Below, piece after piece: positions 1 to 64,000 of a stretch of DNA of 64,000 nucleotides. Source of the DNA: Flavisolibacter longurius (GTDB taxonomy: Bacteria; Bacteroidota; Bacteroidia; Chitinophagales; Chitinophagaceae); the NCBI GenBank assembly GCA_014163555.1, contig JACJGO010000012.1:1-64000 (forward strand), read 5' to 3'. The notes beneath the pieces are model-generated. The model made no database searches, was not told where the DNA came from, and saw nothing but the letters and a program-made list of their open reading frames with translations. Position numbers and translations under genes: made by a program. Position 1 is the stretch's first letter, and each line of letters begins with the position of its first letter.

Positions 1-102
1 ACAGAACAATAACTAAACCGCTAACTTTAGCCTGCCAGTAAACAATCCCGCATGCCTTCTTTCTTCATACAACTTAGGGTGGTCAATTAGGAGCGAAATA
101 GA

Positions 103-330
103 GTGATCAGTTACAGCGAAATCTCCAACCTGGTAGTCGGGTTAACCGGAAATATTGACAATGCAGCACACATTGGCGGACTTATCGCTGGTTTTATCAG
201 CGGTGCCGTTATGCTATTTCTTGGCGTCGTTCGTAAAAAACGAAAAAGAAATAACACACATCGAAAGCGTATCAAAAGCAAGGCGGCTACAGTTGGTGTC
301 GGGCTAACCGAAGATATTCAACTAAAGTAA
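103..330 (+). pseudogene. C-terminal remnant of a rhomboid-family membrane protease
   Basis: The 75-codon frame holds NIDNAAHIGGL followed by a glycine-rich hydrophobic helix. This is the last-helix signature of rhomboid intramembrane serine proteases, where the His of AHxGG is the catalytic base. The five upstream helices and the GxSG nucleophile are missing. An in-frame stop (TAG at 88-90) lies just before the GTG at 103, so the rest of the gene is not in this window in this frame. A basic tail (KKRKRNN...HRKRIK) follows the helix. It most likely is the 3' end of a decayed gene, because a lone last helix cannot form the catalytic dyad. A recent frameshift with the 5' part beyond the left edge is the alternative. 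Confidence 0.6.
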
Positions 331-628
331 TCTTTCTGTCATCTGCAACAAAAAGAATGCGCTCGTAAAAGAGCATGTTCGCTGTTATTTCCGAATTACC
401 GTAATTCTTCACAACGAACGCCTGGAGACTGTTTATTATTCAGGAATGGATACCGGGCTTCCCGGCGCATCCTGGTGATGGGGGATCAATACTTTCGCGG
501 TCTTATCGTAGCACTTCTTGCTGGTGCCCTGCTGTCTGTAGTGTTGGCCAAATAATCGAATTGCTGGTGTGAGACGCTGTCTCACCTCCGTGTAAGCAAC
601 CTGTTGATAAAAGCTACAGTCCCGAAAA
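331..628. other. Intergenic stretch, no convincing gene
   Basis: This gap separates the rhomboid remnant from the minus-strand sigma/anti-sigma operon. A 25-codon hydrophobic frame (478-555, plus strand) and a 7-bp inverted repeat GTGAGAC/GTCTCAC around 569-585 are visible. Neither has a ribosome binding site or other support, so nothing is called as a gene. Confidence 0.5.
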
Positions 629-663
629 GAAAACGTTCTTCGCTTACAGGGAAGAACGTTTTC
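625..663 (-). terminator. Rho-independent terminator of the sigma/anti-sigma operon
   Basis: A perfect 13-bp inverted repeat (629-641 with 651-663, 9-nt loop) lies 18 bp downstream of the minus-strand stop at 681. Read on the minus strand it ends in GTTTTC followed by TTTTC. Confidence 0.75.
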
Positions 664-680
664 GCTAATGGAGTGAAAAC

Positions 681-1631
681 TTATTTTAGCTTGAACCGCA
701 TTATTTCTGCTCGTTTATCACTCTGTTTGATTTCAATCGAAATCTCTTCTGCCGTACGGGTAATTTTTATGCTTTCGTCATCCAGTTGCGTACCGTACTT
801 ACGGCGAAAATGATCCCTTACCTGCGCGTCGGTCATGCGGCCAAAATCCACGGCCGGGCTTTCGCCGGTTGTAGGCCTGCCGGTTAGGGTTCTCTTTTCT
901 TCCTGCAGCACCATCCTGGTGCCCTTGTCGTCAAGCGACATATCAATAAAATAATTAGGGGCGTCTTTGGTGGGGTGAAGTTCAAGCATACGAACGCCGT
1001 TTTTATTGCGGGTAACGGTCACCGTAATGTGGTGAAAGCCTTTCTCTTTTAACTGCTGGTTGACAGTTTTTTGCAGGGCAGCATCGTCCAGGCCCGACGC
1101 TGCCACATGGGTGCTGAAAATTTTGTTACCAAGCTGCGACAAGAGCGACTCTCTTACCTGGGCATTTACCGGCACCATGGTCAAACCGGTAATCCCCTTT
1201 ACCCCTTTCAGGCCGCTGATCACCGCATCGGCAGAACGGCTGCCTTGCGCAGGAAGAAAGGTGGTATAAGAGAGATAACCCGGCCTGTCCGGCGAAATAA
1301 CCGTTTGCAGGCCACCAATGATCGGCTCCAGGGCTTGTATGGCAGCGCCGTCGCCTATGGGCACGCTGAACGTAACCGTTTGTCCTACCGCTTCGGTACG
1401 TTCGGTTTTGGTACAGGCCAATACTACCACTGCAGGCAATAAAATAGCAAGCACCCATTGCCATTTTCGCAACGGCTTTTTGGGCCGGCGGTGGGGAAGC
1501 TTGTCCCTGTTTTCTATGATAAAACCTTTTACGCCATGAAATGAAGCCTCGTAGCTCCGTTGACGCAGGGCATCAAAGTAGTGATTTGTGTTGCCCCCAT
1601 CAGAATCCGGCTGCGTTGTTTTTAAAATCAT
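681..1631 (-). CDS. Membrane-anchored putative anti-sigma factor
   Basis: This 316-aa protein of unrecognised family has a cytosolic N-terminal segment of about 60 residues, a basic stretch (HRRPKKPLRK), one transmembrane helix at about residues 58-74, and a periplasmic C-terminal part of about 240 residues with several alternating hydrophobic strands. The layout is that of a single-pass anti-sigma factor. The gene overlaps the end of an ECF sigma gene by 32 bp, which implies translational coupling. I chose the ATG at 1631 because GGAGGA sits 5-10 nt upstream; the frame stays open 60 nt further. It is not FecR-like: there is no FecR or DUF4974 motif. The role is inferred from topology and position only. 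Confidence 0.7.
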   Translation of the reverse strand: MILKTTQPDSDGGNTNHYFDALRQRSYEASFHGVKGFIIENRDKLPHRRPKKPLRKWQWVLAILLPAVVVLACTKTERTEAVGQTVTFSVPIGDGAAIQALEPIIGGLQTVISPDRPGYLSYTTFLPAQGSRSADAVISGLKGVKGITGLTMVPVNAQVRESLLSQLGNKIFSTHVAASGLDDAALQKTVNQQLKEKGFHHITVTVTRNKNGVRMLELHPTKDAPNYFIDMSLDDKGTRMVLQEEKRTLTGRPTTGESPAVDFGRMTDAQVRDHFRRKYGTQLDDESIKITRTAEEISIEIKQSDKRAEIMRFKLK

Positions 1632-2160
1632 ACGTTCCTCCTTGTTCGTTGAATTGTTCGAGTTGAAGAATTTTGTGACGCAATTTTTCACGGGTACGAC
1701 TGAGTCGCGACTTTATAGCAGAAAGACTTTTTTCGCCTTGTATCCCTTGTATTTCAGTAAGGGAAAATCCGCCCAGCTCAAATAACAAAATGGCTGCCCT
1801 TTCTTTTTCCGTCAGCGAATGGAGGGCTTCCATCAACACGGTTTCTTTGGCGGAAAGAACATCATTGTCATACACAGCGGGGAAAGCCGTGGCTTTTTCC
1901 GTGAGCACGGCAAACAGTTTTCCCTTTTGGGTTTCCCGGCTTTTGGCGGCGTAAAACGTGCGGGTGATAATGGTAAAAAACCAGGAACGGAACTTTTCCG
2001 CTTCCTTCAACGCACCAAACTTTTCCATGGCAGCAAGAATGGCGTCCTGCAGGCCGTCTTCCGCATCTTTTGTTCCCCCAAACAAGGCGCGGCAATACTG
2101 CGCAGCACTGTTGTAGTGCGGGCCTAATAAAGCAATAAATTCTTCGGTGGTGCGGTGCAT
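1600..2160 (-). CDS. ECF (sigma-70 family) RNA polymerase sigma factor
   Basis: This 186-aa sigma factor should direct RNA polymerase to a small regulon under control of the overlapping downstream membrane protein. Region 2 is seen at about residues 15-80 (DAEDGLQDAILAAMEKF, FRSWFFTIITRTFY) and region 4 at about 115-165 (LTEKERAAILLFELGGFSLTEI, a helix-turn-helix). The ATG at 2160 is preceded by AAGAGGAGAAC, a good ribosome binding site. The open frame extends to 2244 but that part reads as an unrelated hydrophobic leader, so the shorter form is preferred. It is first in an operon ending at the terminator at 625-663. Confidence 0.88.
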   Translation of the reverse strand: MHRTTEEFIALLGPHYNSAAQYCRALFGGTKDAEDGLQDAILAAMEKFGALKEAEKFRSWFFTIITRTFYAAKSRETQKGKLFAVLTEKATAFPAVYDNDVLSAKETVLMEALHSLTEKERAAILLFELGGFSLTEIQGIQGEKSLSAIKSRLSRTREKLRHKILQLEQFNEQGGTYDFKNNAAGF

Positions 2161-2524
2161 GTTCTCCTCTTTCGCTAATAAGAGGCAAGAAAGAGAAAAA
2201 AGTCGCAGGGAGACGGTGAAATTTTTTTGGAGACAGGTTACCATATGTCGGAAACCGGATAAGCGGTCGGGATGGCGCTACCGCTGCTGGCCGTAGCGTT
2301 GTTTACATAATAGGATCGCTGGCCTGAGACCTTGTTTAACATCCCTGTGATGGCTTGCTTATTTTATATCGTCGATTATTTTCCCAATAAACCTTGTAAC
2401 TTGTAAGAGGTTCTCTCCCCAAGTGGCCCGGGGCCAATCATCTTCCCTTTGCAAACAACCGCTATCGTTATCCTGTCATTGATAGGCACCAAAACAAATT
2501 ATCCATTCATCAAACAACAGCAAC
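2161..2524. other. Divergent promoter region, no gene seen
   Basis: The gap lies between the minus-strand sigma operon and the plus-strand methyltransferase and must hold promoters for both. I see no match good enough to the Bacteroidota TTTG/TAnnTTTG promoter to call, and no small ORF with a ribosome binding site. Confidence 0.4.
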
Positions 2525-3325
2525 ATGGAAAAAGTAAGCGAGAAGGTCTACAAAAAGATCGACAATGAGCTTTACAATGCAAAGGGCGACATCTGGTGGT
2601 CGGGCGACACCGTATTGTCTATTCTCAAATCTTCCGTCAATCCCTGGCGGGTAGGCTATTCCAGTCGTATCATACAGCAACTGGGCATCGACCCTAATGG
2701 CAAGGCGGCCCTGGAAGTGGGTTGCGGTGGGGGCATCCTCACCGAAGAAATCCGGCAGATGGGCTTTGTTACCACCGGCATTGATCCTTCGGAAGAATCG
2801 CTGAAGACAGCGGCCGGTCATGCCGCCGCCGGCGGACTGGCTATACAGTACGACCACGGCACCGGGGAGAATCTTCCCTATGCCGATGAGTCTTTCGACT
2901 GCGTGTTTTGTTGCGATGTGCTGGAACATGTGCAGGACCTGCCCAAGGTTATCTCGGAAATTGCCCGGGTGCTTAAACCCGGCGGAACCTTTTTCTACGA
3001 TACCCTCAACCGCACCTTTGTGAGCAAACTCGTAGCCATCAAGATCTGGCAAGAGTGGAAGCGCTGGGCCTTTATGCCGCCCAACCTGCACCAATGGAAG
3101 ATGTTTATCAAGCCCACTGAGATCAGGGAGCTTTTGGAGCAGAATGGCCTGGCCTGGAAGGAGCACAAAGGCTCTTCCCCCAATGTCTCCATTCCCACCA
3201 TGCTGCGCTACCTGCGCAAAAGGGCCAAAGGCGAATGGACCTTTGCTGACCTTGGCAAAAAGTTCTGGCTGGTAGAAAGCGATGATATGAATATTCTTTA
3301 TGCCGGTTATGCGGTGAAGAAATAG
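2525..3325 (+). CDS. ubiG: UbiG-like SAM-dependent O-methyltransferase
   Basis: This 266-aa class I methyltransferase resembles UbiG, which methylates hydroxyl groups on polyprenyl phenol and catechol rings in quinone synthesis. Motif I is ALEVGCGGGILTEEI (about residues 62-76), followed by TGIDPSEESL (motif Post-I), FDCVFCCDVLEHVQD (motif II) and LKPGGTFFYDTLNR, the last characteristic of UbiG. The N-terminal YNAKGDIWW segment also fits the family. Bacteroidota normally use menaquinone, so the true substrate is uncertain despite the good family match. It stands alone, with about 360 bp upstream and a long gap downstream. Confidence 0.85.
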   Translation: MEKVSEKVYKKIDNELYNAKGDIWWSGDTVLSILKSSVNPWRVGYSSRIIQQLGIDPNGKAALEVGCGGGILTEEIRQMGFVTTGIDPSEESLKTAAGHAAAGGLAIQYDHGTGENLPYADESFDCVFCCDVLEHVQDLPKVISEIARVLKPGGTFFYDTLNRTFVSKLVAIKIWQEWKRWAFMPPNLHQWKMFIKPTEIRELLEQNGLAWKEHKGSSPNVSIPTMLRYLRKRAKGEWTFADLGKKFWLVESDDMNILYAGYAVKK

Positions 3326-3489
3326 TGCCGGTAGTGTTAAGGTAACCTGTGGCTTTTCAATAAGGGGTCTGTCTGTTTACTCGTTTCCTGCTTTCGGGCA
3401 GAAGACATTCCTGTATGAGGTGATATCCCTACCACTTATGGGTAACCGTTTTTTGTAGGAGCAGGGAAGATGAGCATACAACAACACGG

Positions 3490-3530
3490 AAAGAACGTTT
3501 CTTCTAAACAAGGAGTTGCGTTCTTTTTTT
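3490..3530 (+). terminator. Possible terminator after the methyltransferase gene
   Basis: An 8-bp stem (AAAGAACG at 3490-3497, CGTTCTTT at 3519-3526) with a 21-nt loop runs into seven T residues. The loop is long and the position is 165 bp after the stop, so support is modest. Confidence 0.4.
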
Positions 3531-3609
3531 ATTGGATACAACAAAAGGGCACCATCGGAGTTGGCAACGGTTTACCCCGACGGCTGCACACCGGTGATTT
3601 CCTATTAGA

Positions 3610-3639
3610 TAAAAAGAGGCCCCTGTGAAAACAGCGGCC
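3610..3639 (-). terminator. Terminator-like hairpin, copy 1 of a related pair
   Basis: The 9-position stem 3618-3626/3631-3639 (GGCC-c-CTGT with ACAG-c-GGCC) closes a GAAA-type loop. On the minus strand it is followed by TCTTTTTATC. It is about 80% identical over about 35 nt to the hairpin at 3764-3798. No coding region lies upstream on the minus strand. Confidence 0.5.
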
Positions 3640-3763
3640 GGTTGAGAGGATGAGAAAATCGAATATAGAATCCAGAACGGTCGTTTTACATTCCACAGGA
3701 GCAGTTTTTGCCGGGGGCATGAAAAACGCTGCCTGGAGGATGAACACAGAACTGTAAAGGCGG

Positions 3764-3798
3764 AAAATAAAAAGGAGCCCCCTCTAAAAACAGGGGGC
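3764..3798 (-). terminator. Terminator-like hairpin, copy 2 of a related pair
   Basis: The stem 3777-3785/3790-3798 (GCCCCCTCT with ACAGGGGGC, one mismatch) closes an AAAA loop and is followed on the minus strand by TCCTTTTTATTTT. Outer stem pairs differ from copy 1 in both arms, so pairing is kept while the sequence changes. Confidence 0.55.
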
Positions 3799-4111
3799 GG
3801 CAATCATCAGAATAGCTTCCAACGATTGTTTATGCACAACAAAGGTCACTTGTGAATGCAGGCGGATGGCACCGTTCATCATAATTAATAAAGCACGCCC
3901 GCCCGCCGGGGTGTTTGCCTGCAGCAGAGGCCTGTTTCCATAAAGCAGGATTGAGAAAAAATACAGTTGTCGCCGTTGAAATGTTTATAACCTCCTGATC
4001 AACAATAGCCGAAACACCTGCCGACGGCTGGACGATGATGGGGAGGAAAGTTGCCTGGGCCTTTCCGCCGCTCTATCCGTCTCCACTACCGCTAAACTAT
4101 TTTTACCACCA

Positions 4112-4144
4112 GCGTAGGGGTAAGCCCTTTTTCAGTTGTTATTC
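4112..4144 (+). promoter_or_regulatory. Bipartite ECF-sigma promoter element, copy A
   Basis: GCGTAGGGGTAA (4112-4123), an 11-nt spacer, then GTTGTTATTC (4135-4144). The same two blocks with the same 11-nt spacer lie upstream of the TonB receptor (7690-7722). Identity is complete in both blocks while the spacers differ. It lies 57 bp before the sigma ATG at 4202 and suggests autoregulation. Confidence 0.7.
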
Positions 4145-4201
4145 GCTAAAGTATTTTTGACCGGTATTGCATATATCAAAACTTCAGACCATCCGCACAG
4201 C

Positions 4202-4870
4202 ATGGAGGTAAATGAGAAAGGGCTAATTGCGTTATTGGGAAAAGGCGACGAGAAGGCGTTTGAAGACGTCTTTAAGACCCACTATCGCTCCCTGCATGCC
4301 TATGCCTTTACCTTGCTGAAAGACGAGGCGGTGGCGGAAGAAATGGTCCAGAATGTTTTTTACAAGCTTTGGGAACGCTCCGAAGGCCTTACCATCAGCG
4401 GTTCGGTGGCGGCTTACCTCTACCGGGCCGTTCACAACGAAAGCCTGAACTATCTCAAACACCTGAAGGTGCGCAGCGAGCATCACCTGTACGTCAGCCA
4501 CCGGGCAGCCGGGGATCGGGAGTCGGCCTCCAAAAGCCTCCACCTGAAAGAGCTGGAAACCCGGCTCCGGCAAGCCATGAACGACCTTCCGGAACAATGC
4601 CGCACCATCTTCCAGATGAGCCGCTTTGAAGAATTGCGCTACCGGGAGATTGCCGACCGCCTCGATATCTCTGTCAAGACGGTGGAAAACCAGATGGGCA
4701 AGGCCCTGAAGATTCTGCGGTCCAAACTGGTTGAATTTTTAATCCTGGCTTTTTTATTCTTCCGGCCCGGTGCACCGGCACCAGATAAATTGTCTGGCAA
4801 CGAATTATTCCAGGTCACCGCAAACACCATTCACACACACCCAAAACAATCCACCCTTGCATCCAAATAG
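4202..4870 (+). CDS. FecI-type ECF sigma factor
   Basis: This 222-aa sigma factor of the Bacteroidota FecI-like group is expected to be released by the FecR encoded next to it when the outer-membrane receptor binds ligand. Region 2 lies at about residues 25-90 (FEDVFKTHYRSLHAYA, EEMVQNVFYKLWERS) and region 4 at about 130-180 (LPEQCRTIFQMSRFEELRYR, DISVKTVENQMGKALKIL). A hydrophobic tail (FLILAFLFF) follows, as is common in this group. The frame stays open to 4136, but that start falls inside the promoter element, so the ATG at 4202 is chosen. The gene overlaps fecR slightly. Confidence 0.9.
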   Translation: MEVNEKGLIALLGKGDEKAFEDVFKTHYRSLHAYAFTLLKDEAVAEEMVQNVFYKLWERSEGLTISGSVAAYLYRAVHNESLNYLKHLKVRSEHHLYVSHRAAGDRESASKSLHLKELETRLRQAMNDLPEQCRTIFQMSRFEELRYREIADRLDISVKTVENQMGKALKILRSKLVEFLILAFLFFRPGAPAPDKLSGNELFQVTANTIHTHPKQSTLASK

Positions 4871-5828
4871 CCACCATATCACCGATGCGCTGCTGGTAAA
4901 ATACCTGCTGAGCGAAGCCAGTCCGGAAGAGGTACGGACGGTTGAAGCCTGGGCCGGGGAATCGGCTGAGAACAAGGCTTACCTGGAGCAGTTCCGCCAG
5001 GTGTGGGAGGCCAGCCGGAAGCTGGTGCCGGTACTGGGCGCCGATGAAAATGCCGCCTGGCAACGGTTCCAGGCAAGGGTGGAACAAAAGCGAGCACCCG
5101 TCAGGCCGATACGTAGGTCTGGGGCCTGGATGCGCATCGCCGCCCTCTTTATTTTGATAGCGGGTGCCGCCCTGGTTTTTTATCTCGGCAACCGGGAAAC
5201 TCCCGTGCAATACCTGACCCTGCAGGCGGCGGGCAGACCCCTGGCGGATACGCTTTCCGACGGCTCTGTGGTGACGCTGAATAAAAACGCAACGCTTTCT
5301 TATCCCGACCGCTTTACCGGCGAGCAAAGAGCAGTTACCCTGAAAGGGGAAGCCTTCTTTTCTATCACTCCCGATAAAGAAAAACCCTTTATCATCACCG
5401 TAAACGACGTGACCGTAAAAGTGGTGGGTACCTCCTTTAATGTGCGCAGCGAAGGGGGGAAAACGGAAGTGATCGTGGAAACAGGCGTGGTGGACGTGAT
5501 CCGCAACAACAGCGTCATCCGCCTGCGGCCAAAAGAAAAAGCCGTGGTGAAAAAGGACAGCGCCATGTACAAGGTGGAGGAAACCGAAAAGCTGTACAAC
5601 CACTACCGCACCCGCGAATTTGTTTGCGACGGCACGCCGCTGTGGAAGCTGGTGGCCGTGCTGAACGAAGCCTACGATGCCCGTATCGTCATCGGCAGGG
5701 ATGACTTGCGGAACCTGCCCCTGAACACCACCTTTCACAACGAATCGCTCGACCGTATCCTGGAAATCATTGGGGCCACTTTTGATATAACAGTTACACG
5801 CCGGAACGACCAAATCATCTTACACTAA
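4857..5828 (+). CDS. FecR-family anti-sigma factor
   Basis: FecR proteins hold the partner sigma factor at the inner membrane and sense the receptor from the periplasm. Here a cytosolic anti-sigma segment begins ITDALLVKYLLSEASPEE. It is followed by one transmembrane helix (IAALFILIAGAALVFYL, about residues 96-112), the FecR domain (LSDGSVVTLNKNATLSYP and GEAFFSITPDKEKPFIITV) and a C-terminal DUF4974 domain ending NDQIILH. A TTG start at 4857 gives the family-typical N-terminus and a 14-bp overlap with the sigma gene; an ATG at 4770 would add 29 unusual residues. The start is uncertain, the identity is not. Confidence 0.9.
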   Translation: MHPNSHHITDALLVKYLLSEASPEEVRTVEAWAGESAENKAYLEQFRQVWEASRKLVPVLGADENAAWQRFQARVEQKRAPVRPIRRSGAWMRIAALFILIAGAALVFYLGNRETPVQYLTLQAAGRPLADTLSDGSVVTLNKNATLSYPDRFTGEQRAVTLKGEAFFSITPDKEKPFIITVNDVTVKVVGTSFNVRSEGGKTEVIVETGVVDVIRNNSVIRLRPKEKAVVKKDSAMYKVEETEKLYNHYRTREFVCDGTPLWKLVAVLNEAYDARIVIGRDDLRNLPLNTTFHNESLDRILEIIGATFDITVTRRNDQIILH

Positions 5829-5849
5829 TCAGAAGAAAAAGAATCGACT

Positions 5850-7685
5850 ATGAATCGAAAGAATTGGAGCCGTTATTGGCTGCTCCCGGCCGTATTTTGT
5901 TGGCTGCAGCTAGCCGTACACGGACAGGCTATGTTAGACCGAAACCTTTCGCTGGACGTCAGCCGCCAGCGGCTGGACCATGTACTCGAGATCCTGAGCA
6001 ACAGGGGCAGCTTTTATTTTTCGTACAACAGCAATATCATCCGCAGGGATTCCCTTGTCACGCTTTCGGTCAGCAACAAGCCGGTGCGGCAGATCCTCAA
6101 CCAGCTGCTGCCCGATCATTACGAATTTGTCGAAAGCGGCCGGTATATCATCATCCGCAAAGCGCCGATCCGGATCACCCTGGTCACCAACAAAGCCGCT
6201 GCAGAAGACAAGTTTTACACCGTCAGCGGCTATGTGCTCGACGATGAAACCGGCCACCAGATACCCTATGCCAGTGTGTACGAAAAAGCACTTTTGCTGT
6301 CGGCACTCACCAACACGGAGGGCTATTTTAAATTAAAGCTGAAAGAGAAGAAAAAGCGGGTAGCCCTCACGGTGAGCAAGGAGTTTTATGAAGACACCAC
6401 CTTCACCATCGACCCGGGTTACAACCAGCAGATCACGGTAACCATTGTTCCGGTCACCACCGGCAGCGTCACCGTTATTTCGCCGGACGACTATTTTGCT
6501 CCCGAACAACTGAAACTGCGGGTGCAAAAAGATTCGGTGGTAACGGAGTACACCTACACCAAAACCGATTCGGCAAAAGTGGAGCGGACCGGCATGGGGC
6601 GTTTTTTGCTTTCGGCCGGGCAAAAATTTCAAAGCCTGAACCTGCGGCGGTTCTTTACCACCCGGCCCTTCCAGGTATCGCTGACCCCGGGTTTGGGCAC
6701 CCATGGCGGCCTGAGTGCACAGGTGGTCAACAACGTTTCCTTTAACGTGCTGGGAGGCTACAACGGCGGGGTGAACGGGGTAGAAGTCGGCGGCCTTTTT
6801 AATATCAATAAAAAAGCGGTGCGCTATGCCCAGGTAGGCGGGCTGTTTAACATCAACGGCGGCGAAACCAAGGGGGTGCAGGTGGCCGGCATCACCAATA
6901 CCGTACTGGATGCCGTGGAGGGAGTGCAGGTGGGAGGTGTGAACAACCACGTTACCGGGAAGTTTACCGGCGTGCAGGTGGGTGGCGTTTACAACCATGT
7001 GGCCGACAGTGTAAGGGGTGTGCAGGTAGCCGGCGTGGGCAATTTTGCCCGCAGGGACCTGTCGGGCACACAGGTAGCCGGTGTGGCCAACGTTGGCACC
7101 CGGGTGGTAAACGGCGTTCAAATCGCAGGCGTATTGAACTATGCCAAAGTGCTGCGGGGCGTGCAAATAGGCCTGATCAATATTTCCGATACCTCCGAAG
7201 GCCTGAGCATAGGCCTGATCAACATTGTGCTGAAAGGTTATCACAAGCTTTCCTTTTCTACCGACGAAATCGTAAGGGCCAATGCGGCCTTTAAAACCGG
7301 CAGCCGCAAACTGTACAGCATCCTGCAGGCCGGCTACAACTTCAACGACAGCGCCGAAGTGTTTACGTTCGGCTATGGCCTGGGCAGCGAGATTCGCCTG
7401 AACAAGCTCCTGTCGGTCAATCCGGAATTGACGGCCCAACATCTTTACCTGGGATCCTGGGATTATGCCAACATTCTGAGCCGTGCACGGATCAACCTGA
7501 ACATCCACCTGGGTAAACACATTTCGCTTTTTGGCGGGCCGGTGTACAATGTCTATTACTCCAGCCAGGATGTACAGTTCACCGGATACAAAAAAGCGGT
7601 TCCCCCTACGGGTTATGGTGTGCACAGCTTCAGCTCAAATGTTAAAGGATGGTTAGGATGGAACGCAGGGATCAATTTTTTCTAA
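5850..7685 (+). CDS. Secreted STN-domain protein with LA_2272-like surface repeats
   Basis: A signal peptide (about residues 1-25, ending AVHGQ) precedes an STN domain at about 30-105 (LDHVLEILSNRGSFYFSYNS), the fold that FecA-type receptors use to touch FecR. A carboxypeptidase-regulatory-like beta domain follows at about 125-205 (SGYVLDDETGHQIPYASVY). Residues about 305-460 hold about ten 20-22-residue repeats built on GVQVGGVxN/GVQIAGVLN/GLINI, like the LA_2272 surface repeat family. A beta-rich tail of about 140 residues ends in FF, as outer-membrane proteins do. It starts 21 bp after fecR. I infer that it provides the STN signalling module missing from the TonB receptor downstream. Confidence 0.75.
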   Translation: MNRKNWSRYWLLPAVFCWLQLAVHGQAMLDRNLSLDVSRQRLDHVLEILSNRGSFYFSYNSNIIRRDSLVTLSVSNKPVRQILNQLLPDHYEFVESGRYIIIRKAPIRITLVTNKAAAEDKFYTVSGYVLDDETGHQIPYASVYEKALLLSALTNTEGYFKLKLKEKKKRVALTVSKEFYEDTTFTIDPGYNQQITVTIVPVTTGSVTVISPDDYFAPEQLKLRVQKDSVVTEYTYTKTDSAKVERTGMGRFLLSAGQKFQSLNLRRFFTTRPFQVSLTPGLGTHGGLSAQVVNNVSFNVLGGYNGGVNGVEVGGLFNINKKAVRYAQVGGLFNINGGETKGVQVAGITNTVLDAVEGVQVGGVNNHVTGKFTGVQVGGVYNHVADSVRGVQVAGVGNFARRDLSGTQVAGVANVGTRVVNGVQIAGVLNYAKVLRGVQIGLINISDTSEGLSIGLINIVLKGYHKLSFSTDEIVRANAAFKTGSRKLYSILQAGYNFNDSAEVFTFGYGLGSEIRLNKLLSVNPELTAQHLYLGSWDYANILSRARINLNIHLGKHISLFGGPVYNVYYSSQDVQFTGYKKAVPPTGYGVHSFSSNVKGWLGWNAGINFF

Positions 7686-7689
7686 AACG

Positions 7690-7722
7690 GCGTAGGGGTA
7701 AAAAAGAACTGGGTTGTTATTC
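7690..7722 (+). promoter_or_regulatory. Bipartite ECF-sigma promoter element, copy B
   Basis: GCGTAGGGGTAA (7690-7701), an 11-nt spacer, then GTTGTTATTC (7713-7722), identical in both blocks and in spacing to the element at 4112-4144. The receptor ATG follows 17 bp later. It would let the sigma factor drive receptor expression separately from the upstream genes. Confidence 0.72.
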
Positions 7723-7739
7723 CCGCAAAGAACCCCTTT

Positions 7740-10175
7740 ATGCGGAACAAACAAAACCAACAAGCAAAACCTTTTGAGAAAACCCTGACATCAAAAACAA
7801 CCGGGGCCGCCCGTTTTCACTCGCTGCTGGCAGGCGTGATCGGGGCGGCTTTTTTTATTGCGGGAATGGTCACTACCGTCAACGCACAAACGGGAATTCC
7901 GGTACAACAAGTGAGAGGGACAGTGCTGGATGGCGTGCTGCAAACACCGGTGGCCGGTGCAACCGTTTCCCTGCCTGCCCTAAAGAAAACCGTGATCACC
8001 GACGGGAATGGAAGCTTTCGTTTTACAGGCGTGCCGGTAGGCACTGTGCAAGTACAAATCACCAGTATCGGCTACAAGGAAGCCGTATTGGACAACATCA
8101 CGGTAAATGCCGGCAAGGAAACGGTATTGACGGTTGCGATGGAGACGGCGTTTCGCACCAGTGATGCCATTGTGGTAAAAGCGGAAAGCAAAAAGAACAA
8201 ACCGCTGAACGAGATGAGCGCCGTCAGTGCCCGTGCCTTTACCGTGGAGGAAACGCAGAAATATGCGGCTGCCGTCAACGATCCCTCCCGCATGGCCATG
8301 GCCTTTCCGGGTGTGGTATCCACCGATGATGGCAATAACAACATTGCCATCCGCGGCAATTCACCCACCGGGCTGCTGTGGCGGATGGAAGGCATTGACA
8401 TTCCCAATCCCAACCATTTTGGCAGCACGGGCAGCAGTGGGGGTGGTATCTCCATTCTGAGTACACAATTGCTGGCCAACTCCGATTTCGTCACCGGTGC
8501 CTTTGCGTCGGAATACGGCAATGCACTGAGCGGTGTGTTTGACCTGAAGCTGCGGAGGGGAAACAGCGAGAAAAAAGAATATGCCCTGCAGGCCGGTGTG
8601 CTCGGGCTGAATGCGGCAGCAGAAGGACCGATCATGCCCTTTTACAAAGGATCCTACCTGGTCAACTACCGCTACTCCACCTTGCAGTTGCTGAGCAAGA
8701 TAGGGGTGCCGGTGCAGGGCGCCACCAATTTCCAGGACCTGTCGTACAACATTTACCTGCCCACCAACCGCTTTGGCACCTTTACCCTTTTTGGCTTTGG
8801 CGGTTTAAGTTCACAGGACGACAAGCCCGAATTTGATTCTTCAAAATGGGAGAGTCGTTCCGAGCGGTACACGGGACAGTTTGTTTCCAACACCGGTGTG
8901 GCCGGAATCACCCATTCGATCATGGTAGGCTCCAAAACAAACCTGCGTTCGGCTCTGGCTTATTCGTACAACAAGATCGAAGATCACTACCGGTTTATCA
9001 ACGATGACCTTTCGCTACGCGATGATTATATCGATGGATTCAAAACGCGTAAATGGACCTTTACCACCACGGTCCATCACAAGTTCTCCAGCCGCAGCAC
9101 CCTGCGGGCCGGAACCATCCTTACCCGGATCGGGTTAAACTACTTCCAGCGTTCAAAAGAAAACGAAGCCGCGCCGATGGTGGAGGTGATCAATACTACC
9201 GGGAACACACACACGGTGCAGGGCTTTGGCCAATGGCAATACAAGCTCACCCCGGCCCTCACGGTGAGCGCCGGCCTGCATTACCTGCAATTGCTGTATA
9301 ACCGTTCGGCTTCCCTGGAGAAAAGAGCGTCGGCAAGATGGCAGCTAAGCCGCAGGAACAGCCTCTCCGCGGGGTATGGGGAGCACAGCCAGGTACAGCC
9401 CCTGGGTGTCTATTTCGCAAAAGTGAAAGGCGCTGATGGCACGGTCCATACTCCCAACAAAGACCTGCGGCTTACCAAAGCGAGGCATTATGTGCTTTCC
9501 TGGCAACACTTCGTTCATTCCAAACTGGCGCTGAAAGCGGAGGCCTATTACCAGCAACTGCACGGGGTGCCGGTGAGCATTTACGACACGTCGACTCTCT
9601 CGACGCTGAATATCGCCAGCGAATACGTGACCGACCCGCTGGTGAATAAAGGCTCGGGAAGAAATTATGGTTTGGAGTTGTCGCTGGAGCGCTATTTAGA
9701 CCGGCAGTTTTATTATACCATCAGTACCTCGATCTACCAGTCCAAATACAAGGCGCTGGATGGCGTGGAACGCAACACACGGTTCAACGGCAACTACGCG
9801 GTGAATGCGGTGGCAGGGAAAGAATTTGTAACGGCGGATGGACGACGAACGTTTGGTGTCAACATCCGCACGACCTACGCCGGCGGATTGCGTACCACAC
9901 CGATTGACCTTGTGAGGTCACAGGAGGTGGGCTATGCCGTGCTGCGGGAAAAGGATGCCTACACGCAACAAAACCCGGCCTATTTCCGCACCGATCTGCG
10001 GCTAAGCCTGAAGTGGAACCGCCGGCGCCTGACCAGCACCCTTTCGCTGGATATCCAGAACGTCTCCAACCGCCAAAACATCTATGGACAATTCTTCGAT
10101 TCGGACAAAGGCGACATCGTCACCAGCTACCAATCCGGGCTGATCCCCGTGCTTAATTACAAGGTAGAGTTTTGA
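7740..10175 (+). CDS. TonB-dependent outer-membrane receptor
   Basis: This 811-aa receptor for energised import of an unknown ligand has a long N-terminus with a signal peptide ending TTVNAQ (about residue 50). A carboxypeptidase-regulatory-like domain lies at about 57-145 (GTVLDGVLQTPVAGATVSLP), a plug at about 165-280 (DPSRMAMAFPGV, IRGNSPTGLLWRMEGIDIPN), and the barrel ends in the aromatic YKVEF. No STN domain is present, although a FecI/FecR pair sits in the same cluster; the STN domain is on the separate upstream protein. Sequence alone does not identify the ligand. Confidence 0.88.
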   Translation: MRNKQNQQAKPFEKTLTSKTTGAARFHSLLAGVIGAAFFIAGMVTTVNAQTGIPVQQVRGTVLDGVLQTPVAGATVSLPALKKTVITDGNGSFRFTGVPVGTVQVQITSIGYKEAVLDNITVNAGKETVLTVAMETAFRTSDAIVVKAESKKNKPLNEMSAVSARAFTVEETQKYAAAVNDPSRMAMAFPGVVSTDDGNNNIAIRGNSPTGLLWRMEGIDIPNPNHFGSTGSSGGGISILSTQLLANSDFVTGAFASEYGNALSGVFDLKLRRGNSEKKEYALQAGVLGLNAAAEGPIMPFYKGSYLVNYRYSTLQLLSKIGVPVQGATNFQDLSYNIYLPTNRFGTFTLFGFGGLSSQDDKPEFDSSKWESRSERYTGQFVSNTGVAGITHSIMVGSKTNLRSALAYSYNKIEDHYRFINDDLSLRDDYIDGFKTRKWTFTTTVHHKFSSRSTLRAGTILTRIGLNYFQRSKENEAAPMVEVINTTGNTHTVQGFGQWQYKLTPALTVSAGLHYLQLLYNRSASLEKRASARWQLSRRNSLSAGYGEHSQVQPLGVYFAKVKGADGTVHTPNKDLRLTKARHYVLSWQHFVHSKLALKAEAYYQQLHGVPVSIYDTSTLSTLNIASEYVTDPLVNKGSGRNYGLELSLERYLDRQFYYTISTSIYQSKYKALDGVERNTRFNGNYAVNAVAGKEFVTADGRRTFGVNIRTTYAGGLRTTPIDLVRSQEVGYAVLREKDAYTQQNPAYFRTDLRLSLKWNRRRLTSTLSLDIQNVSNRQNIYGQFFDSDKGDIVTSYQSGLIPVLNYKVEF

Positions 10176-10207
10176 AGCAATAGGCAATCGGCAATTTGCA
10201 ATAGGCA
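10176..10207. repeat. Period-7 degenerate repeat after the receptor gene
   Basis: About five heptamers of the form aGCAAT/AGGCAAT/CGGCAAT/TTGCAAT/AGGCAAA begin almost at the stop codon. No inverted partner is seen. Confidence 0.6.
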
Positions 10208-10284
10208 AAGGAACCTGACAGCTTAAAAAATTTTGAAACAAGAAACTATGTCCTAGAAACCAGTTTAAAACAGTCATAAAAAAC

Positions 10285-10362
10285 CAACTCACTCATGAGT
10301 AATGAGTGGTCAATGAAAAAAAACGACTACCACTCACCACTCACCATTCACCATTCACAAAA
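10285..10362. repeat. Period-7 repeat forming an imperfect hairpin
   Basis: The left arm has units TGAGTAA, TGAGTGG, TCAATGA. The right arm has four units of CCACTCA/CCATTCA. The reverse complement of the right arm matches the left arm in 7-nt register, with about 20 nt of A-rich loop. It lies between the receptor and GIN genes. Confidence 0.6.
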
Positions 10363-10374
10363 TCAATCTAAAAA

Positions 10375-11085
10375 ATGAAAAAGATCAGTGTACTTATCGT
10401 TACCGCATTTTCCCTCTTCCTGTTTTCCTGCCGCAAAACAACCGGCGAAGGACCTGTTGTCAACGAAACCAGGTCTGTGGCGGCGTTCACCGGCATCGAC
10501 CAACGGGTAAGCGCAAGTGTTTATTATACCCAGTCGCCGGACATCAGGGTGGAGGTCAGTGCCCAGCGGAACATCCTGGATATTTTGCAAACCTATGTGT
10601 CCAATAACAAATTGGTGATCAAATTCAAAGATGACGTCCGCGTACATTCCCACGAAACCATCCGGGTGGATGTGTGGGCGCCGGCCGTGAACAGCCTGCG
10701 CATCAGCGGTTCCGGCAATCTCTATGTCAATGGGCCCTTTGCACCGGGCACGCTGGAGATGGACATCAGCGGCTCGGGTGATATGGTCCTGGCGGAATTG
10801 AACACCGGTTATCTCGACGCCAACATCAGCGGCAGTGGCAATATCCGCGTTTCGCAGGGAACAGCCACCGAGGAAAGGCTAAAGATCAGCGGTAGCGGCA
10901 ACCTGGCCCTGGAGAATGTGACGGCGGCACGGGTTACTACTACCACCAGTGGCTCGGGCACTACCCGGGTCACCGCCACCCAATCGCTGAACGTAACCAT
11001 TTCCGGCAGCGGCAGTGTTTTCTACCGGGGAGCACCGCAAATCAATCTCTCGGTTTCCGGCTCAGGAAAGGTGCACCCCCTTTAA
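10375..11085 (+). CDS. GIN-domain (DUF2807) lipoprotein
   Basis: This 236-aa protein has a lipoprotein signal (LFLFSC, Cys19) followed by a DUF2807/GIN domain. These proteins are predicted beta-helices on the cell surface or in the periplasm, with no firmly known biochemical role. The domain carries seven SGSG turns (ISGSGN, DISGSGD, NISGSGN, KISGSGN, TTSGSGT, TISGSGS, SVSGSGK) at roughly 20-residue spacing, as expected for stacked coils. It follows the TonB receptor after a 200-bp repeat-bearing gap and ends at a strong terminator, so it may be the last gene of the sigma-controlled unit. Confidence 0.87.
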   Translation: MKKISVLIVTAFSLFLFSCRKTTGEGPVVNETRSVAAFTGIDQRVSASVYYTQSPDIRVEVSAQRNILDILQTYVSNNKLVIKFKDDVRVHSHETIRVDVWAPAVNSLRISGSGNLYVNGPFAPGTLEMDISGSGDMVLAELNTGYLDANISGSGNIRVSQGTATEERLKISGSGNLALENVTAARVTTTTSGSGTTRVTATQSLNVTISGSGSVFYRGAPQINLSVSGSGKVHPL

Positions 11086-11116
11086 GCAAGCGTTTTTTCT
11101 ATTTCCAATTCGAACC

Positions 11117-11143
11117 GACCCGCAGTTCCCTGCGGGTCTTTTT
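11117..11143 (+). terminator. Rho-independent terminator
   Basis: A perfect 9-bp stem GACCCGCAG/CTGCGGGTC (11117-11125 with 11130-11138) has a TTCC loop and is followed by TTTTT, 31 bp after the GIN-protein stop. Confidence 0.88.
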
Positions 11144-11215
11144 ATCGTTTGTTGGCTGCAGGGTATCTTGTGCAGCGTTCGGTAGCCGTGGGCTGTCAAC
11201 TTTGAAACCTGGTTT

Positions 11216-11590
11216 ATGAAAATAGGGCCCTGCCTGCTTTTATTACTCGCTGTATCGTGTACAAAACAAGACCTCGAGTCGAATTGCAGCACCCTGAAAG
11301 AAGGGATAACCGGCAATGATGTCGCCAGGGTAAAGCTTTCCATTTCCCGGTTTATTGCTGCCTTGCCTAATAAAAAGCATACAAACGAAAACCTACTGGC
11401 AATGACGCAAAAAATAGAAGCGGGTTGTTCGGTTATCGTTGATGCCGTTTGTTTTAGCTGCATCTATACCCTTCCAGCCCAAAGTGAGATTTCGGTATCA
11501 TTTTCTTTAAGTGGAACAACGGTGAGGAAAGTGATTGATATTTCAGAAACGGATGCAAAGGAAATGAGGTTTGTAAACATGCATGATTGA
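11216..11590 (+). CDS. Small hypothetical lipoprotein
   Basis: This 124-aa protein has a short lipoprotein signal (LLLLLAVSC, Cys15). The mature part has further cysteines (ESNC, AGCS, DAVCFSC) that could form disulfides. The C-terminal half looks beta-rich (SEISVSFSLSGTTVRKVIDI). I do not recognise a family. It stands alone after a terminator, and the next gene starts 120 bp further on. Confidence 0.6.
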   Translation: MKIGPCLLLLLAVSCTKQDLESNCSTLKEGITGNDVARVKLSISRFIAALPNKKHTNENLLAMTQKIEAGCSVIVDAVCFSCIYTLPAQSEISVSFSLSGTTVRKVIDISETDAKEMRFVNMHD

Positions 11591-11709
11591 TGAATGGCGA
11601 AGACGCATCGTAAGACAACATGTAAAACTTTAGTGCCATTGCTGATGTTTCAATGGCGATGGCTTGCACCAGTAATAAAAAGAACAATCGTCAGTTAATA
11701 ATAAAGCAC

Positions 11710-12162
11710 ATGGATCTGAAAACAGAGATGCAACTTCTGCAGGCAAATGACCTGGAAAAACTGGATAGCCTGATTTCCGTTTTTGAGACCGTCTTTGAAA
11801 TGAAAGATTTCCGGCGGCCAGGTACTGCGCATTTGCAGGCCCTGCTCAAAAAAGAAACCTTTTTTGCCGTAGTAGCCCTGTACGAAGGCAAGATCGTTGC
11901 CGGGTTGACCGTGTATGTGCTCGATCAGTATTATTCCGAAAAGCCGCTGGCCTATCTCTACGACCTGGCCGTTTTGCCCCATTACCAGCGCAGGGGTTTG
12001 GGCAAATCTCTCATAGCCTTCACCAGAGAGCTTTGCAGGCTGAAAGGATTTGAAGAACTGTTTGTGCAAGCAGATGTACCCGACCAGTATGCGCTCGACT
12101 TCTACCGGTCCACAAGACCCACCAACGAAGAAGAGGTGATTCACTTTTACTACACCTTGTAA
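11710..12162 (+). CDS. AAC(3)-I-like GNAT acetyltransferase
   Basis: This 150-aa GNAT enzyme transfers acetyl from acetyl-CoA to an amine. The order of motifs follows the aminoglycoside 3-N-acetyltransferase I group: an N-terminal SLISVFETVFE helix, FFAVVALYEGKIVAGLTVYVL, LYDLAVLPHYQRRGLGKSLI (acetyl-CoA loop QRRGLG), then LFVQADVPDQYALDFYRS and EEVIHFYY at the C-terminus. The frame is open from 11653, but the ATG at 11710 matches the family N-terminus. The family match is good; whether it acts on aminoglycosides cannot be told, because the group includes chromosomal enzymes with other substrates. Confidence 0.8.
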   Translation: MDLKTEMQLLQANDLEKLDSLISVFETVFEMKDFRRPGTAHLQALLKKETFFAVVALYEGKIVAGLTVYVLDQYYSEKPLAYLYDLAVLPHYQRRGLGKSLIAFTRELCRLKGFEELFVQADVPDQYALDFYRSTRPTNEEEVIHFYYTL

Positions 12163-12335
12163 ATTCGATTTCCTGCTGAATAGCCTGTTTCGCTGCTAAT
12201 GGTGTCCCGGCAGCCCTGTTCGACAACCGGAACACCACAGGAAGGTGGACCTGTAAATAGTGGGAACTTGCAACTACAACAAAAGCATGCAATTTGGCAG
12301 GTACATGCCACTCTTCTTACAAGCACTTTGCTGCC

Positions 12336-12869
12336 CTACTTCTTTCGCCGGTAATGCAACTGCGTAAGCCCGGTGTCAAACGTTTTTGTGCCCAGGAGTT
12401 CCAGCACCTGTTCGGGACGGCCATCTTTAAAGAGCCGGGTGCCGGCCCCCACCAGCACAGGAATAACGGAAATGATCATTTCGTCAACAAGATCATTTTT
12501 CAGGAGTTCATTAATGACCTCCGCTCCGCCATCGCAGTAGATGTTTTTTCCTTCGCTGCTTTTGAGTTGTTGCACCAGTTGGGCAAGATCACCGGTGTAA
12601 AACCGCGTTTTGCCTACGGAGGGCCGCTGCGTCCGGGTAATCACATACACGGCCCTTTCCCCGTTATCGTAATGCGAGGGGCCGATCTCCCGCATCACCC
12701 AATCGTAGGTTTTACGGCCAAGGATAATGGTGTCGATCGTTGACGTGAAGGCTGCATAGCCATAATCCTCGCCTTCTTTTTCTACGGTTTTCAGGAAGCT
12801 GAGATCATCATTCGGTTTTGCGATATAGCCATCCAGGCTGATGGCAATAAAAAGAGACAATGTGCGCAT
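12336..12869 (-). CDS. Dihydrofolate reductase-like protein (RibD C-terminal domain)
   Basis: This 177-aa protein of the RibD-C/DHFR-like fold is an NADPH-binding reductase of unknown substrate. Visible features are the N-terminal SLFIAISLDGYIA, the ILGRKTYDWV nucleotide-loop motif, IYCDGGAEVINELL and the closing LVDEMIISVIPVLVGAGTRLF block. All are standard for the family, and the length is normal. The ATG at 12869 is used because it begins directly before the first strand. It converges on the acetyltransferase gene without an obvious terminator. A second member of the family is encoded at 17272-17844. Confidence 0.85.
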   Translation of the reverse strand: MRTLSLFIAISLDGYIAKPNDDLSFLKTVEKEGEDYGYAAFTSTIDTIILGRKTYDWVMREIGPSHYDNGERAVYVITRTQRPSVGKTRFYTGDLAQLVQQLKSSEGKNIYCDGGAEVINELLKNDLVDEMIISVIPVLVGAGTRLFKDGRPEQVLELLGTKTFDTGLTQLHYRRKK

Positions 12870-13218
12870 CGTATATTTATTGTTTTGTTTTATCAATTTC
12901 TTTTACAGTCCTGTTAAGCAGTATTTGATATGCTCTCAGGCTGTATTGCTGTAAAAGGTTCTAGTTGTTAGAGCCGCATCGTGCCTGTCCAAGTTTGGTA
13001 CTATCGATTTTTACCCTATGCCATTCGGTATTCATTTTCCTGTAAATTGTTGTTCCTATCCATCCGGTTGCACCTGCAAGAATATTCCTCCGACTATTTT
13101 CAACGGAAGTAGACCCAAAACTAAAATGGGGTTATGACAACAGTATGTCAGGAGTGCATCAGGCAACGAAAGAATTTTTTCTTCTAGGGGGGTGCGTAGT
13201 TTCTTCTCTAGGAGTGGT
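12870..13218. other. Intergenic region upstream of the reductase gene
   Basis: This is the likely promoter side of the minus-strand reductase gene and of the short secreted frame that follows. The imperfect direct repeat TTCTTCTAGG / TTCTTCTCTAGG occurs near 13178 and 13201. Nothing else is recognisable. Confidence 0.4.
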
Positions 13219-13332
13219 ATGAGACAGATGCAACGACAAAACGTACTGCAGGTTATTTGTATCAGCAGGCTTTTCCTATTTTTAACGATGGGTGCAATTG
13301 CTGCACAAACACCAAGTGAAACACGGGGTTAG
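13219..13332 (+). pseudogene. Orphan signal peptide: start of a truncated secreted protein
   Basis: A 37-codon frame preceded by AGGAG (7 nt before the ATG) encodes a basic N-terminus, a hydrophobic core (LFLFLTMGAIA) and a typical Bacteroidota cleavage site (AAQT), then stops after nine more residues. This is a complete export signal with almost no mature protein. No continuation in another frame is obvious before the next gene at 13405. It is best read as the remnant of a deleted gene; a tiny secreted peptide is possible. Confidence 0.5.
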
Positions 13333-13404
13333 CAGAGGAGCATACTGGAAAGCAAGGCCTCACTACGCTGATAAACCCTGTCCGCAATTCAATGATCTAC
13401 AGAA

Positions 13405-13887
13405 ATGCAAACATTTAAAGCCAGGTTAGAAATTATAGGCATCAACCCATTTGTTTTTGTGCCTGCATCTATACTTGAAGAAATATTTCGCAAGGCGGGA
13501 AAGGACAAGGGGTGCATCCCTGTTTCTGGTACCGTAAACGGCAAGGCATACACCCAAACCCTGGTAAAGTACAAAGGCGACTGGAGGCTTTACATCAACA
13601 CCACAATGCTTCCGGCTTCGCCGAAGCGCATTGGTGAGGTCATTGCGGTGGAAATTGATCTTGATACCAAAGACCGAACACTAAAACCGCATCCCAGACT
13701 GCTGCAGGCATTGGAGGAAAACAGGGACGCCAGGAATGTATTTAACTGCCTTGCCCCTTCCAGGCAAAAAGAAATTATCCGCTACATTTCCCTGTTAAAA
13801 ACTGAGGAGAGCATCACAAAAAATGTACAAAAGGCCATTGGCTTTTTAACAGGAAAGCACCGGTTTATCGGGCGGGACAAACCTTGA
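13405..13887 (+). CDS. DUF1905/YdeI-like protein
   Basis: This 160-aa protein has an N-terminal DUF1905 beta-barrel-like domain (about residues 1-90: FKARLEIIG, IPVSGTVNGKAYTQTLV, VEIDLDTKDRT). A C-terminal YdeI/OmpD-associated helical region follows (about 95-155: LEENRDARNVFNCLAPSRQKEIIRYISLLKT). The pair occurs in many soil bacteria. YdeI has been linked to bacteriocin or peptide protection, but the biochemical role is not settled. It stands as a single gene. Confidence 0.8.
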   Translation: MQTFKARLEIIGINPFVFVPASILEEIFRKAGKDKGCIPVSGTVNGKAYTQTLVKYKGDWRLYINTTMLPASPKRIGEVIAVEIDLDTKDRTLKPHPRLLQALEENRDARNVFNCLAPSRQKEIIRYISLLKTEESITKNVQKAIGFLTGKHRFIGRDKP

Positions 13888-14202
13888 TGTGGTGAACTGT
13901 TTTGAGCTGTTGGGTTGTTGCGGCTATGTTGTGCGATGTCGCACCATAGAACTTCAAACGTATAATCCTGTCAGGATAAATCGCCTTCTATCGGGGTACA
14001 ACTGCAGGCAAATACGACAAACATGATATGCCGATGCCGGAGAGAAAGTCCAGCCCAAAAGACAAGTTTTTAGTTTCTTGAATAGAGGCCCGTGGAAAAT
14101 AAATTTGCGGGTGAAAAGCAATGTATTTTAGCGTATGTACCTGGCTGTGAGCAATGCTGATACTGCAGCGAAACACCAGTATTTAACAAACACGTTTAAG
14201 GA
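13888..14202. other. Intergenic region, nothing identified
   Basis: A 6-bp inverted repeat (GTGCGA/TCGCAC, near 13930) is too small to call. No ORF or promoter match is convincing. Confidence 0.4.
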
Positions 14203-14826
14203 ATGAAAAATAGTGAGCTGCTTGAAGAAATAAAAAGACTAAAGGCGATTGCTGATGTAGGCTTGCTTTATTGCAAAAACGAGTACGACAAAGAACGGTA
14301 TACGGCCCTGAAGGACATGAGTTACCGACTCATGAGTGGTGTCAGTGGGCATGACATGAAAACGGTGAAAGCCATTTTCCCCCCTGTTACCGATTACCCG
14401 ACTGCAAAGGTTGATATCAGAGGTTTCGTGCTTTCACCGGAAAGAAAAATCCTGCTCGTTCAGGAAAGCATTGACGGCAAATGGTCGTTGCCGGGGGGGT
14501 GGGCCGATGTCGGCTACAGCCCAAAGGAGACGGTTGTCAAAGAGTGTAAGGAAGAAACAGGACTCGACGTTCGGGTCAAAGCGCTAATGGCCGTTTTCGA
14601 CAAACGGTTGCATGCCCATCCGCCCCAACCTTTTTATGTCTATAAAATGGTCTTTTATTGCGAGCCGGCTTCTTGGGAGCTTGCAAAAGGGTTTGATGTG
14701 CTGGATGTTGAATATTTCACCATCAACAACCTTCCGGAACTTTCAGAAGACAGGATTTTGAAAAGTCAGATTGAACTGGTGTATCAGAAAGTGATATCTT
14801 CTGATTTTCAACCCTATGTTGACTAG
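14203..14826 (+). CDS. NUDIX hydrolase with N-terminal NUDIX_N domain
   Basis: This 207-aa protein has a helical N-terminal domain (about residues 1-60) of the type found before NUDIX domains in ADP-ribose/nucleotide-sugar pyrophosphatases. The NUDIX fold starts at KVDIRGFVL. The NUDIX box is LPGGWADVGYSP...KECKEETGL (about residues 98-125), with the metal-binding KEcKEE glutamates intact. It probably cleaves a nucleoside diphosphate linked to another moiety. It is a single gene. Confidence 0.88.
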   Translation: MKNSELLEEIKRLKAIADVGLLYCKNEYDKERYTALKDMSYRLMSGVSGHDMKTVKAIFPPVTDYPTAKVDIRGFVLSPERKILLVQESIDGKWSLPGGWADVGYSPKETVVKECKEETGLDVRVKALMAVFDKRLHAHPPQPFYVYKMVFYCEPASWELAKGFDVLDVEYFTINNLPELSEDRILKSQIELVYQKVISSDFQPYVD

Positions 14827-14966
14827 GGAGTACTGGCCGGTAAAAGAATGGCAGAGCCTGTTTTGTGAAAACCTACGTCGCAACACCAAAAAAAAAGATA
14901 GGAGGAGGGTTACTTTTTTGCGGTCGAAGTATTAATAACAGTACTTAAACATATAAACAAGAAATC

Positions 14967-15206
14967 ATGAAAAAAGCATTATTCGTTTTTGTTGTAGCGG
15001 CTGGTATGATCGCTTGCGACAATGCTGCTGACGCAGAAGCCCGTGCTAAGGATTCGTTGGATTCCATCGCCAATGCCAGAAAGGATGTAATTGACTCTTC
15101 TGCAGAGCAGCGCAAGGATATTATCGATTCCACAACAGAAAATAAAAAGGCAGCGCTTGACAGCATTGATTCCCTGGAAAACAAGGCTGATTCTGTAACG
15201 CGTTAA
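14967..15206 (+). CDS. Small lipoprotein with 11-residue helical repeats
   Basis: This 79-aa protein has a lipoprotein signal (VVAAGMIAC, Cys17). The mature 62 residues are almost entirely charged or polar and align in 11-residue steps: RKDVIDSSAEQ, RKDIIDSTTEN, KKAALDSIDSL. Hendecad repeats favour a long right-handed coiled coil, as in small periplasmic or outer-membrane tether lipoproteins. No family name is certain. It has its own strong terminator 39 bp downstream and likely is an abundant monocistronic message. Confidence 0.75.
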   Translation: MKKALFVFVVAAGMIACDNAADAEARAKDSLDSIANARKDVIDSSAEQRKDIIDSTTENKKAALDSIDSLENKADSVTR

Positions 15207-15244
15207 GCAGCGTTCTCCGGACAGGAAATATTGTAATGTTGAAC

Positions 15245-15280
15245 AAAAGCAGGTATTTTGAAAAGAGTACCTGCTTTTTT
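15245..15280 (+). terminator. Rho-independent terminator
   Basis: An 11-bp stem AAAAGCAGGTA/TACCTGCTTTT with a 12-nt loop continues into further T residues. It lies downstream of the small lipoprotein gene. Confidence 0.88.
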
Positions 15281-15382
15281 GTTTTTAGGAAAGAAAAGTT
15301 TTTAAAGCTAACACTGTGAAATCTCTATACAGTCAAATGAGTCTGTTTGTTTTCAGCAAATGATCCCAGCACTGATGGTCTA

Positions 15383-16219
15383 TCAGTAATAGGTATAAAC
15401 GGCCTCTTGTGTTTGATTGAGATGGGGATGATTCGGATAAGTCAGGGTGGTGACTGTTTTATTGATCCGGTGGTTGCTGATGGCATAAACCGTTTCCGTT
15501 ACCTGTTTTACCTGCTCCGTGTCCGTTCCGGTTTTTATCAGCTTGGTAACTTTTGCCGGTAACCGGTCAAGCTGGCTGAGAAGCGGTTAATTATACAAGC
15601 TGTAGTGTTCGCTGATCGAGGCACTGATAAAATGTGCGTAATCAAATTGAACGCGGTCCGACCAGGCATCTATCTGGCGGATAATGATGCTGGTTCCCGA
15701 TACGGTTTCCATCTTTACAAGAGAACCCGCTGCGTTATAGTGGTAAGTGGTGGTTTCCTGGAGTTGCTTGCCGGCTTGGTTCAGCCGGTAATACCGCAGT
15801 GCCTGCAGACGGTTGTTTGCATCATAGGCATATTCCAGGGTATACGAAACGTTGAACTGACCCTGCCGGCTTGTATTGCGGATGGCCGTAAGGCGGCCTT
15901 TGTCATCATAAACATATTGGTTTGTATAGAGCGACCGGTCATCATAAACTTCCACCAACCGTCCTTCGTTCCAGGTATAAATAATTTGCCCGGCGGCACT
16001 TCCTAGGGCAAATGTGATGTGCGATACGGTGCTGTCCGGGTTGTAATGCATGAGCGATTGCATGCCATTGTCCCAGGCTATGGATTTCAGGAGATGACGG
16101 GGTAGATCGTTTTTGGGATCAGGGTTGGGTATAGGATTGTCCTTTTCTTTCTGGCAGGCAGTCAGGGCAAACAGAATAACGAAGAGGGGTGTCAGAAAAT
16201 GCCTGGTGAAGGAAGTCAT
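15383..16219 (-). pseudogene. YD-repeat-like lipoprotein interrupted by an in-frame stop
   Basis: From the ATG at 16219 the frame encodes a lipoprotein signal (FALTAC) and beta-hairpin YD-type repeats (YTWNEGRLVEVYDD, YVYDDKGRLTAI, YAYDANNRLQAL, YHYNAAGSLVKM). It stops at TAA (15589-15587) after EHYSLYN. The same frame continues without interruption for 67 codons (PLLSQLDRLPAKVTKLIK..., ending AVYTYY) to TGA at 15385-15383, with the same repeat character. A one-base change from a sense codon explains this. Either the gene is a recent pseudogene or it makes a 210-aa truncated product. Homologues in the phylum are surface lipoproteins of unknown function. Confidence 0.78.
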
Positions 16220-16577
16220 GGTTCCGAAGAGTAAGGTTTAGTTTACTGGTTGCCGTTAGTCGGGGGTGTGCAGCGAAAATAAAGAAAACCAAAAACGGCT
16301 TTTCCCATCATGTACCGGTTGTTTTTATCCTTTTATGAATGGCCGATTTTGGGGATGAATTGAAATTTCGTTTTTAGAGAGATGTATCTGTAAAATTCAG
16401 GTTGCCCGTGAATGGGCTGGGGATTATCTTCAGGGAACAATAAAACAGGCCTTAAAGATTACAAGGATGGCTGCTCCCTAAAATTTTACACGGTGTGCAA
16501 CCGTTAGGATAGAATAGGTTGAGCGCAGCCAGGTAAAGCTTCAGTGTATGTGCCTGTTTTTAAAAGGATAAAAATTT
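16220..16577. other. Intergenic region between divergent genes
   Basis: It should contain promoters for the minus-strand lipoprotein gene and the plus-strand VOC gene. No clear motif, repeat or small ORF is seen. Confidence 0.4.
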
Positions 16578-17027
16578 ATGGCAGAAAACAGATTACGCCG
16601 AATGGACAATGTCGGTATCGTAGTGGAATCCCTCGACAATGCCATCGCCTTTTTCACGGAACTTGGACTGAAGCTGGAAGGGCGGGCTACCATTGAAGGC
16701 GAATGGGCCGGACGTGTTACCGGGCTGCGTAATCAGCAGGTCGAAATTGCCATGATGATTACCCCGGATGGTCACAGCCGGCTGGAGCTTTCCCGCTTTC
16801 TCACGCCTCCCGTCATTGCAGACCATCGCACAGCCCCCGTGAATGCACTGGGTTATCTTCGTGTGATGTTCACCGTGGAAGACATTGACGAGATGGTTTC
16901 CCGGCTCAGCAAACATGGTGCGCAACTGGTGGGCGAAGTGGTTCAGTACGAAAATGCGTATCGGCTCTGCTACATTCGTGGGGTAGAGGGGCTACTCATT
17001 GGACTGGCAGAAGAACTCGGGAAATAA
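16578..17027 (+). CDS. VOC-family (glyoxalase/dioxygenase-fold) protein
   Basis: This 149-aa protein has two beta-alpha-beta-beta-beta modules typical of the vicinal oxygen chelate superfamily: RRMDNVGIVVESLDNAIAFF at the start and VNALGYLRVMFTVEDIDEMV in the middle. Glu in the closing YENAYRLCYIRGVEGLLIGL is a usual metal ligand. Family members include glyoxalases, dioxygenases and antibiotic-binding proteins; the substrate is not deducible. It is monocistronic. Immediately after its stop lie two or three units of the AGGCAAT heptamer seen elsewhere in the window. Confidence 0.85.
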   Translation: MAENRLRRMDNVGIVVESLDNAIAFFTELGLKLEGRATIEGEWAGRVTGLRNQQVEIAMMITPDGHSRLELSRFLTPPVIADHRTAPVNALGYLRVMFTVEDIDEMVSRLSKHGAQLVGEVVQYENAYRLCYIRGVEGLLIGLAEELGK

Positions 17028-17271
17028 TAGGCAATAGCAGCCAGACGCCGGACGAATGTTCAACAATGAGGATCGGTTTTGGTAAGGGCGGTGGATAAGG
17101 CAAAGCAGCGGTTTGGTCAAGCCTGAGAGGTTTTCGGTTGATAAAGATTGTAACAGCATACTGCAGTCTCCAGTGGTTTTTGCCGCAAACGCCCTTGTAA
17201 ATTGTCGCAGGGGCACTTTCAAGCAACAATACAAACAAGCAACTTTGAACCCATAATTTAAGAAGGAAAAC

Positions 17272-17844
17272 ATGAGCAGGATTATTTCATTTATGCACAT
17301 ATCGCTTGATGGTTTTGTAGCAGGGCCAAATGGAGAAATGGATTGGATTAAGGTGAATGATGAAATCTTTCGGCATGTGGAGAAACGGATAAAAGAAACC
17401 AGCACCGCACTATACGGACGGAAGACATTTCAGATGATGGAGGCGTACTGGCCTACGGCAGCCGACAAACCATCCGCCACCCGGCACGACATTGAACATG
17501 CAGCGTGGTATCGAAAAGCGAACAAAGTTGTTCTGTCAAAAACCCTGAAAAAAGATGGCTTGGCCAACACAACCATCCTACGCGACAACCTTTCAGAAGA
17601 ACTCCAGGAGATCAAACAAAAGGCGGGTATTGAGATCCTTCTTTTTGGCAGCCCGACCGCTACGCATTCCCTGATGCAACAGGACCTGATCGACGGCTAC
17701 TGGTTGTTCGTGAACCCAACCATTCTCGGGCAGGGCATTCCGCTGTTCACCGGCGCCGAAAACAAAACAAGCCTGAAATTAGTGAACACAACGCCGTTTG
17801 CCTGTGGGGTAACGGAGCTGAATTACCTGGTGGACCGGGGTTGA
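17272..17844 (+). CDS. Dihydrofolate reductase-like protein (RibD C-terminal domain)
   Basis: This 190-aa protein has the RibD-C/DHFR-like fold: IISFMHISLDGFVAGPNGEMDW at the N-terminus, ALYGRKTFQMMEAYWPT, then GIEILLFGSPTATHSLMQQ and LIDGYWLFVNPTILGQGIPLF. It is a probable NADPH-dependent reductase with unknown substrate. It is only distantly similar to the paralogue at 12336-12869. It lies alone, with about 240 bp upstream and about 430 bp downstream. Confidence 0.87.
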   Translation: MSRIISFMHISLDGFVAGPNGEMDWIKVNDEIFRHVEKRIKETSTALYGRKTFQMMEAYWPTAADKPSATRHDIEHAAWYRKANKVVLSKTLKKDGLANTTILRDNLSEELQEIKQKAGIEILLFGSPTATHSLMQQDLIDGYWLFVNPTILGQGIPLFTGAENKTSLKLVNTTPFACGVTELNYLVDRG

Positions 17845-18255
17845 TTTTAAGCTGATGCCGGAATACTGAAAGTTGATGGCAATTACTTTTCTTACGAACA
17901 GATCATGTCTTAGGTTATCGGCAAAAGACTGATTCGTTACAGGCGAGTGTTGACAAATCTTTTTATGTATTCAGGGCTCTTTTCCGGTTTTGACGTTGCG
18001 GAAGCGGATTGACCCCTTCAGGGTCAGGACCTTTCTTCTGTTTTCTCTCCACAGGTTTTCACGCGGGGCTATTCGGATACGTTTATTGCCATGATGTGTG
18101 AAAAAGAATCATTCCTGAAAAGTTTGGTAACCCTACTCACCACTCACGCCACCCGGTGCACCGGCCTTTCAATTTGAAGCTGACCTCTTTTTGAAAAAAG
18201 AAAGTCGCAGAAAAAACTACTTTCCTAGACACTTCGCCGGCTGCAGATTGCCGGC
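17845..18255. other. Intergenic region
   Basis: It contains a small hairpin (TGACCC/GGGTCA around 18008-18024) that might end the reductase transcript, and two units of the ACTCACC heptamer near 18136-18150. No coding frame has support. Confidence 0.4.
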
Positions 18256-18263
18256 TATATTTG
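18256..18263 (+). promoter_or_regulatory. Possible Bacteroidota -7 box
   Basis: TATATTTG matches the TAnnTTTG -7 consensus exactly, 13 bp before the ATG of the LuxR-type gene. No good -33 TTTG is seen at the right distance, and the leader would be very short. Confidence 0.3.
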
Positions 18264-18276
18264 ATCATCGTTTAAA

Positions 18277-18753
18277 ATGGCCACCGTAAAACACATCGTC
18301 CTTTATGCAATAGCCATGGCCGCTATTTTCCTGCTGTTGCAATGGATGCAGGTAAAGCTGCTGGTGATGGATCATGCGACGGAAATCTACATTACCGGCA
18401 TTGCGGTGGTCTTCACCCTTTTGGGCATTTGGCTGGCCAAAAAACTTACCCGGCCCAAAACGGAAATTGTGAAAGAACGGGTGGTGGTGGAAAAGGAAGT
18501 GATCGTGTACCAGCAGGCTCCTGAAACCTTTTTGCCGGATGCCGGCGCCATCAGCCGGCTGGGCATCAGTCCCCGGGAACTGGAAGTATTGCAAAAGATG
18601 GCAGCCGGGGCCACCAACCAGGAAATTGCCAACGGGCTTTTTGTTTCCCTGAATACGATAAAAACCCATACCTCCCGCCTGTTTGAAAAACTGGAGGTGC
18701 AGCGCAGAACCCAGGCGGTGGAAAAAGCAAGGCGCCTCCGGATCATCCCTTAA
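18277..18753 (+). CDS. Membrane-anchored LuxR-type transcriptional regulator
   Basis: This 158-aa protein has two N-terminal transmembrane helices (about residues 6-22 and 38-54). A short charged, probably coiled segment follows (KTEIVKERVVVEKEVIVYQQ), then a C-terminal LuxR/NarL helix-turn-helix (about 93-155: SPRELEVLQKMAAGATNQEIA, VSLNTIKTHTSRLFEKLEV). The DNA-binding part is complete. No receiver or ligand domain is present, so the signal would have to act through the membrane segment or a partner. The DUF4199 membrane protein encoded 106 bp downstream is a candidate. Confidence 0.88.
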   Translation: MATVKHIVLYAIAMAAIFLLLQWMQVKLLVMDHATEIYITGIAVVFTLLGIWLAKKLTRPKTEIVKERVVVEKEVIVYQQAPETFLPDAGAISRLGISPRELEVLQKMAAGATNQEIANGLFVSLNTIKTHTSRLFEKLEVQRRTQAVEKARRLRIIP

Positions 18754-18755
18754 CC

Positions 18756-18776
18756 TTCACCCGTTCGGGTGAATTT
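18756..18776 (+). terminator. Weak terminator-like hairpin
   Basis: TTCACCC/GGGTGAA with a GTTC loop is followed by only three Ts, starting 2 bp after the stop of the LuxR-type gene. Read-through into the next gene is possible. Confidence 0.4.
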
Positions 18777-18859
18777 GCCCGCTAGGGGCCGAAATCATAC
18801 CATTGAGTGAACGGTCCTTCCGGCCGGTTACCCATTTTTGAGGCTTAAATAGTTGTAAA

Positions 18860-19399
18860 ATGAAACGTACTGTTTTGATCTATGGAACCATCGCCGGTGT
18901 GGTGGTCTCACTTTTTATGGCCACCACGATGTTGATCACGTCCAGGGGTGAAGCCGTGCATACCGGGGTGTCGTCGATGGTTATTGGCTACCTGGGCATG
19001 CTCATCGCGTTTACCTTTATTTTTGTTGCGATTAAATCCTACCGCGACAAAGAGAACGGAGGCATGATCAGTTTTGGAAAAGCCTTGGGGATCGGCCTGC
19101 TGGTTGCCCTGATTGCCTCCACCCTGTATGTGGCCACCTGGGCCCTGGTGTACCACAATTTCCTACCCGATTTTATGGATAAATACAGCGCAGTGGCGAT
19201 AGAGGAGGCAAAAGCCTCTTTATCGGGGGAGGCCCTGCAGGCAAAGATCGATGAGGTCAACAACGCAAAGGCGTTTTATGCCACCCCGCTGGGCTTTGTT
19301 CTTTTTACCTATGCGGAGATCCTGCCGGTTGGCATTTTGGTCTCGCTGATTGCCGCCCTGGTGCTGAAAAGAAAAGCGCCAACGGTAGCCGTGGCATAG
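18860..19399 (+). CDS. DUF4199-domain membrane protein
   Basis: This 179-aa integral membrane protein has four predicted helices (about residues 5-25, 38-60, 80-100 and 145-170). The arrangement, with an amphipathic stretch (YSAVAIEEAKASLSGEALQAKIDEV) before the last helix, is standard for DUF4199. This family is common in Bacteroidota and has no known function. It follows the membrane-anchored LuxR-type regulator and precedes a secreted protein by 31 bp, so the last two may be co-transcribed. Confidence 0.85.
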   Translation: MKRTVLIYGTIAGVVVSLFMATTMLITSRGEAVHTGVSSMVIGYLGMLIAFTFIFVAIKSYRDKENGGMISFGKALGIGLLVALIASTLYVATWALVYHNFLPDFMDKYSAVAIEEAKASLSGEALQAKIDEVNNAKAFYATPLGFVLFTYAEILPVGILVSLIAALVLKRKAPTVAVA

Positions 19400-19430
19400 G
19401 AGGGAAGGGGCATCGCCGGTGTCCTGAAAA

Positions 19431-20231
19431 ATGGTAATTTCCAACCAGGTTATGTTGCTGCGCCTTTTCCTTCCCTTGCTCACGATTCTGTTTTCCTTTC
19501 CGGTGGCCGGACAGGAGCCCGGCACAGATTATATTGCCATTGGTAATCCACCAGACACCATCCGAATGCATCAACAACGCCTTTCCACCACTACTGAAAA
19601 GGCGAAAAAGATAGCTGCGGAAATAAGTGGATTTATGACCACTCCTGTTTTTCAACAGGCATTCAGAGCACTGCAAGACAGTTTGCATACCGGGCAGGCA
19701 AAGGAGTTTTCTGTTTCCTTTGGCCGCAACAACAGGGAAGATACCATCCTCTCGGACATCCTTTCCGGCGGGCGGTCCAGTGCACCCATTCCAGCGGTGC
19801 AAAGCGCTTTTGCGGATATGCATACCCATCTCAGGAACACACCGCCTTCTTCCGGCGACGTGTACGGCCTGCTAGAAAGGGGTGCCAGGTCTCCCGGTTA
19901 TACCCGGCGCTTTGTACTAACGGCCTCGGGTACCCTCTATGCACTTTTTGTGATGGATACGGCGGCTGCAGCAGCTTTCCTGCAAGTCTATCCACCGCAG
20001 CGGAAGGCTGGCTATTCTCCGCTTTTTCCAACAGCTCTTTTAGATGAATTCAGGGAGCTGCTGTACGGGAAGATGATGGTGGAAGCAACTGCCATGGCCT
20101 GCATCCTGGAAAAGTATAGGGCCGGTGTGCTGCTCTTTCGGCAACAAGAAGGCGAGGACCTGCAATGGGTGAAAGGATGCGAATTGGAATTGGTGCCTTC
20201 AGTTGTCCCGGTTATTCCGGATAAACTGTAG
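19431..20231 (+). CDS. Secreted hypothetical protein with a JAMM-like HxH...SxxD motif
   Basis: This 266-aa protein has a signal peptide (LLRLFLPLLTILFSFPVAGQ); the ATG at 19431 or the one seven codons later could be used. Around residues 131-143 it reads HTHLRNTPPSSGD, that is H-x-H-x6-S-x2-D. This is close to the zinc site of JAB/JAMM proteases (HxHx7SxxD) but one residue shorter. It follows a predicted helix and precedes a strand (RRFVLTASGTLYALFVMD), as in that fold. I do not recognise a named family and regard peptidase activity as unproven. It ends at a bidirectional terminator facing the SDR gene. Confidence 0.6.
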   Translation: MVISNQVMLLRLFLPLLTILFSFPVAGQEPGTDYIAIGNPPDTIRMHQQRLSTTTEKAKKIAAEISGFMTTPVFQQAFRALQDSLHTGQAKEFSVSFGRNNREDTILSDILSGGRSSAPIPAVQSAFADMHTHLRNTPPSSGDVYGLLERGARSPGYTRRFVLTASGTLYALFVMDTAAAAAFLQVYPPQRKAGYSPLFPTALLDEFRELLYGKMMVEATAMACILEKYRAGVLLFRQQEGEDLQWVKGCELELVPSVVPVIPDKL

Positions 20232-20361
20232 TGATTTTTGATTGCTCCTTTATGGCTTGGCACCAAACGGAAAGGGATAACCTGTTTTCTTCCCTGCTGA
20301 ATTTCTTTCATTCCCGTTCTGCATGAAATCTGCTGTAAACGATAGCTGATGAAAGCGCACA

Positions 20362-20386
20362 AAAAAAGCCTGAAATAGGCTTTTTT
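20362..20386. terminator. Bidirectional rho-independent terminator
   Basis: A perfect 10-bp stem AAAAAAGCCT/AGGCTTTTTT with a 5-nt loop gives a T-tract on both strands. It sits between convergent genes ending at 20231 and 20440. Confidence 0.85.
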
Positions 20387-20439
20387 GAATTTGTATAAGT
20401 TGACGCAACAGCAGCCTTATTATCGACTGATCCGGATCA

Positions 20440-21156
20440 TCAAGGATTCGTAGAGAAAATGCTGGCCTCTTTCACAAAAATCCTTCGGTTCAGCTTTAAC
20501 TGGGCAATGATCAACTCTGCAAAGTCTTCGGGATGCATCACCCGCTCGGGATCACCTTTGATCAGGTTGGCGCTGTGTGCCATGTCGGTTACCACCGTGC
20601 TGGGGGCCAGAGCTGTCACGCGGATATTGTGCTTGCGCACTTCCTGCATCAGGCTTTCGCTGAGGCCAAACACTGCAAACTTGGAGGCCGCATACGCACT
20701 GGTAACGGCACTGCCGGTCTTACCGGCCGTAGAAGAAATATTGATGATATCACCGGTCTGCCGTTCGATCATCTGCGGCAGCACGGCACGGGTTGTATAA
20801 TACACACCAAAAAGATTCACTTTAACCTGGGCTTCCCAAACTTCGGGTTCCAGTTGCAGGAAATTGCCAAAGGTGGCGGTGCCCGCATTGTTAATCAGGA
20901 TGTCCACAGGACCCAAGTCGGCCTGCAGCCTGGCAACGGCAGTTTCCACTTCGCTGCGGTTGCTGATATCGGCAGTGGCATAGGCCACCTTTACGCCATG
21001 TTTTCTGGCATCTTCGGCCGCAGCCTGCAGGTCTTTTTCTGTGCGGGCCATCAGGGCCAGGTGAACGCCTTCAGCAGCCAGGGCAAGGGCTATGGCCTTG
21101 CCGATTCCTTTACCGGCACCGGTTACCAGTGCCACTTTGTTTTGTAATGATTGCAT
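20440..21156 (-). CDS. Short-chain dehydrogenase/reductase (FabG-like)
   Basis: This 238-aa classical SDR has the NAD(P) motif [15 protein letters not shown] (about residues 11-25), NNAG near 88, catalytic Ser in [12 protein letters not shown], and Tyr/Lys in YAASK near 153-157. The Arg in LMARTEKDL after strand 2 suggests NADPH. It is closest in style to 3-oxoacyl-ACP reductase-like enzymes, but many such proteins have other substrates. It probably shares a transcript with the DsbA-like gene upstream (97-bp gap, same strand). Confidence 0.88.
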
Positions 21157-21252
21157 ACGTGTTGGTTAAAAGAAAAGGATTTGGTTTCCTATTCCGGGGA
21201 TGAAATGATTTGTAGGTTTGATTACGGCGTATACCGCAAAGTGAGAATCCTT

Positions 21253-21945
21253 TTAGCAATTCCCGTTGATATCGCAGAAGCCTTCGCCGCCGGTGGCAAC
21301 TACTGCCGCTTTTTCTTCTTCCCAAACCTGCTGCAACACCTGGGCAAAGGTTTCGGGACTCTGGGCGCCGCTAACGGCATACTTGCGGTTGAAAACAAAA
21401 AACGGCACTCCCTGAACACCGATATGATAAGCCTCTTCCTGGTCGTGCTTCACCTCGGCGGCATACTGCTCTTCGGCAAGGGCGGTCTGGGCTTCATCGG
21501 CAGGCAATCCCACCTCGGCTGCCAGAGCTGCCAGGGTATCAATATCGGCCACGTCTTTACCCTCGGTGTAATAGGCTTTGAACAGGCGTTCTTTCATCTC
21601 GTTTTGTAGTCCCGCTTTTTTTGCAAAATGCAGGAGCTGGTGCGCCTTTTGGGTATTGTTGAGAATAGCTTTATCAAAATCGTACTGCAGCCCTACGGTT
21701 TGGGCCATGGCCGTCATCTGGTCGTTCATGCGTTTGCCATCGGCTTCGGTGCCGCCTTTACGTTTTCCGAGGTAAGCATGCACACTCAGACCTTCCTGGT
21801 TGTTCAGCTCCGGGTCGAGCTGGAAACTTTTCCATGCAATCTCCACCTGCTCCCGGCCGGCAAAGCCCTCGAGCGCCTTTTCAAATCTTCGTTTGCCGAT
21901 ATAACAAAACGGACAAACCACATCGGACCATATTTCTACTTTCAT
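21253..21945 (-). CDS. DsbA-family FrnE-like thiol oxidoreductase
   Basis: This 230-aa protein begins MKVEIWSDVVCPFCYIGKRR, the thioredoxin-fold strand and CPFC active site of the FrnE/2-hydroxychromene isomerase-like DsbA group. The helical insert (residues about 60-170) and the cis-Pro loop (GVQGVPFFVFNRKYAVSGAQ) are present. No signal peptide is seen at the ATG at 21945, so it is probably cytosolic. The frame extends to 22002 but the added residues do not fit the family. It is likely co-transcribed with the SDR gene. Confidence 0.9.
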   Translation of the reverse strand: MKVEIWSDVVCPFCYIGKRRFEKALEGFAGREQVEIAWKSFQLDPELNNQEGLSVHAYLGKRKGGTEADGKRMNDQMTAMAQTVGLQYDFDKAILNNTQKAHQLLHFAKKAGLQNEMKERLFKAYYTEGKDVADIDTLAALAAEVGLPADEAQTALAEEQYAAEVKHDQEEAYHIGVQGVPFFVFNRKYAVSGAQSPETFAQVLQQVWEEEKAAVVATGGEGFCDINGNC

Positions 21946-22153
21946 ATTTTCTGTTTGACTGTTATCATAATACCAACACCAAGTAAAGCCGACTGGCTGC
22001 AAAGCAGCATTCGGGCTACCTTATTTGAGGTGCTGTTTTGCGGCACAAAGCTACTGCCAAAGAGTGCTTTAGCCTGTTGAGAAAGGATAAGAAAAGAGCT
22101 TGACAAATGTCAAGGGAATTGGGCTTTCAGCAGGATAAATTAGTCCAGGATGA

Positions 22154-22181
22154 TTGTATTCATCCGCCCTCCGTAGCTTTG
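22154..22181 (+). promoter_or_regulatory. Bacteroidota-type promoter of the cupin gene
   Basis: TTG at 22154-22156, a 17-bp spacer, and TAGCTTTG at 22174-22181, an exact match to the TAnnTTTG -7 consensus. The cupin ATG follows 26 bp later. Confidence 0.5.
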
Positions 22182-22207
22182 CCCTTTTACCCCTTAAAAA
22201 TTGAATC

Positions 22208-22534
22208 ATGCGTGAACCCATCACTCCCGGAAGAAAATTCAATGCGAAAGAAAGTACACCTTATGCTGAAGGCTCGGTGGTGAGCAAAACCATCATCAAA
22301 AAACCTACGGGAACCGTTACCCTGTTTTCGTTTGATGCCGGTGAAGGCCTTTCCGAACACAGCTCTCCGCATGAGGCCCTCGTGCAGGTGCTGGAAGGTA
22401 GCGTGGAGATCACAATTGGTGGAGAACCTTCTGTAGTGGGCGAAGGAGAATGCCTTATTCTGCCGGCCAATGTGCCGCATGCACTGAAAGCCGTGGAGCG
22501 GTTCAAGATGCTGCTGACGATGATTAAGAGTTAA
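22208..22534 (+). CDS. Small cupin-domain protein
   Basis: This 108-aa single-domain cupin has motif 1 as GEGLSEHSSPHEALVQVLEG (metal-binding His and Glu residues) and motif 2 as LILPANVPHALKAV (the last His ligand). Its length is normal for small stand-alone cupins, which bind a metal and act as sugar or aromatic isomerases, dioxygenases or sensors. The substrate is unknown. It has a clear promoter and a strong terminator, so it is monocistronic. Confidence 0.87.
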   Translation: MREPITPGRKFNAKESTPYAEGSVVSKTIIKKPTGTVTLFSFDAGEGLSEHSSPHEALVQVLEGSVEITIGGEPSVVGEGECLILPANVPHALKAVERFKMLLTMIKS

Positions 22535-22641
22535 AGGATGCAGTGTTGTTCGGACTGTGATTTTTTTATGAAATGAGTAGACTGAAAAAACCGCATCGTC
22601 CATCCGTCAATCATTTCAATCAAAGTTCCTGACGGCCAACT

Positions 22642-22675
22642 GCAAAAATAAGGGCCTGCCGCCCCTTATTTTTGC
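22642..22675 (+). terminator. Rho-independent terminator of the cupin gene
   Basis: A perfect 13-bp stem (22642-22654 with 22663-22675, GCAAAAATAAGGG/CCCTTATTTTTGC) has an 8-nt loop. The AT-rich base supplies T residues on either strand. Confidence 0.75.
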
Positions 22676-22694
22676 TGGCTAATACTTTTCCCTG

Positions 22695-23876
22695 TTGCCT
22701 ATACCTTCTACCGGAAATATCCCTGTATACCTGATTGATCAGCCGGACCAACTCCAGCAAAGCCTGCAGGACCTGGGCCGCTGTGAGAGTCTGAGCTTTG
22801 ACCTTGAGTTTGACAACAACAGCTATGGCTATGGGGTCACCCTTTGCCTTGTGCAGGTAGCCATACCCGGTGCCTGTTATTTCATTGATCCCCTGGCCGG
22901 TCTTGACCTTAGCGGGTTGTACGACCTTTTTGCCGCTACAGCGATACAGAAACTCGTGCATGCCCCCGGTGAGGATCTTCGCCTCCTGCACAGCCTTGGC
23001 TGTTATCCCAAAAACCTTTTTGATACCGAGGTGGTAGCTCGCCTGTTGAATTATGAGCAACCTTCGCTCACCGTTTTGCTGTGGGAAAAACTGGGCTTCA
23101 CGATGGATAAAAAGCAGCAACGGAGCAACTGGCTGCGGCGGCCGCTAACGGAAGCGCAGGTACAGTATGCGGCAGATGATGTGATCTGGCTGCACCCGCT
23201 GAAAGCAGTGCTGGAAAGGGAAGCAGCCGAACGGGGACTGCTCGCCTTTGTGCAGGAAGAACAGGAACTGCTCAGTACCACCATTTATTCAGCAACCGAT
23301 AAATCCAGTTTTTTGAAACCTTCGGACCGACACCACCTGAGTCCGCAGGAACAATACATAACCAACGAATTGCTTCGCTTTCGCGATGGCCTGGCCCGCA
23401 AAATGAACAAGCCGGCGTATCAGGTTATGAGTGAAGACATGGTGCGGGAACTGGCTGTCGGTGCCCGTCTGCCGGAAAGTATAACCGAGGGACCTGGTGT
23501 ACACCCGCGGTATAAAAACAGCAGTTTTGCCGCCCAACTCCGAAAGCAGTTGGAGGTGGCCCGGAAAGAGGCGGCGACCCAAAATCTTTCGCAGGAGAAA
23601 GAAGGCCGGCCAAGAATGACAGCCGCCCAACAGGCCTGGATGCGGCAAACAGCCAATGACAAGGAAACCGTGTTTGCACCTATCAAACAGGCCCTGGAGC
23701 AGCGGTTTGGCAGCTATACAACCACCTTCCTGCTAAGCAATAAAGTGATTAACAGCCTGCTGAACCGCTCAATCACCCTGCAGGACCTGAAACCCACGTA
23801 CCGTCAGGTCCTGATCCGTGAAATTGCGGCGGAAAAAGGCATTAGCCTGGAACGCTACGTAGGCGGTAGCATTTAA
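22695..23876 (+). CDS. RNase D-like 3'-5' exonuclease with HRDC domain
   Basis: This 393-aa protein has the DEDDy exonuclease motifs in order: Exo I LSFDLEFDN (about residue 34), Exo II LVHAPGEDLRLLH (about 88), Exo III VQYAADDVIWLHPL (about 155). An HRDC-type helical region follows (about 215-290: QEQYITNELLRFRDGLARKMNKPAYQVMSEDMVREL) and a second helical region at the end. It should trim RNA 3' ends. The frame opens with TTG at 22695, and no ATG start fits the family N-terminus, so TTG is the likely start. It lies 20 bp after the cupin terminator. Confidence 0.87.
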   Translation: MPIPSTGNIPVYLIDQPDQLQQSLQDLGRCESLSFDLEFDNNSYGYGVTLCLVQVAIPGACYFIDPLAGLDLSGLYDLFAATAIQKLVHAPGEDLRLLHSLGCYPKNLFDTEVVARLLNYEQPSLTVLLWEKLGFTMDKKQQRSNWLRRPLTEAQVQYAADDVIWLHPLKAVLEREAAERGLLAFVQEEQELLSTTIYSATDKSSFLKPSDRHHLSPQEQYITNELLRFRDGLARKMNKPAYQVMSEDMVRELAVGARLPESITEGPGVHPRYKNSSFAAQLRKQLEVARKEAATQNLSQEKEGRPRMTAAQQAWMRQTANDKETVFAPIKQALEQRFGSYTTTFLLSNKVINSLLNRSITLQDLKPTYRQVLIREIAAEKGISLERYVGGSI

Positions 23877-24085
23877 TGGTATTTTGTAAGTGGGCTGTCA
23901 CACTATCGGTTCCATAGTCTGGGCTTGCACTCCATCCTTTTTCACTCTATCTTTCTATAACTGGCAATTAGTATTGTAAGGAACAGTTTTTCTGCCGGTA
24001 GTGAAGGCAGAAAATTCCTGATATGGGAGCCATCCTTTCTCTGTAAAAGCCAGTAATATTCCTGCCCGTAACAAAAACCACCGCC

Positions 24086-24490
24086 ATGAACGGAACCAAT
24101 ATTCTCATCTTCTTAATGGCCCTGACGGGCTTTTTGCCCCTGGTTGTTTTTCTGTACAACAAGCGGCGAACCGACCGGATCCTGGCCAACGGCCGAACCA
24201 CGCAAGGATTGATTTACGATAAGCAGCGCAGTGTAAAGCGGAACTATGAGATCGTGTATTATTCCTTTATCGCTCTGGACGGAAGCCAGCAAAAAGGCCG
24301 GCTTACGACAAGCCCGGGAAAGTACCGGCGCACCGATTCGATAGAAGTGTATTACCTACCCGAAGACCCCCGCCAGCATACCATCAAAGGAGACTGGAAC
24401 AGCAATTGGTTTTTGCTCTTTGTTGTCCTTATTGCTGTTTTTGTTTTATACGGCGCCTACCAACTTTACCAGCAGGTGAATCGAGATTGA
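24086..24490 (+). CDS. DUF3592-like membrane protein
   Basis: This 134-aa protein has a transmembrane helix at each end (about residues 6-25 and 108-128). Between them is a beta-rich loop (TQGLIYDKQRSVKRNYEIVYYSF...DSIEVYYLPEDPRQH). The SIEVYYLPEDP segment is the usual hallmark of DUF3592. Function is unknown. It stands alone between the exonuclease and formate ligase genes, with about 210 bp upstream in which nothing is seen. Confidence 0.8.
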   Translation: MNGTNILIFLMALTGFLPLVVFLYNKRRTDRILANGRTTQGLIYDKQRSVKRNYEIVYYSFIALDGSQQKGRLTTSPGKYRRTDSIEVYYLPEDPRQHTIKGDWNSNWFLLFVVLIAVFVLYGAYQLYQQVNRD

Positions 24491-24598
24491 TAGATAAGAT
24501 TCTGTTGCCTTTCCAACCAATATCACCCCGCCGCCTGAGGCGCATCAGTGCGCAGCAGAGGAGGAGCCGCTAGTTTGCAGTTTCAAAAAACTTGTTAT

Positions 24599-26272
24599 AT
24601 GGTCCTCTTCCCCTCCGACATCCAAATTGCCCAGGCGGCAAAAATCCGTCACATCAAAACCATTGCTGATAAACTGGGCATCGCCGAAGATGACCTCGAA
24701 TATTATGGCAAGTACAAGGCAAAACTGCCCCTTTCCCTGATCGATGAAAATCCGCAGGGTCATCTGGTGCTGGTAACAGCCATTACACCGACGCCGGCCG
24801 GAGAGGGAAAAACCACCATGAGCATTGGGCTGGCCGATGGCCTGAACTGCATTGGGAAAAAAGCGGTAGCCGTTTTGCGGGAGCCTTCCCTGGGACCTGT
24901 GTTTGGCATGAAGGGCGGGGCGGCCGGTGGCGGGTACTCGCAGGTAATCCCGATGGAAGATATCAACCTGCATTTTACCGGCGACTTTTCGGCCATTGAA
25001 AAAGCCAACAACCTGCTGGCCGCTATGATCGACAACCAACTCCAGAATAAAGCTTCCACGCAGCGCCTTGATCCCCGCACCGTTGTGTGGAAACGGGTGA
25101 TGGACATGAACGACCGGGCCCTCCGCCAGATCATTGTGGGCATTGGCGGCAAACAAAACGGTATTCCGCGGGAAGACGGCTTTAACATCACGCCGGCCTC
25201 GGAAATTATGGCCATTCTTTGCCTGTCCAAAGATTTTGAAGACCTGAAGGCCAAACTGGGTAACATATATATCGGAACTACTTACGATGGAGAACCGGTT
25301 TTTGCCCGCGACATCAAGGCCGTTGGCGCCATGGCGGTGCTGTTGAAAGATGCCATCAAACCCAACCTGGTACAAACCCTTGAAGGCACTCCGGTGATCC
25401 TTCATGGCGGGCCGTTTGCGTCCATTGCGCAAGGCACCAACACGCTGATCGCTACCAAAATGGGACTTTCGCTGGCCGATTACGTGGTGACAGAGGCCGG
25501 CTTTGCTGCCGACTTGGGAGCGGAAAAATTCCTCAACATTAAATGCGTATCGGCAGGATTGAAACCGGAGGCTGTGGTGCTGGTAGCCACCATTCGTGCC
25601 CTGCGCCACCACGGTGGCGTAAAAAAAGCCGCCCTTTCCTTCCCGGATGCGGAAGCTGTAAAAGCCGGCATGCCCAACCTGGAGGCGCATATCGAAAACC
25701 TCCTCAAATTCAACCTTCACCCGGTCGTAGCCATCAATGCCTTTCCTGGTGATGCGGAAGAGGAAATTAGAGCCGTAAAAGAAGCCTGTGCTTTCTATGG
25801 CGTCAAAGCGATCGTTTCCTCCTCATTTGCTGACGGCGGAAGCGGCGCTGCCGACCTGGCCGCTGAAGTAGCTGCCATCATTGAAAAAGGACAAAGCAAT
25901 TTTCAGCCGCTTTACAACTGGAACCTTTCGGTAGAAGAAAAGATCCATTGCATTGCCACCGAAATGTATGGCGCTGCCGCGGTGGACTATTCTGTCAAAG
26001 CAAAAACACAGTTGAAGCAGATCCGCGACCTGGGATTTGCCCACATGCCGGTTTGCATGGCCAAAACCCCCAAGAGCCTGAGTGATGATGAAAAAAAACT
26101 GGGCCGTCCGAAAGGATTTACCGTTACCGTACGGGAGTTTGAATTTGCCTCCGGTGCCGGTTTTGTGATTCCTATTTTGGGCGATATTATGCGCATGCCC
26201 GGACTGCCGGCTGTTCCGGCCGCGGAACACTTGGATATTACAGCCGAAGGAAAGATTTTGGGGCTTTCGTAA
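24599..26272 (+). CDS. fhs: Formate--tetrahydrofolate ligase
   Basis: This 557-aa enzyme joins formate to tetrahydrofolate with ATP, giving 10-formyl-THF for one-carbon metabolism. Signatures are TPTPAGEGKTTMSIGLADGL (ATP-binding loop, about residues 61-80), REPSLGPVFGMKGGAAGGGYSQV reduced to REPSLGPVFGMKGGAAGG, NLHFTGDFSAI, GGPFASIAQGTNT and EAGFAADLGAEKF. Length and motifs are complete. The ATG at 24599 gives the usual FPSDIQIAQAAKIRHI start; the frame is open to 24548. It is monocistronic. Confidence 0.96.
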   Translation: MVLFPSDIQIAQAAKIRHIKTIADKLGIAEDDLEYYGKYKAKLPLSLIDENPQGHLVLVTAITPTPAGEGKTTMSIGLADGLNCIGKKAVAVLREPSLGPVFGMKGGAAGGGYSQVIPMEDINLHFTGDFSAIEKANNLLAAMIDNQLQNKASTQRLDPRTVVWKRVMDMNDRALRQIIVGIGGKQNGIPREDGFNITPASEIMAILCLSKDFEDLKAKLGNIYIGTTYDGEPVFARDIKAVGAMAVLLKDAIKPNLVQTLEGTPVILHGGPFASIAQGTNTLIATKMGLSLADYVVTEAGFAADLGAEKFLNIKCVSAGLKPEAVVLVATIRALRHHGGVKKAALSFPDAEAVKAGMPNLEAHIENLLKFNLHPVVAINAFPGDAEEEIRAVKEACAFYGVKAIVSSSFADGGSGAADLAAEVAAIIEKGQSNFQPLYNWNLSVEEKIHCIATEMYGAAAVDYSVKAKTQLKQIRDLGFAHMPVCMAKTPKSLSDDEKKLGRPKGFTVTVREFEFASGAGFVIPILGDIMRMPGLPAVPAAEHLDITAEGKILGLS

Positions 26273-26463
26273 ACAGGTTGCGGCATCATAGCCTTCTTGC
26301 AAATACGCTAAATACTTAGGGTTTCAGGGCCCGTTTTGTCGAGTATTCGAAGGTATGTTTTGGTAAGAAAAAGAGGGCCAAAAGGTCAAAAAACGAAAGC
26401 TGATTCCGGAGGCTTATTTTTCTGACAGATTTTGCTATTTTGTGCCCCACCAGCTAACTGTTT

Positions 26464-28542
26464 ATGAATTGGAAAAACGCTTTCCTGGGATGGATGACCC
26501 TTTCGCTAGGCACCACTGCAACGGCGCAAACCCCGGCGGCACAACAACAGGCCATTGTACTCAAACGTACTATCGAGCGGACACACTACAGTCCGCGGGC
26601 TGTGAATGACAGCTTTTCTTTGGAAGTTTTCAACCGCTTGCTGGCACACCTGGATCCGGCGCACCTGCTGCTGACTGGGGAAGAAGTGTCGCAGCTCTCC
26701 TCGTTTCGCCTGCAACTGGACGACGAACTGCAGGGAGGGGGATGGGCTTTCCTGGACCGGCTGACCCCAATTTACGGGCAGGCCGTTCGCCGTGCCGATT
26801 CGCTGGTAAACCTCCTCCTGCAAAAACCACTCGACCTGGCTTCTCCTGATAAATTGCTGATCGGTACCGGATCGCCCCAAAAATATGCGGCTAATATTGC
26901 GGAACTAAAAGGGGCCTGGACTAAATATGCCAAACTCAAATTACTTCAAGCCGCTTACGAGCTTTCGCAGGCACAATCGCCAAAGCTCCTGCTGAAAGAT
27001 GTGTTGGCAAAACAGGAGCCGGCCTTGCGCCAGAAGATCCGGAAAACAATGCTGCAAACCTTGGAGCGGTACAAAGACCCGGCGGCCCTGCAGGAAATGG
27101 TGCAGGAAACCTACCTGGTAACGGTTTCGCAAGCCTTCGATCCGCACACCGTTTATTTATCGCCGGTGCAGAACGACCGTTTCAAAACGGCCCTGAGCAA
27201 AGAAGATGCTTCCTATGGTTTTGTACTCGGCGAAAAGGATGGGAAAACAGTGGTGCAACACCTGGTGCCGGGCGGACCTGCCTGGCGCAGCGGCGAGGTT
27301 CACCGGAACGACCAGTTGCTGCAATTGCGTTTTGATGGCGGCGAAGTGGTGGATGCTACTCTTCTGGATGCAGAAGAAGCCGAAGAACTGCTGGCAGAAA
27401 CCGAAGCGAGAACAGTCACCATCCGGGTGAAAAAAGGTGATGGCAGCGAAAAAACGATTATCCTCCAAAAGGAAAAACTGGAAGCCGAGGAAGCCCGGGT
27501 AAAGGGCTATGTGCTGAACGGCGAAAAGAAGATCGGTTATATCTCCCTACCGGATTTTTATACCTCCTGGGAAGATGGCGCCGGTAGCAGTTGCGCCGAA
27601 GACGTGGCCAAAGAAATTGTGGCCCTTAAAAAAGAAGGCATTGAAGGCCTGATCTTGGATGTGCGCTACAACGGCGGTGGCTCCATGCAGGAGTCGGTGG
27701 AGATGATCGGCATTTTTGTAAACGACGGACCCGTGTTTGCCGTAAAGGATAAAACCAAAGCCAGCTTTTTAAAAGATCCTAATCGGGGTACCATCTGGGA
27801 TGGCCCGATGGTGGTGATGATCAACGGGCAGAGCGCCTCCGCCTCCGAATCGCTGGCCGGAAGCCTGCAGGACCTGAACCGCGCTGTAATTGTCGGCAGC
27901 CCCAGTTTTGGCAAAGCCACCATGCAGCATGTATTGCCAATGGATACCACCGCCGGCAACCGGATGGTGAAAAGCCCGTTTGGCTTTGTAAAAGTGACCG
28001 TGGGAAAACTGTATCGCCTGGATGGCAACAGTGCCCAGTTAAAAGGTGTTCAGCCCGATGTGTTGCTGCCCGATGCCTTTGCGGCTGTTGATGGCGGCGA
28101 ACGGCAATTTCCGGCGGCTTTGCCCTCCGATGCCATCAGTCGCAATGCCTATTACAAACCTTTGGCACCGCTTCCGGTGAGTAACCTGGCCGCTGCCAGT
28201 GCAGCCCGCATCGGTACCGATTCACGCTTTGTCGGGGTACAGGAGAACCTGGCAAAACTGGCAGCAGTTAAAACAAAAAAAGGTGAAATTCTGCTGCAGC
28301 CTACGGCCTACGAAGCATGGCGGATCCAAAATGAATCCCTGCTGCAAAAGGAATCCGCCGCCGGTGCTGCCAGCACCCGGTTTGCCGTACTAAATCATGG
28401 GTATGAACAACAGCGTTTGCAAACCAATACCTACGCAGGTGAGATCAACAAGGTGCAACGCGACGACCTGCAGAAAGACATCTACATTGAAGAAACTTAC
28501 CGCATTGTAGCGGACCTTATTCAACTCACAAAACCTAAATAA
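26464..28542 (+). CDS. S41-family C-terminal processing (tail-specific) protease
   Basis: This 692-aa secreted protease resembles Prc/Tsp, which cleaves near the C-termini of periplasmic proteins. A signal peptide (ending TATAQ, about residue 21) is followed by an N-terminal helical domain (FNRLLAHLDPAHLLLTGEEV), a PDZ domain (about 245-330: VVQHLVPGGPAWRSGEVHRNDQLL) and the S41 core. The catalytic Ser lies in GQSASASESLAGS (about residue 457) and Lys in GSPSFGKATMQ (about 482). A C-terminal DUF3340-like region is present. The stop is 6 bp before the next gene, so the two are an operon. Confidence 0.93.
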   Translation: MNWKNAFLGWMTLSLGTTATAQTPAAQQQAIVLKRTIERTHYSPRAVNDSFSLEVFNRLLAHLDPAHLLLTGEEVSQLSSFRLQLDDELQGGGWAFLDRLTPIYGQAVRRADSLVNLLLQKPLDLASPDKLLIGTGSPQKYAANIAELKGAWTKYAKLKLLQAAYELSQAQSPKLLLKDVLAKQEPALRQKIRKTMLQTLERYKDPAALQEMVQETYLVTVSQAFDPHTVYLSPVQNDRFKTALSKEDASYGFVLGEKDGKTVVQHLVPGGPAWRSGEVHRNDQLLQLRFDGGEVVDATLLDAEEAEELLAETEARTVTIRVKKGDGSEKTIILQKEKLEAEEARVKGYVLNGEKKIGYISLPDFYTSWEDGAGSSCAEDVAKEIVALKKEGIEGLILDVRYNGGGSMQESVEMIGIFVNDGPVFAVKDKTKASFLKDPNRGTIWDGPMVVMINGQSASASESLAGSLQDLNRAVIVGSPSFGKATMQHVLPMDTTAGNRMVKSPFGFVKVTVGKLYRLDGNSAQLKGVQPDVLLPDAFAAVDGGERQFPAALPSDAISRNAYYKPLAPLPVSNLAAASAARIGTDSRFVGVQENLAKLAAVKTKKGEILLQPTAYEAWRIQNESLLQKESAAGAASTRFAVLNHGYEQQRLQTNTYAGEINKVQRDDLQKDIYIEETYRIVADLIQLTKPK

Positions 28543-28548
28543 CTGTAT

Positions 28549-29592
28549 ATGAGAAAATTAATGACGTTTACCCTTGGTGCTTTTGTTGCCATGCTGGCAG
28601 CCCTGCCGGCGCAAGCGCAGTACGAACACGCCGGGCAATACCTGGATGCCATTGGCAAGAATACCGAAAAAGTGTCGGCCATGTATCTGAGTTACCTCAG
28701 CGCCATGGGCCATAACAAAAGTGCCCGCAAGGTGGAAAAGCGCCGCCTGGAAGTGATCGATGCCATCTTGAATGCCCGCCTGGAAGCGCAGGGCATGCCG
28801 GCCTGGAAGGGCGACCGCAGTTACAAAGATTCCACCGTGGCCTACTTCAAGCTGATGTACAACGTTTTCAACGAGGACTTTGCCAAGATTGTGAACATGG
28901 AAGAAATTGCCGAGCAAAGCTACGACGCCATGGAGGCTTACATGCTGGCCAAGGAAAAGGCCAATGAAAAGCTGAACGCAGCAGCCGATCGCCAGGACCG
29001 GATGCAAAAAGCCTTTGCGGCAAAGCACAACATCAACATTATTGAAGGCACATCAGAACTACAGGAAAAATCAAAGATTGCCAGTGCCCTGATGGATCAT
29101 TACGGTGATGTATACCTGATTTTCTTTAAAGCGTACAAGCAGGAAGCTTACTTACTGGATGCCCTCGAAAAAAAGAATCTGACAGCCATTGAGCAAAACA
29201 AAGCGGCCCTGAAAGCAGTAGCAGAAGAAGGTTTGCAAAAGCTGCAGGCATTGACCGGGTATAACAACGACGGCACCCTGATGGCGGCCTGCCGGCAGGC
29301 CATGCAGTTTTATAAAGATGAAGCCGGACAGATGGATTTTGCTTCGGACTTTTTGCTCCTGAACGAAACGTTTGAAAAATCAAAAAAAGCAATGGAAAGC
29401 AAACCGGCTGCGCAACGGACGCAAAAAGACATTGACGAGTTCAACAAAGGCGTGAACAACATCAACAATGCTGTAAACAAATACAACAATACCAACAACC
29501 AGATCAACCGCGAACGCCAGCAGGTGCTGGACGGGTGGAACAACACCGTAAAGCGTTACCTGGATAATTACATGCCCAAGTACAAGGCCTGA
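28549..29592 (+). CDS. Secreted helical protein (LIC11966-like)
   Basis: This 347-aa protein has a signal peptide (ALPAQAQ, about residue 24) and is otherwise strongly helical, with an Asn-rich stretch near the end (NNINNAVNKYNNTNNQINRER). The repeated QYLDAIGKNTEKVSAMYLSYLSAMGHN opening resembles the LIC11966 surface-protein family, but I hold this loosely. It begins 6 bp after the S41 protease gene and shares its terminator. It may therefore be a substrate, adaptor or partner of the protease; that is an inference from position only. Confidence 0.65.
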   Translation: MRKLMTFTLGAFVAMLAALPAQAQYEHAGQYLDAIGKNTEKVSAMYLSYLSAMGHNKSARKVEKRRLEVIDAILNARLEAQGMPAWKGDRSYKDSTVAYFKLMYNVFNEDFAKIVNMEEIAEQSYDAMEAYMLAKEKANEKLNAAADRQDRMQKAFAAKHNINIIEGTSELQEKSKIASALMDHYGDVYLIFFKAYKQEAYLLDALEKKNLTAIEQNKAALKAVAEEGLQKLQALTGYNNDGTLMAACRQAMQFYKDEAGQMDFASDFLLLNETFEKSKKAMESKPAAQRTQKDIDEFNKGVNNINNAVNKYNNTNNQINRERQQVLDGWNNTVKRYLDNYMPKYKA

Positions 29593-29600
29593 TCTTTTTC

Positions 29601-29649
29601 CCTCCCGGTCGCGGTGAAAAGAATCAGTCTTGCGGCCGGGAGGTTTTTT
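29601..29649 (+). terminator. Rho-independent terminator
   Basis: A 12-position stem CCTCCCGGTCGC/GCGGCCGGGAGG (29601-29612 with 29632-29643) with one mismatch is followed by TTTTTT, just after the protease operon. Confidence 0.85.
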
Positions 29650-29798
29650 CTTACAAACTCCTCTTTCCAGTGAAGGTGTAATGTGACGATACTTCACAAA
29701 TAAAAAACCTTCTTATTCTACCGGCCACCGCTACCCGGTTTGGAATCACGATGAAAGCGCACTAAACTTGTGCTGTTTGTATCTGTCAATATCCAAAT

Positions 29799-30890
29799 AT
29801 GAAATTCTTCCTGTTACTCACCGTCGCGACCTTCGCTCTTATTTCCTGTAAAAAAGAAGCGGACCCTGTAGAGGCCAATACTTCGATCTATTTTCCACCT
29901 ACCGGATCCACTGAATGGGCCACGACAACTCCTGAAAGCCTGGATTGGAATACCGCCAACATTCCTGCCTTGTATACTTACCTGGAAGCTGAGCAAACCA
30001 AAGCTTTTCTCGTGCTAAAGGATGGCAAGATCGTTCTGGAAAAATATTTTGGGCAGAACCTCCAGGGTACCGGGCCTTTCACGCAGAACAGTTTTTGGTA
30101 CTGGGCTTCTGCCGGAAAAACGCTTACAGGTTTTGTAGTAGGCAAAGCGCAGCAGGAAGGTTTTCTTAACATCGGCAACAAAACATCGCAATACCTTGGC
30201 AATGGCTGGACTTCTCTTGCACCGGAGAAAGAAGCGCTTATTACTGTTCGTCACCAATTGACCATGACCACCGGGCTGGATGATGGCACCGGTGACGCCG
30301 GCAACACCGCACCGGCCGCCCTCCTTTACAAAGCCGATGCGGGCACCCGCTGGGCCTATCACAATGCGCCGTATACGCTTCTGCAAAAAGTTGTTGCCAC
30401 CGCCACCGGCCAAAGTTTTGCCAGTTATTTCGACAGCCGGCTAAAGAACAAAATCGGGCTGGATGGCCAATGGATCCTGAACGATAACGACAATGTTTAC
30501 TGGAGTACGCCGCGGAGCATGGCCCGCTTCGGTATCCTGGTGCAGGCAAAAGGCTGGTGGAACGGCAGCGATATCCTGGGCGACGCTGCTTATCTCAACG
30601 CTGCCGTCACGACCTCGCAAAATCTTAATCTTTCGTATGGCTACCTGTGGTGGCTCAATGGAAAAGCTTCGGCCATGCTGCCCCAATCACAAATTGTTTT
30701 TCCGCAATCGCTTTGTCCTGCAGCCCCTGCCGACATGGTTTCGGCCATGGGCAAGAACGGGCAGTTGCTGAGCATTGTTCCCTCAAAAGGTTTGATCGTC
30801 GTTCGCATGGGGCACAATACCGATGGCAGTTATGTTCCTACTGTTTTTCAAAATGGACTTTGGGAGAAACTGAATGCTGTGATCCGGTAG
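29799..30890 (+). CDS. Serine hydrolase lipoprotein, beta-lactamase class C fold
   Basis: This 363-aa protein has a lipoprotein signal (FALISC, Cys17). The active-site SxxK is SAGK in YWASAGKTLTGFVVGKA (about residue 104), and the second motif YxN is YHN in WAYHNAPYTLL (about 188). The third motif (HTG/KTG equivalent) is not obvious; a GKNGQLL segment near 323 may stand in for it. The fold is that of beta-lactamase/D-Ala-D-Ala peptidase/esterase proteins. Given the lipid anchor, cell-wall or ester hydrolysis is more likely than antibiotic resistance. Confidence 0.85.
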   Translation: MKFFLLLTVATFALISCKKEADPVEANTSIYFPPTGSTEWATTTPESLDWNTANIPALYTYLEAEQTKAFLVLKDGKIVLEKYFGQNLQGTGPFTQNSFWYWASAGKTLTGFVVGKAQQEGFLNIGNKTSQYLGNGWTSLAPEKEALITVRHQLTMTTGLDDGTGDAGNTAPAALLYKADAGTRWAYHNAPYTLLQKVVATATGQSFASYFDSRLKNKIGLDGQWILNDNDNVYWSTPRSMARFGILVQAKGWWNGSDILGDAAYLNAAVTTSQNLNLSYGYLWWLNGKASAMLPQSQIVFPQSLCPAAPADMVSAMGKNGQLLSIVPSKGLIVVRMGHNTDGSYVPTVFQNGLWEKLNAVIR

Positions 30891-30958
30891 AAAGCTGGTT
30901 GTTTACGGGTATCCCTTCCCGATCCCGGCCTACCTTCGCCGGCGTAAATGCAACAACC

Positions 30959-32179
30959 ATGAAGCTGGATGAAACGCTTTTAAAACGATATGCAAACGTA
31001 ATGGTGCACTATGCCCTCAACGATGGCAAAGGCATCAACGCTGGTGATACGGTTTTCCTGGTAGGACAGGAGTGTACCCGGGATCTTTTCCTGGCCATTG
31101 CCGAAGAAGTATATGCCGCTGGCGGAAATCTCATCACCAACTACCAGCCCGATAATACAAAAGGCACCAGCCTGGCCCGCCTGCTGCTGCAGACCGGCAC
31201 CGACGAACAACTAAGCTTTTTTGCAAGTCCTTACTGGAAGGGAATTGTAGAGGCTACCGATCATATTTGTTTTATTCTTTCGGAGCCTGATATTCACTAC
31301 CTCGAAGGCATTCCGTCGGCAAAGATCAGCCGGATGAACAGTGCCCGGGCACCCTATATGAAGATGCGGGAGAAAAAGGAGCAGGAAGGAAAACTTTCCT
31401 GGTCGCTTTGCCTTTACGGAACCCAATCAATGGCTGATGAAGCCGGGCTTTCACTGGATGCCTATTGGGAGCAGATCATAGAAGCCTGTTACCTGCGGGA
31501 AGAAGACCCGGTGGCCCGGTGGAAAAGTGTTCAAAAAGAGATTGAAACCATCAAGGATAAACTGGATGCACTGGCCATCGACACCGTGCATATCAAAGGA
31601 GAGGATGTGGACCTGCAGATAAAGATTGGTGAGAACCGGAAATGGCTGAGTGGCGGCGGGAAAAACATTCCTTCCTTCGAAATCTTTACCTCTCCAGACT
31701 GGCGGGGCACCAAAGGATTTATTCATTTTAACCAGCCGCTGTATTATTCTGGTAAGCGCATAACTGGCGTGTCGCTGAAATTTGAGAACGGCATTGTAAT
31801 AGAGGCATCGGCCACTGAAAACGAAGATGCACTGAAAGAAATGATTGCCCAGGAAAACGCCGACAAAGTGGGTGAATTTTCATTGACTGACCGACGGCAT
31901 TCACGGATCACAAAGTTTATGGCCAATACGCTTTTTGATGAGAACATGGGCGGCGAATTTGGCAACACGCATATTGCCCTGGGCAATGCCTATAAGGATA
32001 CTTTTACGGGCGACATGGCGAAAGTGACCGATGAGGAATGGGTAGAGATGGGTTACAACAGTTGTCCAAAAGTGCATACGGATATCATCAGCACATCGGA
32101 TCGTACGGTAACGGCTACCCTAAAAGATGGATCGGAGAAAGTGATATACAGCAAGGGGCAGTTTTTGCTGGATGCATAA
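30959..32179 (+). CDS. M29-family metal-dependent aminopeptidase
   Basis: This 406-aa cytosolic aminopeptidase resembles AmpS/PepS. Metal-site and family motifs are present: PSFEIFTSPDWRGTKGF (first Glu), VGEFSLTD (second Glu), NTLFDENMGGEFGNTHIALGNAY (His ligand) and CPKVHTDIIS (His/Asp). The ATG at 30959 gives the family N-terminus (LKRYANVMVHYALNDGKGI). The open frame runs back to 30647 inside the preceding hydrolase gene, but that part is a shadow. The gene starts 68 bp after the hydrolase stop and ends before a strong terminator. Confidence 0.92.
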   Translation: MKLDETLLKRYANVMVHYALNDGKGINAGDTVFLVGQECTRDLFLAIAEEVYAAGGNLITNYQPDNTKGTSLARLLLQTGTDEQLSFFASPYWKGIVEATDHICFILSEPDIHYLEGIPSAKISRMNSARAPYMKMREKKEQEGKLSWSLCLYGTQSMADEAGLSLDAYWEQIIEACYLREEDPVARWKSVQKEIETIKDKLDALAIDTVHIKGEDVDLQIKIGENRKWLSGGGKNIPSFEIFTSPDWRGTKGFIHFNQPLYYSGKRITGVSLKFENGIVIEASATENEDALKEMIAQENADKVGEFSLTDRRHSRITKFMANTLFDENMGGEFGNTHIALGNAYKDTFTGDMAKVTDEEWVEMGYNSCPKVHTDIISTSDRTVTATLKDGSEKVIYSKGQFLLDA

Positions 32180-32304
32180 GCACTGAAGACATTCAAAATC
32201 GCTTTGCATGCCATGTGCTTTGTGGATGCTGCTCCAACGCTGTGATGCCTTTCTGCCAGCAGCGAATAACCAACCGTAAAAAACAGTCAAACGAATAGCC
32301 TCCC

Positions 32305-32332
32305 GGACCTGTGTCTTCACAGGTCCTTTTTT
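32305..32332 (+). terminator. Rho-independent terminator
   Basis: A perfect 9-bp stem GGACCTGTG/CACAGGTCC with a TCTT loop is followed by six Ts, between the convergent aminopeptidase and symporter genes. Confidence 0.9.
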
Positions 32333-32422
32333 GAAGACACGCTATGGCGTGCCCCTACGGGTGATGGTATTGTGATGAACAAAACGGTTCTATAACCTCG
32401 ATCATCTTTTTTTGTTCTTCTC

Positions 32423-33874
32423 CTAATCCTCAACTTTACTCTCAACCAGAGAGTCCTCCCAAACCGTTGCATTGCGAATGCCCAGTTTTTCGGGATGGAA
32501 GACAGGTTCAATGCCTTGTTTTCGCTGTTGCTGGTAATCTTTAAAAGCACTTAGCGCCGGCTTGCGCAGCAGGATGATGGCTACCAGGTTGAGCCAGGCC
32601 ATTAACCCCACACCCATATCACCCAGTGCCCATGCCGAAGCGGCCGTTTTTACAGCACCATAAAATACGGAGACCAGCAGAACCAGTCGCATGATGGTGA
32701 GTGCCCAGCCGGAGGCGCCCTTTTTTTGCAGGTAACTCAGGTTGGTTTCGGCAATGTAGTAATAGGCAATGATGGTGGTGCCGGCAAAAAACAGGAGCGA
32801 GATGGCCACAAACCCGGCGCCAAGGGTGGGGAACTGCGTATCTACCGCATACTGTGTAAACTCCGATCCTGCTGCCACGCCGGGCAGGTTCTGCACGATA
32901 AATCCACCCGCCCCGTTTTCGGTATTGTATTGCCCCGTAAACAGAATCATCAGGGCTGTAGCCGTACACACAAAAAGGGTATCAAGGTAAACCGAAAAAG
33001 CCTGCACAAGTCCCTGTTTCACCGGGTGAGAAGTTTCGGCCGCAGCCGCAGCATGTGGTGCCGATCCCAAACCAGCTTCGTTCGAATAAATGCCACGTTT
33101 TACCCCCCAGGAAATGGCAGCACCCACGATGCCGCCAAAGGCGGGCTCAAGACCAAAAGCGGAACGAAAGATCAGCCCAAAAACGCCGGGCAGTTTTTCA
33201 ATGTTTAGGCCAATGATCACCAGGGCCATGAGGATATAGGCGAGGGCCATAAAAGGCACCACCACTTCGGCTGTTCTTCCAATGCGGCGCACCCCACCGA
33301 AGATCACCAGGCCTACCAATACGGTAATGCCAAGGCCCGAATAAACCGGCGGGATGGCAAACGCCTGGCTCATGCTGGCGGCAATGGTATTGCTTTGAAC
33401 GCCGGGAAAAAGAGCGGTTGACCCAATCACCGTGATCAGTGCAAAAGCCGCCGCATACCATTTTAGCCCCAGGCCTTTTTCAATGTAAAAAGCTGGTCCG
33501 CCGCGGTATTGCCCGTCTTTTACTTCTTTGTAGATCTGCGCCAATACTGATTCGATAAAAGCCGAGGCACTGCCCAGTAAAGCCATTACCCACATCCAGA
33601 AAATTGAGCCGGGCCCACCAACCGCAATGGCCGTGGCTACGCCGGCAATATTACCGGTGCCTACCCGTCCGGCTACTGCAATGGAAAAGGCCTGGAAAGA
33701 ACTCACCCCCTTGCTGGACGATTTTCCTTTAAAGAGAAGGACAGTCATTTCGCGGATATAGCGGATTTGTAAAAAGCCCGTAGCAATCGAAAAATAAATG
33801 CCGGCACCCAGGCAAAGGGCAATCATGGCATTGCTCCACAACACTTCGTTCACAGCCCCTACGATCCTGTCCAT
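32423..33874 (-). CDS. Sodium:alanine/glycine symporter (AGCS family)
   Basis: This 483-aa inner-membrane transporter couples amino-acid uptake to Na+. It has about 10-11 hydrophobic segments. The AGCS signature GRVGTGNIAGVATAIAVGGP lies at about residues 69-88, followed by FWMWVMALLGSASAFIES. RRIGRTAEVVVPFMALAYIL, GIYSNEAGLGSAPHAAAAAE and an FAGTTIIAYYYIAETN block are also family hallmarks. The length is normal. It is transcribed alone on the minus strand from a 350-bp upstream region. Confidence 0.95.
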   Translation of the reverse strand: MDRIVGAVNEVLWSNAMIALCLGAGIYFSIATGFLQIRYIREMTVLLFKGKSSSKGVSSFQAFSIAVAGRVGTGNIAGVATAIAVGGPGSIFWMWVMALLGSASAFIESVLAQIYKEVKDGQYRGGPAFYIEKGLGLKWYAAAFALITVIGSTALFPGVQSNTIAASMSQAFAIPPVYSGLGITVLVGLVIFGGVRRIGRTAEVVVPFMALAYILMALVIIGLNIEKLPGVFGLIFRSAFGLEPAFGGIVGAAISWGVKRGIYSNEAGLGSAPHAAAAAETSHPVKQGLVQAFSVYLDTLFVCTATALMILFTGQYNTENGAGGFIVQNLPGVAAGSEFTQYAVDTQFPTLGAGFVAISLLFFAGTTIIAYYYIAETNLSYLQKKGASGWALTIMRLVLLVSVFYGAVKTAASAWALGDMGVGLMAWLNLVAIILLRKPALSAFKDYQQQRKQGIEPVFHPEKLGIRNATVWEDSLVESKVED

Positions 33875-34224
33875 ATAATAAATTGCTGGTTTTTAAAAAA
33901 GAGGGCAAAATTCCGTCAAATCTGCCCTTTTTGAACAGGCGTTTGTCAGATATTAACGTTTCAACATCAATACTTATACTGCTGGAAATTGTAGGTAGCT
34001 GAAGTGGATTTGTATTGTGTAAAAAGAATACAAGCTGTCCTATTTCTTTATGGCTATCCTGAACGAATAAAAAAATGGATGGGATTATGACAATTTGTGT
34101 CGACTGCAAACAATACCTACCGGCCACTGTCGTCGTTTTTGATTTTTTTTCCCTGTCTGCCACCATCGGCGCTCAGCTTTCCTGCAAAGGTAAAAAGGCA
34201 GATGGTGGCTAAAGTCTTTGGGCT
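33875..34224. other. Leader region of the symporter gene and 3' flank of the M1 gene
   Basis: Two inverted repeats are visible. AGGGCA/TGCCCT (33902-33907 with 33923-33928), read on the minus strand, is followed by CTTTTTT shortly before the symporter ATG. GCCACCATC/GATGGTGGC (34159-34167 with 34201-34209) lies just beyond the M1 stop. No ORF is supported. Confidence 0.4.
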
Positions 34225-35817
34225 TTATTCATAGATTACCCGTTTCAGGTAAAACCATTGTTCATCCACAACCGGGGTTGTATCCGAAGTCAATTTTACC
34301 GGTGTATTACCCAGTTCCATTCGCTGTGTGCCGGAAGAAAGGTGAACGTCCACCGGCAAAGTTCCATCATAGTTCAGCAGGCGGATTGTGTAGGTTTTTT
34401 CCGCTGTTTGCCTGACTTCAATCTCCAACTTTTGGGTGGTATAGAGATAAAAATGGAACAGCGGTTTTAAGTCTTTTCCACTGGCGGCGCTGAACAATTT
34501 CTCCACGTCGGCTGTGGTAACCATATTGTGATAGGTGTATTGCGGATCGGTAGCCAGCTTTTTCAGCGTAGGAAAAAAGATGTCATCGCCAATTACAAAA
34601 CGCAGGGTGTGCATGAAAAAAGCGCCTTTCCCATAAATATCTCCCTGGTAGGTACTGTCCGTATCCACTTCTTCACCCCGAACCACCGGAAATTTATTTT
34701 GGGTATTCATGCCCGTAATTTTCATGCGTTGCAGGTAGGCTTCCTCGCCGGCCAGTTCCCGGGTGGCCATCGCATCACCAAAGGTGCAGATACCTTCCTG
34801 TATCCACATGTGCGCCCAGTCTTTGTTCGTAACCTTGTTGGCCCACCACTCGTGTCCAAATTCGTGGTGCAGCAGCCAGTCGAAATCCTTGCCGCCGATC
34901 TTTTGATAACGATACTGGTTACCGTAAGCAATATTGGTTTGATGCTCCATGCCCAGGTGCGGTGTTTCGGACATTCCCATACGCTCTTTTGCCCAGGGAA
35001 ACTCACCAAAATATTTTTCCAGGATGCGGGCCGATTGTTCATAGAGGTCCAGCAGCCTTTCCGCCTTGTCCTTGTTTTCCTGCAACACATAATAATCCAT
35101 CGGCACTTTATTGCCATCAACGGTGGTATAGGTGCGTTTGGCCACGGCATAATCGGCCGCATTAAACACTAGACAATAATTAGAAATTGGATACTGCGTT
35201 TTCCAGTGATAAGTGGATTTGTTGCCTTTTGTGCTTGTTTTCTGCAGCAACCCTGGCCCGGTGGCTACTAGGCCTTTCGGAACGGTAATGATCATATCGG
35301 CGCCTTCATCCGGTTCGTCGGAAGGATGGTCCTTGCAAGGGAAATAAACCTTACCGCCTTCCATCTGGCAGGAAACGGAAATCCATGGTTTGCCCATAGC
35401 GTCTTTTTCCCATTGAAAGCCGCCCACCCAAGGTGGACGTTGGGCAATGCCCGGTGTGCCGCCGTAGGCAATCTTCACCACATGGCCTTTCGCCGGCAGC
35501 GCAGCAGGAAGGTTGATTCGAATGAGATCATCCTCTCCGTGAGAAAACGATTGTGCCTTGCCGTTAACCCACACCTGGGTGATGGTGAGGCGGTGCCACA
35601 GATCAAACAGCAGGCGGTTGGAGGGTTGTTGCAGGTTCAGCCGGATCTCCGTGTAGCCGTTGATGGTCTTTGCCTCGGGATCCACATTCAGGGCAATGGT
35701 ATAGTGCCGGATGTCCATGTTTGCCTGTTCGGGTTTCAGCACGCCGCCGGAGCGAAGGTTCTGTGCCGAACTGAAAAATGAAATGCACAAGGCTGAAAGG
35801 AGGAGGAGTGGTCTCAT
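34225..35817 (-). CDS. M1-family zinc metallopeptidase
   Basis: This 530-aa secreted aminopeptidase has a signal peptide (ISFFSSAQ) and a beta-sandwich N-terminal domain (MDIRHYTIALNVDPEAKTINGYTEI). The substrate-binding loop GMEHQTNIAYG replaces the usual GAMEN. The zinc site HEFGHEWW lies near residue 319, with the third ligand Glu in MWIQEG 18 residues on. It ends shortly after the catalytic and short C-terminal domain, so it is compact compared with the 600-900-aa members. The gene is followed on the same strand by the symporter gene. Confidence 0.92.
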   Translation of the reverse strand: MRPLLLLSALCISFFSSAQNLRSGGVLKPEQANMDIRHYTIALNVDPEAKTINGYTEIRLNLQQPSNRLLFDLWHRLTITQVWVNGKAQSFSHGEDDLIRINLPAALPAKGHVVKIAYGGTPGIAQRPPWVGGFQWEKDAMGKPWISVSCQMEGGKVYFPCKDHPSDEPDEGADMIITVPKGLVATGPGLLQKTSTKGNKSTYHWKTQYPISNYCLVFNAADYAVAKRTYTTVDGNKVPMDYYVLQENKDKAERLLDLYEQSARILEKYFGEFPWAKERMGMSETPHLGMEHQTNIAYGNQYRYQKIGGKDFDWLLHHEFGHEWWANKVTNKDWAHMWIQEGICTFGDAMATRELAGEEAYLQRMKITGMNTQNKFPVVRGEEVDTDSTYQGDIYGKGAFFMHTLRFVIGDDIFFPTLKKLATDPQYTYHNMVTTADVEKLFSAASGKDLKPLFHFYLYTTQKLEIEVRQTAEKTYTIRLLNYDGTLPVDVHLSSGTQRMELGNTPVKLTSDTTPVVDEQWFYLKRVIYE

Positions 35818-35910
35818 GTGTTTACAATAACGTTGGTAAATGCAAGTGAAAGATAATAAGAAAGAAGACGGCTGTTGTTTTTGAAATCAGGGATAGGTGC
35901 AGGCTGGCAC

Positions 35911-36657
35911 TTAGGGCAGTTTTGCTTTCAGCGTTACCAGCACAGGCCTGTGGTCCGAAGCCTGCGGTTCGTCCATTACTTCCGCATGGCTGACGGTCAT
36001 TTTGCTGTTACGGGACAGAATATAATCAATGCATTTATCCGGAAGCGGCGCCGGAAAGGTAGGCGCTTCACCACTCAGCAACTGCCAGTCTTTTTTCAGT
36101 TGGATTAAAAAAGAGGAAGTGGGTTCGGCATTCAGGTCACCCAAAAGAAAAACCGGTTTCTGAAATTGATCAGCTTCTCGATTGATGATGGCGATGGATG
36201 TCATACGGTCTTCTTCGGTCAGCGAAAGATGGGTGTTGAAAACAACGAATTCGTTGAACTCGGCTACCAGCAGCACCCGTTGTTCTTCCCGTCCGGGAAG
36301 GGAAACCGTATAATGTTGCAGCGGTTTTTCCTTTGACAGGATGCCCACGCCATACTTGCCACCGCCGTATGGAATAGCGGGACCATAAACCGCATGCATA
36401 CCCGTTTTTTGCGCCAGCACAGAAAGCACCTCTACACCCTGGCTGCGGGCCGTGCTGCTGTCCAGCTCCTGCAGCGCCACCACCTGGGCCGCTGCTTTTT
36501 GTATAACAGCTGCGGTGCGGTCGTAATCGGTCCGGTTGTCCATGCCTTTGCCGTTTCGTACATTATAGCTTACTAACCGCAGATCCGCTTCTTGCGCATC
36601 TGTGGACAGTGCAGTGCTCAGCCATAGCAAAACAAAAACGAAGGATTTGAACAGCAT
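35911..36657 (-). CDS. Secreted endonuclease/exonuclease/phosphatase-fold protein
   Basis: This 248-aa protein has a signal peptide (LLWLSTALSTDAQ) and the EEP catalytic set: RLVSYNVRNG (Asn), VVALQELDSS (metal-binding Glu), FNTHLS, FLLGDLNAEPTS (Asp/Asn) and ASDHRPVLV (Asp-His). It is a Mg-dependent phosphodiesterase or phosphatase acting outside the cytoplasm; DNA, phospholipid or phosphate-ester substrates are all possible. The ATG at 36657 starts directly at the signal peptide; the frame is open to 36768. It diverges from the M3 peptidase gene. Confidence 0.88.
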   Translation of the reverse strand: MLFKSFVFVLLWLSTALSTDAQEADLRLVSYNVRNGKGMDNRTDYDRTAAVIQKAAAQVVALQELDSSTARSQGVEVLSVLAQKTGMHAVYGPAIPYGGGKYGVGILSKEKPLQHYTVSLPGREEQRVLLVAEFNEFVVFNTHLSLTEEDRMTSIAIINREADQFQKPVFLLGDLNAEPTSSFLIQLKKDWQLLSGEAPTFPAPLPDKCIDYILSRNSKMTVSHAEVMDEPQASDHRPVLVTLKAKLP

Positions 36658-36836
36658 AGCTGGTACCGTTGTAAAATGATGATTTGTTCCCGCAGCAAAA
36701 TACAGCTTTCCGGTAGTTGGTAAGTTTTCGCTATTGGTTGGGACTAGATGCCTGTGCTGTCGTGCCACCTTTTCGGGCCTCTGCCCGTCTTTCCAAAAGA
36801 TATCCCGTTTTATCTTTCAATTGTAAAAACTATTGT

Positions 36837-38963
36837 ATGAAGAAACGCCTGACCACAGGAATTCTTAGTTTATCCATTATGATGACAACATTGGCACAAA
36901 CTGGAGCCGGTACAAACAATCCGCTCCTGCAAAAATGGGACGGGCCCTATGGCGGCGTTCCGCCTTTTGACAACGTACAAATTGCGCATTTTAAACCGGC
37001 GATGGAAGCCGCCATGGCTTCGCAACTGGCAGAAGTGGAAAAGATTGCCAGCAATCCACAGGCTCCTACGTTTGAAAATACGCTGGTCGCCCTGGAAAAG
37101 GCAGGCAAAACCTTCAACCGTGTGCAAACGGTGTACGGGATCTGGAGCTCCACAATGAACAGCAAGGATTTTCACGCTGTGGAAAAAGAGATGGCGCCAA
37201 AGCTGGCCGCCCACCAGGACAGGATAACTCAAAATGCACCGCTTTTTAAACGCATAGAAGCCGTGTACAATTCTCCTGATAAAGGAAAGCTCACCCCGGA
37301 GCAACAACGACTTGCCTGGCTTTATTACACCAATTTCGTACGGGCTGGCGCAAGGCTCAATGAACAGCAAAAGGTTCGCCTGTCGCAGATCAACCAAAGC
37401 CTGGCAGGGCTCTTTACACGATTCAGCCAGAACGTGTTGGCCGATGAAACCACTGAATTCCTGCACCTGAAAAACGAAGCCGAACTGGCCGGCCTTCCCC
37501 AAAGCCAACGCGATGCAGCAGCAGCAGCTGCAAAGGCAAAAGGTGTGGAGGGATGGGTGATCACGAACACCCGTTCATCCGTTGATCCCTTTCTGACGTA
37601 CAGCAATAACCGAAATTTACGGGAGAAGGCCTGGCGCATGTTTGTCAACCGCGGCGATGGCGGCGGGGCTACCGATAACAATCAAATCATCAGCGATATC
37701 CTGCAATTACGGGCCGAACGGGCAACGTTGCTGGGCTATGAAACCCATGCACATTGGCGCCTGGAAAATGCTATGGCCAAAACCCCGCAGCGGGCCATGG
37801 AACTGATGGAAGCCGTTTGGAAGCCGGCCGTATCGAGAGTGCAGGAAGAAGTAGCCGATATGCAGGCCCTGGCGGACAAGCAAGGCGCCGGCATGGCCAT
37901 CGAACCCTGGGATTATAAATTTTATTCTGAAAAAGTGCGTAAGGCAAAGTATGACCTGGACGAAACCGAAGTCAAACAATACCTGCAACTCGACAAGCTT
38001 CGCGAAGGCATGTTCTGGGTGGCCGGAGAACTGTTCAATTTCAATTTTACGCCAGTGACGAATGTGCCGGTTTATCACCCCGATGTAAAGGTGTGGGAGG
38101 TGAAAGACAAAACATCCGGGAAACACATCGGCCTTTGGTATTTCGATCCTTATGCCCGTACGGGCAAACGCTCCGGCGCCTGGATGAATGCCTATCGCCG
38201 GCAGGAAAAAGCCGATGGCAACGTGACCACTATTGTATCCAACAATTCCAATTTTGTGAAAGGAGCCGAGGGAGAACCAGTGCTGATTTCCTGGGACGAT
38301 GCCTCCACGCTGTTTCATGAATTTGGCCATGCCCTGCACGGGCTTTCTTCCAACGTAACCTACCCTTCGCTTTCGGGTACGGCCGTAGCAAGGGACTACG
38401 TAGAATTTCCTTCGCAACTGCTGGAGCACTGGCTCAGCACACCCGAAGTGCTGCAGCGTTTTGCCCTGCACTACAAAACCGGCGAACCGATTCCAAAAGC
38501 ATTGGTACAGCGCATTGAAAATGGCAGCACGTTTAACCAGGGGTTTGCTACGGTAGAATACCTGGCCAGTGCCTTGGTGGACATGAAGCTTCACCTGGCC
38601 GGATCACAAAAGATCGACGCCGATGCATTTGAACGCGAAACCTTGACGGCGCTGGGCATGCCAAAGGAGATTGTGATGCGTCACCGTACGCCGCAGTTCC
38701 TGCACGTCTTTGGCAGTGATGGTTATTCGGCCGGGTACTACAGCTACCTCTGGTCGGATGTGCTGACAGCGGATGCCTATGGAGCCTTTACCGAAGGCGG
38801 TGGACCGTACAGCAAAGCAGTGGCTGAGCGCCTGCGCAAAAATATCTTCTCAGTAGGCAACACCATCGATCCAGCAGAAGGCTACAAGCAGTTCAGGGGC
38901 AGAGAAGCTGCCATTCATGCCCTGATGAAAAAACGTGGCTTTTTGCAGGAAGGGGGGAAGTAA
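36837..38963 (+). CDS. dcp: M3-family peptidyl-dipeptidase (Dcp-like)
   Basis: This 708-aa zinc peptidase resembles peptidyl-dipeptidase Dcp, which removes dipeptides from C-termini. An N-terminal signal peptide (ending TLAQT) suggests periplasmic or secreted location. The opening NPLLQKWDGPYGGVPPFDN is typical of the bacterial M3A group. The zinc motif is FHEFGHALHGL with His494, Glu495 and His498; the third Glu lies about 25 residues on (YVEFPSQLLEHW). YDLDETEVKQYLQLDKLREGMF was checked only in part (ETEVKQYLQLDKLREGMF) and also fits. The ATG at 36837 is the start; the longer frame reads back into the divergent promoter. Confidence 0.93.
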   Translation: MKKRLTTGILSLSIMMTTLAQTGAGTNNPLLQKWDGPYGGVPPFDNVQIAHFKPAMEAAMASQLAEVEKIASNPQAPTFENTLVALEKAGKTFNRVQTVYGIWSSTMNSKDFHAVEKEMAPKLAAHQDRITQNAPLFKRIEAVYNSPDKGKLTPEQQRLAWLYYTNFVRAGARLNEQQKVRLSQINQSLAGLFTRFSQNVLADETTEFLHLKNEAELAGLPQSQRDAAAAAAKAKGVEGWVITNTRSSVDPFLTYSNNRNLREKAWRMFVNRGDGGGATDNNQIISDILQLRAERATLLGYETHAHWRLENAMAKTPQRAMELMEAVWKPAVSRVQEEVADMQALADKQGAGMAIEPWDYKFYSEKVRKAKYDLDETEVKQYLQLDKLREGMFWVAGELFNFNFTPVTNVPVYHPDVKVWEVKDKTSGKHIGLWYFDPYARTGKRSGAWMNAYRRQEKADGNVTTIVSNNSNFVKGAEGEPVLISWDDASTLFHEFGHALHGLSSNVTYPSLSGTAVARDYVEFPSQLLEHWLSTPEVLQRFALHYKTGEPIPKALVQRIENGSTFNQGFATVEYLASALVDMKLHLAGSQKIDADAFERETLTALGMPKEIVMRHRTPQFLHVFGSDGYSAGYYSYLWSDVLTADAYGAFTEGGGPYSKAVAERLRKNIFSVGNTIDPAEGYKQFRGREAAIHALMKKRGFLQEGGK

Positions 38964-38989
38964 GTTTAGGTTGAGATTAAGGTTAAGGA

Positions 38990-39061
38990 GTTATTTGGTT
39001 ATTGGGTTATTGAGTACTTGGGTTGATAGGTGAATAGGTTGATAAGTTGATGGTTGATAGC
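38990..39061. repeat. Period-8 degenerate repeat tract
   Basis: About nine 8-nt units (TTATTTGG, TTATTGGG, TTATTGAG, TACTTGGG, TTGATAGG, TGAATAGG, TTGATAAG, then two 7-nt units) lie 27 bp after the M3 peptidase stop. They are non-coding in all frames of interest. Confidence 0.65.
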
Positions 39062-39140
39062 AGATGGGATTGTAGGGACATGCTCCTAGCATGTCCTCTT
39101 GAGTGAAATACCATAACTTCAAATTGAAATTTGCCTCCAT

Positions 39141-39168
39141 AAAAAGGCCGGTACTTGCCGGCCTTTTT
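39141..39168. terminator. Bidirectional rho-independent terminator
   Basis: A perfect 11-bp stem AAAAAGGCCGG/CCGGCCTTTTT with a TACTTG loop lies between the convergent M3 peptidase and response-regulator genes. Confidence 0.88.
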
Positions 39169-39232
39169 CGTTTGCATAAAAACGTTAGTGCAATCCTTTT
39201 TTGTCACAGATTGCTTTTCGAGGCATAGCCAA

Positions 39233-39275
39233 CAGCTAGTAGTTAGTACCCAAAAACTCACTGCTCACTGCTTCT
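39233..39275. repeat. Short period-7 repeat with a partly inverted partner
   Basis: GCTAGTA/GTTAGTA on the left and two CTCACTG units on the right lie directly before the stop of the response-regulator gene. The two arms are only loosely complementary. Confidence 0.4.
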
Positions 39276-39276
39276 C

Positions 39277-40029
39277 TTACCCTTCCGCCACATTAAAAAT
39301 ATACCCTGCACCATACACATTGCTGATGCTTACCACCGACGATGCCGCCAGAATCTTTCGCAATCTTGATATAAACACATCGAGGCTGCGGCCGAGGAAA
39401 TAATCATTCTCGCCCCACAGCGCTACCAGGATCTCTTCTTTTTTAATGCGCCGGTTTTTATTGTTGGCAAAAAACTCCAGCAGTTCCGATTCCCGTAGGG
39501 TAAGCGTTGTTGTTTTGCCATCAGGGAGGGTCAGCGTCAGGCGTTCCTTGTTATAAACAATGTCGCCAATGGCCTGGCCGGAAGGCACCTGGGGTTCGGG
39601 TGAATAGCCGTTGCTTCGTTTGATGATGTTGCGGATGCGCAGCACCAGTTCATCAATGTCAAACGGTTTGGTGATATAATCGGAAGCACCAATATCCAGC
39701 CCCAGCAAGCGATCCTGTTTTTCGGTTCTTGCTGTCAGGAAAACAAAAGGCGTGGAGGGAGCGATACGGCTGACTTCTTTCGCCAGTTCAAAACCGCTTT
39801 TGTTGGGCATCTGGACATCCAGCAGGCAAAGCGAAAACATTTTGGGATTGCTCCTGAATGCCTCCAGCGCATCTTCTGAATCGACATACCAGTCGATGAC
39901 AAAACCTTTCATTTCCAGGTATTGTTTGGTCAGGTTTCCTAGGTCATAGCTGTCTTCGGCAAACAGTATTTTTTTTATTTCCGTAGTTATTACGCCACCA
40001 TTGGCCAGTGTATTGTTCAACGTTGCCAT
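39277..40029 (-). CDS. OmpR-family response regulator
   Basis: This 250-aa protein has an N-terminal receiver domain (KKILFAEDSYDLGNLTKQYL; phospho-acceptor Asp in FSLCLLDVQMPNKSGFEL; Lys in DYITKPFDIDELVLR). A C-terminal winged-helix DNA-binding domain follows (LTLRESELLEFFANNKNR, VFISRLRKILAASSVVSISNV). It lies 5 bp downstream of the histidine kinase gene on the same strand, so the pair forms an operon. Because this operon diverges from susC, the regulator is the best candidate for controlling the polysaccharide locus. Confidence 0.93.
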   Translation of the reverse strand: MATLNNTLANGGVITTEIKKILFAEDSYDLGNLTKQYLEMKGFVIDWYVDSEDALEAFRSNPKMFSLCLLDVQMPNKSGFELAKEVSRIAPSTPFVFLTARTEKQDRLLGLDIGASDYITKPFDIDELVLRIRNIIKRSNGYSPEPQVPSGQAIGDIVYNKERLTLTLPDGKTTTLTLRESELLEFFANNKNRRIKKEEILVALWGENDYFLGRSLDVFISRLRKILAASSVVSISNVYGAGYIFNVAEG

Positions 40030-40034
40030 TGATT

Positions 40035-41486
40035 TCAGTTTTGTTGCTCTGAATAAAGGGGCATATAGATCAGAAATTCTGTCCCGACACCCACTTTTGT
40101 TTTGACCTCGTATTTCCAGCGGTGTCCTTCCAGACTTTGCCGCACAAAATACATTCCCAGTCCAAGTCCCGGTTCATTGCTGCGGGTAAGAGAAGGGTCA
40201 CGGTAAAAGCGGGTGAACATATGCTTTTTTACTTTTTCGCTCATGCCGTCGCCGTTGTCGCGGATGGAAAGCGTCAACATATTTTCGGTTGGGTTAAACG
40301 ATGTAATATGAATCTCCCGCTTCGGCTTGTGATTATACTTCACGGCATTGTCGAGGAGGTTGGTAACGATGGTTGTAAAATGGGCTTTGTCGAGCAAAAC
40401 GGTATCCGCCACGGCATGGTTTGTAAACGTGATGGTGGTCTTTTTCCCCTGCAGGTTTACCCCGTAGTCCTGCAGTAATTCATCCAGCAGGCTGTTCACG
40501 CTGTAGGTGCAGGTGGTAAGGGCAAGTCCCTGGTCGGTGCTGGCACCGGCAACCTGTTTTGTCAGGATATCCAGCCGTTCGCTCTGCCGGCGGATTACAC
40601 CGGTAAGAAACGATAATTTCTCGCTGCCTAATCCCATGTTCTCATTCTCGATGGTTTTATTGGCAATGATGATGGCACTCAACGGTGTTTGAAATTCATG
40701 CGTGATGGTGTTGATAAAATCTGATTTGGCTTCAGCAATCTTTTTCTGCTTTTGCCAGTTTATCAGCGTGGCCAACAATATAGCCAGCACGGCAAGGATG
40801 GAAAATAAGGATACCAGGATCGTTGGCAGCATGCTTAGGATGATCTGTTGCAACCGGTGTGGCGTGTCGGTGTAAAGGGCAAAGCTGATGCGGTAGCTGC
40901 GTTCCAGCGGAGAGCTTACAATAAAACCCGATGTCTGGTTATCGGCCGTTGGGTTTTTCAGGTTCCCCCCGATACGGGCACCTACGTTTTCCACAAAAGG
41001 CACCGAAGTAAACCGTGGCTTTTCGCTGGCGGTGAAAAAGGGGATATAGCGGTTAGCATCAAACGCAAGATCCATCTGCCTTATGGCAATAGCATACTTC
41101 AGGTCGGTTTGAATGTTGTTTCTTTTTTTAATAACGGTCAGGAGCGAGTCCATTGTATTGCCCTGGTGCAGGGCCTCGAAAATGCTGTCGTAAACCCGAA
41201 CGGCATATTGCCGGTAAAGCTCCGGCCGGGTTTGTGCCATCTTCTCCAGAGTATCAATGTGCCGGTAGATAAAGCTGTCGATGATCCTGCTGCCACCCGG
41301 AAAAAGTTTGTCGTTGGTAATGCTTTTTTCATAGTCGGCCTGAATGGTTTTTTTCTCATCGAGATTATAATTCCGGCTTTCAACATTGTACATGTTGCGA
41401 ATGTGCAGGAGCTGTGTAACGCACAACACAACAAAACTCACACCGGCGATGATTTTATAAATCAGGGTGCGATCCATTTTCTTCAT
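40035..41486 (-). CDS. Sensor histidine kinase
   Basis: This 483-aa kinase has two transmembrane helices (about residues 8-26 and 218-240) bracketing a periplasmic sensor domain of about 190 residues with no recognised fold. The HisKA phospho-acceptor is in DFINTITHEFQTPLSAI, the N-box near NLLDNAVKYNHKP, and the ATP-lid glycines in IRDNGDGMSEKV and EPGLGLGMYFVRQ. There is no HAMP domain. It resembles the RprX-like group of Bacteroidota kinases. The ATG at 41486 is preferred over the TTG at 41495 and the ATG at 41477. The divergent susC start is 170 bp away. Confidence 0.9.
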   Translation of the reverse strand: MKKMDRTLIYKIIAGVSFVVLCVTQLLHIRNMYNVESRNYNLDEKKTIQADYEKSITNDKLFPGGSRIIDSFIYRHIDTLEKMAQTRPELYRQYAVRVYDSIFEALHQGNTMDSLLTVIKKRNNIQTDLKYAIAIRQMDLAFDANRYIPFFTASEKPRFTSVPFVENVGARIGGNLKNPTADNQTSGFIVSSPLERSYRISFALYTDTPHRLQQIILSMLPTILVSLFSILAVLAILLATLINWQKQKKIAEAKSDFINTITHEFQTPLSAIIIANKTIENENMGLGSEKLSFLTGVIRRQSERLDILTKQVAGASTDQGLALTTCTYSVNSLLDELLQDYGVNLQGKKTTITFTNHAVADTVLLDKAHFTTIVTNLLDNAVKYNHKPKREIHITSFNPTENMLTLSIRDNGDGMSEKVKKHMFTRFYRDPSLTRSNEPGLGLGMYFVRQSLEGHRWKYEVKTKVGVGTEFLIYMPLYSEQQN

Positions 41487-41655
41487 TGAAAGCAATTATC
41501 CCATAAACCTATTCATTTTTCCCAATCAGCATACGTCCAAAGGGCCAAAAAAGCCCCGTTATATTTTCATTAACATTCCGTTTTGGGTTCATTGACAAAG
41601 AGTGAAAAAAATGTTAACTAATCTTATTCCCTCAAATTAAACTAACAATTTACTT

Positions 41656-44600
41656 ATGAATGTGACTGCTCTTTTGAAGGCTCGCCTTCTTCTTGTGCTT
41701 TGTAGTAGTACTTTCCTATTGTTTTTCTCTCTGCCGGCGCAGGCGGCTGGCAATCCTGATGGGAAACCTTCTTCAAACGCAAAAACGTACAAAGCCGATG
41801 TACGCATTTCCGGTACGGTTCGCGACCGTTTGGGTGTGCCTATACAAGGCCTGACCGTGCAAGTGGCCGGTAACCCTGCACTGTCCACTACAACAGATTC
41901 GGCCGGTAAATTCTCCATTACAATTCCCGAAAATTCCAGCCTGCTTTTTACAGCGGTTGGTTACAAGCCACAGACCATCGGCGTCAACTCCCTGAACATG
42001 GACGTTGTGATGGATGCCGCGGAAGGTAACATGCAGGAGGTGGTTGTAGTGGGTTTTGGTAAAGCCAAAAAAATCAGCATAGTGGGGGCGCAAGCCAGTG
42101 TAGAGGTGGAAGAGCTGAAACAGCCGGTGGCTAACTTAAGTGCCACGCTTTCCGGCCGTATTGCTGGTGTCATTGGTGTGCAACGGTCGGGTTTGCCGGG
42201 TGAAAACGCTGCCGACCTTTGGATTCGCGGTATCTCTACGTTTGGCAACAACCCTTCCGGTCCGTTGATCGTGATCGATGGGGTACAAAACCGCGGGCTG
42301 AACTCATTTGACCCGGAGGATATAGCTTCCTTTACCATTCTGAAAGACGCTAACGCTTTGGCGGTATATGGTGTGGCCGGTGCCAATGGTGTGATCCTGA
42401 TCACCACCAAACGCGGCCGCCTTGGTAAGCCATCCATCCTGCTGAATTATAACCAGGGTATAACGGCATTCACCAAATTGCCTCAACTGACAGACGGACC
42501 TACTTATATGCGCCTTCGCAACGAAGCGCAAATTGCTTCCGGCCTGGCGCCTGAGTATTCGGATGCAGCCATTGATGCTACCGTGAAAGGCGACCAGCCT
42601 TACCTCTATCCAAACGTAAACTGGATGAAGGAAATCTTCAACGATTACGGAACAAACCGCCGCGCCAACTTTAGCGTTCGCGGTGGTGCCGAAGCGGCCC
42701 GGTACTACGTGTCGTTTGCTTATTACGATGAAACAAGCCTGCTGAAAACTGATGGCTTGCAGACCTATAACAGCGATACCCGGTTCCGGCGGTTGAATGT
42801 AACCACCAACCTGGATATGGACTGGACCAGAACCACCAAGGTAGAACTGGGTATACAGGGAAATATCTCGAAGCTGAATCTTCCGGCCATCAATGGCGAT
42901 GCGAATATCAACCCGCAGGAAATCTTCCGTCAGGTGATGCAGACCACACCTATCCTGTATCCGCTCATGTATCCCGGCAACCTGGTACCTGGTATAAACG
43001 TAGCCAATGCCCAGAAGAGTCCTTACGAAATGCTCACCCAGATGGGGTTTGTCAATACGTTCAACAACCAGTTGTACACCAACCTCCGGGTGACGCAGGA
43101 TTTGGGAATGCTTACCAAAGGGCTCTCGGTTTACGGCCTGTATTCCTATGACATTTTTAACGTGCAGCGCATTATCCGCAGCCGTCAGCGCAATACATGG
43201 CGGATTGATCCTTCCAATCCTTACAATGCCGATGGCACCGTTAACCTGTTACCCGTTATTACCAGTGGTACCGAGAACCTGGGTTATGGCAACGCCAACG
43301 GCGGCAACCGCCAGAACTATTTTGAAGCGGCTATTAACTACAACCGCCGTTTTGGTAACGACCACAGTGTGACTGGTTTGTTATTGTATAATCAACGCGA
43401 AAACATCAATGCTTCTGCCGGTGATGTTATTGCTTCACTGCCTTCCCGTCTGCAGGGCTATGTAGGCCGTTTGACCTACGGTTACAAAGAGAAGTATTTT
43501 GTGGAAGGCAACTTCGGTTACAACGGTTCAGAAAACTTCGCCCCCGAAAGACGCTACGGCTTTTTCCCTTCAATAGGGGTTGGCTGGGTTGTATCCAGCG
43601 AACGTTTCTTTGACCCGCTTTTAAATGTTGTTCAGTTCCTGAAGCTCCGTTACTCCAACGGTAATGTGGGTTCGGCCAGTGGTGGCCGCCGCTTCGGCTT
43701 CCTGACCGTGGTAGCCGACAATGCCGCCGGCTTTACCTTTGGTAACAACAACGCAAACGATGTTAACAGAGGATTCGGCGGCGTTCGGGTTACCGATTAT
43801 GGTTATCCGATTGGCTGGTCCACTTCACACAAACAAAACCTGGGTATCGAGTTCAAAACATTCAGATCCCGCCTGTCAGTTATTGTAGACTTTTTCAAAG
43901 AGCATCGTACAGACGTACTGATCCAACGCGGAAGCCTTCCTGCTTTCGTTGGTCTCAACAACGTACCGTTTGCCAGTGTGGGTGTGATTGACAACGCCGG
44001 TGTAGATGGTTCTATTGAAGGCGGCGGTTTTAAACTGGGTGCCTTTACGCTTGATCTGCGGGCTACGTTTACCTATAACCGTGACAAGCTGATTGAAAAC
44101 GATGCACCGGTGCAGCCGCACCCTTACCTGGAGCGCAGAGGGTTTAACGTATTGTCGAATTACGGGTATGTAGCAGAAGGCCTGTTCCAATCGCAAAGAG
44201 AGATTGACAACCATGCCGACCAGACACCGCTGGGCGGTCGTCCAAGACCCGGTGATATCAAGTACAAAGACCTGAACGCCGATGGTTTGATCAACAACCT
44301 TGACATCCGTCGCATTGGTAATGGCGACGTTCCCAACCTGGTTTGGGGTGGCGGGTTTAACCTTAGTTACAAATCCTTCTACTTCGGCGCCTTCTTCCAG
44401 GGAATCAATGGTGCCCACCGCCAGTTGGGTGGCGACGGTATCATTCCGTTTAACAACAGCACCGGTGCAGAGCGTAGCAACCTGTTTGCCGTTGCACAGG
44501 ATCGCTGGACAGAAGAGAACCCAAATCCCAATGCGTTTTATCCCCGCTTAGCCTACGGCAACGGACCGAACAAAAACAATTCGGTTGCCAGTTCCTGGTG

Positions 44601-44829
44601 GATAAAAGACATTGACTTTGTACGCTTGAAGACCGTTGACCTTGGCGTTAACCTGCCTTCAAAATGGGTGCAAAAAGCCGGCTTCCGCAATGCCAAGATC
44701 TATGGCCAGGGCTTGAACCTGCTGTACTGGAGCCCATTCAAGCTTTGGGATCCTGAGTTGAATACCGGTAACGGTTCCGCTTACCCCAACACCCGCAATT
44801 TCACAATTGGCATTCAAGCCACCCTCTAA
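41656..44829 (+). CDS. susC: SusC/RagA-family TonB-linked outer-membrane protein
   Basis: This 1057-aa outer-membrane importer of oligosaccharides or glycopeptides works with the SusD lipoprotein encoded next. A signal peptide (FFSLPAQA, about residue 33) precedes a carboxypeptidase-regulatory-like domain (ISGTVRDRLGVPIQGLTVQV, about 50-130), then the SusC junction VVVGFGKAKKISIVGAQASV, which varies from the usual GYG motif. The plug has LSGRIAGVIGVQRSGLPGEN and WIRGISTFGNNPSGPLIVID. The barrel ends FTIGIQATL. It heads the susC-susD-DUF1735 operon, 16 bp before susD. Confidence 0.95.
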   Translation: MNVTALLKARLLLVLCSSTFLLFFSLPAQAAGNPDGKPSSNAKTYKADVRISGTVRDRLGVPIQGLTVQVAGNPALSTTTDSAGKFSITIPENSSLLFTAVGYKPQTIGVNSLNMDVVMDAAEGNMQEVVVVGFGKAKKISIVGAQASVEVEELKQPVANLSATLSGRIAGVIGVQRSGLPGENAADLWIRGISTFGNNPSGPLIVIDGVQNRGLNSFDPEDIASFTILKDANALAVYGVAGANGVILITTKRGRLGKPSILLNYNQGITAFTKLPQLTDGPTYMRLRNEAQIASGLAPEYSDAAIDATVKGDQPYLYPNVNWMKEIFNDYGTNRRANFSVRGGAEAARYYVSFAYYDETSLLKTDGLQTYNSDTRFRRLNVTTNLDMDWTRTTKVELGIQGNISKLNLPAINGDANINPQEIFRQVMQTTPILYPLMYPGNLVPGINVANAQKSPYEMLTQMGFVNTFNNQLYTNLRVTQDLGMLTKGLSVYGLYSYDIFNVQRIIRSRQRNTWRIDPSNPYNADGTVNLLPVITSGTENLGYGNANGGNRQNYFEAAINYNRRFGNDHSVTGLLLYNQRENINASAGDVIASLPSRLQGYVGRLTYGYKEKYFVEGNFGYNGSENFAPERRYGFFPSIGVGWVVSSERFFDPLLNVVQFLKLRYSNGNVGSASGGRRFGFLTVVADNAAGFTFGNNNANDVNRGFGGVRVTDYGYPIGWSTSHKQNLGIEFKTFRSRLSVIVDFFKEHRTDVLIQRGSLPAFVGLNNVPFASVGVIDNAGVDGSIEGGGFKLGAFTLDLRATFTYNRDKLIENDAPVQPHPYLERRGFNVLSNYGYVAEGLFQSQREIDNHADQTPLGGRPRPGDIKYKDLNADGLINNLDIRRIGNGDVPNLVWGGGFNLSYKSFYFGAFFQGINGAHRQLGGDGIIPFNNSTGAERSNLFAVAQDRWTEENPNPNAFYPRLAYGNGPNKNNSVASSWWIKDIDFVRLKTVDLGVNLPSKWVQKAGFRNAKIYGQGLNLLYWSPFKLWDPELNTGNGSAYPNTRNFTIGIQATL

Positions 44830-44845
44830 ACTTTCAATGTAAAAC

Positions 44846-46651
44846 ATGAAACGAATACTGACATTAAGCTTGCTGGGCGCTGTTATCCTGCTGTCCTCCT
44901 GCAAAAAATACCTTGATACGGTTCCCGACAACGTTCTTTCACTGGACGATGTGTTTAAGTCCCGTACCAACATTGACCGTTATCTCGCCAATATTTACAA
45001 TACCCTGCCCAACGAGCACAACCAGCGCTTTGAAGGCAACGAAAACAGCGGCGTATGGATTGGCGCTTCCGACGAGGGAAAATTCAACTGGGACTTCAAC
45101 TACACGACGGTGATGAACAAAAGCGCTTGGAGTAATACCGACGGCCAGGTGCGCAACTACTGGGTGAATTATTACCGTGCCATCCGCAATGCCACGGACT
45201 TTATCCAGCGCATCGATGGCGCCACCGCTACGGACTTTAGTGCCCAGGAAAAAACCCGGTACAAAGGCGAAGCAAGAGCCCTCCGTGCTTTCTACTACTA
45301 CCAATTGATGCGTATTTACGGACCCGTGGTATTGGTGGGTGATGAACTGGCTGAAGTGACCGCCGGTGCCGGTGACTTAAACAAGGCACGGTCTTCGTTC
45401 GACGAATGTACAGCCTATGTAGTAAGTGAATTTGACAAGGCATACGATGAAATTGGTGCACCGTTACCAAACGCTTCTTCCGGTCGCTTTACCCAGCGGG
45501 TGGTAAAGGCTTACAAGGCGCAAACCTTGTTCCTGGCAGCCAGCCCCCTTTTCAATGGCAATCCCGACTATGCAACACTGAAAAACGACGATGGCAAACA
45601 GCTCATCAGCCAAACCGTTGATGTATCAAAATGGACAAAGGCGGCTGAGGCTTACCGTGAGTTCTTTGCAGCCTATGTGCCGGGTGTTGATCTTTACCGC
45701 GTAGCGGATCCCGATCCGTTTAAAGCCGCTTACCTTTCTACCCGGGACGTGATCCTTGTAAGCTGGAACAAAGAATGGATTTTCGGCCGGGCCAACTCCG
45801 GCACTTTTATGCGCTACGACCGTACGCCCTACCATGATGGGACCACCGGTAACCAAAGAGGCGCTGGTGCCAACGGTGCCACGCAGGCACAGGTGGATGC
45901 TTACTTTATGGCAAACGGCCTGCCTATCTCAGACCCAGCTTCGGGCTATCAGACATCAGGCTTTTCCAACTTTCAATCGCCGGATGATGTGGCTCCCCGC
46001 AGCACCTTCAACCAGTGGGTAAACCGTGAACCGCGTTTTTACGTGGGCATCACCTACACCAACAGGACCTGGCTTTACCGCGATGCCAATGGGAATCCCA
46101 TCATCACCAACATGGAGTTTTCCGGTAATTCCGGCCGCTCCCGCAGCACCTCCGACGTATCACCTACCGGTTACATTATTCGCAAAAACGTGTACCAGGA
46201 CGATGCTACCCGCGGTAGCCTTTACCTACGCCTCGGCGAGATGTACTTAAGCTATGCCGAAGCGTTGAACGAGTCGAACCCCAATGACCCCGATATCCTG
46301 AAATATGTGAACCTCATTCGCGAAAGGGCCGGCATTCCACGGTATGGCGCCGGTGCCAATCCTTTACCGGTTCCTGCAGGACAAGACGCCATGCGGGCTG
46401 CTATCCGTGCCGAACGCAGGTCGGAACTGGCGTTTGAAAATGTACGCTACTTCGACACCCGCCGCTGGCGCATTGCGGAGCAAACAGATGCCGGTCCGTT
46501 TTATGGCATGGACATGACAAAGAATGGTACTGCTTTTTACAACAAAACCTTGCTGGAAACCCGCATTTTCAGAAAACGTGATTACCTGTTTCCCATCCCT
46601 GCCAATGAAGTATTGAGCGTTCCGGCTATCAAACAAAACACCGGCTGGTAG
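44846..46651 (+). CDS. susD: SusD/RagB-family surface glycan-binding lipoprotein
   Basis: This 601-aa lipoprotein (ILLSSC, Cys19) forms the lid of the SusC transporter and binds substrate at the cell surface. Family features are CKKYLDTVPDN after the lipid anchor, the TPR-rich RGEARALRAFYYYQLMRIYG stretch written here as GEARALRAFYYYQLMRIYG (about residue 150), LRLGEMYLSYAEALNESNP, IRAERRSELAFENVRYFDTR and the C-terminal LFPIPANEVLSVPAIKQN. It lies in an operon with susC and the DUF1735 lipoprotein. Confidence 0.95.
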   Translation: MKRILTLSLLGAVILLSSCKKYLDTVPDNVLSLDDVFKSRTNIDRYLANIYNTLPNEHNQRFEGNENSGVWIGASDEGKFNWDFNYTTVMNKSAWSNTDGQVRNYWVNYYRAIRNATDFIQRIDGATATDFSAQEKTRYKGEARALRAFYYYQLMRIYGPVVLVGDELAEVTAGAGDLNKARSSFDECTAYVVSEFDKAYDEIGAPLPNASSGRFTQRVVKAYKAQTLFLAASPLFNGNPDYATLKNDDGKQLISQTVDVSKWTKAAEAYREFFAAYVPGVDLYRVADPDPFKAAYLSTRDVILVSWNKEWIFGRANSGTFMRYDRTPYHDGTTGNQRGAGANGATQAQVDAYFMANGLPISDPASGYQTSGFSNFQSPDDVAPRSTFNQWVNREPRFYVGITYTNRTWLYRDANGNPIITNMEFSGNSGRSRSTSDVSPTGYIIRKNVYQDDATRGSLYLRLGEMYLSYAEALNESNPNDPDILKYVNLIRERAGIPRYGAGANPLPVPAGQDAMRAAIRAERRSELAFENVRYFDTRRWRIAEQTDAGPFYGMDMTKNGTAFYNKTLLETRIFRKRDYLFPIPANEVLSVPAIKQNTGW

Positions 46652-46685
46652 GCTATTCTAAACGTTCATTAAAGACATTAAAACA

Positions 46686-47630
46686 ATGAAAAGAAATAAA
46701 GTATTCCCTTTCGCCACTCTTTTCGCCGGCATCTGCGTTGCATTAAGTTGCAACAAGCCGAAAGATGTGGTACTGGAAAATGAAGGCTCTATCTATATGC
46801 CGCAGGCAGCCGGTACCCGGTCGGTTGTTGGTCTGCAATTATCAACAAAGCCACAGGAGGTAGCCTTTGGCGCTGCGTATGGCGGTTTGGAATATTCCAA
46901 AGCAGAAAATGCCGTGACATTTAAGCTGGATACCAATCTTGTGGCCACGTACAATGCGCAGAACGGCACGGCTTACAAGATTTTGCCGGATAGTGTGTAC
47001 ACCTTGTCAGGCTTGAGCTCTGTCATTCGTGCCGGTGCCACGTCCTCCGATCCGCTGTTGCTGAATGTTGCCACCAGCCGTATGCGATTTGGTGTACGGT
47101 ATATGTTGCCGATAACGCTTGTCAGTGCAGGCACTGGTGTTATTAACCCACAATTGCAAACGACCTTTTTCCGGTTCGACACCATTCTTCGTAAATCTGT
47201 TGATGTAACGGGCCAAGGTACACTTGGCGTCAGCAACGAAAACGGAGGTGGGGCAACCGCTGGGGAAGGGTCTCCTAAGTTGGTGGATGGTGACGTCAAT
47301 ACAAAATACCTGTATAATTATGTGGCGAATAGTTGGTTTGAATTGAAATTTCCAACAGCTGTAGCAGTAGGAGCGTACACCTTCACTTCTGCCAATGACG
47401 CCTCCACCCGTGATCCCAAAAACTGGACCCTGCAAGGCTCGAATGATGGCACCAACTGGACCGTCATCGATACGCGGGTAGATGAGAGTTTTGTTTCGCG
47501 GTTTCAAACCAAACGCTATGAAATTGCAGGCACGCCGGCTGCTTATACACAGTACAGAGTCGTTGTATCAGCGAATAGCGGGAGTTCACTCTTCCAGATG
47601 GCTGAATGGCGTATGTTCCGGTATGAATAA
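46686..47630 (+). CDS. Lipoprotein with DUF1735 and discoidin (F5/8 type C) domains
   Basis: This 314-aa lipoprotein (ICVALSC, Cys22) has a DUF1735/BT_3987-like N-terminal domain (about residues 35-160: EVAFGAAYGGLEYSKAENAV, VRYMLPITLVSAGTGVINP). A C-terminal F5/8 type C discoidin-like carbohydrate-binding domain follows (about 180-314: SPKLVDGDVNTKYLYNYVAN, WTLQGSNDGTNWTVID, YTQYRVVVSANSGSSLFQMA). It is the third gene of the susCD operon and probably a surface glycan-binding protein. A perfect terminator follows. Confidence 0.88.
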   Translation: MKRNKVFPFATLFAGICVALSCNKPKDVVLENEGSIYMPQAAGTRSVVGLQLSTKPQEVAFGAAYGGLEYSKAENAVTFKLDTNLVATYNAQNGTAYKILPDSVYTLSGLSSVIRAGATSSDPLLLNVATSRMRFGVRYMLPITLVSAGTGVINPQLQTTFFRFDTILRKSVDVTGQGTLGVSNENGGGATAGEGSPKLVDGDVNTKYLYNYVANSWFELKFPTAVAVGAYTFTSANDASTRDPKNWTLQGSNDGTNWTVIDTRVDESFVSRFQTKRYEIAGTPAAYTQYRVVVSANSGSSLFQMAEWRMFRYE

Positions 47631-47679
47631 TAGAAAGTGCAAACATTTGCTGTTGTACAATTACAATAAGATTCAATGC

Positions 47680-47710
47680 GTAATTCCGGCTTGCCACCGG
47701 AATTACTTTT
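47680..47710 (+). terminator. Rho-independent terminator of the susCD operon
   Basis: A perfect 10-bp stem GTAATTCCGG/CCGGAATTAC with a 7-nt loop is followed by TTTTAA. It separates the transport operon from the enzyme genes. Confidence 0.85.
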
Positions 47711-47944
47711 AATTATAGAATGGTACTGTTAAATAGTAGGCAGTTGTTGCTCATTTGCAAAACCCAGCTTTACTAAGCTAAAATCACTGGAAAGGATCAG
47801 CAGCAATAGGGTGCCTTTTCTTTAAAATGATCTGAATGAAAAACCACAATTGCCGGGTCAACGGCGGAGAAAGACTGCCGTTGACGCCTGCAAACTAAAC
47901 TACCTCCTTACCTTTCAAAAAAATACGTCGCTACACAAACGATT
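47711..47944 (+). promoter_or_regulatory. Upstream region of the GH92-BSP gene with a 9-bp hairpin
   Basis: A perfect inverted repeat GTCAACGGC/GCCGTTGAC (47857-47865 with 47877-47885, 11-nt loop) lies 60 bp before the start. It has no T-tract, so it may be an operator or mRNA structure. No -7 box was found with confidence. Confidence 0.4.
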
Positions 47945-50911
47945 ATGGACATGAAAAACACAAAACCGTTCTTACTGTTGTTGGCTTTGGTAACAGCCAT
48001 GGCAGGACGTGCACAATTGGTAACAAACGTTTCCGACCCGGTGGAATGGGTGAACCCGTTAATGGGAACAGACTCTAAACCTTCGCTCTCTAACGGCAAT
48101 ACCTACCCTTCAATTTGCGTTCCCTGGGGCATGAACTTCTGGACACCGCAAACTGGTAAGATGGGAGATGGCTGGGCCTATACCTATGCTTCGGATAAAA
48201 TCCGGGGCTTTAAGCAAACCCACCAGCCCTCGCCCTGGATGAACGACTACGGCCAGTTTTCCATTATGCCGGTAACCGGTAAGTTAAAGTGCAAAGAAGA
48301 CGACCGGGCAAGCTGGTTCTCGCACAAGGCAGAAGTGTCCAAACCTTATTACTACAGCGTGTACCTGGCCGATGCCGATGTGACCACAGAAATTACGCCG
48401 ACGGAAAGAGCGGCCCAGTTTCGCTTTACCTTTCCCAAGGCCGATAGCTCTTACATTGTGATCGATGCTTTCGACCGCGGCTCCTATGTAAAGATCATTC
48501 CTTCCGAAAGAAAGATCGTTGGCTACAGCAGTCGTTATAGTCGTGGCCCGCTGAAGAACTTCAAGAATTATTTTGTTATCTATCTCGATAAAGATTTTTC
48601 TTTTTCAAGGGCCTGGAACGGCAACGGCTTGCTGGCCGATTCGGTGGAAACAACCGCCAACCATGCCGGTGCTGCCATTGGATTTAAAACGGTGAAAGGA
48701 GAGAAGGTGCACCTGAAAGTGGCGTCTTCTTTTATCAGCATTGAGCAGGCGGATTTAAACCTGAAACGTGAACTGGCGGGTGATAATTTTGATGCAACCA
48801 GTCGTAAAGCCAAAGAAGCCTGGAACAAGCAGCTTTCCAAGTTGCAGGTGGAAGGTGGTTCGGTTGACCAGACCCGCACCTTCTATTCTTGTTTGTACCG
48901 TGCCTTACAGTTCCCGCACAAACTATACGAGATGGATGCAACCGGTAAAATGCTGCACTGGAGCCCTTACACCGGTGAGATCAAACCCGGTTATATGTTT
49001 GCCGGTACCGGCTTTTGGGACACGTTCCGTGCCCTTTATCCCTTCCTCAATTTTGCTTTTCCCGACATTAACCGCGAAATGCAGGAAGGCCTGATCAACG
49101 ATTACAAAGAAGGCGGCTGGCTGCCCGAATGGAGCAGTCCGGGTTATGCCAACATTATGATCGGCAACAACTCGGCTTCCGTGGTATCCGATGCCTACAT
49201 CAAAGGGCTGCGTGGCTATGACATTAACGCGCTTTACGAAGCCCTGTTGCATGGCGCCAACAACGAAGGCCCGATGACGGCTGTTGGCCGTGCCGGTGTA
49301 CGGTTTTACAACGACCTCGGTTATGTGCCGTACGATGTGCGGGTGAATGAAAATGCAGCCAGGACGTTGGAATATGCCTATGACGATTTTACCATTTACC
49401 AGTTGGCAAAAGTGCTGAATCGTCCGAAAGAAGAACAGGAACTGTATGCCACCCGGTCGCTGAACTACCGCCACCTGTATGACAAGGAAACAAAACTGAT
49501 GCGACCCAGATTAAGGAGCGGTGAGTTCTTAAAAGATTTCAACCCGTTGAAATGGGGTGATGCGTTTACTGAAGGCAACAGCTGGCATTACTCCTGGAGT
49601 GTGTTCCAGGACGTGGCGGGACTGCGTGACCTGATGGGTGGCAATGCGGCCTTTATCGGTATGCTGGATTCTGTTTTCTCCCAACCACCGCATTTTGACG
49701 AAAGCGGCTATGGTGGTGTGATTCACGAGATACGCGAAATGCAGATCGCCAACATGGGGCAGTATGCACATGGCAACCAGCCCATTCAGCACATGATCTA
49801 TTTGTACAACTACGGCGGTCAGCCCTGGAAGGCGCAATACTGGGTTCGCGAAAGCTTAAACCGGTTGTACAAGGCCACACCGGATGGGTATTGCGGCGAT
49901 GAAGACAACGGCCAGACTTCGGCCTGGTATGTGTTTTCGGCCATGGGTTTTTACCCCGTGACCCCGGGTACGAACCAGTATGTAATGGGTGCACCGTTGT
50001 TCAAAAAAATTACGGTAACGCTGCAGAACGGCAAAAAGTTGGTGATCAATGCGCCAAACAATTCCGATGCCAATCGCTATGTACAAAGCGTCACTTTAAA
50101 TGGAAGGCCCTGGACGAAAAACTGGCTGCCGCATGATGAATTGCAAAAAGGTGGTGTGTTGAATTTTGTGATGGCTGCTACACCGAATAAACAGCGCGGC
50201 ACTGATGAAGCCAGTGCACCGTACTCATTCTCGAAAGACGATGTGGCCATGTACAACCGGGTGAAAGACAGGAAGCCTGAGGCAAAATTGCAGAATTATA
50301 AAAGACCCGATACCATAACCAAAGACGGACTGACACTCATCTTCCGCGACGAGGAAAGCACCATCAATGCGGCCTTGAAACAACGGCTGGTAGATGCTTA
50401 TTTTATGCAGTATCCCAAGCTCATTTCCAAATACAACAGCGAGAGCCCCAAAAAGGTGACATTCTTTATTGATCCCACCTATTCCGGCGTTGCCGAAGCA
50501 GGTGGTTCCACCGTACGGTTTAACCCGGCCTGGTTTGATAAAAATCCCGAAGACCTTGACGTGGTAACACATGAAGTGATGCACCTGGTGCAGGGTTATG
50601 GGTACCGTGGTGTACCCGGCTGGGTAACCGAAGGCATTGCCGATTATGTGCGGGCTACGGAAGGGTTTAATAACGAAAAGGCGAATTGGAGCATGCCTGC
50701 GCTGAAACCCGATCACAAGTACACCAGCGCTTACCGCATTACTGCCCGTTTTTTTGTGTGGATCACGCAGAAATACAACAAGGATTTTGTGAAGTTGTTG
50801 GACAATGCAGCCCGCAAACGCACCTATTCCGATGCAACCTGGACGGAACTGACCGGTAAGAATGTGGACACCTTGTGGCAGGAATATGTAGCCAATCCGG
50901 CCATTCAATAA
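47945..50911 (+). CDS. GH92 alpha-mannosidase-like enzyme fused to a BSP metallopeptidase domain
   Basis: This 988-aa secreted protein (signal ending AMAGRAQ) has residues about 30-760 as a GH92 enzyme: VNPLMGTDS, SNGNTYPSICVPWGMNFWTPQ in part (NTYPSICVPWGMNFW), FWDTFRALYPFL, GQTSAWYVFSAMGFYPVTPG. The motif that reads GNEPSH in the other GH92 here is GNQPIQ (residues 610-615), so the usual catalytic-acid Glu is Gln612. Residues about 795-985 form a plant basic-secretory-protein-like (PF04450-type) zincin domain with HEVMH at 876-880 and TEGIADY (Glu896). The first gene after the susCD terminator, it is followed by a strong terminator. Confidence 0.88.
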   Translation: MDMKNTKPFLLLLALVTAMAGRAQLVTNVSDPVEWVNPLMGTDSKPSLSNGNTYPSICVPWGMNFWTPQTGKMGDGWAYTYASDKIRGFKQTHQPSPWMNDYGQFSIMPVTGKLKCKEDDRASWFSHKAEVSKPYYYSVYLADADVTTEITPTERAAQFRFTFPKADSSYIVIDAFDRGSYVKIIPSERKIVGYSSRYSRGPLKNFKNYFVIYLDKDFSFSRAWNGNGLLADSVETTANHAGAAIGFKTVKGEKVHLKVASSFISIEQADLNLKRELAGDNFDATSRKAKEAWNKQLSKLQVEGGSVDQTRTFYSCLYRALQFPHKLYEMDATGKMLHWSPYTGEIKPGYMFAGTGFWDTFRALYPFLNFAFPDINREMQEGLINDYKEGGWLPEWSSPGYANIMIGNNSASVVSDAYIKGLRGYDINALYEALLHGANNEGPMTAVGRAGVRFYNDLGYVPYDVRVNENAARTLEYAYDDFTIYQLAKVLNRPKEEQELYATRSLNYRHLYDKETKLMRPRLRSGEFLKDFNPLKWGDAFTEGNSWHYSWSVFQDVAGLRDLMGGNAAFIGMLDSVFSQPPHFDESGYGGVIHEIREMQIANMGQYAHGNQPIQHMIYLYNYGGQPWKAQYWVRESLNRLYKATPDGYCGDEDNGQTSAWYVFSAMGFYPVTPGTNQYVMGAPLFKKITVTLQNGKKLVINAPNNSDANRYVQSVTLNGRPWTKNWLPHDELQKGGVLNFVMAATPNKQRGTDEASAPYSFSKDDVAMYNRVKDRKPEAKLQNYKRPDTITKDGLTLIFRDEESTINAALKQRLVDAYFMQYPKLISKYNSESPKKVTFFIDPTYSGVAEAGGSTVRFNPAWFDKNPEDLDVVTHEVMHLVQGYGYRGVPGWVTEGIADYVRATEGFNNEKANWSMPALKPDHKYTSAYRITARFFVWITQKYNKDFVKLLDNAARKRTYSDATWTELTGKNVDTLWQEYVANPAIQ

Positions 50912-50974
50912 GAGTCAAAAATGACGGACACAAATTCGACAAAACGTAGTCTTCTCACATAGCAGTCGTTTTAC

Positions 50975-51006
50975 CCGCGGGCCGTTCGTCGGCCTGCGGT
51001 TTTTTA
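50975..51006 (+). terminator. Rho-independent terminator
   Basis: A 9-bp stem CCGCGGGCC/GGCCTGCGG (one G-T pair) with a 7-nt loop is followed by seven Ts, after the GH92-BSP gene. Confidence 0.9.
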
Positions 51007-51064
51007 TTTCTGTTATAAAACAAAAATTATTCTTTCACTGTCATCAGCAACCAAAACAAACACA

Positions 51065-51577
51065 ATGAAAAACTTACTGTATAGCTTTTGTCTTTCCGCA
51101 GTAGCCCTCTCTGCATGTTCTTCGGTAAAAACTTCCGGCGCAAAAACGGCAACTGCAACGTCAGCTGGTCAGGAAGCTATAACGGAATACCTGTGTAACC
51201 GTACGGTAAAATATTACATCGAAAAGTCCATCATTACAACTGAAACCGGTGTAGAGCGGGAAGACAACACGGCAGTTGAAATAACTGTAAATCCTAATGA
51301 TGGCCAATTCTGGTTAAAAGCAACGCTAGAGAATAGAGAGAAGTTAGACAAAATGCGCCTTACATTAGACAGATGTAACCTGGTAGCGGGTATGACAAGC
51401 GGTGACGCAGTATATGCTATTGCTGGCGAATACCGTGTTGACGAAGAAAAAACCATAGAAAAGAAAGGCACACTGCGTATTGATGCTAATAATGGGGCGA
51501 CTGTTCTTACCATTCAGGATCCTGGCAAGGCAGGAAATATGAAGTTGATTGCGAAGCATTGGGAGGTGATGAACTGA
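51065..51577 (+). CDS. PUL-associated lipoprotein, copy 1 of a three-member domain family
   Basis: This 170-aa lipoprotein (AVALSAC, Cys18) has a mature domain of about 130 residues that is predicted all-beta. It has two conserved cysteines: LCNRTVKYYIEKS (about residue 44) and DRCNLVAGMTSGDAVYA (about 104). It ends NMKLIAKHWEVMN. The same domain occurs at the N-terminus of the next protein and again at 56726-57259, with the same cysteines, the iT-x-E-x-G step and the final HWE/RWE. I know no named family. All three copies lie inside the polysaccharide locus, so a role at the substrate or enzyme complex on the cell surface is inferred. Confidence 0.75.
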   Translation: MKNLLYSFCLSAVALSACSSVKTSGAKTATATSAGQEAITEYLCNRTVKYYIEKSIITTETGVEREDNTAVEITVNPNDGQFWLKATLENREKLDKMRLTLDRCNLVAGMTSGDAVYAIAGEYRVDEEKTIEKKGTLRIDANNGATVLTIQDPGKAGNMKLIAKHWEVMN

Positions 51578-51624
51578 TACGATAACCTATACGTAACAAT
51601 AATGAATAAAACCAAACTTACTGT

Positions 51625-53661
51625 ATGCAAAACAATGCTTTCCATCTAAAAATAAACTTCTTGTTGGTAAGCGTTACGTTTCCGTCGCGGATGCTTTTAT
51701 TGAGTTTGCCGGTAATGATGATGATTGCCTGTACTTCAGGGAGTCTCATAAATACTAAGACTGCGGTGGCAGAGGCGAATGCGCCGGAAGCCATGTGCAA
51801 CCAGATTGTTCGTTATCATATTGAGAAGGCCTTTGTAACGAATGAAAACGGAGGAGAAAAGGAAGACAACACGTCTGTTACGTTAACTGTTGTCCCCGGC
51901 GAAAACCATATGCTTTTGACGGATGTCAAAAGTGGCAAGACCCAAAAAACAGTAATGCAAACAAAAAGCTGTAGTCTGACAGCGGGAATGAAGAGCGGTA
52001 ATGCCGAATATGAATTTATAGAAACGGATCGACTGCCAGACGGAACCACAAGGGAAACAACCTTGCAAATTAAATTGCAGGCCAGCAATGGAGTGGTACA
52101 ATTTTCCTTTTTGGCTCTTGGAAAGAAGGGAGGAATGAAAGCAGCTGTCACCCATTGGGAGACGCTAAAAGAATTAGATAAAGAAGCAACAGTAGCAGAA
52201 AAGCCCGAAGCTTCAGATGGCGGCTGGAGCATCGATGCCAGCAGAAAAATATTCAGTAAAGACTCAATCGTAAAAGGGGATTACACACTCCTGTTTTATG
52301 TACAGTCGCCCAATTTTGACAGCACGCTAAAAAGACGGATGATAGAAACCTTTTTCAAAGTTTATCCAAAACAGGTGGCACACTACAACCCACAGGCTCC
52401 CAAAACAGTTGTTTTTTTAGTTGATCCAACTTACCAGGGTGTTGCCGCTGCACTTGGTAACATGGTGCGTTTCAGCCCGGAGTGGTTTGCCCAAAACCCG
52501 GAAGATATAGACGTGGTCACCCACGAGGTGATGCATGTGGTGCAGGGGTATAATTACGCCACAGTGCCCTTCTGGGTAACCGAAGGCATTGCCGATTACG
52601 GGAGGGCTGTTTATGGTGTCAACAATGAAAAAGCAAAGTGGGAATTGCTAAAGCCTTTTGCGCAAAGTCATTTCCAGGATGGCTATAAAATCACGGCCCG
52701 TTTTTTCGTTTGGCTGGAAGAGCAATACAAGGTAAAGTTTGTTAAAGATCTAAACGGGATTGCAGCTGCTGGTACTTATACGAACACTTTCTGGAATGCA
52801 AGGTTTAGCAAAAGTGTAGAAGAACTATGGGATGAATACCGTTTGGCAAATAACCTTGAGCCGCAGCCACCGACTGTTTCTAAAGTAAATCTAATTGTCA
52901 TCGACCAAGCGTTGGATAGTGTGCTGAAGGAATATGCAGCCAAGGATGCTCAGGTGAAGAACAAATTTGAGGTTTCCGGTGAAATGGTGTTCGGGCCGAA
53001 TGTTTTCCTACCTCCCAACTACACGGAGGGGAGAGGTGATTATCTCAGTTGGTATAGCCACCCAGCTTTTGCCGACAGGCGGCATACACTCATAAACCGA
53101 TCGGTTGGATCAGCCCTGAAATTTGCTTATGGAAATTCTAAAATGGCGGTTGTCTACGACTCTGCCAGGTTGTTTCCTGCACTTGACGAGACGATTTTTA
53201 AAAAGCGTTATTGCTTTGATATTATTGTGCCGGGAGAAAAGGAAGATGAACTTGGCAATATTTTCTTTGCCAAAATCAAAGAGCATTTTAAAATTACTAC
53301 ACGCATCGATTCCCTGGAACAAACAGTTCTTGTTTTAAAAAAAGTAGAGGGATTTGTATTTGCTGAACCGGATATGAAAGCATTTCAGAATAAAGCGAAT
53401 CCGGTTTACGAATTGTTTATGCAGGGGATTATGAATCCACACAGGCTCATTTTCAGCAAACTTAATTCATTTACATCACTGCCGATTATAGATGAAACTG
53501 GGTTGGTTAAAGCCTATGATTTCGGATTCCGCTCTGACAACAATGATGGGGTTTTAGCACATGGCACCGAAAGCAAAGAAGTTGCGGAACGTTTGAAACA
53601 GCACGGCTTGCGGCTGGAAAGAGCTATCCGGAAATACCCGGCACTGATCATATCACGCTAA
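51625..53661 (+). CDS. Three-module lipoprotein: PUL lipoprotein domain, BSP metallopeptidase, DUF3738-like
   Basis: This 678-aa protein has a lipoprotein-type signal (VMMMIAC, Cys36). Residues about 45-185 repeat the lipoprotein domain of the preceding gene (MCNQIVRYHIEKA, KSCSLTAGMKSGNAEYE, THWETLK). Residues about 205-415 are a BSP zincin domain (FLVDPTYQGVAAALGNMVRF, HEVMH at 300-304, Glu320 in TEGIADY), closely similar to the C-terminus of the GH92-BSP protein. Residues about 425-678 resemble DUF3738/TIGR03435 (LPIIDETGLVKAYDFGF, then ESKEVAERLKQHGLRLERAI). The active-site residues of the peptidase are intact. The DUF3738 assignment is the weakest part. Confidence 0.78.
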   Translation: MQNNAFHLKINFLLVSVTFPSRMLLLSLPVMMMIACTSGSLINTKTAVAEANAPEAMCNQIVRYHIEKAFVTNENGGEKEDNTSVTLTVVPGENHMLLTDVKSGKTQKTVMQTKSCSLTAGMKSGNAEYEFIETDRLPDGTTRETTLQIKLQASNGVVQFSFLALGKKGGMKAAVTHWETLKELDKEATVAEKPEASDGGWSIDASRKIFSKDSIVKGDYTLLFYVQSPNFDSTLKRRMIETFFKVYPKQVAHYNPQAPKTVVFLVDPTYQGVAAALGNMVRFSPEWFAQNPEDIDVVTHEVMHVVQGYNYATVPFWVTEGIADYGRAVYGVNNEKAKWELLKPFAQSHFQDGYKITARFFVWLEEQYKVKFVKDLNGIAAAGTYTNTFWNARFSKSVEELWDEYRLANNLEPQPPTVSKVNLIVIDQALDSVLKEYAAKDAQVKNKFEVSGEMVFGPNVFLPPNYTEGRGDYLSWYSHPAFADRRHTLINRSVGSALKFAYGNSKMAVVYDSARLFPALDETIFKKRYCFDIIVPGEKEDELGNIFFAKIKEHFKITTRIDSLEQTVLVLKKVEGFVFAEPDMKAFQNKANPVYELFMQGIMNPHRLIFSKLNSFTSLPIIDETGLVKAYDFGFRSDNNDGVLAHGTESKEVAERLKQHGLRLERAIRKYPALIISR

Positions 53662-53719
53662 TATTAAAAAATACGACATAAATCCATTGAATAAATACAG
53701 CGGAACTAAAAACACGAAA

Positions 53720-56038
53720 ATGAGTAAGTTGAAAATGAGGTGCCTGTCTTCTCTTTTGGCATTCCTGACAGTGTCCACTCAGGCCCAGAGCGTTCATAAG
53801 AATTACATTCAGTACGTCAACCCCTTTATCGGTACCGAAAAAATGGGTCATACCTATCCCGGTGCCACGGTGCCGTTTGGTGCGGTGCAACTCAGTCCCG
53901 ATACCGATACCATCCCCTATGAAGTAGCTGGCCGTTACAACAAAGACGTGTACAAGTATTGCGCAGGGTATCAGCACACCGACAAAACCATCGTGGGCTT
54001 CAGTCACACGCATTTCAGCGGCACGGGGCATTCTGATTTGGGGGATGTGCTGATCATGCCAACGGTAGGTGCATTGCAGCTGAATCCAGGCGTGGCCTCC
54101 GATCCGGCTTCGGGTTTCCGCTCTGCCTTTTCACACGACAACGAAAAAGCGGAGCCGAACTATTACCGCGTCAAGCTGGATGATGATAACATCGATGCGG
54201 AGATGACCACCACCACCAGGGTGGGCATGCATCGGTACACCTTCAACAAGGGCGGCCAGGGACATATCTTGCTCGATCTTGTTTCTGGTATCTATAATCA
54301 CAACAACAAAAACGTGTGGACCTTTGTCCGTGTAGAAAATGATACGTTAATTACCGGTTATCGCCAGACCAATGGCTGGGCCAAAACCCGGACGGTTTAT
54401 TTTGCCATTGCGCTTTCCAAGCCTTTCAAATCGTTTGGCTACCGCGATGCCGGCGGCAACAACATCTACCGTGGCTTTTGGGGCAAGTTCAATATCCGCA
54501 ACAACTTCCGCGAAATGATCGACCGGCAATTGCGAGCCTATTTCGACATGGATGTAAAAGATGGCGACCAGGTATTGCTGAAAGTGGCGCTATCTCCCGT
54601 GAGCACTGAAGGTGCACTGGCCAACATGCGGGCCGAAGTGCCGCATTGGAATTTTGACAAGGTAAAAAAGGCAGGCCAGGAGGAGTGGAACAAGATGCTT
54701 GGCCGCATCGATATGCAACCGATCGATGAAGCGGAAAGAATCAACTTTTACACGGCTATGTACCATGCCTTTTTAGGGCCCACGGTGTATGGTGATGTAG
54801 ATGGCCGGTACAAAGGGCTTGATCAGAATATTCATACCGCAAAAGGCTTTACCAATTACACAACCTTTTCACTTTGGGATACGTACCGTGCCCTGCACCC
54901 ACTGTTTACCATCATCAATACAAAACGCAACAGCGATATGGTTCGTTCTATGCTGGAGCATTACCGGCAAAGTGCCCACAGCATGCTGCCGGTATGGAGC
55001 CATTATGCCAACGAAAACTGGTGCATGATCGGGTACCACAGCGTGCCCGTGATTGCCGATGCGGTAATGAAAAGCGCCACTACCGTTGATGCACATGCGC
55101 TTTTGGACGCTTGTGTAACAACGGCCCGCAACCGGCAGTACGAAGGCCTGGAATGGTACATGCAGATGGGTTATGTGCCGGAAGATAAGAGCAGCAGTTC
55201 CGTTTCCAAAACGCTGGAATATGCCTACGACGACTGGTGCATTGCACAGATGGCAAAAAAGCTGGGACGAAAGGCCATATATGAGGAGTTCTTAAAGCGG
55301 TCGCAGTATTACAAGAATGTGTATGATGCGTCGACCGGTTTTATGCGGCCGCGCCTTGCCGATGGAAGCTTTAAAAAAGAGTTTGATGTGCTCAATACCC
55401 ACCAAGCCGGATTCATCGAAGGCAATGCCTGGAACTACAGCTTGTATGTGCCGCACGACCCCGCCGAAATGATTCGCATGATGGGCGGCAAAGAGCAATT
55501 TGCAGCGCACCTCGACTCCCTTTTTACCATGGACCTTCCGGATAAATATTTTGCCGAAACGGAAGACATTACCCGTGAAGGGATCATTGGCAACTATGTG
55601 CACGGCAACGAACCTTCGCACCACGTGGCTTATCTTTTCAACTGGACGGGCCATCCCTGGAAGACACAAGAAAAGGTGCGGATGATCATCCCGAAAATGT
55701 ACAAGCCCACGGTGGATGGACTGGGCGGAAACGATGACTGCGGGCAGATGAGCGCCTGGTATCTTTTCAGTGCTCTGGGCTTTTACCCGGTGGCACCCGC
55801 TTCCGGCGAATACAGCATCGGCAGCCCACTGGTAAAATCCGCGACCATCAAATTGGAAAACGGAAAACAGTTTTCCATTGAAGCCAAAAACCAAAGCAAG
55901 GAAAATGTGTATGTGCAGGGAGTAACCCTGAATGGTGTGCCGCTGAAAAAACCGGTTCTGCTTCACAGCGAGTTGATGAAGGGAGGGAAGATGGTGTTCC
56001 GGATGGGAGCAGCGCCGAACAAAACATTGTTCAACTAA
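53720..56038 (+). CDS. GH92 alpha-1,2/1,3/1,6-mannosidase
   Basis: This 772-aa secreted exo-mannosidase (signal ending TVSTQAQ) has the GH92 landmarks QYVNPFIGTEKMGHTYPGAT, FSHTHFSGTGHSDLGDV, FSLWDTYRALHPL, GNEPSHHVAYLFNWTGHPW (Glu631 in the usual catalytic-acid position), GNDDCGQMSAWYLFSALGFY and YSIGSPLVKSATI. GH92 enzymes are Ca-dependent and invert the anomeric centre of alpha-mannosides in N-glycans and fungal mannans. The ATG at 53720 leads directly into the signal peptide; an upstream TTG at 53687 is less likely. It lies 58 bp after the three-module protein. Confidence 0.95.
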   Translation: MSKLKMRCLSSLLAFLTVSTQAQSVHKNYIQYVNPFIGTEKMGHTYPGATVPFGAVQLSPDTDTIPYEVAGRYNKDVYKYCAGYQHTDKTIVGFSHTHFSGTGHSDLGDVLIMPTVGALQLNPGVASDPASGFRSAFSHDNEKAEPNYYRVKLDDDNIDAEMTTTTRVGMHRYTFNKGGQGHILLDLVSGIYNHNNKNVWTFVRVENDTLITGYRQTNGWAKTRTVYFAIALSKPFKSFGYRDAGGNNIYRGFWGKFNIRNNFREMIDRQLRAYFDMDVKDGDQVLLKVALSPVSTEGALANMRAEVPHWNFDKVKKAGQEEWNKMLGRIDMQPIDEAERINFYTAMYHAFLGPTVYGDVDGRYKGLDQNIHTAKGFTNYTTFSLWDTYRALHPLFTIINTKRNSDMVRSMLEHYRQSAHSMLPVWSHYANENWCMIGYHSVPVIADAVMKSATTVDAHALLDACVTTARNRQYEGLEWYMQMGYVPEDKSSSSVSKTLEYAYDDWCIAQMAKKLGRKAIYEEFLKRSQYYKNVYDASTGFMRPRLADGSFKKEFDVLNTHQAGFIEGNAWNYSLYVPHDPAEMIRMMGGKEQFAAHLDSLFTMDLPDKYFAETEDITREGIIGNYVHGNEPSHHVAYLFNWTGHPWKTQEKVRMIIPKMYKPTVDGLGGNDDCGQMSAWYLFSALGFYPVAPASGEYSIGSPLVKSATIKLENGKQFSIEAKNQSKENVYVQGVTLNGVPLKKPVLLHSELMKGGKMVFRMGAAPNKTLFN

Positions 56039-56050
56039 ATCAAACTGAAT

Positions 56051-56634
56051 ATGCATTTTAAATTTCTCCTGCTGCTGCTGGTAAGTACGATGAACACATG
56101 GTCGCAAACACCGTTTACGAATTTTTTAAAAAATACGTGGAAACAAAAGGCGTAGAGGTGGAACAGCAAAACATGAACAATCAAAACGTACAAGGCAAAG
56201 CCGATAAACCTTCCGTCATTTACGCTGCGATGAAAACGGTTACGGTAGATCATGAATATCCCAGCGTTTTGAAAGCATTCAGGAGAAGTGTGGAGGGCTT
56301 GTTGAACAAAAGTTATACCCTGGTTTCGTTTACAAAAGATGCCGACAACGAAGACATTAACAAAGTGTACAAATTCATTAAAGACAGCACCGTAGAAATG
56401 GTGCATTACCAAAAAGAGGAAGACCAGGTTACCCTTCATGTATTTGAAATGGTCTTCAGGAATATAAAAGAAACAGAGCTGAAAACTATGCCCCTGACCA
56501 TTGACGTGAACCAGGGACAAGGAGGAAAGCCAATGAATCTGAATCTTTTTCCATTACAGCAGGGAAATCAAGGCAACCAGTTTGTGCCAAAAACGGATTC
56601 AACACAGCGAAGCAGTCAGGGTAGCTTTCGTTGA
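56051..56634 (+). CDS. Secreted protein of unknown family, split by a -1 frameshift
   Basis: The ATG at 56051 (12 bp after the GH92 stop) starts a good signal peptide (FLLLLLVSTMNTWSQ) that runs into TAG at 56153. A second frame, one base back, is open from 56098 to 56634 and carries the body (YVETKGVEVEQQ, SVIYAAMKTVTVDHEYPSVL, VEMVHYQKEEDQVTLHVFE) but starts without a signal peptide. The two overlap at TTTTTTAAAAAA (56122-56133), which contains the heptamer T-TTA-AAA in the first frame. A -1 shift there joins signal peptide and body. It could be a programmed shift, slippage on the homopolymers, a real 1-nt mutation or a sequencing error. Domain function is unknown. Confidence 0.65.
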
Positions 56635-56725
56635 TTATATCCATTGATTTACCCCGCAGTGACGGCAAGTGGAATGGGCCGTGGGTTCAGAATGGATCTT
56701 GTCGTAAAATAAAAAGAAGGTGACG

Positions 56726-57259
56726 ATGATAACAATGGCTGTAAACAAGAAAGCAGGATGGGCGCCTGCATATATCATAATCCTTGTCATTGTGGCCTCC
56801 TGTTCGTCGGCAAAAAACAGTATGGGAAAAAGTGCAGTTGTACCTGCAATCCCAATGGCCCAAACAAGGAGCCAGGACCTTTGCAACCGCACGGTGCGCT
56901 ATTTCATAGACAAGGTACTCATTACGAATGATAACGGAAGTGAAAATGAGGTTGCTTTCAGTGGAACGTTGATAGTAGACCCAATGGGGCGAAAGATTAC
57001 AAATACCCGGACAGAGGGAAAAAGGGAAAGCACAGCGGAGCTAAACCTGGTAAATTGTATCCTCAGTGGTGATATGCAAAATGGCGAAGCGCTTTATGAG
57101 GTTGTGGAAAGTATTGAGCAGGAAAACGGAAATACAACAATACAACGGACCAATCTGAAAATCGAAGTTTTAAAAGGGGTGGTTAATCTGTCAGTTACTT
57201 CAGACAATAAAGCGGGTGGTGTGACAATGATAGCAACCCGGTGGGAGGTCGTGAATTGA
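56726..57259 (+). CDS. PUL-associated lipoprotein, copy 3 of the domain family
   Basis: This 177-aa lipoprotein (IILVIVASC) has the same domain as the gene at 51065 and the N-terminus of the gene at 51625: LCNRTVRYFIDKVLITNDNG, NCILSGDMQNGEALYE with the second conserved Cys, and the closing GGVTMIATRWEVVN. It is more divergent in the middle. The ATG at 56726 follows AAGAAGG with a 5-nt spacer; a GTG at 56720 is possible. It lies between the frameshifted gene and the GH43 gene. Confidence 0.75.
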   Translation: MITMAVNKKAGWAPAYIIILVIVASCSSAKNSMGKSAVVPAIPMAQTRSQDLCNRTVRYFIDKVLITNDNGSENEVAFSGTLIVDPMGRKITNTRTEGKRESTAELNLVNCILSGDMQNGEALYEVVESIEQENGNTTIQRTNLKIEVLKGVVNLSVTSDNKAGGVTMIATRWEVVN

Positions 57260-57367
57260 AAAGCAATAAAATTGCCATACACTTATCTTTAGAAAGTTCA
57301 TTGGTTTTTTCGGATGAAGACGAATTAATTGAAAATTAGAAGTTGATCAAGGTAATAAACAAAACGT

Positions 57368-58402
57368 ATGAAGGTCAAAATTGCATTTTATAGTTTGCTG
57401 GCAATAATAGCTGCTTCCTGTGCTAACAAAACAGTGCCGCAATCCGATGGCAAGCAAACCTCCGGTAATCCCATCTTCCCCGGCTGGTATGCCGATCCCG
57501 AAGCGATCATGATCAGGGACAAGGCATGGGTCTTTCCCACGTTTTCAGCAGCGTACAGAAAACAGGTTTTTATGGATGCATTTTCCAGCAAAGACTTGGT
57601 GAACTGGACAAAACACGAACGCATTGTTGATACCGGCAGCATAAAATGGGCTTACATGGCCATGTGGGCGCCTTCCCTGGTACCGATGGACGGCAAGTAC
57701 TATCTTTTCTTTTCGGCTAACGATATACAAAGTGCTGCCCGCAGAAAAGCGACTGGAGATTCAAACCCGGTAGATGATACCTTGGGTGGTATTGGTATTG
57801 CCGTTGCCGACAAACCCGAAGGACCTTACAAGGATTACCTCGGCAAGCCACTCATCAACCAGTATTACAACGGTGCCCAACCGATCGACCAGACGGTGTT
57901 CCAGGATGTGGATGGACAGTATTATATTTTTTACGGTGGCTGGGGGCGGTGCAACGTCGGAAAATTAAATAAGGACTTTACCGGCCTGGTGCCCTTTGAA
58001 GACGGTAAGCTGGTAAAAGAAGTGACGCCCAAAGGTTACGTGGAAGGGCCTGTGATGTTTCGCAAAAACAACAAGTACTATTTCATGTGGTCGGAAGGCG
58101 GCTGGACCGGTCCCGATTACCGGGTGGCCTATGCTATTGCCGATTCGCCTATGGGACCCTTCGAACGTATCGGTACCATTCTGCAGCAGGATCCCAGCAT
58201 CGCTACCGGTGCTGGTCACCACTCAGTGCTGCAAGTTCCCGGTAAGGACGAATGGTACATTGTTTACCACCGCCGGCCCATACCCAACGAGGGTCGTGAC
58301 CACCGCGTGGTCTGCATCGACAAAATGGAGTTCGATGAAAAGGGCTTTATCAAGCCGGTTAAGATCACCAATGAAGGCGTGAAGAAGGTGAAGCTGAAGT
58401 AA
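57368..58402 (+). CDS. GH43-family glycosidase lipoprotein
   Basis: This 344-aa lipoprotein (IIAASC, Cys18) has a five-bladed propeller of the GH43/F type. The three acidic positions are visible: catalytic base Asp43 in FPGWYADPEAIM, the pKa-modulating Asp in AQPIDQTVFQDVDG, and the acid Glu in GYVEGPVMFRKNNKYY. GH43 enzymes release arabinofuranose, xylose or galactofuranose residues; the subfamily cannot be assigned by eye. Being last in the mannan-type locus, it may remove a furanosyl or other side chain that blocks the mannosidases. A hairpin of 7-nt repeats begins at its stop codon. Confidence 0.88.
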   Translation: MKVKIAFYSLLAIIAASCANKTVPQSDGKQTSGNPIFPGWYADPEAIMIRDKAWVFPTFSAAYRKQVFMDAFSSKDLVNWTKHERIVDTGSIKWAYMAMWAPSLVPMDGKYYLFFSANDIQSAARRKATGDSNPVDDTLGGIGIAVADKPEGPYKDYLGKPLINQYYNGAQPIDQTVFQDVDGQYYIFYGGWGRCNVGKLNKDFTGLVPFEDGKLVKEVTPKGYVEGPVMFRKNNKYYFMWSEGGWTGPDYRVAYAIADSPMGPFERIGTILQQDPSIATGAGHHSVLQVPGKDEWYIVYHRRPIPNEGRDHRVVCIDKMEFDEKGFIKPVKITNEGVKKVKLK

Positions 58403-58474
58403 GCAGTAAGCAGTAGGCAATACGCAGTAGACGGCAGGTTTCTTTACTGCTTACTGCATAGTGCCTACTGCCGG
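58401..58474. repeat. Period-7 repeat hairpin between convergent genes
   Basis: Left units AGCAGTA, AGCAGTA, GGCAATA, CGCAGTA pair in 7-nt register with the right arm (reverse-complement units GCAGTA, GGCACTA, TGCAGTA, AGCAGTA), giving an imperfect stem of about 27 bp. It overlaps the GH43 stop and ends 8 bp before the stop of the convergent kinase gene, so it may act as the terminator. Confidence 0.7.
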
Positions 58475-58482
58475 CTTTTCAA

Positions 58483-60045
58483 TCAGGCGGGCAACAATAC
58501 GGTAAATGTCGCACCCTTACCCGGTTCGCCTTCTGCATAAATAAAGCCTTCATGGTTTTCCGCCACTTTTTTTGCAATGGAAAGGCCTATGCCTGTACCG
58601 GCATATTTTTCCTTTCCATGCAGGCGGGTAAACACCTGAAAGATCTTATCCGCTTCCTCCGGATGAAAGCCGATACCATTATCGGCAATCTGTATGCGGT
58701 GATACTGTTTGTGAGTTGCTGAAGCTTCCAGCGCGGCAGGCAGCGCATCCGGTCCAACCACATCGGCATGAATATGAACCCGCGGCGGTACGCCTTGGCG
58801 GCTGTATTTTAATGCGTTGGTCAGCAGGTTTTGAAACAATTGCTCCAACTGGCGGCGATACCCTTTTACCGTTGGAAGGTTGCCCTTTTCTACAATACCT
58901 TCTTTTTCGGCAACCAGCAGTTCCAGGTCAGAAAGTATGCGGGAAATTTTTTCATTCAGGTCGATTGTTTCGGGTTCCGCTGGCGAATGATTGAGGTGAG
59001 AATATTCCAACAGGTCATCCACAAGCAAGGCCATACGGCCGGCTGCGTTTTCCATCCGTTCGAAAATCATTTTTTCATCTTCAGTGAGCCGGTTGCCAAG
59101 GATCTGGCGCAGCCGGCTGGCAAAGACTTGGATTTTTCGCACCGGCTCTTTCAGGTCGTGCGAAGCTGCCCGGGCAAATTCTTCCAAGGCGGCATTAGAG
59201 CGTAAGAGGTCGGCATTCAGTTGCTGAAGGGTTTTGTTGGTGATCTCAAGTTCGGCGGTTCGCTCTGCCACTTGCTGCTGCAGATTCAGCGCATGCTCTT
59301 TTTGGGCCGTTACATCCTGAACCACGCCAAACGAACCGGTTATAACCGCTTCGGCGTTTCGCTGAACGGTGCCACGGCTGCGCAACCAACGCACTTTATT
59401 GCCGGGCAGGTTCAGTCGCACTTCAAAATCAAAAAAGCCGGTGGTTATACTATCCTCCAAGGCTTTTTCACGGATCGCCAGGTCTTCGGGATGCAAGCGG
59501 TTTAAAAAAGCTTCTATCGGCTGCATTTCCGAAAAGCCAAAAATTTCAAGGGCACGTTTGTCGGCCGTTACAGTTTTATTTTCCCAGTTGGTAGAAAGCA
59601 TGCCCAGCTCACCGGTTTCGAGGGCCAGCACAGTGTGTTTTTTTTCTTCTTCCAGCTTTTGCTGGGCCAGTACGGCTTCTGTAACGTGATGCGCTACGCA
59701 AAAAATTCCGGATGGTTTTGTTTCTTCTGGGGTAATGTAATAAGGCTTGAATACAAGGTTGAAATACCGCGGCTCCCGTACACCGTTAATGAGGATAACT
59801 GAAGGAAAGTTGGTGGTGTAAAACGACTCTCCGGTGCTGCGTACCCGATCCAGTATGGCCAGTAGTCCCTGTTCTTTTGCTTCGGTAAGTGTTTCGCCAA
59901 GCGGTTTGCCCAGGATGGCTTCTGTTCGTCCCAGGAACTGCAGCATTCGCTCATTCACCAGTTCTACGATGTATTGTGGTCCGCTGACGATACAGATGGC
60001 AACAGGCGCCTGCATAAACAAATTCGCCAGGTCGGGGGCTTTCAT
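58483..60045 (-). CDS. Cytosolic PAS-domain sensor histidine kinase
   Basis: This 520-aa kinase has no transmembrane segment. Two PAS domains are seen: about residues 8-125 (LFMQAPVAICIVSGPQYIVE) and about 140-255 (LETGELGMLSTNWENKTVTA, ending GSFGVVQDVTAQKEHA). A coiled linker follows (LNLQQQVAERTAELEITN), then HisKA with ARAASHDLKEPVRKIQVFAS and HATPase_c with NLLTNALKYSRQG, IADNGIGFHPEEADKI and YAGTGIGLSIAKKVAENH. No response regulator is adjacent, so it is an orphan kinase sensing an internal cue. Confidence 0.92.
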   Translation of the reverse strand: MKAPDLANLFMQAPVAICIVSGPQYIVELVNERMLQFLGRTEAILGKPLGETLTEAKEQGLLAILDRVRSTGESFYTTNFPSVILINGVREPRYFNLVFKPYYITPEETKPSGIFCVAHHVTEAVLAQQKLEEEKKHTVLALETGELGMLSTNWENKTVTADKRALEIFGFSEMQPIEAFLNRLHPEDLAIREKALEDSITTGFFDFEVRLNLPGNKVRWLRSRGTVQRNAEAVITGSFGVVQDVTAQKEHALNLQQQVAERTAELEITNKTLQQLNADLLRSNAALEEFARAASHDLKEPVRKIQVFASRLRQILGNRLTEDEKMIFERMENAAGRMALLVDDLLEYSHLNHSPAEPETIDLNEKISRILSDLELLVAEKEGIVEKGNLPTVKGYRRQLEQLFQNLLTNALKYSRQGVPPRVHIHADVVGPDALPAALEASATHKQYHRIQIADNGIGFHPEEADKIFQVFTRLHGKEKYAGTGIGLSIAKKVAENHEGFIYAEGEPGKGATFTVLLPA

Positions 60046-60263
60046 GGTGTGGTGTTTGGTGGAACGAAGATAGGGTGGCCGTGGAGATAATGGTTGGCTG
60101 TTTTTGCGGTAGTGCTTTTTAAAAATTGTTTTCTTACAACAGGTTCGTGTAGGGTGTAAAATGCAAAGATGCTTTACAGTCTTTGGTTCTGTTCTGCCTC
60201 TTTAAGCAGGTGTAAATACAAAGCTGATTACTTCTTCGGACCCGAAAACCAACAGGTGTGGAC

Positions 60264-60710
60264 TTAGTTTTTTTCGGGTATAATAGAGATGCTGCCATCT
60301 TTTTCCAGTACCGCGTATTTGATCTGTTCCATTCGTTCCAATCCATGGGTAAGACGGGCTGCTTCCAGCACATCTTCTTCATCCACCTTGGATTTTTCCA
60401 TTCGTTTGCGCAGCGGCGATCCTTTATCAACAATGATGAGCGGTACGCCGTCACTTGCTTTTTCAAACCATCTCGATTTGCTTTTCAGAAAGGACATCAG
60501 GATGTCTGCCGCCACCAGCGTACTTACCATAATAAAGCAGGCCGCCAAAGAGTAGTCCTCACCAATAAGCGCATCTGTGGTTGTTTCACTGATAATAAGC
60601 AAGAGAACAAAATCAAACGTAGTTGTTTCTTTCAGGCTGCGTTTGCCGGTGATACGGAAAATCAGAAAAACAAACAGGTAAACGGCCAGGCCGCGAATAA
60701 CTGGATTCAT
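60264..60710 (-). CDS. DUF421 (YetF-like) membrane protein
   Basis: This 148-aa protein has two or three N-terminal transmembrane helices (LAVYLFVFLIFRITGKRSL, FDFVLLLIISETTTDALIG, AACFIMVSTLVAADILMSFL). The DUF421 cytosolic domain follows (SDGVPLIIVDKGSPLRKRMEK reduced to GVPLIIVDKGSPLRKRM, KVDEEDVLEAARLTHGLERM, KYAVLEKDGSISIIP). Members are widespread and uncharacterised, with links to spore and stress proteins. It is 2 bp downstream of the next gene on the minus strand, so the two are co-transcribed. Confidence 0.88.
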   Translation of the reverse strand: MNPVIRGLAVYLFVFLIFRITGKRSLKETTTFDFVLLLIISETTTDALIGEDYSLAACFIMVSTLVAADILMSFLKSKSRWFEKASDGVPLIIVDKGSPLRKRMEKSKVDEEDVLEAARLTHGLERMEQIKYAVLEKDGSISIIPEKN

Positions 60711-60712
60711 GG

Positions 60713-61213
60713 TTAGGGGTATATAAAGTGAGTAATGGGAAATTGCTGGTTGTTGACACCAATAGCTCCCGACAGGAAACCGGAGGTTTGGGGAACGAGG
60801 TGAAAGGTAAGGGTCATGGAGCCTTCACCAGGAAAAATATAATGGGTACTGTTGTCACGAAGAAAGCTTTCTTTGGGCTCGGGCAAGATGGACTCTATCC
60901 GGAATTGCTGCAGGTATTTGGTGGGAAAGGAGACGGCCACCTGTGTGCTTCCCGGTTGGTGGACGTCTATCGTTAATTCCATCCGTGCTTCATGTCGAAA
61001 AAATCGTTGGTACTCTATGGTCGTTCCGCCTTTTTCCTGGGTTTTTTTACTCAGCAGGCCATTGCCAAATAAACCAGCTGCTGCCAGTGCGACCAGTAAA
61101 AAAATAAAGATCCAGCCGATTCGCTGAAACACCCAACCCTTCTCGTGCAGGTTGATATCTTCATCTATATCAAGATCCGTGTTGACTCTTTCAACGGTTG
61201 ATTGTTGCGCCAT
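60713..61213 (-). CDS. Single-pass membrane protein of unknown function
   Basis: This 166-aa protein has an acidic cytosolic N-terminus (VNTDLDIDEDINLHEKGW), one transmembrane helix (about residues 33-52) and an extracytoplasmic beta-rich domain (YQRFFRHEARMELTIDVHQP, STQVAVSFPTKYLQQF, GEGSMTLTFHLVPQTSGFL). I recognise no family name. The stop is 2 bp before the DUF421 gene, an arrangement that suggests the two proteins work together in the membrane. Confidence 0.72.
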   Translation of the reverse strand: MAQQSTVERVNTDLDIDEDINLHEKGWVFQRIGWIFIFLLVALAAAGLFGNGLLSKKTQEKGGTTIEYQRFFRHEARMELTIDVHQPGSTQVAVSFPTKYLQQFRIESILPEPKESFLRDNSTHYIFPGEGSMTLTFHLVPQTSGFLSGAIGVNNQQFPITHFIYP

Positions 61214-61679
61214 AGGGCAAAACGTTGGTTATTCCTGCGGGATGCAAATCTTCTGCCAACTGTTGAAGAAATAGGATAAGCTGAGCCTTCAGTGTAAAAC
61301 AAAAAAAGTTAGGGATGAAGTCACTGGTGAAATGAATGAAGCGTACGATACGTTTTTGTTTCATGGTTTTCTAAAATGCAGACAGAGTGCCTTGCATTTT
61401 TTTATATGGGAATTGGAAGAATTCCGCTGGACATAGGATGAGAGTTGATCGTTTTCTGACGGGTTTTTGGCAAGGTTAATGGATGAAGAAGGGTTGAACG
61501 GCCTTCGCAAAGAGTTGTTGAAAAAAGAAAGACCGGTGTGATGATCCGAGGTTATGTTTAAGGATCCTGGGCAAAAGAGACAATAACTCGCAAACTTTAT
61601 TTATAGATTCGCTAACCGGTACGTATAAACGCTTTTTGATATAAAGAACGTTGCACGTATTCAACACGCTTTTGACACG
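61214..61679. other. Divergent intergenic region without a supported gene
   Basis: Both flanking genes start from this region. An AT-rich hairpin AAAATGCA/TGCATTTT with trailing Ts (61373-61403) is visible but no transcript that it would end is known. No small ORF has a ribosome binding site plus a plausible product. Confidence 0.45.
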
Positions 61680-62375
61680 ATGAATGTATCCAACGATCCC
61701 CGCCTGATCTCCTACCTAACCTTGCGCAAAACCATTGGCTGGCTGGGAATTTTGCTGCCGGCTGCCCTGATTGCCGGCAATGCTGTTTTTGGGTCGTGTA
61801 CTACCATTCAAAGTTCTGTCAGCCACTATTATTATACCCTTACCGGAAACTTGTTTACAGGCATCCTCTGTGCTGTGGCCTTTTTTCTGATAGCCTACAA
61901 AGGATACGATAAGCTGGACCAGCTAACCAGTTCGCTGGCAGGAGCCTTTGCCTTGTTGATTGCTCTTTTTCCGACCAATACCGTAACGCTGGCTGCTGTT
62001 GGTACGGATAAACGGAGCTGTGTCATTTTTCAACTGCCGGCAAATGCGCTGCGCAATGCGGTTCATTACATCAGTGCCGGGTTGTTCTTTCTTACCCTGG
62101 CCTTTATTGCCTGGTTTTTGTTCACCAGGGGCGATGATTTTCCGACACAGGAAAAACGGCTACGCAATCGCATTTATCGTATGTGCAGTCTTGTCATTCT
62201 GGTTTGTGTGTTGTTGATTGGCGCCTATGGAATTTGGGGCGAAAGAGAAGGGCCGGTCAGCCGGCTGAAGCCCGTCTTTTTTCTGGAATGGATAGCCTTG
62301 CTTGCTTTTGGAATATCGTGGCTGATAAAAGGTGAGTTGTTTTTAAAAGACAGTAATCCTGCTAAGGACAGGTAG
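61680..62375 (+). CDS. Six-helix DUF998-like membrane protein
   Basis: This 231-aa integral membrane protein has six predicted helices (about residues 17-37, 58-76, 84-102, 134-152, 168-187 and 200-220). The loop SSVSHYYYTLTGNLFTGILC after the first helix is a recurrent feature of this DUF998-like group. The function is unknown. It is monocistronic, and a small minus-strand ORF converges on it with a 39-bp gap. Confidence 0.75.
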   Translation: MNVSNDPRLISYLTLRKTIGWLGILLPAALIAGNAVFGSCTTIQSSVSHYYYTLTGNLFTGILCAVAFFLIAYKGYDKLDQLTSSLAGAFALLIALFPTNTVTLAAVGTDKRSCVIFQLPANALRNAVHYISAGLFFLTLAFIAWFLFTRGDDFPTQEKRLRNRIYRMCSLVILVCVLLIGAYGIWGEREGPVSRLKPVFFLEWIALLAFGISWLIKGELFLKDSNPAKDR

Positions 62376-62414
62376 CCACTGTAAGCGTTCATTAAACTTG
62401 TAAATACAGTTAAA

Positions 62415-62591
62415 TTATTTTGCCGTTTCGATCCGTGCACAATACAGGGATGTGGCCAAAGTGATTTCTTCTTCGGTGCAGGTGCAGGTGATGCGCTTTT
62501 TGAAAATGTTCGTATGAATAGGCCTTTTGTGCAGGATCTGCTTAAAGCTCCACAGCTTGAGAATAGACGGAAAGGCAATGGTGACTTTCAT
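62415..62591 (-). CDS. Small 58-residue conserved-type protein
   Basis: An ATG at 62591 opens 58 codons to TAA at 62417-62415. The product starts MKVTIAFPSILKLWSFKQ and contains RITCTCTEEEITLATSLYCA, with a strand-helix-strand-helix look and a CTC pair. I recall small proteins of this shape (one strand, one helix, then a Cys-containing strand and an amphipathic helix) in related genera, but cannot confirm homology. It converges on the DUF998-like gene. The function is unknown. Confidence 0.55.
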   Translation of the reverse strand: MKVTIAFPSILKLWSFKQILHKRPIHTNIFKKRITCTCTEEEITLATSLYCARIETAK

Positions 62592-62795
62592 ATGGAAAAC
62601 CTGTTCTCATTTTAGGGGCAGGAGGGAAAAGAAATTTGCCTGAACGTTTTCAAAAAAAAACGATTGAATCTGTAAACGCTATGGTTTTTTGATTATTGTA
62701 TCAATGCTGGTAAAAAATCGGCTTTCTTACCATTGTAAAAACATGTATATTGTTGGTAGCTGCTGACGTTTTTTTTGACCACCTAACCGCACATT
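62592..62795. other. Promoter region between the small ORF and the phosphoesterase
   Basis: This 204-bp AT-rich gap is the only upstream sequence for both flanking genes. No consensus promoter is clear. Confidence 0.35.
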
Positions 62796-64000
62796 ATGGG
62801 TACGCAAAAAAACACACCCGAACAGAATGCGCCCAAGCGCACCAATGCTGACTATTTAGGCCCATCCCGTTGGGAGTCGGTCAGCCACCTGAAGACCGAA
62901 CTTAAAAAGAAACCTACGTATACGGCGAAAGATTTCCTGGGCAAGATGGTCTGGAACTGGATCTATCATTACGTCAAAAGCCGGTTCGGTAAAAAATATC
63001 CCTACCCGGCTTATGGTGCCGGTGATAGTGGTGTATATGAACTGGCGCCGGCGGAAGGAGAAGCCATCCGCGTAGCCATTGCAAGCGACTGGGCCACCGA
63101 TACTGATGAATCCTTTGCCATTGCCGAACGCATGGCGTCTCATGATCCGAATTTTACCATTCATGTTGGCGATACGTATTATGTGGGAGCACCACACGAA
63201 GTGCGCAGCAACTTTACTGATGCGGGAGCTCCCTGGCCCAAGGGGAGTGCCGGCAGTTTTGCGGTGCTGGGCAATCATGAAATGTATGCCAAAGGAGATG
63301 CCTTTTTTGAAACCCTGCTACCGGCAATGGGTATCCGAAATGGCGATGGCAACTATACCGGCCAGAAGGCTGGTTATTTCTGCCTGGAGACAAAATACTG
63401 GCGCATCCTTGGCCTGGATACCGGTTACCATTCGGTGGGAAAACCAATACTGGAATTCCTGCCTTTTTTTAAACCCGATTGCAAGTTTGACGATACGTTG
63501 ATGGATTGGTTGAAGCAAACCGTTCGGCTGAATGATGCCAACGACAAACGGGGCATCGTAATTCTGACACACCACCAGTTTATCAGTGCATTTAATAAGG
63601 AGTCGGAGTATATGAAACCAGCCTCGCAACTGGGTTCCCTGCTTGGAAAGGAGCGAAAAATATTATGGCTTTGGGGACATGAACATAAACTGAGTTTTTT
63701 TTCCAGAACGCAGTTAAAGGACAGCCCACAGGTTTATGGCCGTTGCATTGGCTTTGGCGGAACGCCGGTAGAGATTGCCGGTAAAAGTTTCCAGCTAAGC
63801 AGCAAGCTAAAAGGTTATGATAAGCTGGTGGCGGTTGATCGTCGCCGCAACAAAAAGGTAGAAGACGTGGAAGTTGGGTTTAATGGCTATGCGGTGATGA
63901 AACTGAAAGAAGATTTGCTGACGATTGAATACCACGACAGCGATGCCAACGACAAAGACAATCCCGGTGCTTTGGTGGTAGAAACCTGGAAGGCTGATCT
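62796..64000 (+). CDS. Metallophosphoesterase, 3' end outside the window
   Basis: From the ATG at 62796 the frame is open for 401 codons to the window edge. Calcineurin-like phosphoesterase motifs appear in order: AIASDWATDTDE (a variant first motif, with SDW in place of DxH), VGDTYYVG (GD), VLGNHEMYAKG (GNHE), ILTHHQFIS (H) and LWGHEHKLS (GHxH). No signal peptide is seen; the N-terminal 90 residues are basic and precede the catalytic domain. It probably hydrolyses a phosphomono- or diester in the cytoplasm. The C-terminal part after the catalytic core is cut off. Confidence 0.85.
   Translation, partial: MGTQKNTPEQNAPKRTNADYLGPSRWESVSHLKTELKKKPTYTAKDFLGKMVWNWIYHYVKSRFGKKYPYPAYGAGDSGVYELAPAEGEAIRVAIASDWATDTDESFAIAERMASHDPNFTIHVGDTYYVGAPHEVRSNFTDAGAPWPKGSAGSFAVLGNHEMYAKGDAFFETLLPAMGIRNGDGNYTGQKAGYFCLETKYWRILGLDTGYHSVGKPILEFLPFFKPDCKFDDTLMDWLKQTVRLNDANDKRGIVILTHHQFISAFNKESEYMKPASQLGSLLGKERKILWLWGHEHKLSFFSRTQLKDSPQVYGRCIGFGGTPVEIAGKSFQLSSKLKGYDKLVAVDRRRNKKVEDVEVGFNGYAVMKLKEDLLTIEYHDSDANDKDNPGALVVETWKAD

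Follow-up and report, generated by a model that had tools for sequence, protein, structure and literature searches.

PUL72 (BT3983-BT3994) of B. thetaiotaomicron acts on high-mannose N-glycan and, in the account given in PMC11180146, includes SusC, SusD and two or more GH92 enzymes, one of them BT3990-type; according to the same account, release of the glycan takes place at the surface, ahead of import. Its GH92 enzyme BT3990 is an α-1,2-mannosidase, in which the active-site description in PMC10167667 assigns E533 as the acid, D642/D644 as the base and W88 together with H584-E585 to the +1 subsite. NnGH92 of Neobacillus novalis is likewise a GH92 α-1,2-mannosidase and a multi-domain protein; the passages describing it in PMC10167667 name CBM32 or CBM-like additional domains and mention no peptidase. 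Basic secretory proteins (BSP, PF04450) are represented by plant BSP/PR-17 proteins such as PRp27, which carry an HExxH motif, act as apoplastic defence proteins and appear with the BSP domain alone in the domain drawings of PMC9322406. In the sections of that source dealing with activity, barley Hv-PR17 is cited as inactive on both casein and gelatin, and PRp27 is described as labelled by a hydroxamate probe in dependence on its HExxH, its immune effect being independent of that motif; active-site substitutions among BSPs are listed in a section of PMC3650047. No report on the activity of a bacterial BSP was found in excerpts of the open-licence PubMed Central literature, and a search of the same literature found neither a fusion of GH92 or another mannosidase to a peptidase nor a link between BSP and a PUL. 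A paper on GxGYxYP, retrieved under the topic of GH92, metallopeptidases, PULs and N-glycans, makes no BSP link in its excerpted text, and the combination of "basic secretory" with mannosidase returned, by title, plant studies.

The window, a 64,000-nucleotide stretch of DNA from Flavisolibacter longurius, contains a locus of ten proteins in the order SusC, SusD, PF08522+F5/8 protein, GH92-BSP fusion, small lipoprotein-like protein, second BSP protein, second GH92 (GH92b), two small proteins and GH43 (Table 1). It thus has the SusC/SusD pair and the GH92 enzymes which a high-mannose N-glycan PUL requires, and its PF08522 domain is one that Pfam named after BT_3987 of PUL72. In six further loci (L062, L063, L067, L068, L069, L071) GH92-BSP and GH92b likewise come after relatives of SusC, SusD and the PF08522 protein, some of these loci having extra small genes in between, while L064, L065 and L070 differ. 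L063 (6373-7311) and L071 (4448-5482) encode a protein of 312-344 aa, with no Pfam match, after the PF08522-like protein and ahead of GH92-BSP, a position at which the window carries no gene.

Table 1. Features of the locus and of the GH92-BSP fusion protein, with positions in the window.
Feature	Positions	Strand	Basis or remarks
SusC/RagA outer-membrane transporter	41656..44829	+	domain search; relatives
SusD-family lipoprotein	44846..46651	+	domain search; relatives
PF08522 + F5/8-type lipoprotein-like protein, probable surface glycan-binding; no GH18 domain found	46686..47630	+	domain search; relatives
GH92-BSP fusion protein, 988 aa	47945..50911	+	signal-peptide-like N-terminus (by eye only); no lipobox cysteine
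GH92 N-terminal and catalytic domains, residues 35-744, BT3990-type	48047..50176	+	Pfam, TIGR01180, 2wvx (residues 32-765)
Glu543 = BT3990 catalytic acid Glu533	49571..49573	+	alignment to 2wvx; roles from the active-site description in PMC10167667
Asp652 and Asp654 = BT3990 Asp642/Asp644 (base)	49898..49906	+	alignment to 2wvx; roles from the active-site description in PMC10167667
Interdomain linker, residues 766-788	50240..50308	+	identity 92% to L071, 58, 29 and 38% to L072, L074, L075
BSP (PF04450) gluzincin-like domain, residues ~789-987	50309..50905	+	Pfam; profile limits via L071; predicted fold
HEVMH zinc-binding motif, residues 876-880	50570..50584	+	sequence
Glu896, expected third zinc ligand (putative role)	50630..50632	+	invariant in 53 rows of alignment A2
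Second BSP protein, 678 aa: unknown N-terminal domain + BSP + DUF3738-like (weak) C-terminus	51625..53661	+	
Second GH92 (GH92b); α-1,2 triad Trp and His-Glu not kept	53687..56038	+	pairwise alignment
GH43-family protein, end of locus	57368..58402	+	relatives in L062, L063, L071

The sequence-only reading had described a full-length GH92 followed by a BSP domain in one chain, and this was borne out. The frame at 47945-50911 (+) reads through 988 codons with zero internal stops in translation, and the Pfam search places PF17678 at residues 35-262 (E 3.9e-64, 217.1 bits against a cut-off of 34.5), PF07971 at 268-744 (E 2.7e-173, 577.7 bits against 24.6) and PF04450 at 828-981 (E 2e-23, 83.7 bits against 23.8, model positions 53-207 of 207), so that a BSP domain does follow residue 790. 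Residues 32-765 align with BT3990 (PDB 2wvx) at 1117 bits, and W98, E543, H594-E595, D652 and D654 correspond to W88, E533, H584-E585, D642 and D644 of BT3990, the acid, the base and the α-1,2 triad being common to both proteins. With these key residues kept, the GH92 part is predicted to be a BT3990-type α-1,2-mannosidase. BT3990 itself is without a BSP domain, as its solved chain (744 residues) stops about where the BSP part of the window protein starts.

An HEVMH motif at 876-880 and Glu896, both noted from the sequence beforehand, were found at these positions; the motif is the sole HExxH of the fusion and the glutamate lies within WVTEGIADY. In the fusions of L071, L072, L074 and L075 the match to a profile of 17 BSP domains, of which the window supplied two, begins at residue 785-789, and since the L071 fusion equals the window protein in length, the limits of the window domain are placed at about 789-987. 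T-H-E-x-M-H and W-x-T-E-G-I-A-D are invariant across the 53 rows of alignment A2, partly by construction, because some rows were found with patterns including parts of these motifs. Among 142 BSP domains above 150 bits (122 distinct, from two locus sets sharing some genomes), HExxH-x(13-17)-TE occurs in 130, and the remaining 12, judged by eye, have HExxH and [TIS]EG with another spacing or letter. The 85 BSP ORFs of the named set also keep HExxH and EG, which proves less as this set was found with motif patterns. The family set of 57 domains, by comparison, was found by the Pfam profile alone with no motif requirement, and HExxH with the following EG is kept in all 57 above 150 bits (seven by eye). 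This conservation is notable against the substitutions listed among BSPs in the section of PMC3650047 cited above, and argues against the view that the BSP domain would be a binding or structural module with an unused metal site. Such a role, in keeping with the statement in PMC10167667 that non-catalytic additions to NnGH92 were important to its structural integrity, is in our judgement very improbable.

The predicted fold of the BSP domain (pLDDT 92.3) has M30 lugdulysin and M1-type chains as its best solved neighbours, with seven matches at E <= 0.001 and partial overlap. A sequence profile found no solved BSP relative among PDB chains, and phmmer with the BSP domain against solved chains returned five weak rows with unrelated names. 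An HExxH and a downstream glutamate on a zincin-like fold are consistent with a gluzincin of clan MA, in which E896 would serve as a ligand. M1 aminopeptidases are frequent among the fold matches listed, and plant BSPs have been suggested to act on specific peptides or small molecules in the part of PMC9322406 that cites Hv-PR17 as inert on casein and gelatin. Both observations would suit an enzyme of narrow specificity, one that for example frees the residue beside a glycosylated Asn or hydrolyses a small amide and digests no protein. We regard this as improbable, the fold similarity being partial, with a TM score by query length of at most 0.64 among the 50 matches listed. A model of the whole fusion (pLDDT 81.7, pTM 0.74) is of too low a certainty for the relative position of the two sites to be read from it.

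An assembly or frameshift artefact is ruled out by full-length, stop-free fusions of 985-989 aa in L071 (Flavisolibacter longurius), L072 (Cnuella takakiae), L074 (Lacibacter luteus) and L075; no stop separates the two parts in the window frame or in these four relatives translated whole. The closest fusion among the named loci (the best 80 of 498) is that of Flavisolibacter longurius, with 96% identity. Compared with L071, dN/dS is 0.021 for GH92, 0.021 for BSP and 0.025 for the linker (24 codons); compared with L072 the values are 0.033, 0.043 and 0.278 (24 codons), at a high dS (2.4 for GH92). Towards L074 and L075 dS is saturated, so that the comparison yields no ratio. Identity of the linker (residues 766-789) is 92% to L071 and 58, 29 and 38% to L072, L074 and L075. 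These coding-sequence comparisons point to strong purifying selection on both domains among close relatives, which together with the unbroken fusions in other genera argues against an assembly error.

As had been noticed before, a second peptidase copy stands two genes away in another architecture (51625-53661, with only 51065-51577 in between), its BSP domain covering residues 231-405 (Pfam, E 6e-19). A recent duplication of BSP within the locus is not supported, the two copies being 49% identical and on separate branches of the BSP tree. GH92b retains a Glu and one Asp, and in pairwise alignment Gly, Glu and Asp replace the triad Trp, His and Glu; for this reason GH92b likely acts on another linkage. 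Several smaller observations were made in and around the locus. A lipoprotein-like domain of about 160 aa with no Pfam match occurs in three copies (51065-51577, 51709-52167 and 56720-57259) that are 29-35% identical; a search of 58 genomes found it in just two, the window's own and G269, and one G269 copy is directly downstream of a BT3990-type GH92 (C88). The C-terminus of the second BSP protein (about 52860-53661) has a weak DUF3738/TIGR03435 likeness below the cut-offs. One L071 protein (9463-10626) carries half a BSP domain (52-132) and then a whole one (184-382).

Genomes of the same family, 294 in all, were used to assess how frequent the fusion is. A PF04450 search gave 70 places in 56 genomes, or 59 places in 49 genomes once the 11 lowest-scoring ones, at no more than 26.9 bits, were left out; 57 BSP ORFs were mapped from these, the window fusion being removed as a duplicate and one G039 place falling under the score limit. 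Seven of the 57 are GH92-BSP and one is BSP-GH92, 32 have a GH92 within 500 bp, three have one within 5 kb and 14 have none, the last number perhaps being overcounted as 24 of 56 loci cover only about 1.5 kb on each side. With the window protein there are 58 BSP ORFs, eight of them GH92-BSP and one BSP-GH92, and the 32 others within 500 bp of a GH92 include the second BSP of the window. By genome, GH92-BSP occurs in 8/294 and BSP-GH92, with the other GH92, in 1/294, in agreement with the proposal that GH92 and BSP in one chain are unusual, though the combination is not unique. Searched at E <= 1e-250, the BT3990-type GH92 (GH92a) turned up at 103 places, spread over 95 of the 294 genomes. A strong BSP and GH92a occur together in 47 genomes, BSP only in two, GH92a only in 48 and neither in 197 (Fisher p 3e-25, kinship ignored). 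The 49 BSP-bearing genomes have 3-18 GH92 each, from which chance adjacency within 500 bp is estimated at about one per cent or less. The idea that the peptidase module is a selected part of this locus gains support from this neighbourhood and from the repeated fusion.

A named set, biased in that it consists of the best 80 of 498 loci by similarity to the window BSP, holds 85 BSP ORFs, with five GH92-BSP (one cut short by a contig end), one BSP-GH92, 47 with GH92 within 500 bp, four within 5 kb and 28 with none, the GH38 fusion described below being among these 28. Class-wide, PF04450 matched in 25/395 genomes (22 over the cut-off), and a phylum-wide search with the window BSP domain matched in 11/395, frames near 1000 aa being present only in the window's genome and G008. 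The fusion is therefore rare, yet part of a wider BSP/GH92 pattern. A strong BSP lies within 3 kb at 29 of the 103 GH92a places, the eight fused ones included. The other 74 speak further against a structural role of BSP, and they also count against the two-activity reading developed below.

GH92a, BSP and GH92b frequently follow each other in this order on one strand, other orders being present as well. In the line of the window and in others BSP forms the C-terminal part of a GH92a chain; in L070/L123, whose proteins are of one kind, it stands N-terminal to GH92b. The Tannerella MAG locus L142 has it N-terminal to a GH38 α-mannosidase in a 1434-aa BSP-GH38-F5/8 chain (7917-12221), encoded downstream of SusC- and SusD-sized frames (judged by size alone). 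The GH92-BSP fusion may reflect mere gene order and co-expression, adjacent operon genes for GH92a and BSP having merged with no gain from the linkage itself and both serving the same glycoprotein diet. A merger of this kind needs little, since the two are separate same-strand genes at most 500 bp apart in many genomes, and the linker is short and differs between genera. The variety of partners and orders (GH92a-BSP, BSP-GH92b, BSP-GH38), kept across genera, is less easily accounted for in this way, and we consider the explanation rather unlikely.

By architecture rather than by tree, fusion of BSP to α-mannosidases arose more than once. In a BSP tree of 68 hand-picked rows, with bootstrap not settled, a single clade (100/98) unites the window with seven other fused rows; the L065 fusion groups apart from it, next to a Paenibacillus row (98/86), and L064 has no resolved position. 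A single clade of all ten fused rows gave p-AU 0.147, by which a single origin is not rejected; the value is 0.397 without L065 and 0.027 without L064, both subsets having been picked after seeing the tree. The GH92a tree rejects a single origin (12 rows, p-AU 8.9e-6), being a quick tree in which several rows are one genome under two locus ids. As the two trees conflict on whether the window and Lacibacter fusions group together, swapping of tails is possible. The trees appear equally compatible with gain and with fission of GH92-BSP. The architecture is real, conserved and new, with convergent relatives, and both domains come from known families, the second with a putative function. Further BSP chains carry a thioredoxin-like domain (L127, 7926-9683) or a ricin-type lectin (L147, Paenibacillus alvei, 7899-9017), and in L078 (6375-8612), next to GH92a, BSP follows an N-terminus of about 540 aa with no Pfam or PDB match.

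In contrast to PUL72 as described in PMC11180146, the window locus is without a GH18 endoglycosidase and has BSP domains and a GH43 instead; a Pfam search found no surface GH18 endo-β-N-acetylglucosaminidase among its ten proteins. The whole genome has one GH18 in a PF00704 search, on another contig and nearest to chitinases, and no GH85 match, although divergent GH18 endoglycosidases may escape the PF00704 search. Compared with the surface release in PUL72, the fact that these genome searches (PF00704, GH85) reveal no evident endoglycosidase suggests that glycopeptides may be imported. The genome also encodes one PNGase F-like protein (G000:C53:288616-292591), its domain match and that of another GH92 being some 2.2 kb apart, and this protein could free glycans before import.

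We give about an even chance to the reading of a periplasmic enzyme with two activities, a mannosidase and a putative gluzincin peptidase, whose SusC/SusD locus would serve the use of high-mannose N-glycans or of N-glycopeptides. The GH92 domain would remove α-1,2-linked mannose from the imported substrate and GH92b of the same locus would probably remove another linkage, while the BSP domain, as a gluzincin-type zinc hydrolase, would trim the peptide part of the imported glycopeptide. The fusion would keep both activities together on a substrate with both bond types. The evidence ties BSP to α-mannosidases, mannosylated glycopeptides being its presumed substrate. Against this reading, BSP also acts elsewhere, as no GH92 is near 14/57 BSP ORFs of the family set and 28/85 of the named set (best 80 of 498 loci); the inertness of Hv-PR17 on casein and gelatin, the HExxH-independent immune effect of PRp27 and the PNGase F-like protein weigh on the same side. 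A more far-reaching and distinctly tentative version, which we doubt more than we favour, is that BSP and α-mannosidases form a glycopeptide-processing unit replacing the endoglycosidase. Whole N-glycopeptides would then be imported, trimming and cutting would be coupled in one enzyme, and the peptidase would perhaps select glycosylated peptides; BSP would represent a new glycopeptidase class of environmental and insect-gut Bacteroidota, reached via several independent fusions.

PF04450, for which excerpts of the open-licence PubMed Central literature gave no established substrate, is here tied to N-glycan degradation, a link that rests on neighbourhood and on fusions to two α-mannosidase families. 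This gives a testable guess at the substrate of bacterial BSPs, namely mannosylated peptides, and suggests that some Bacteroidota may attack both the glycan and the peptide of glycoproteins with one enzyme.
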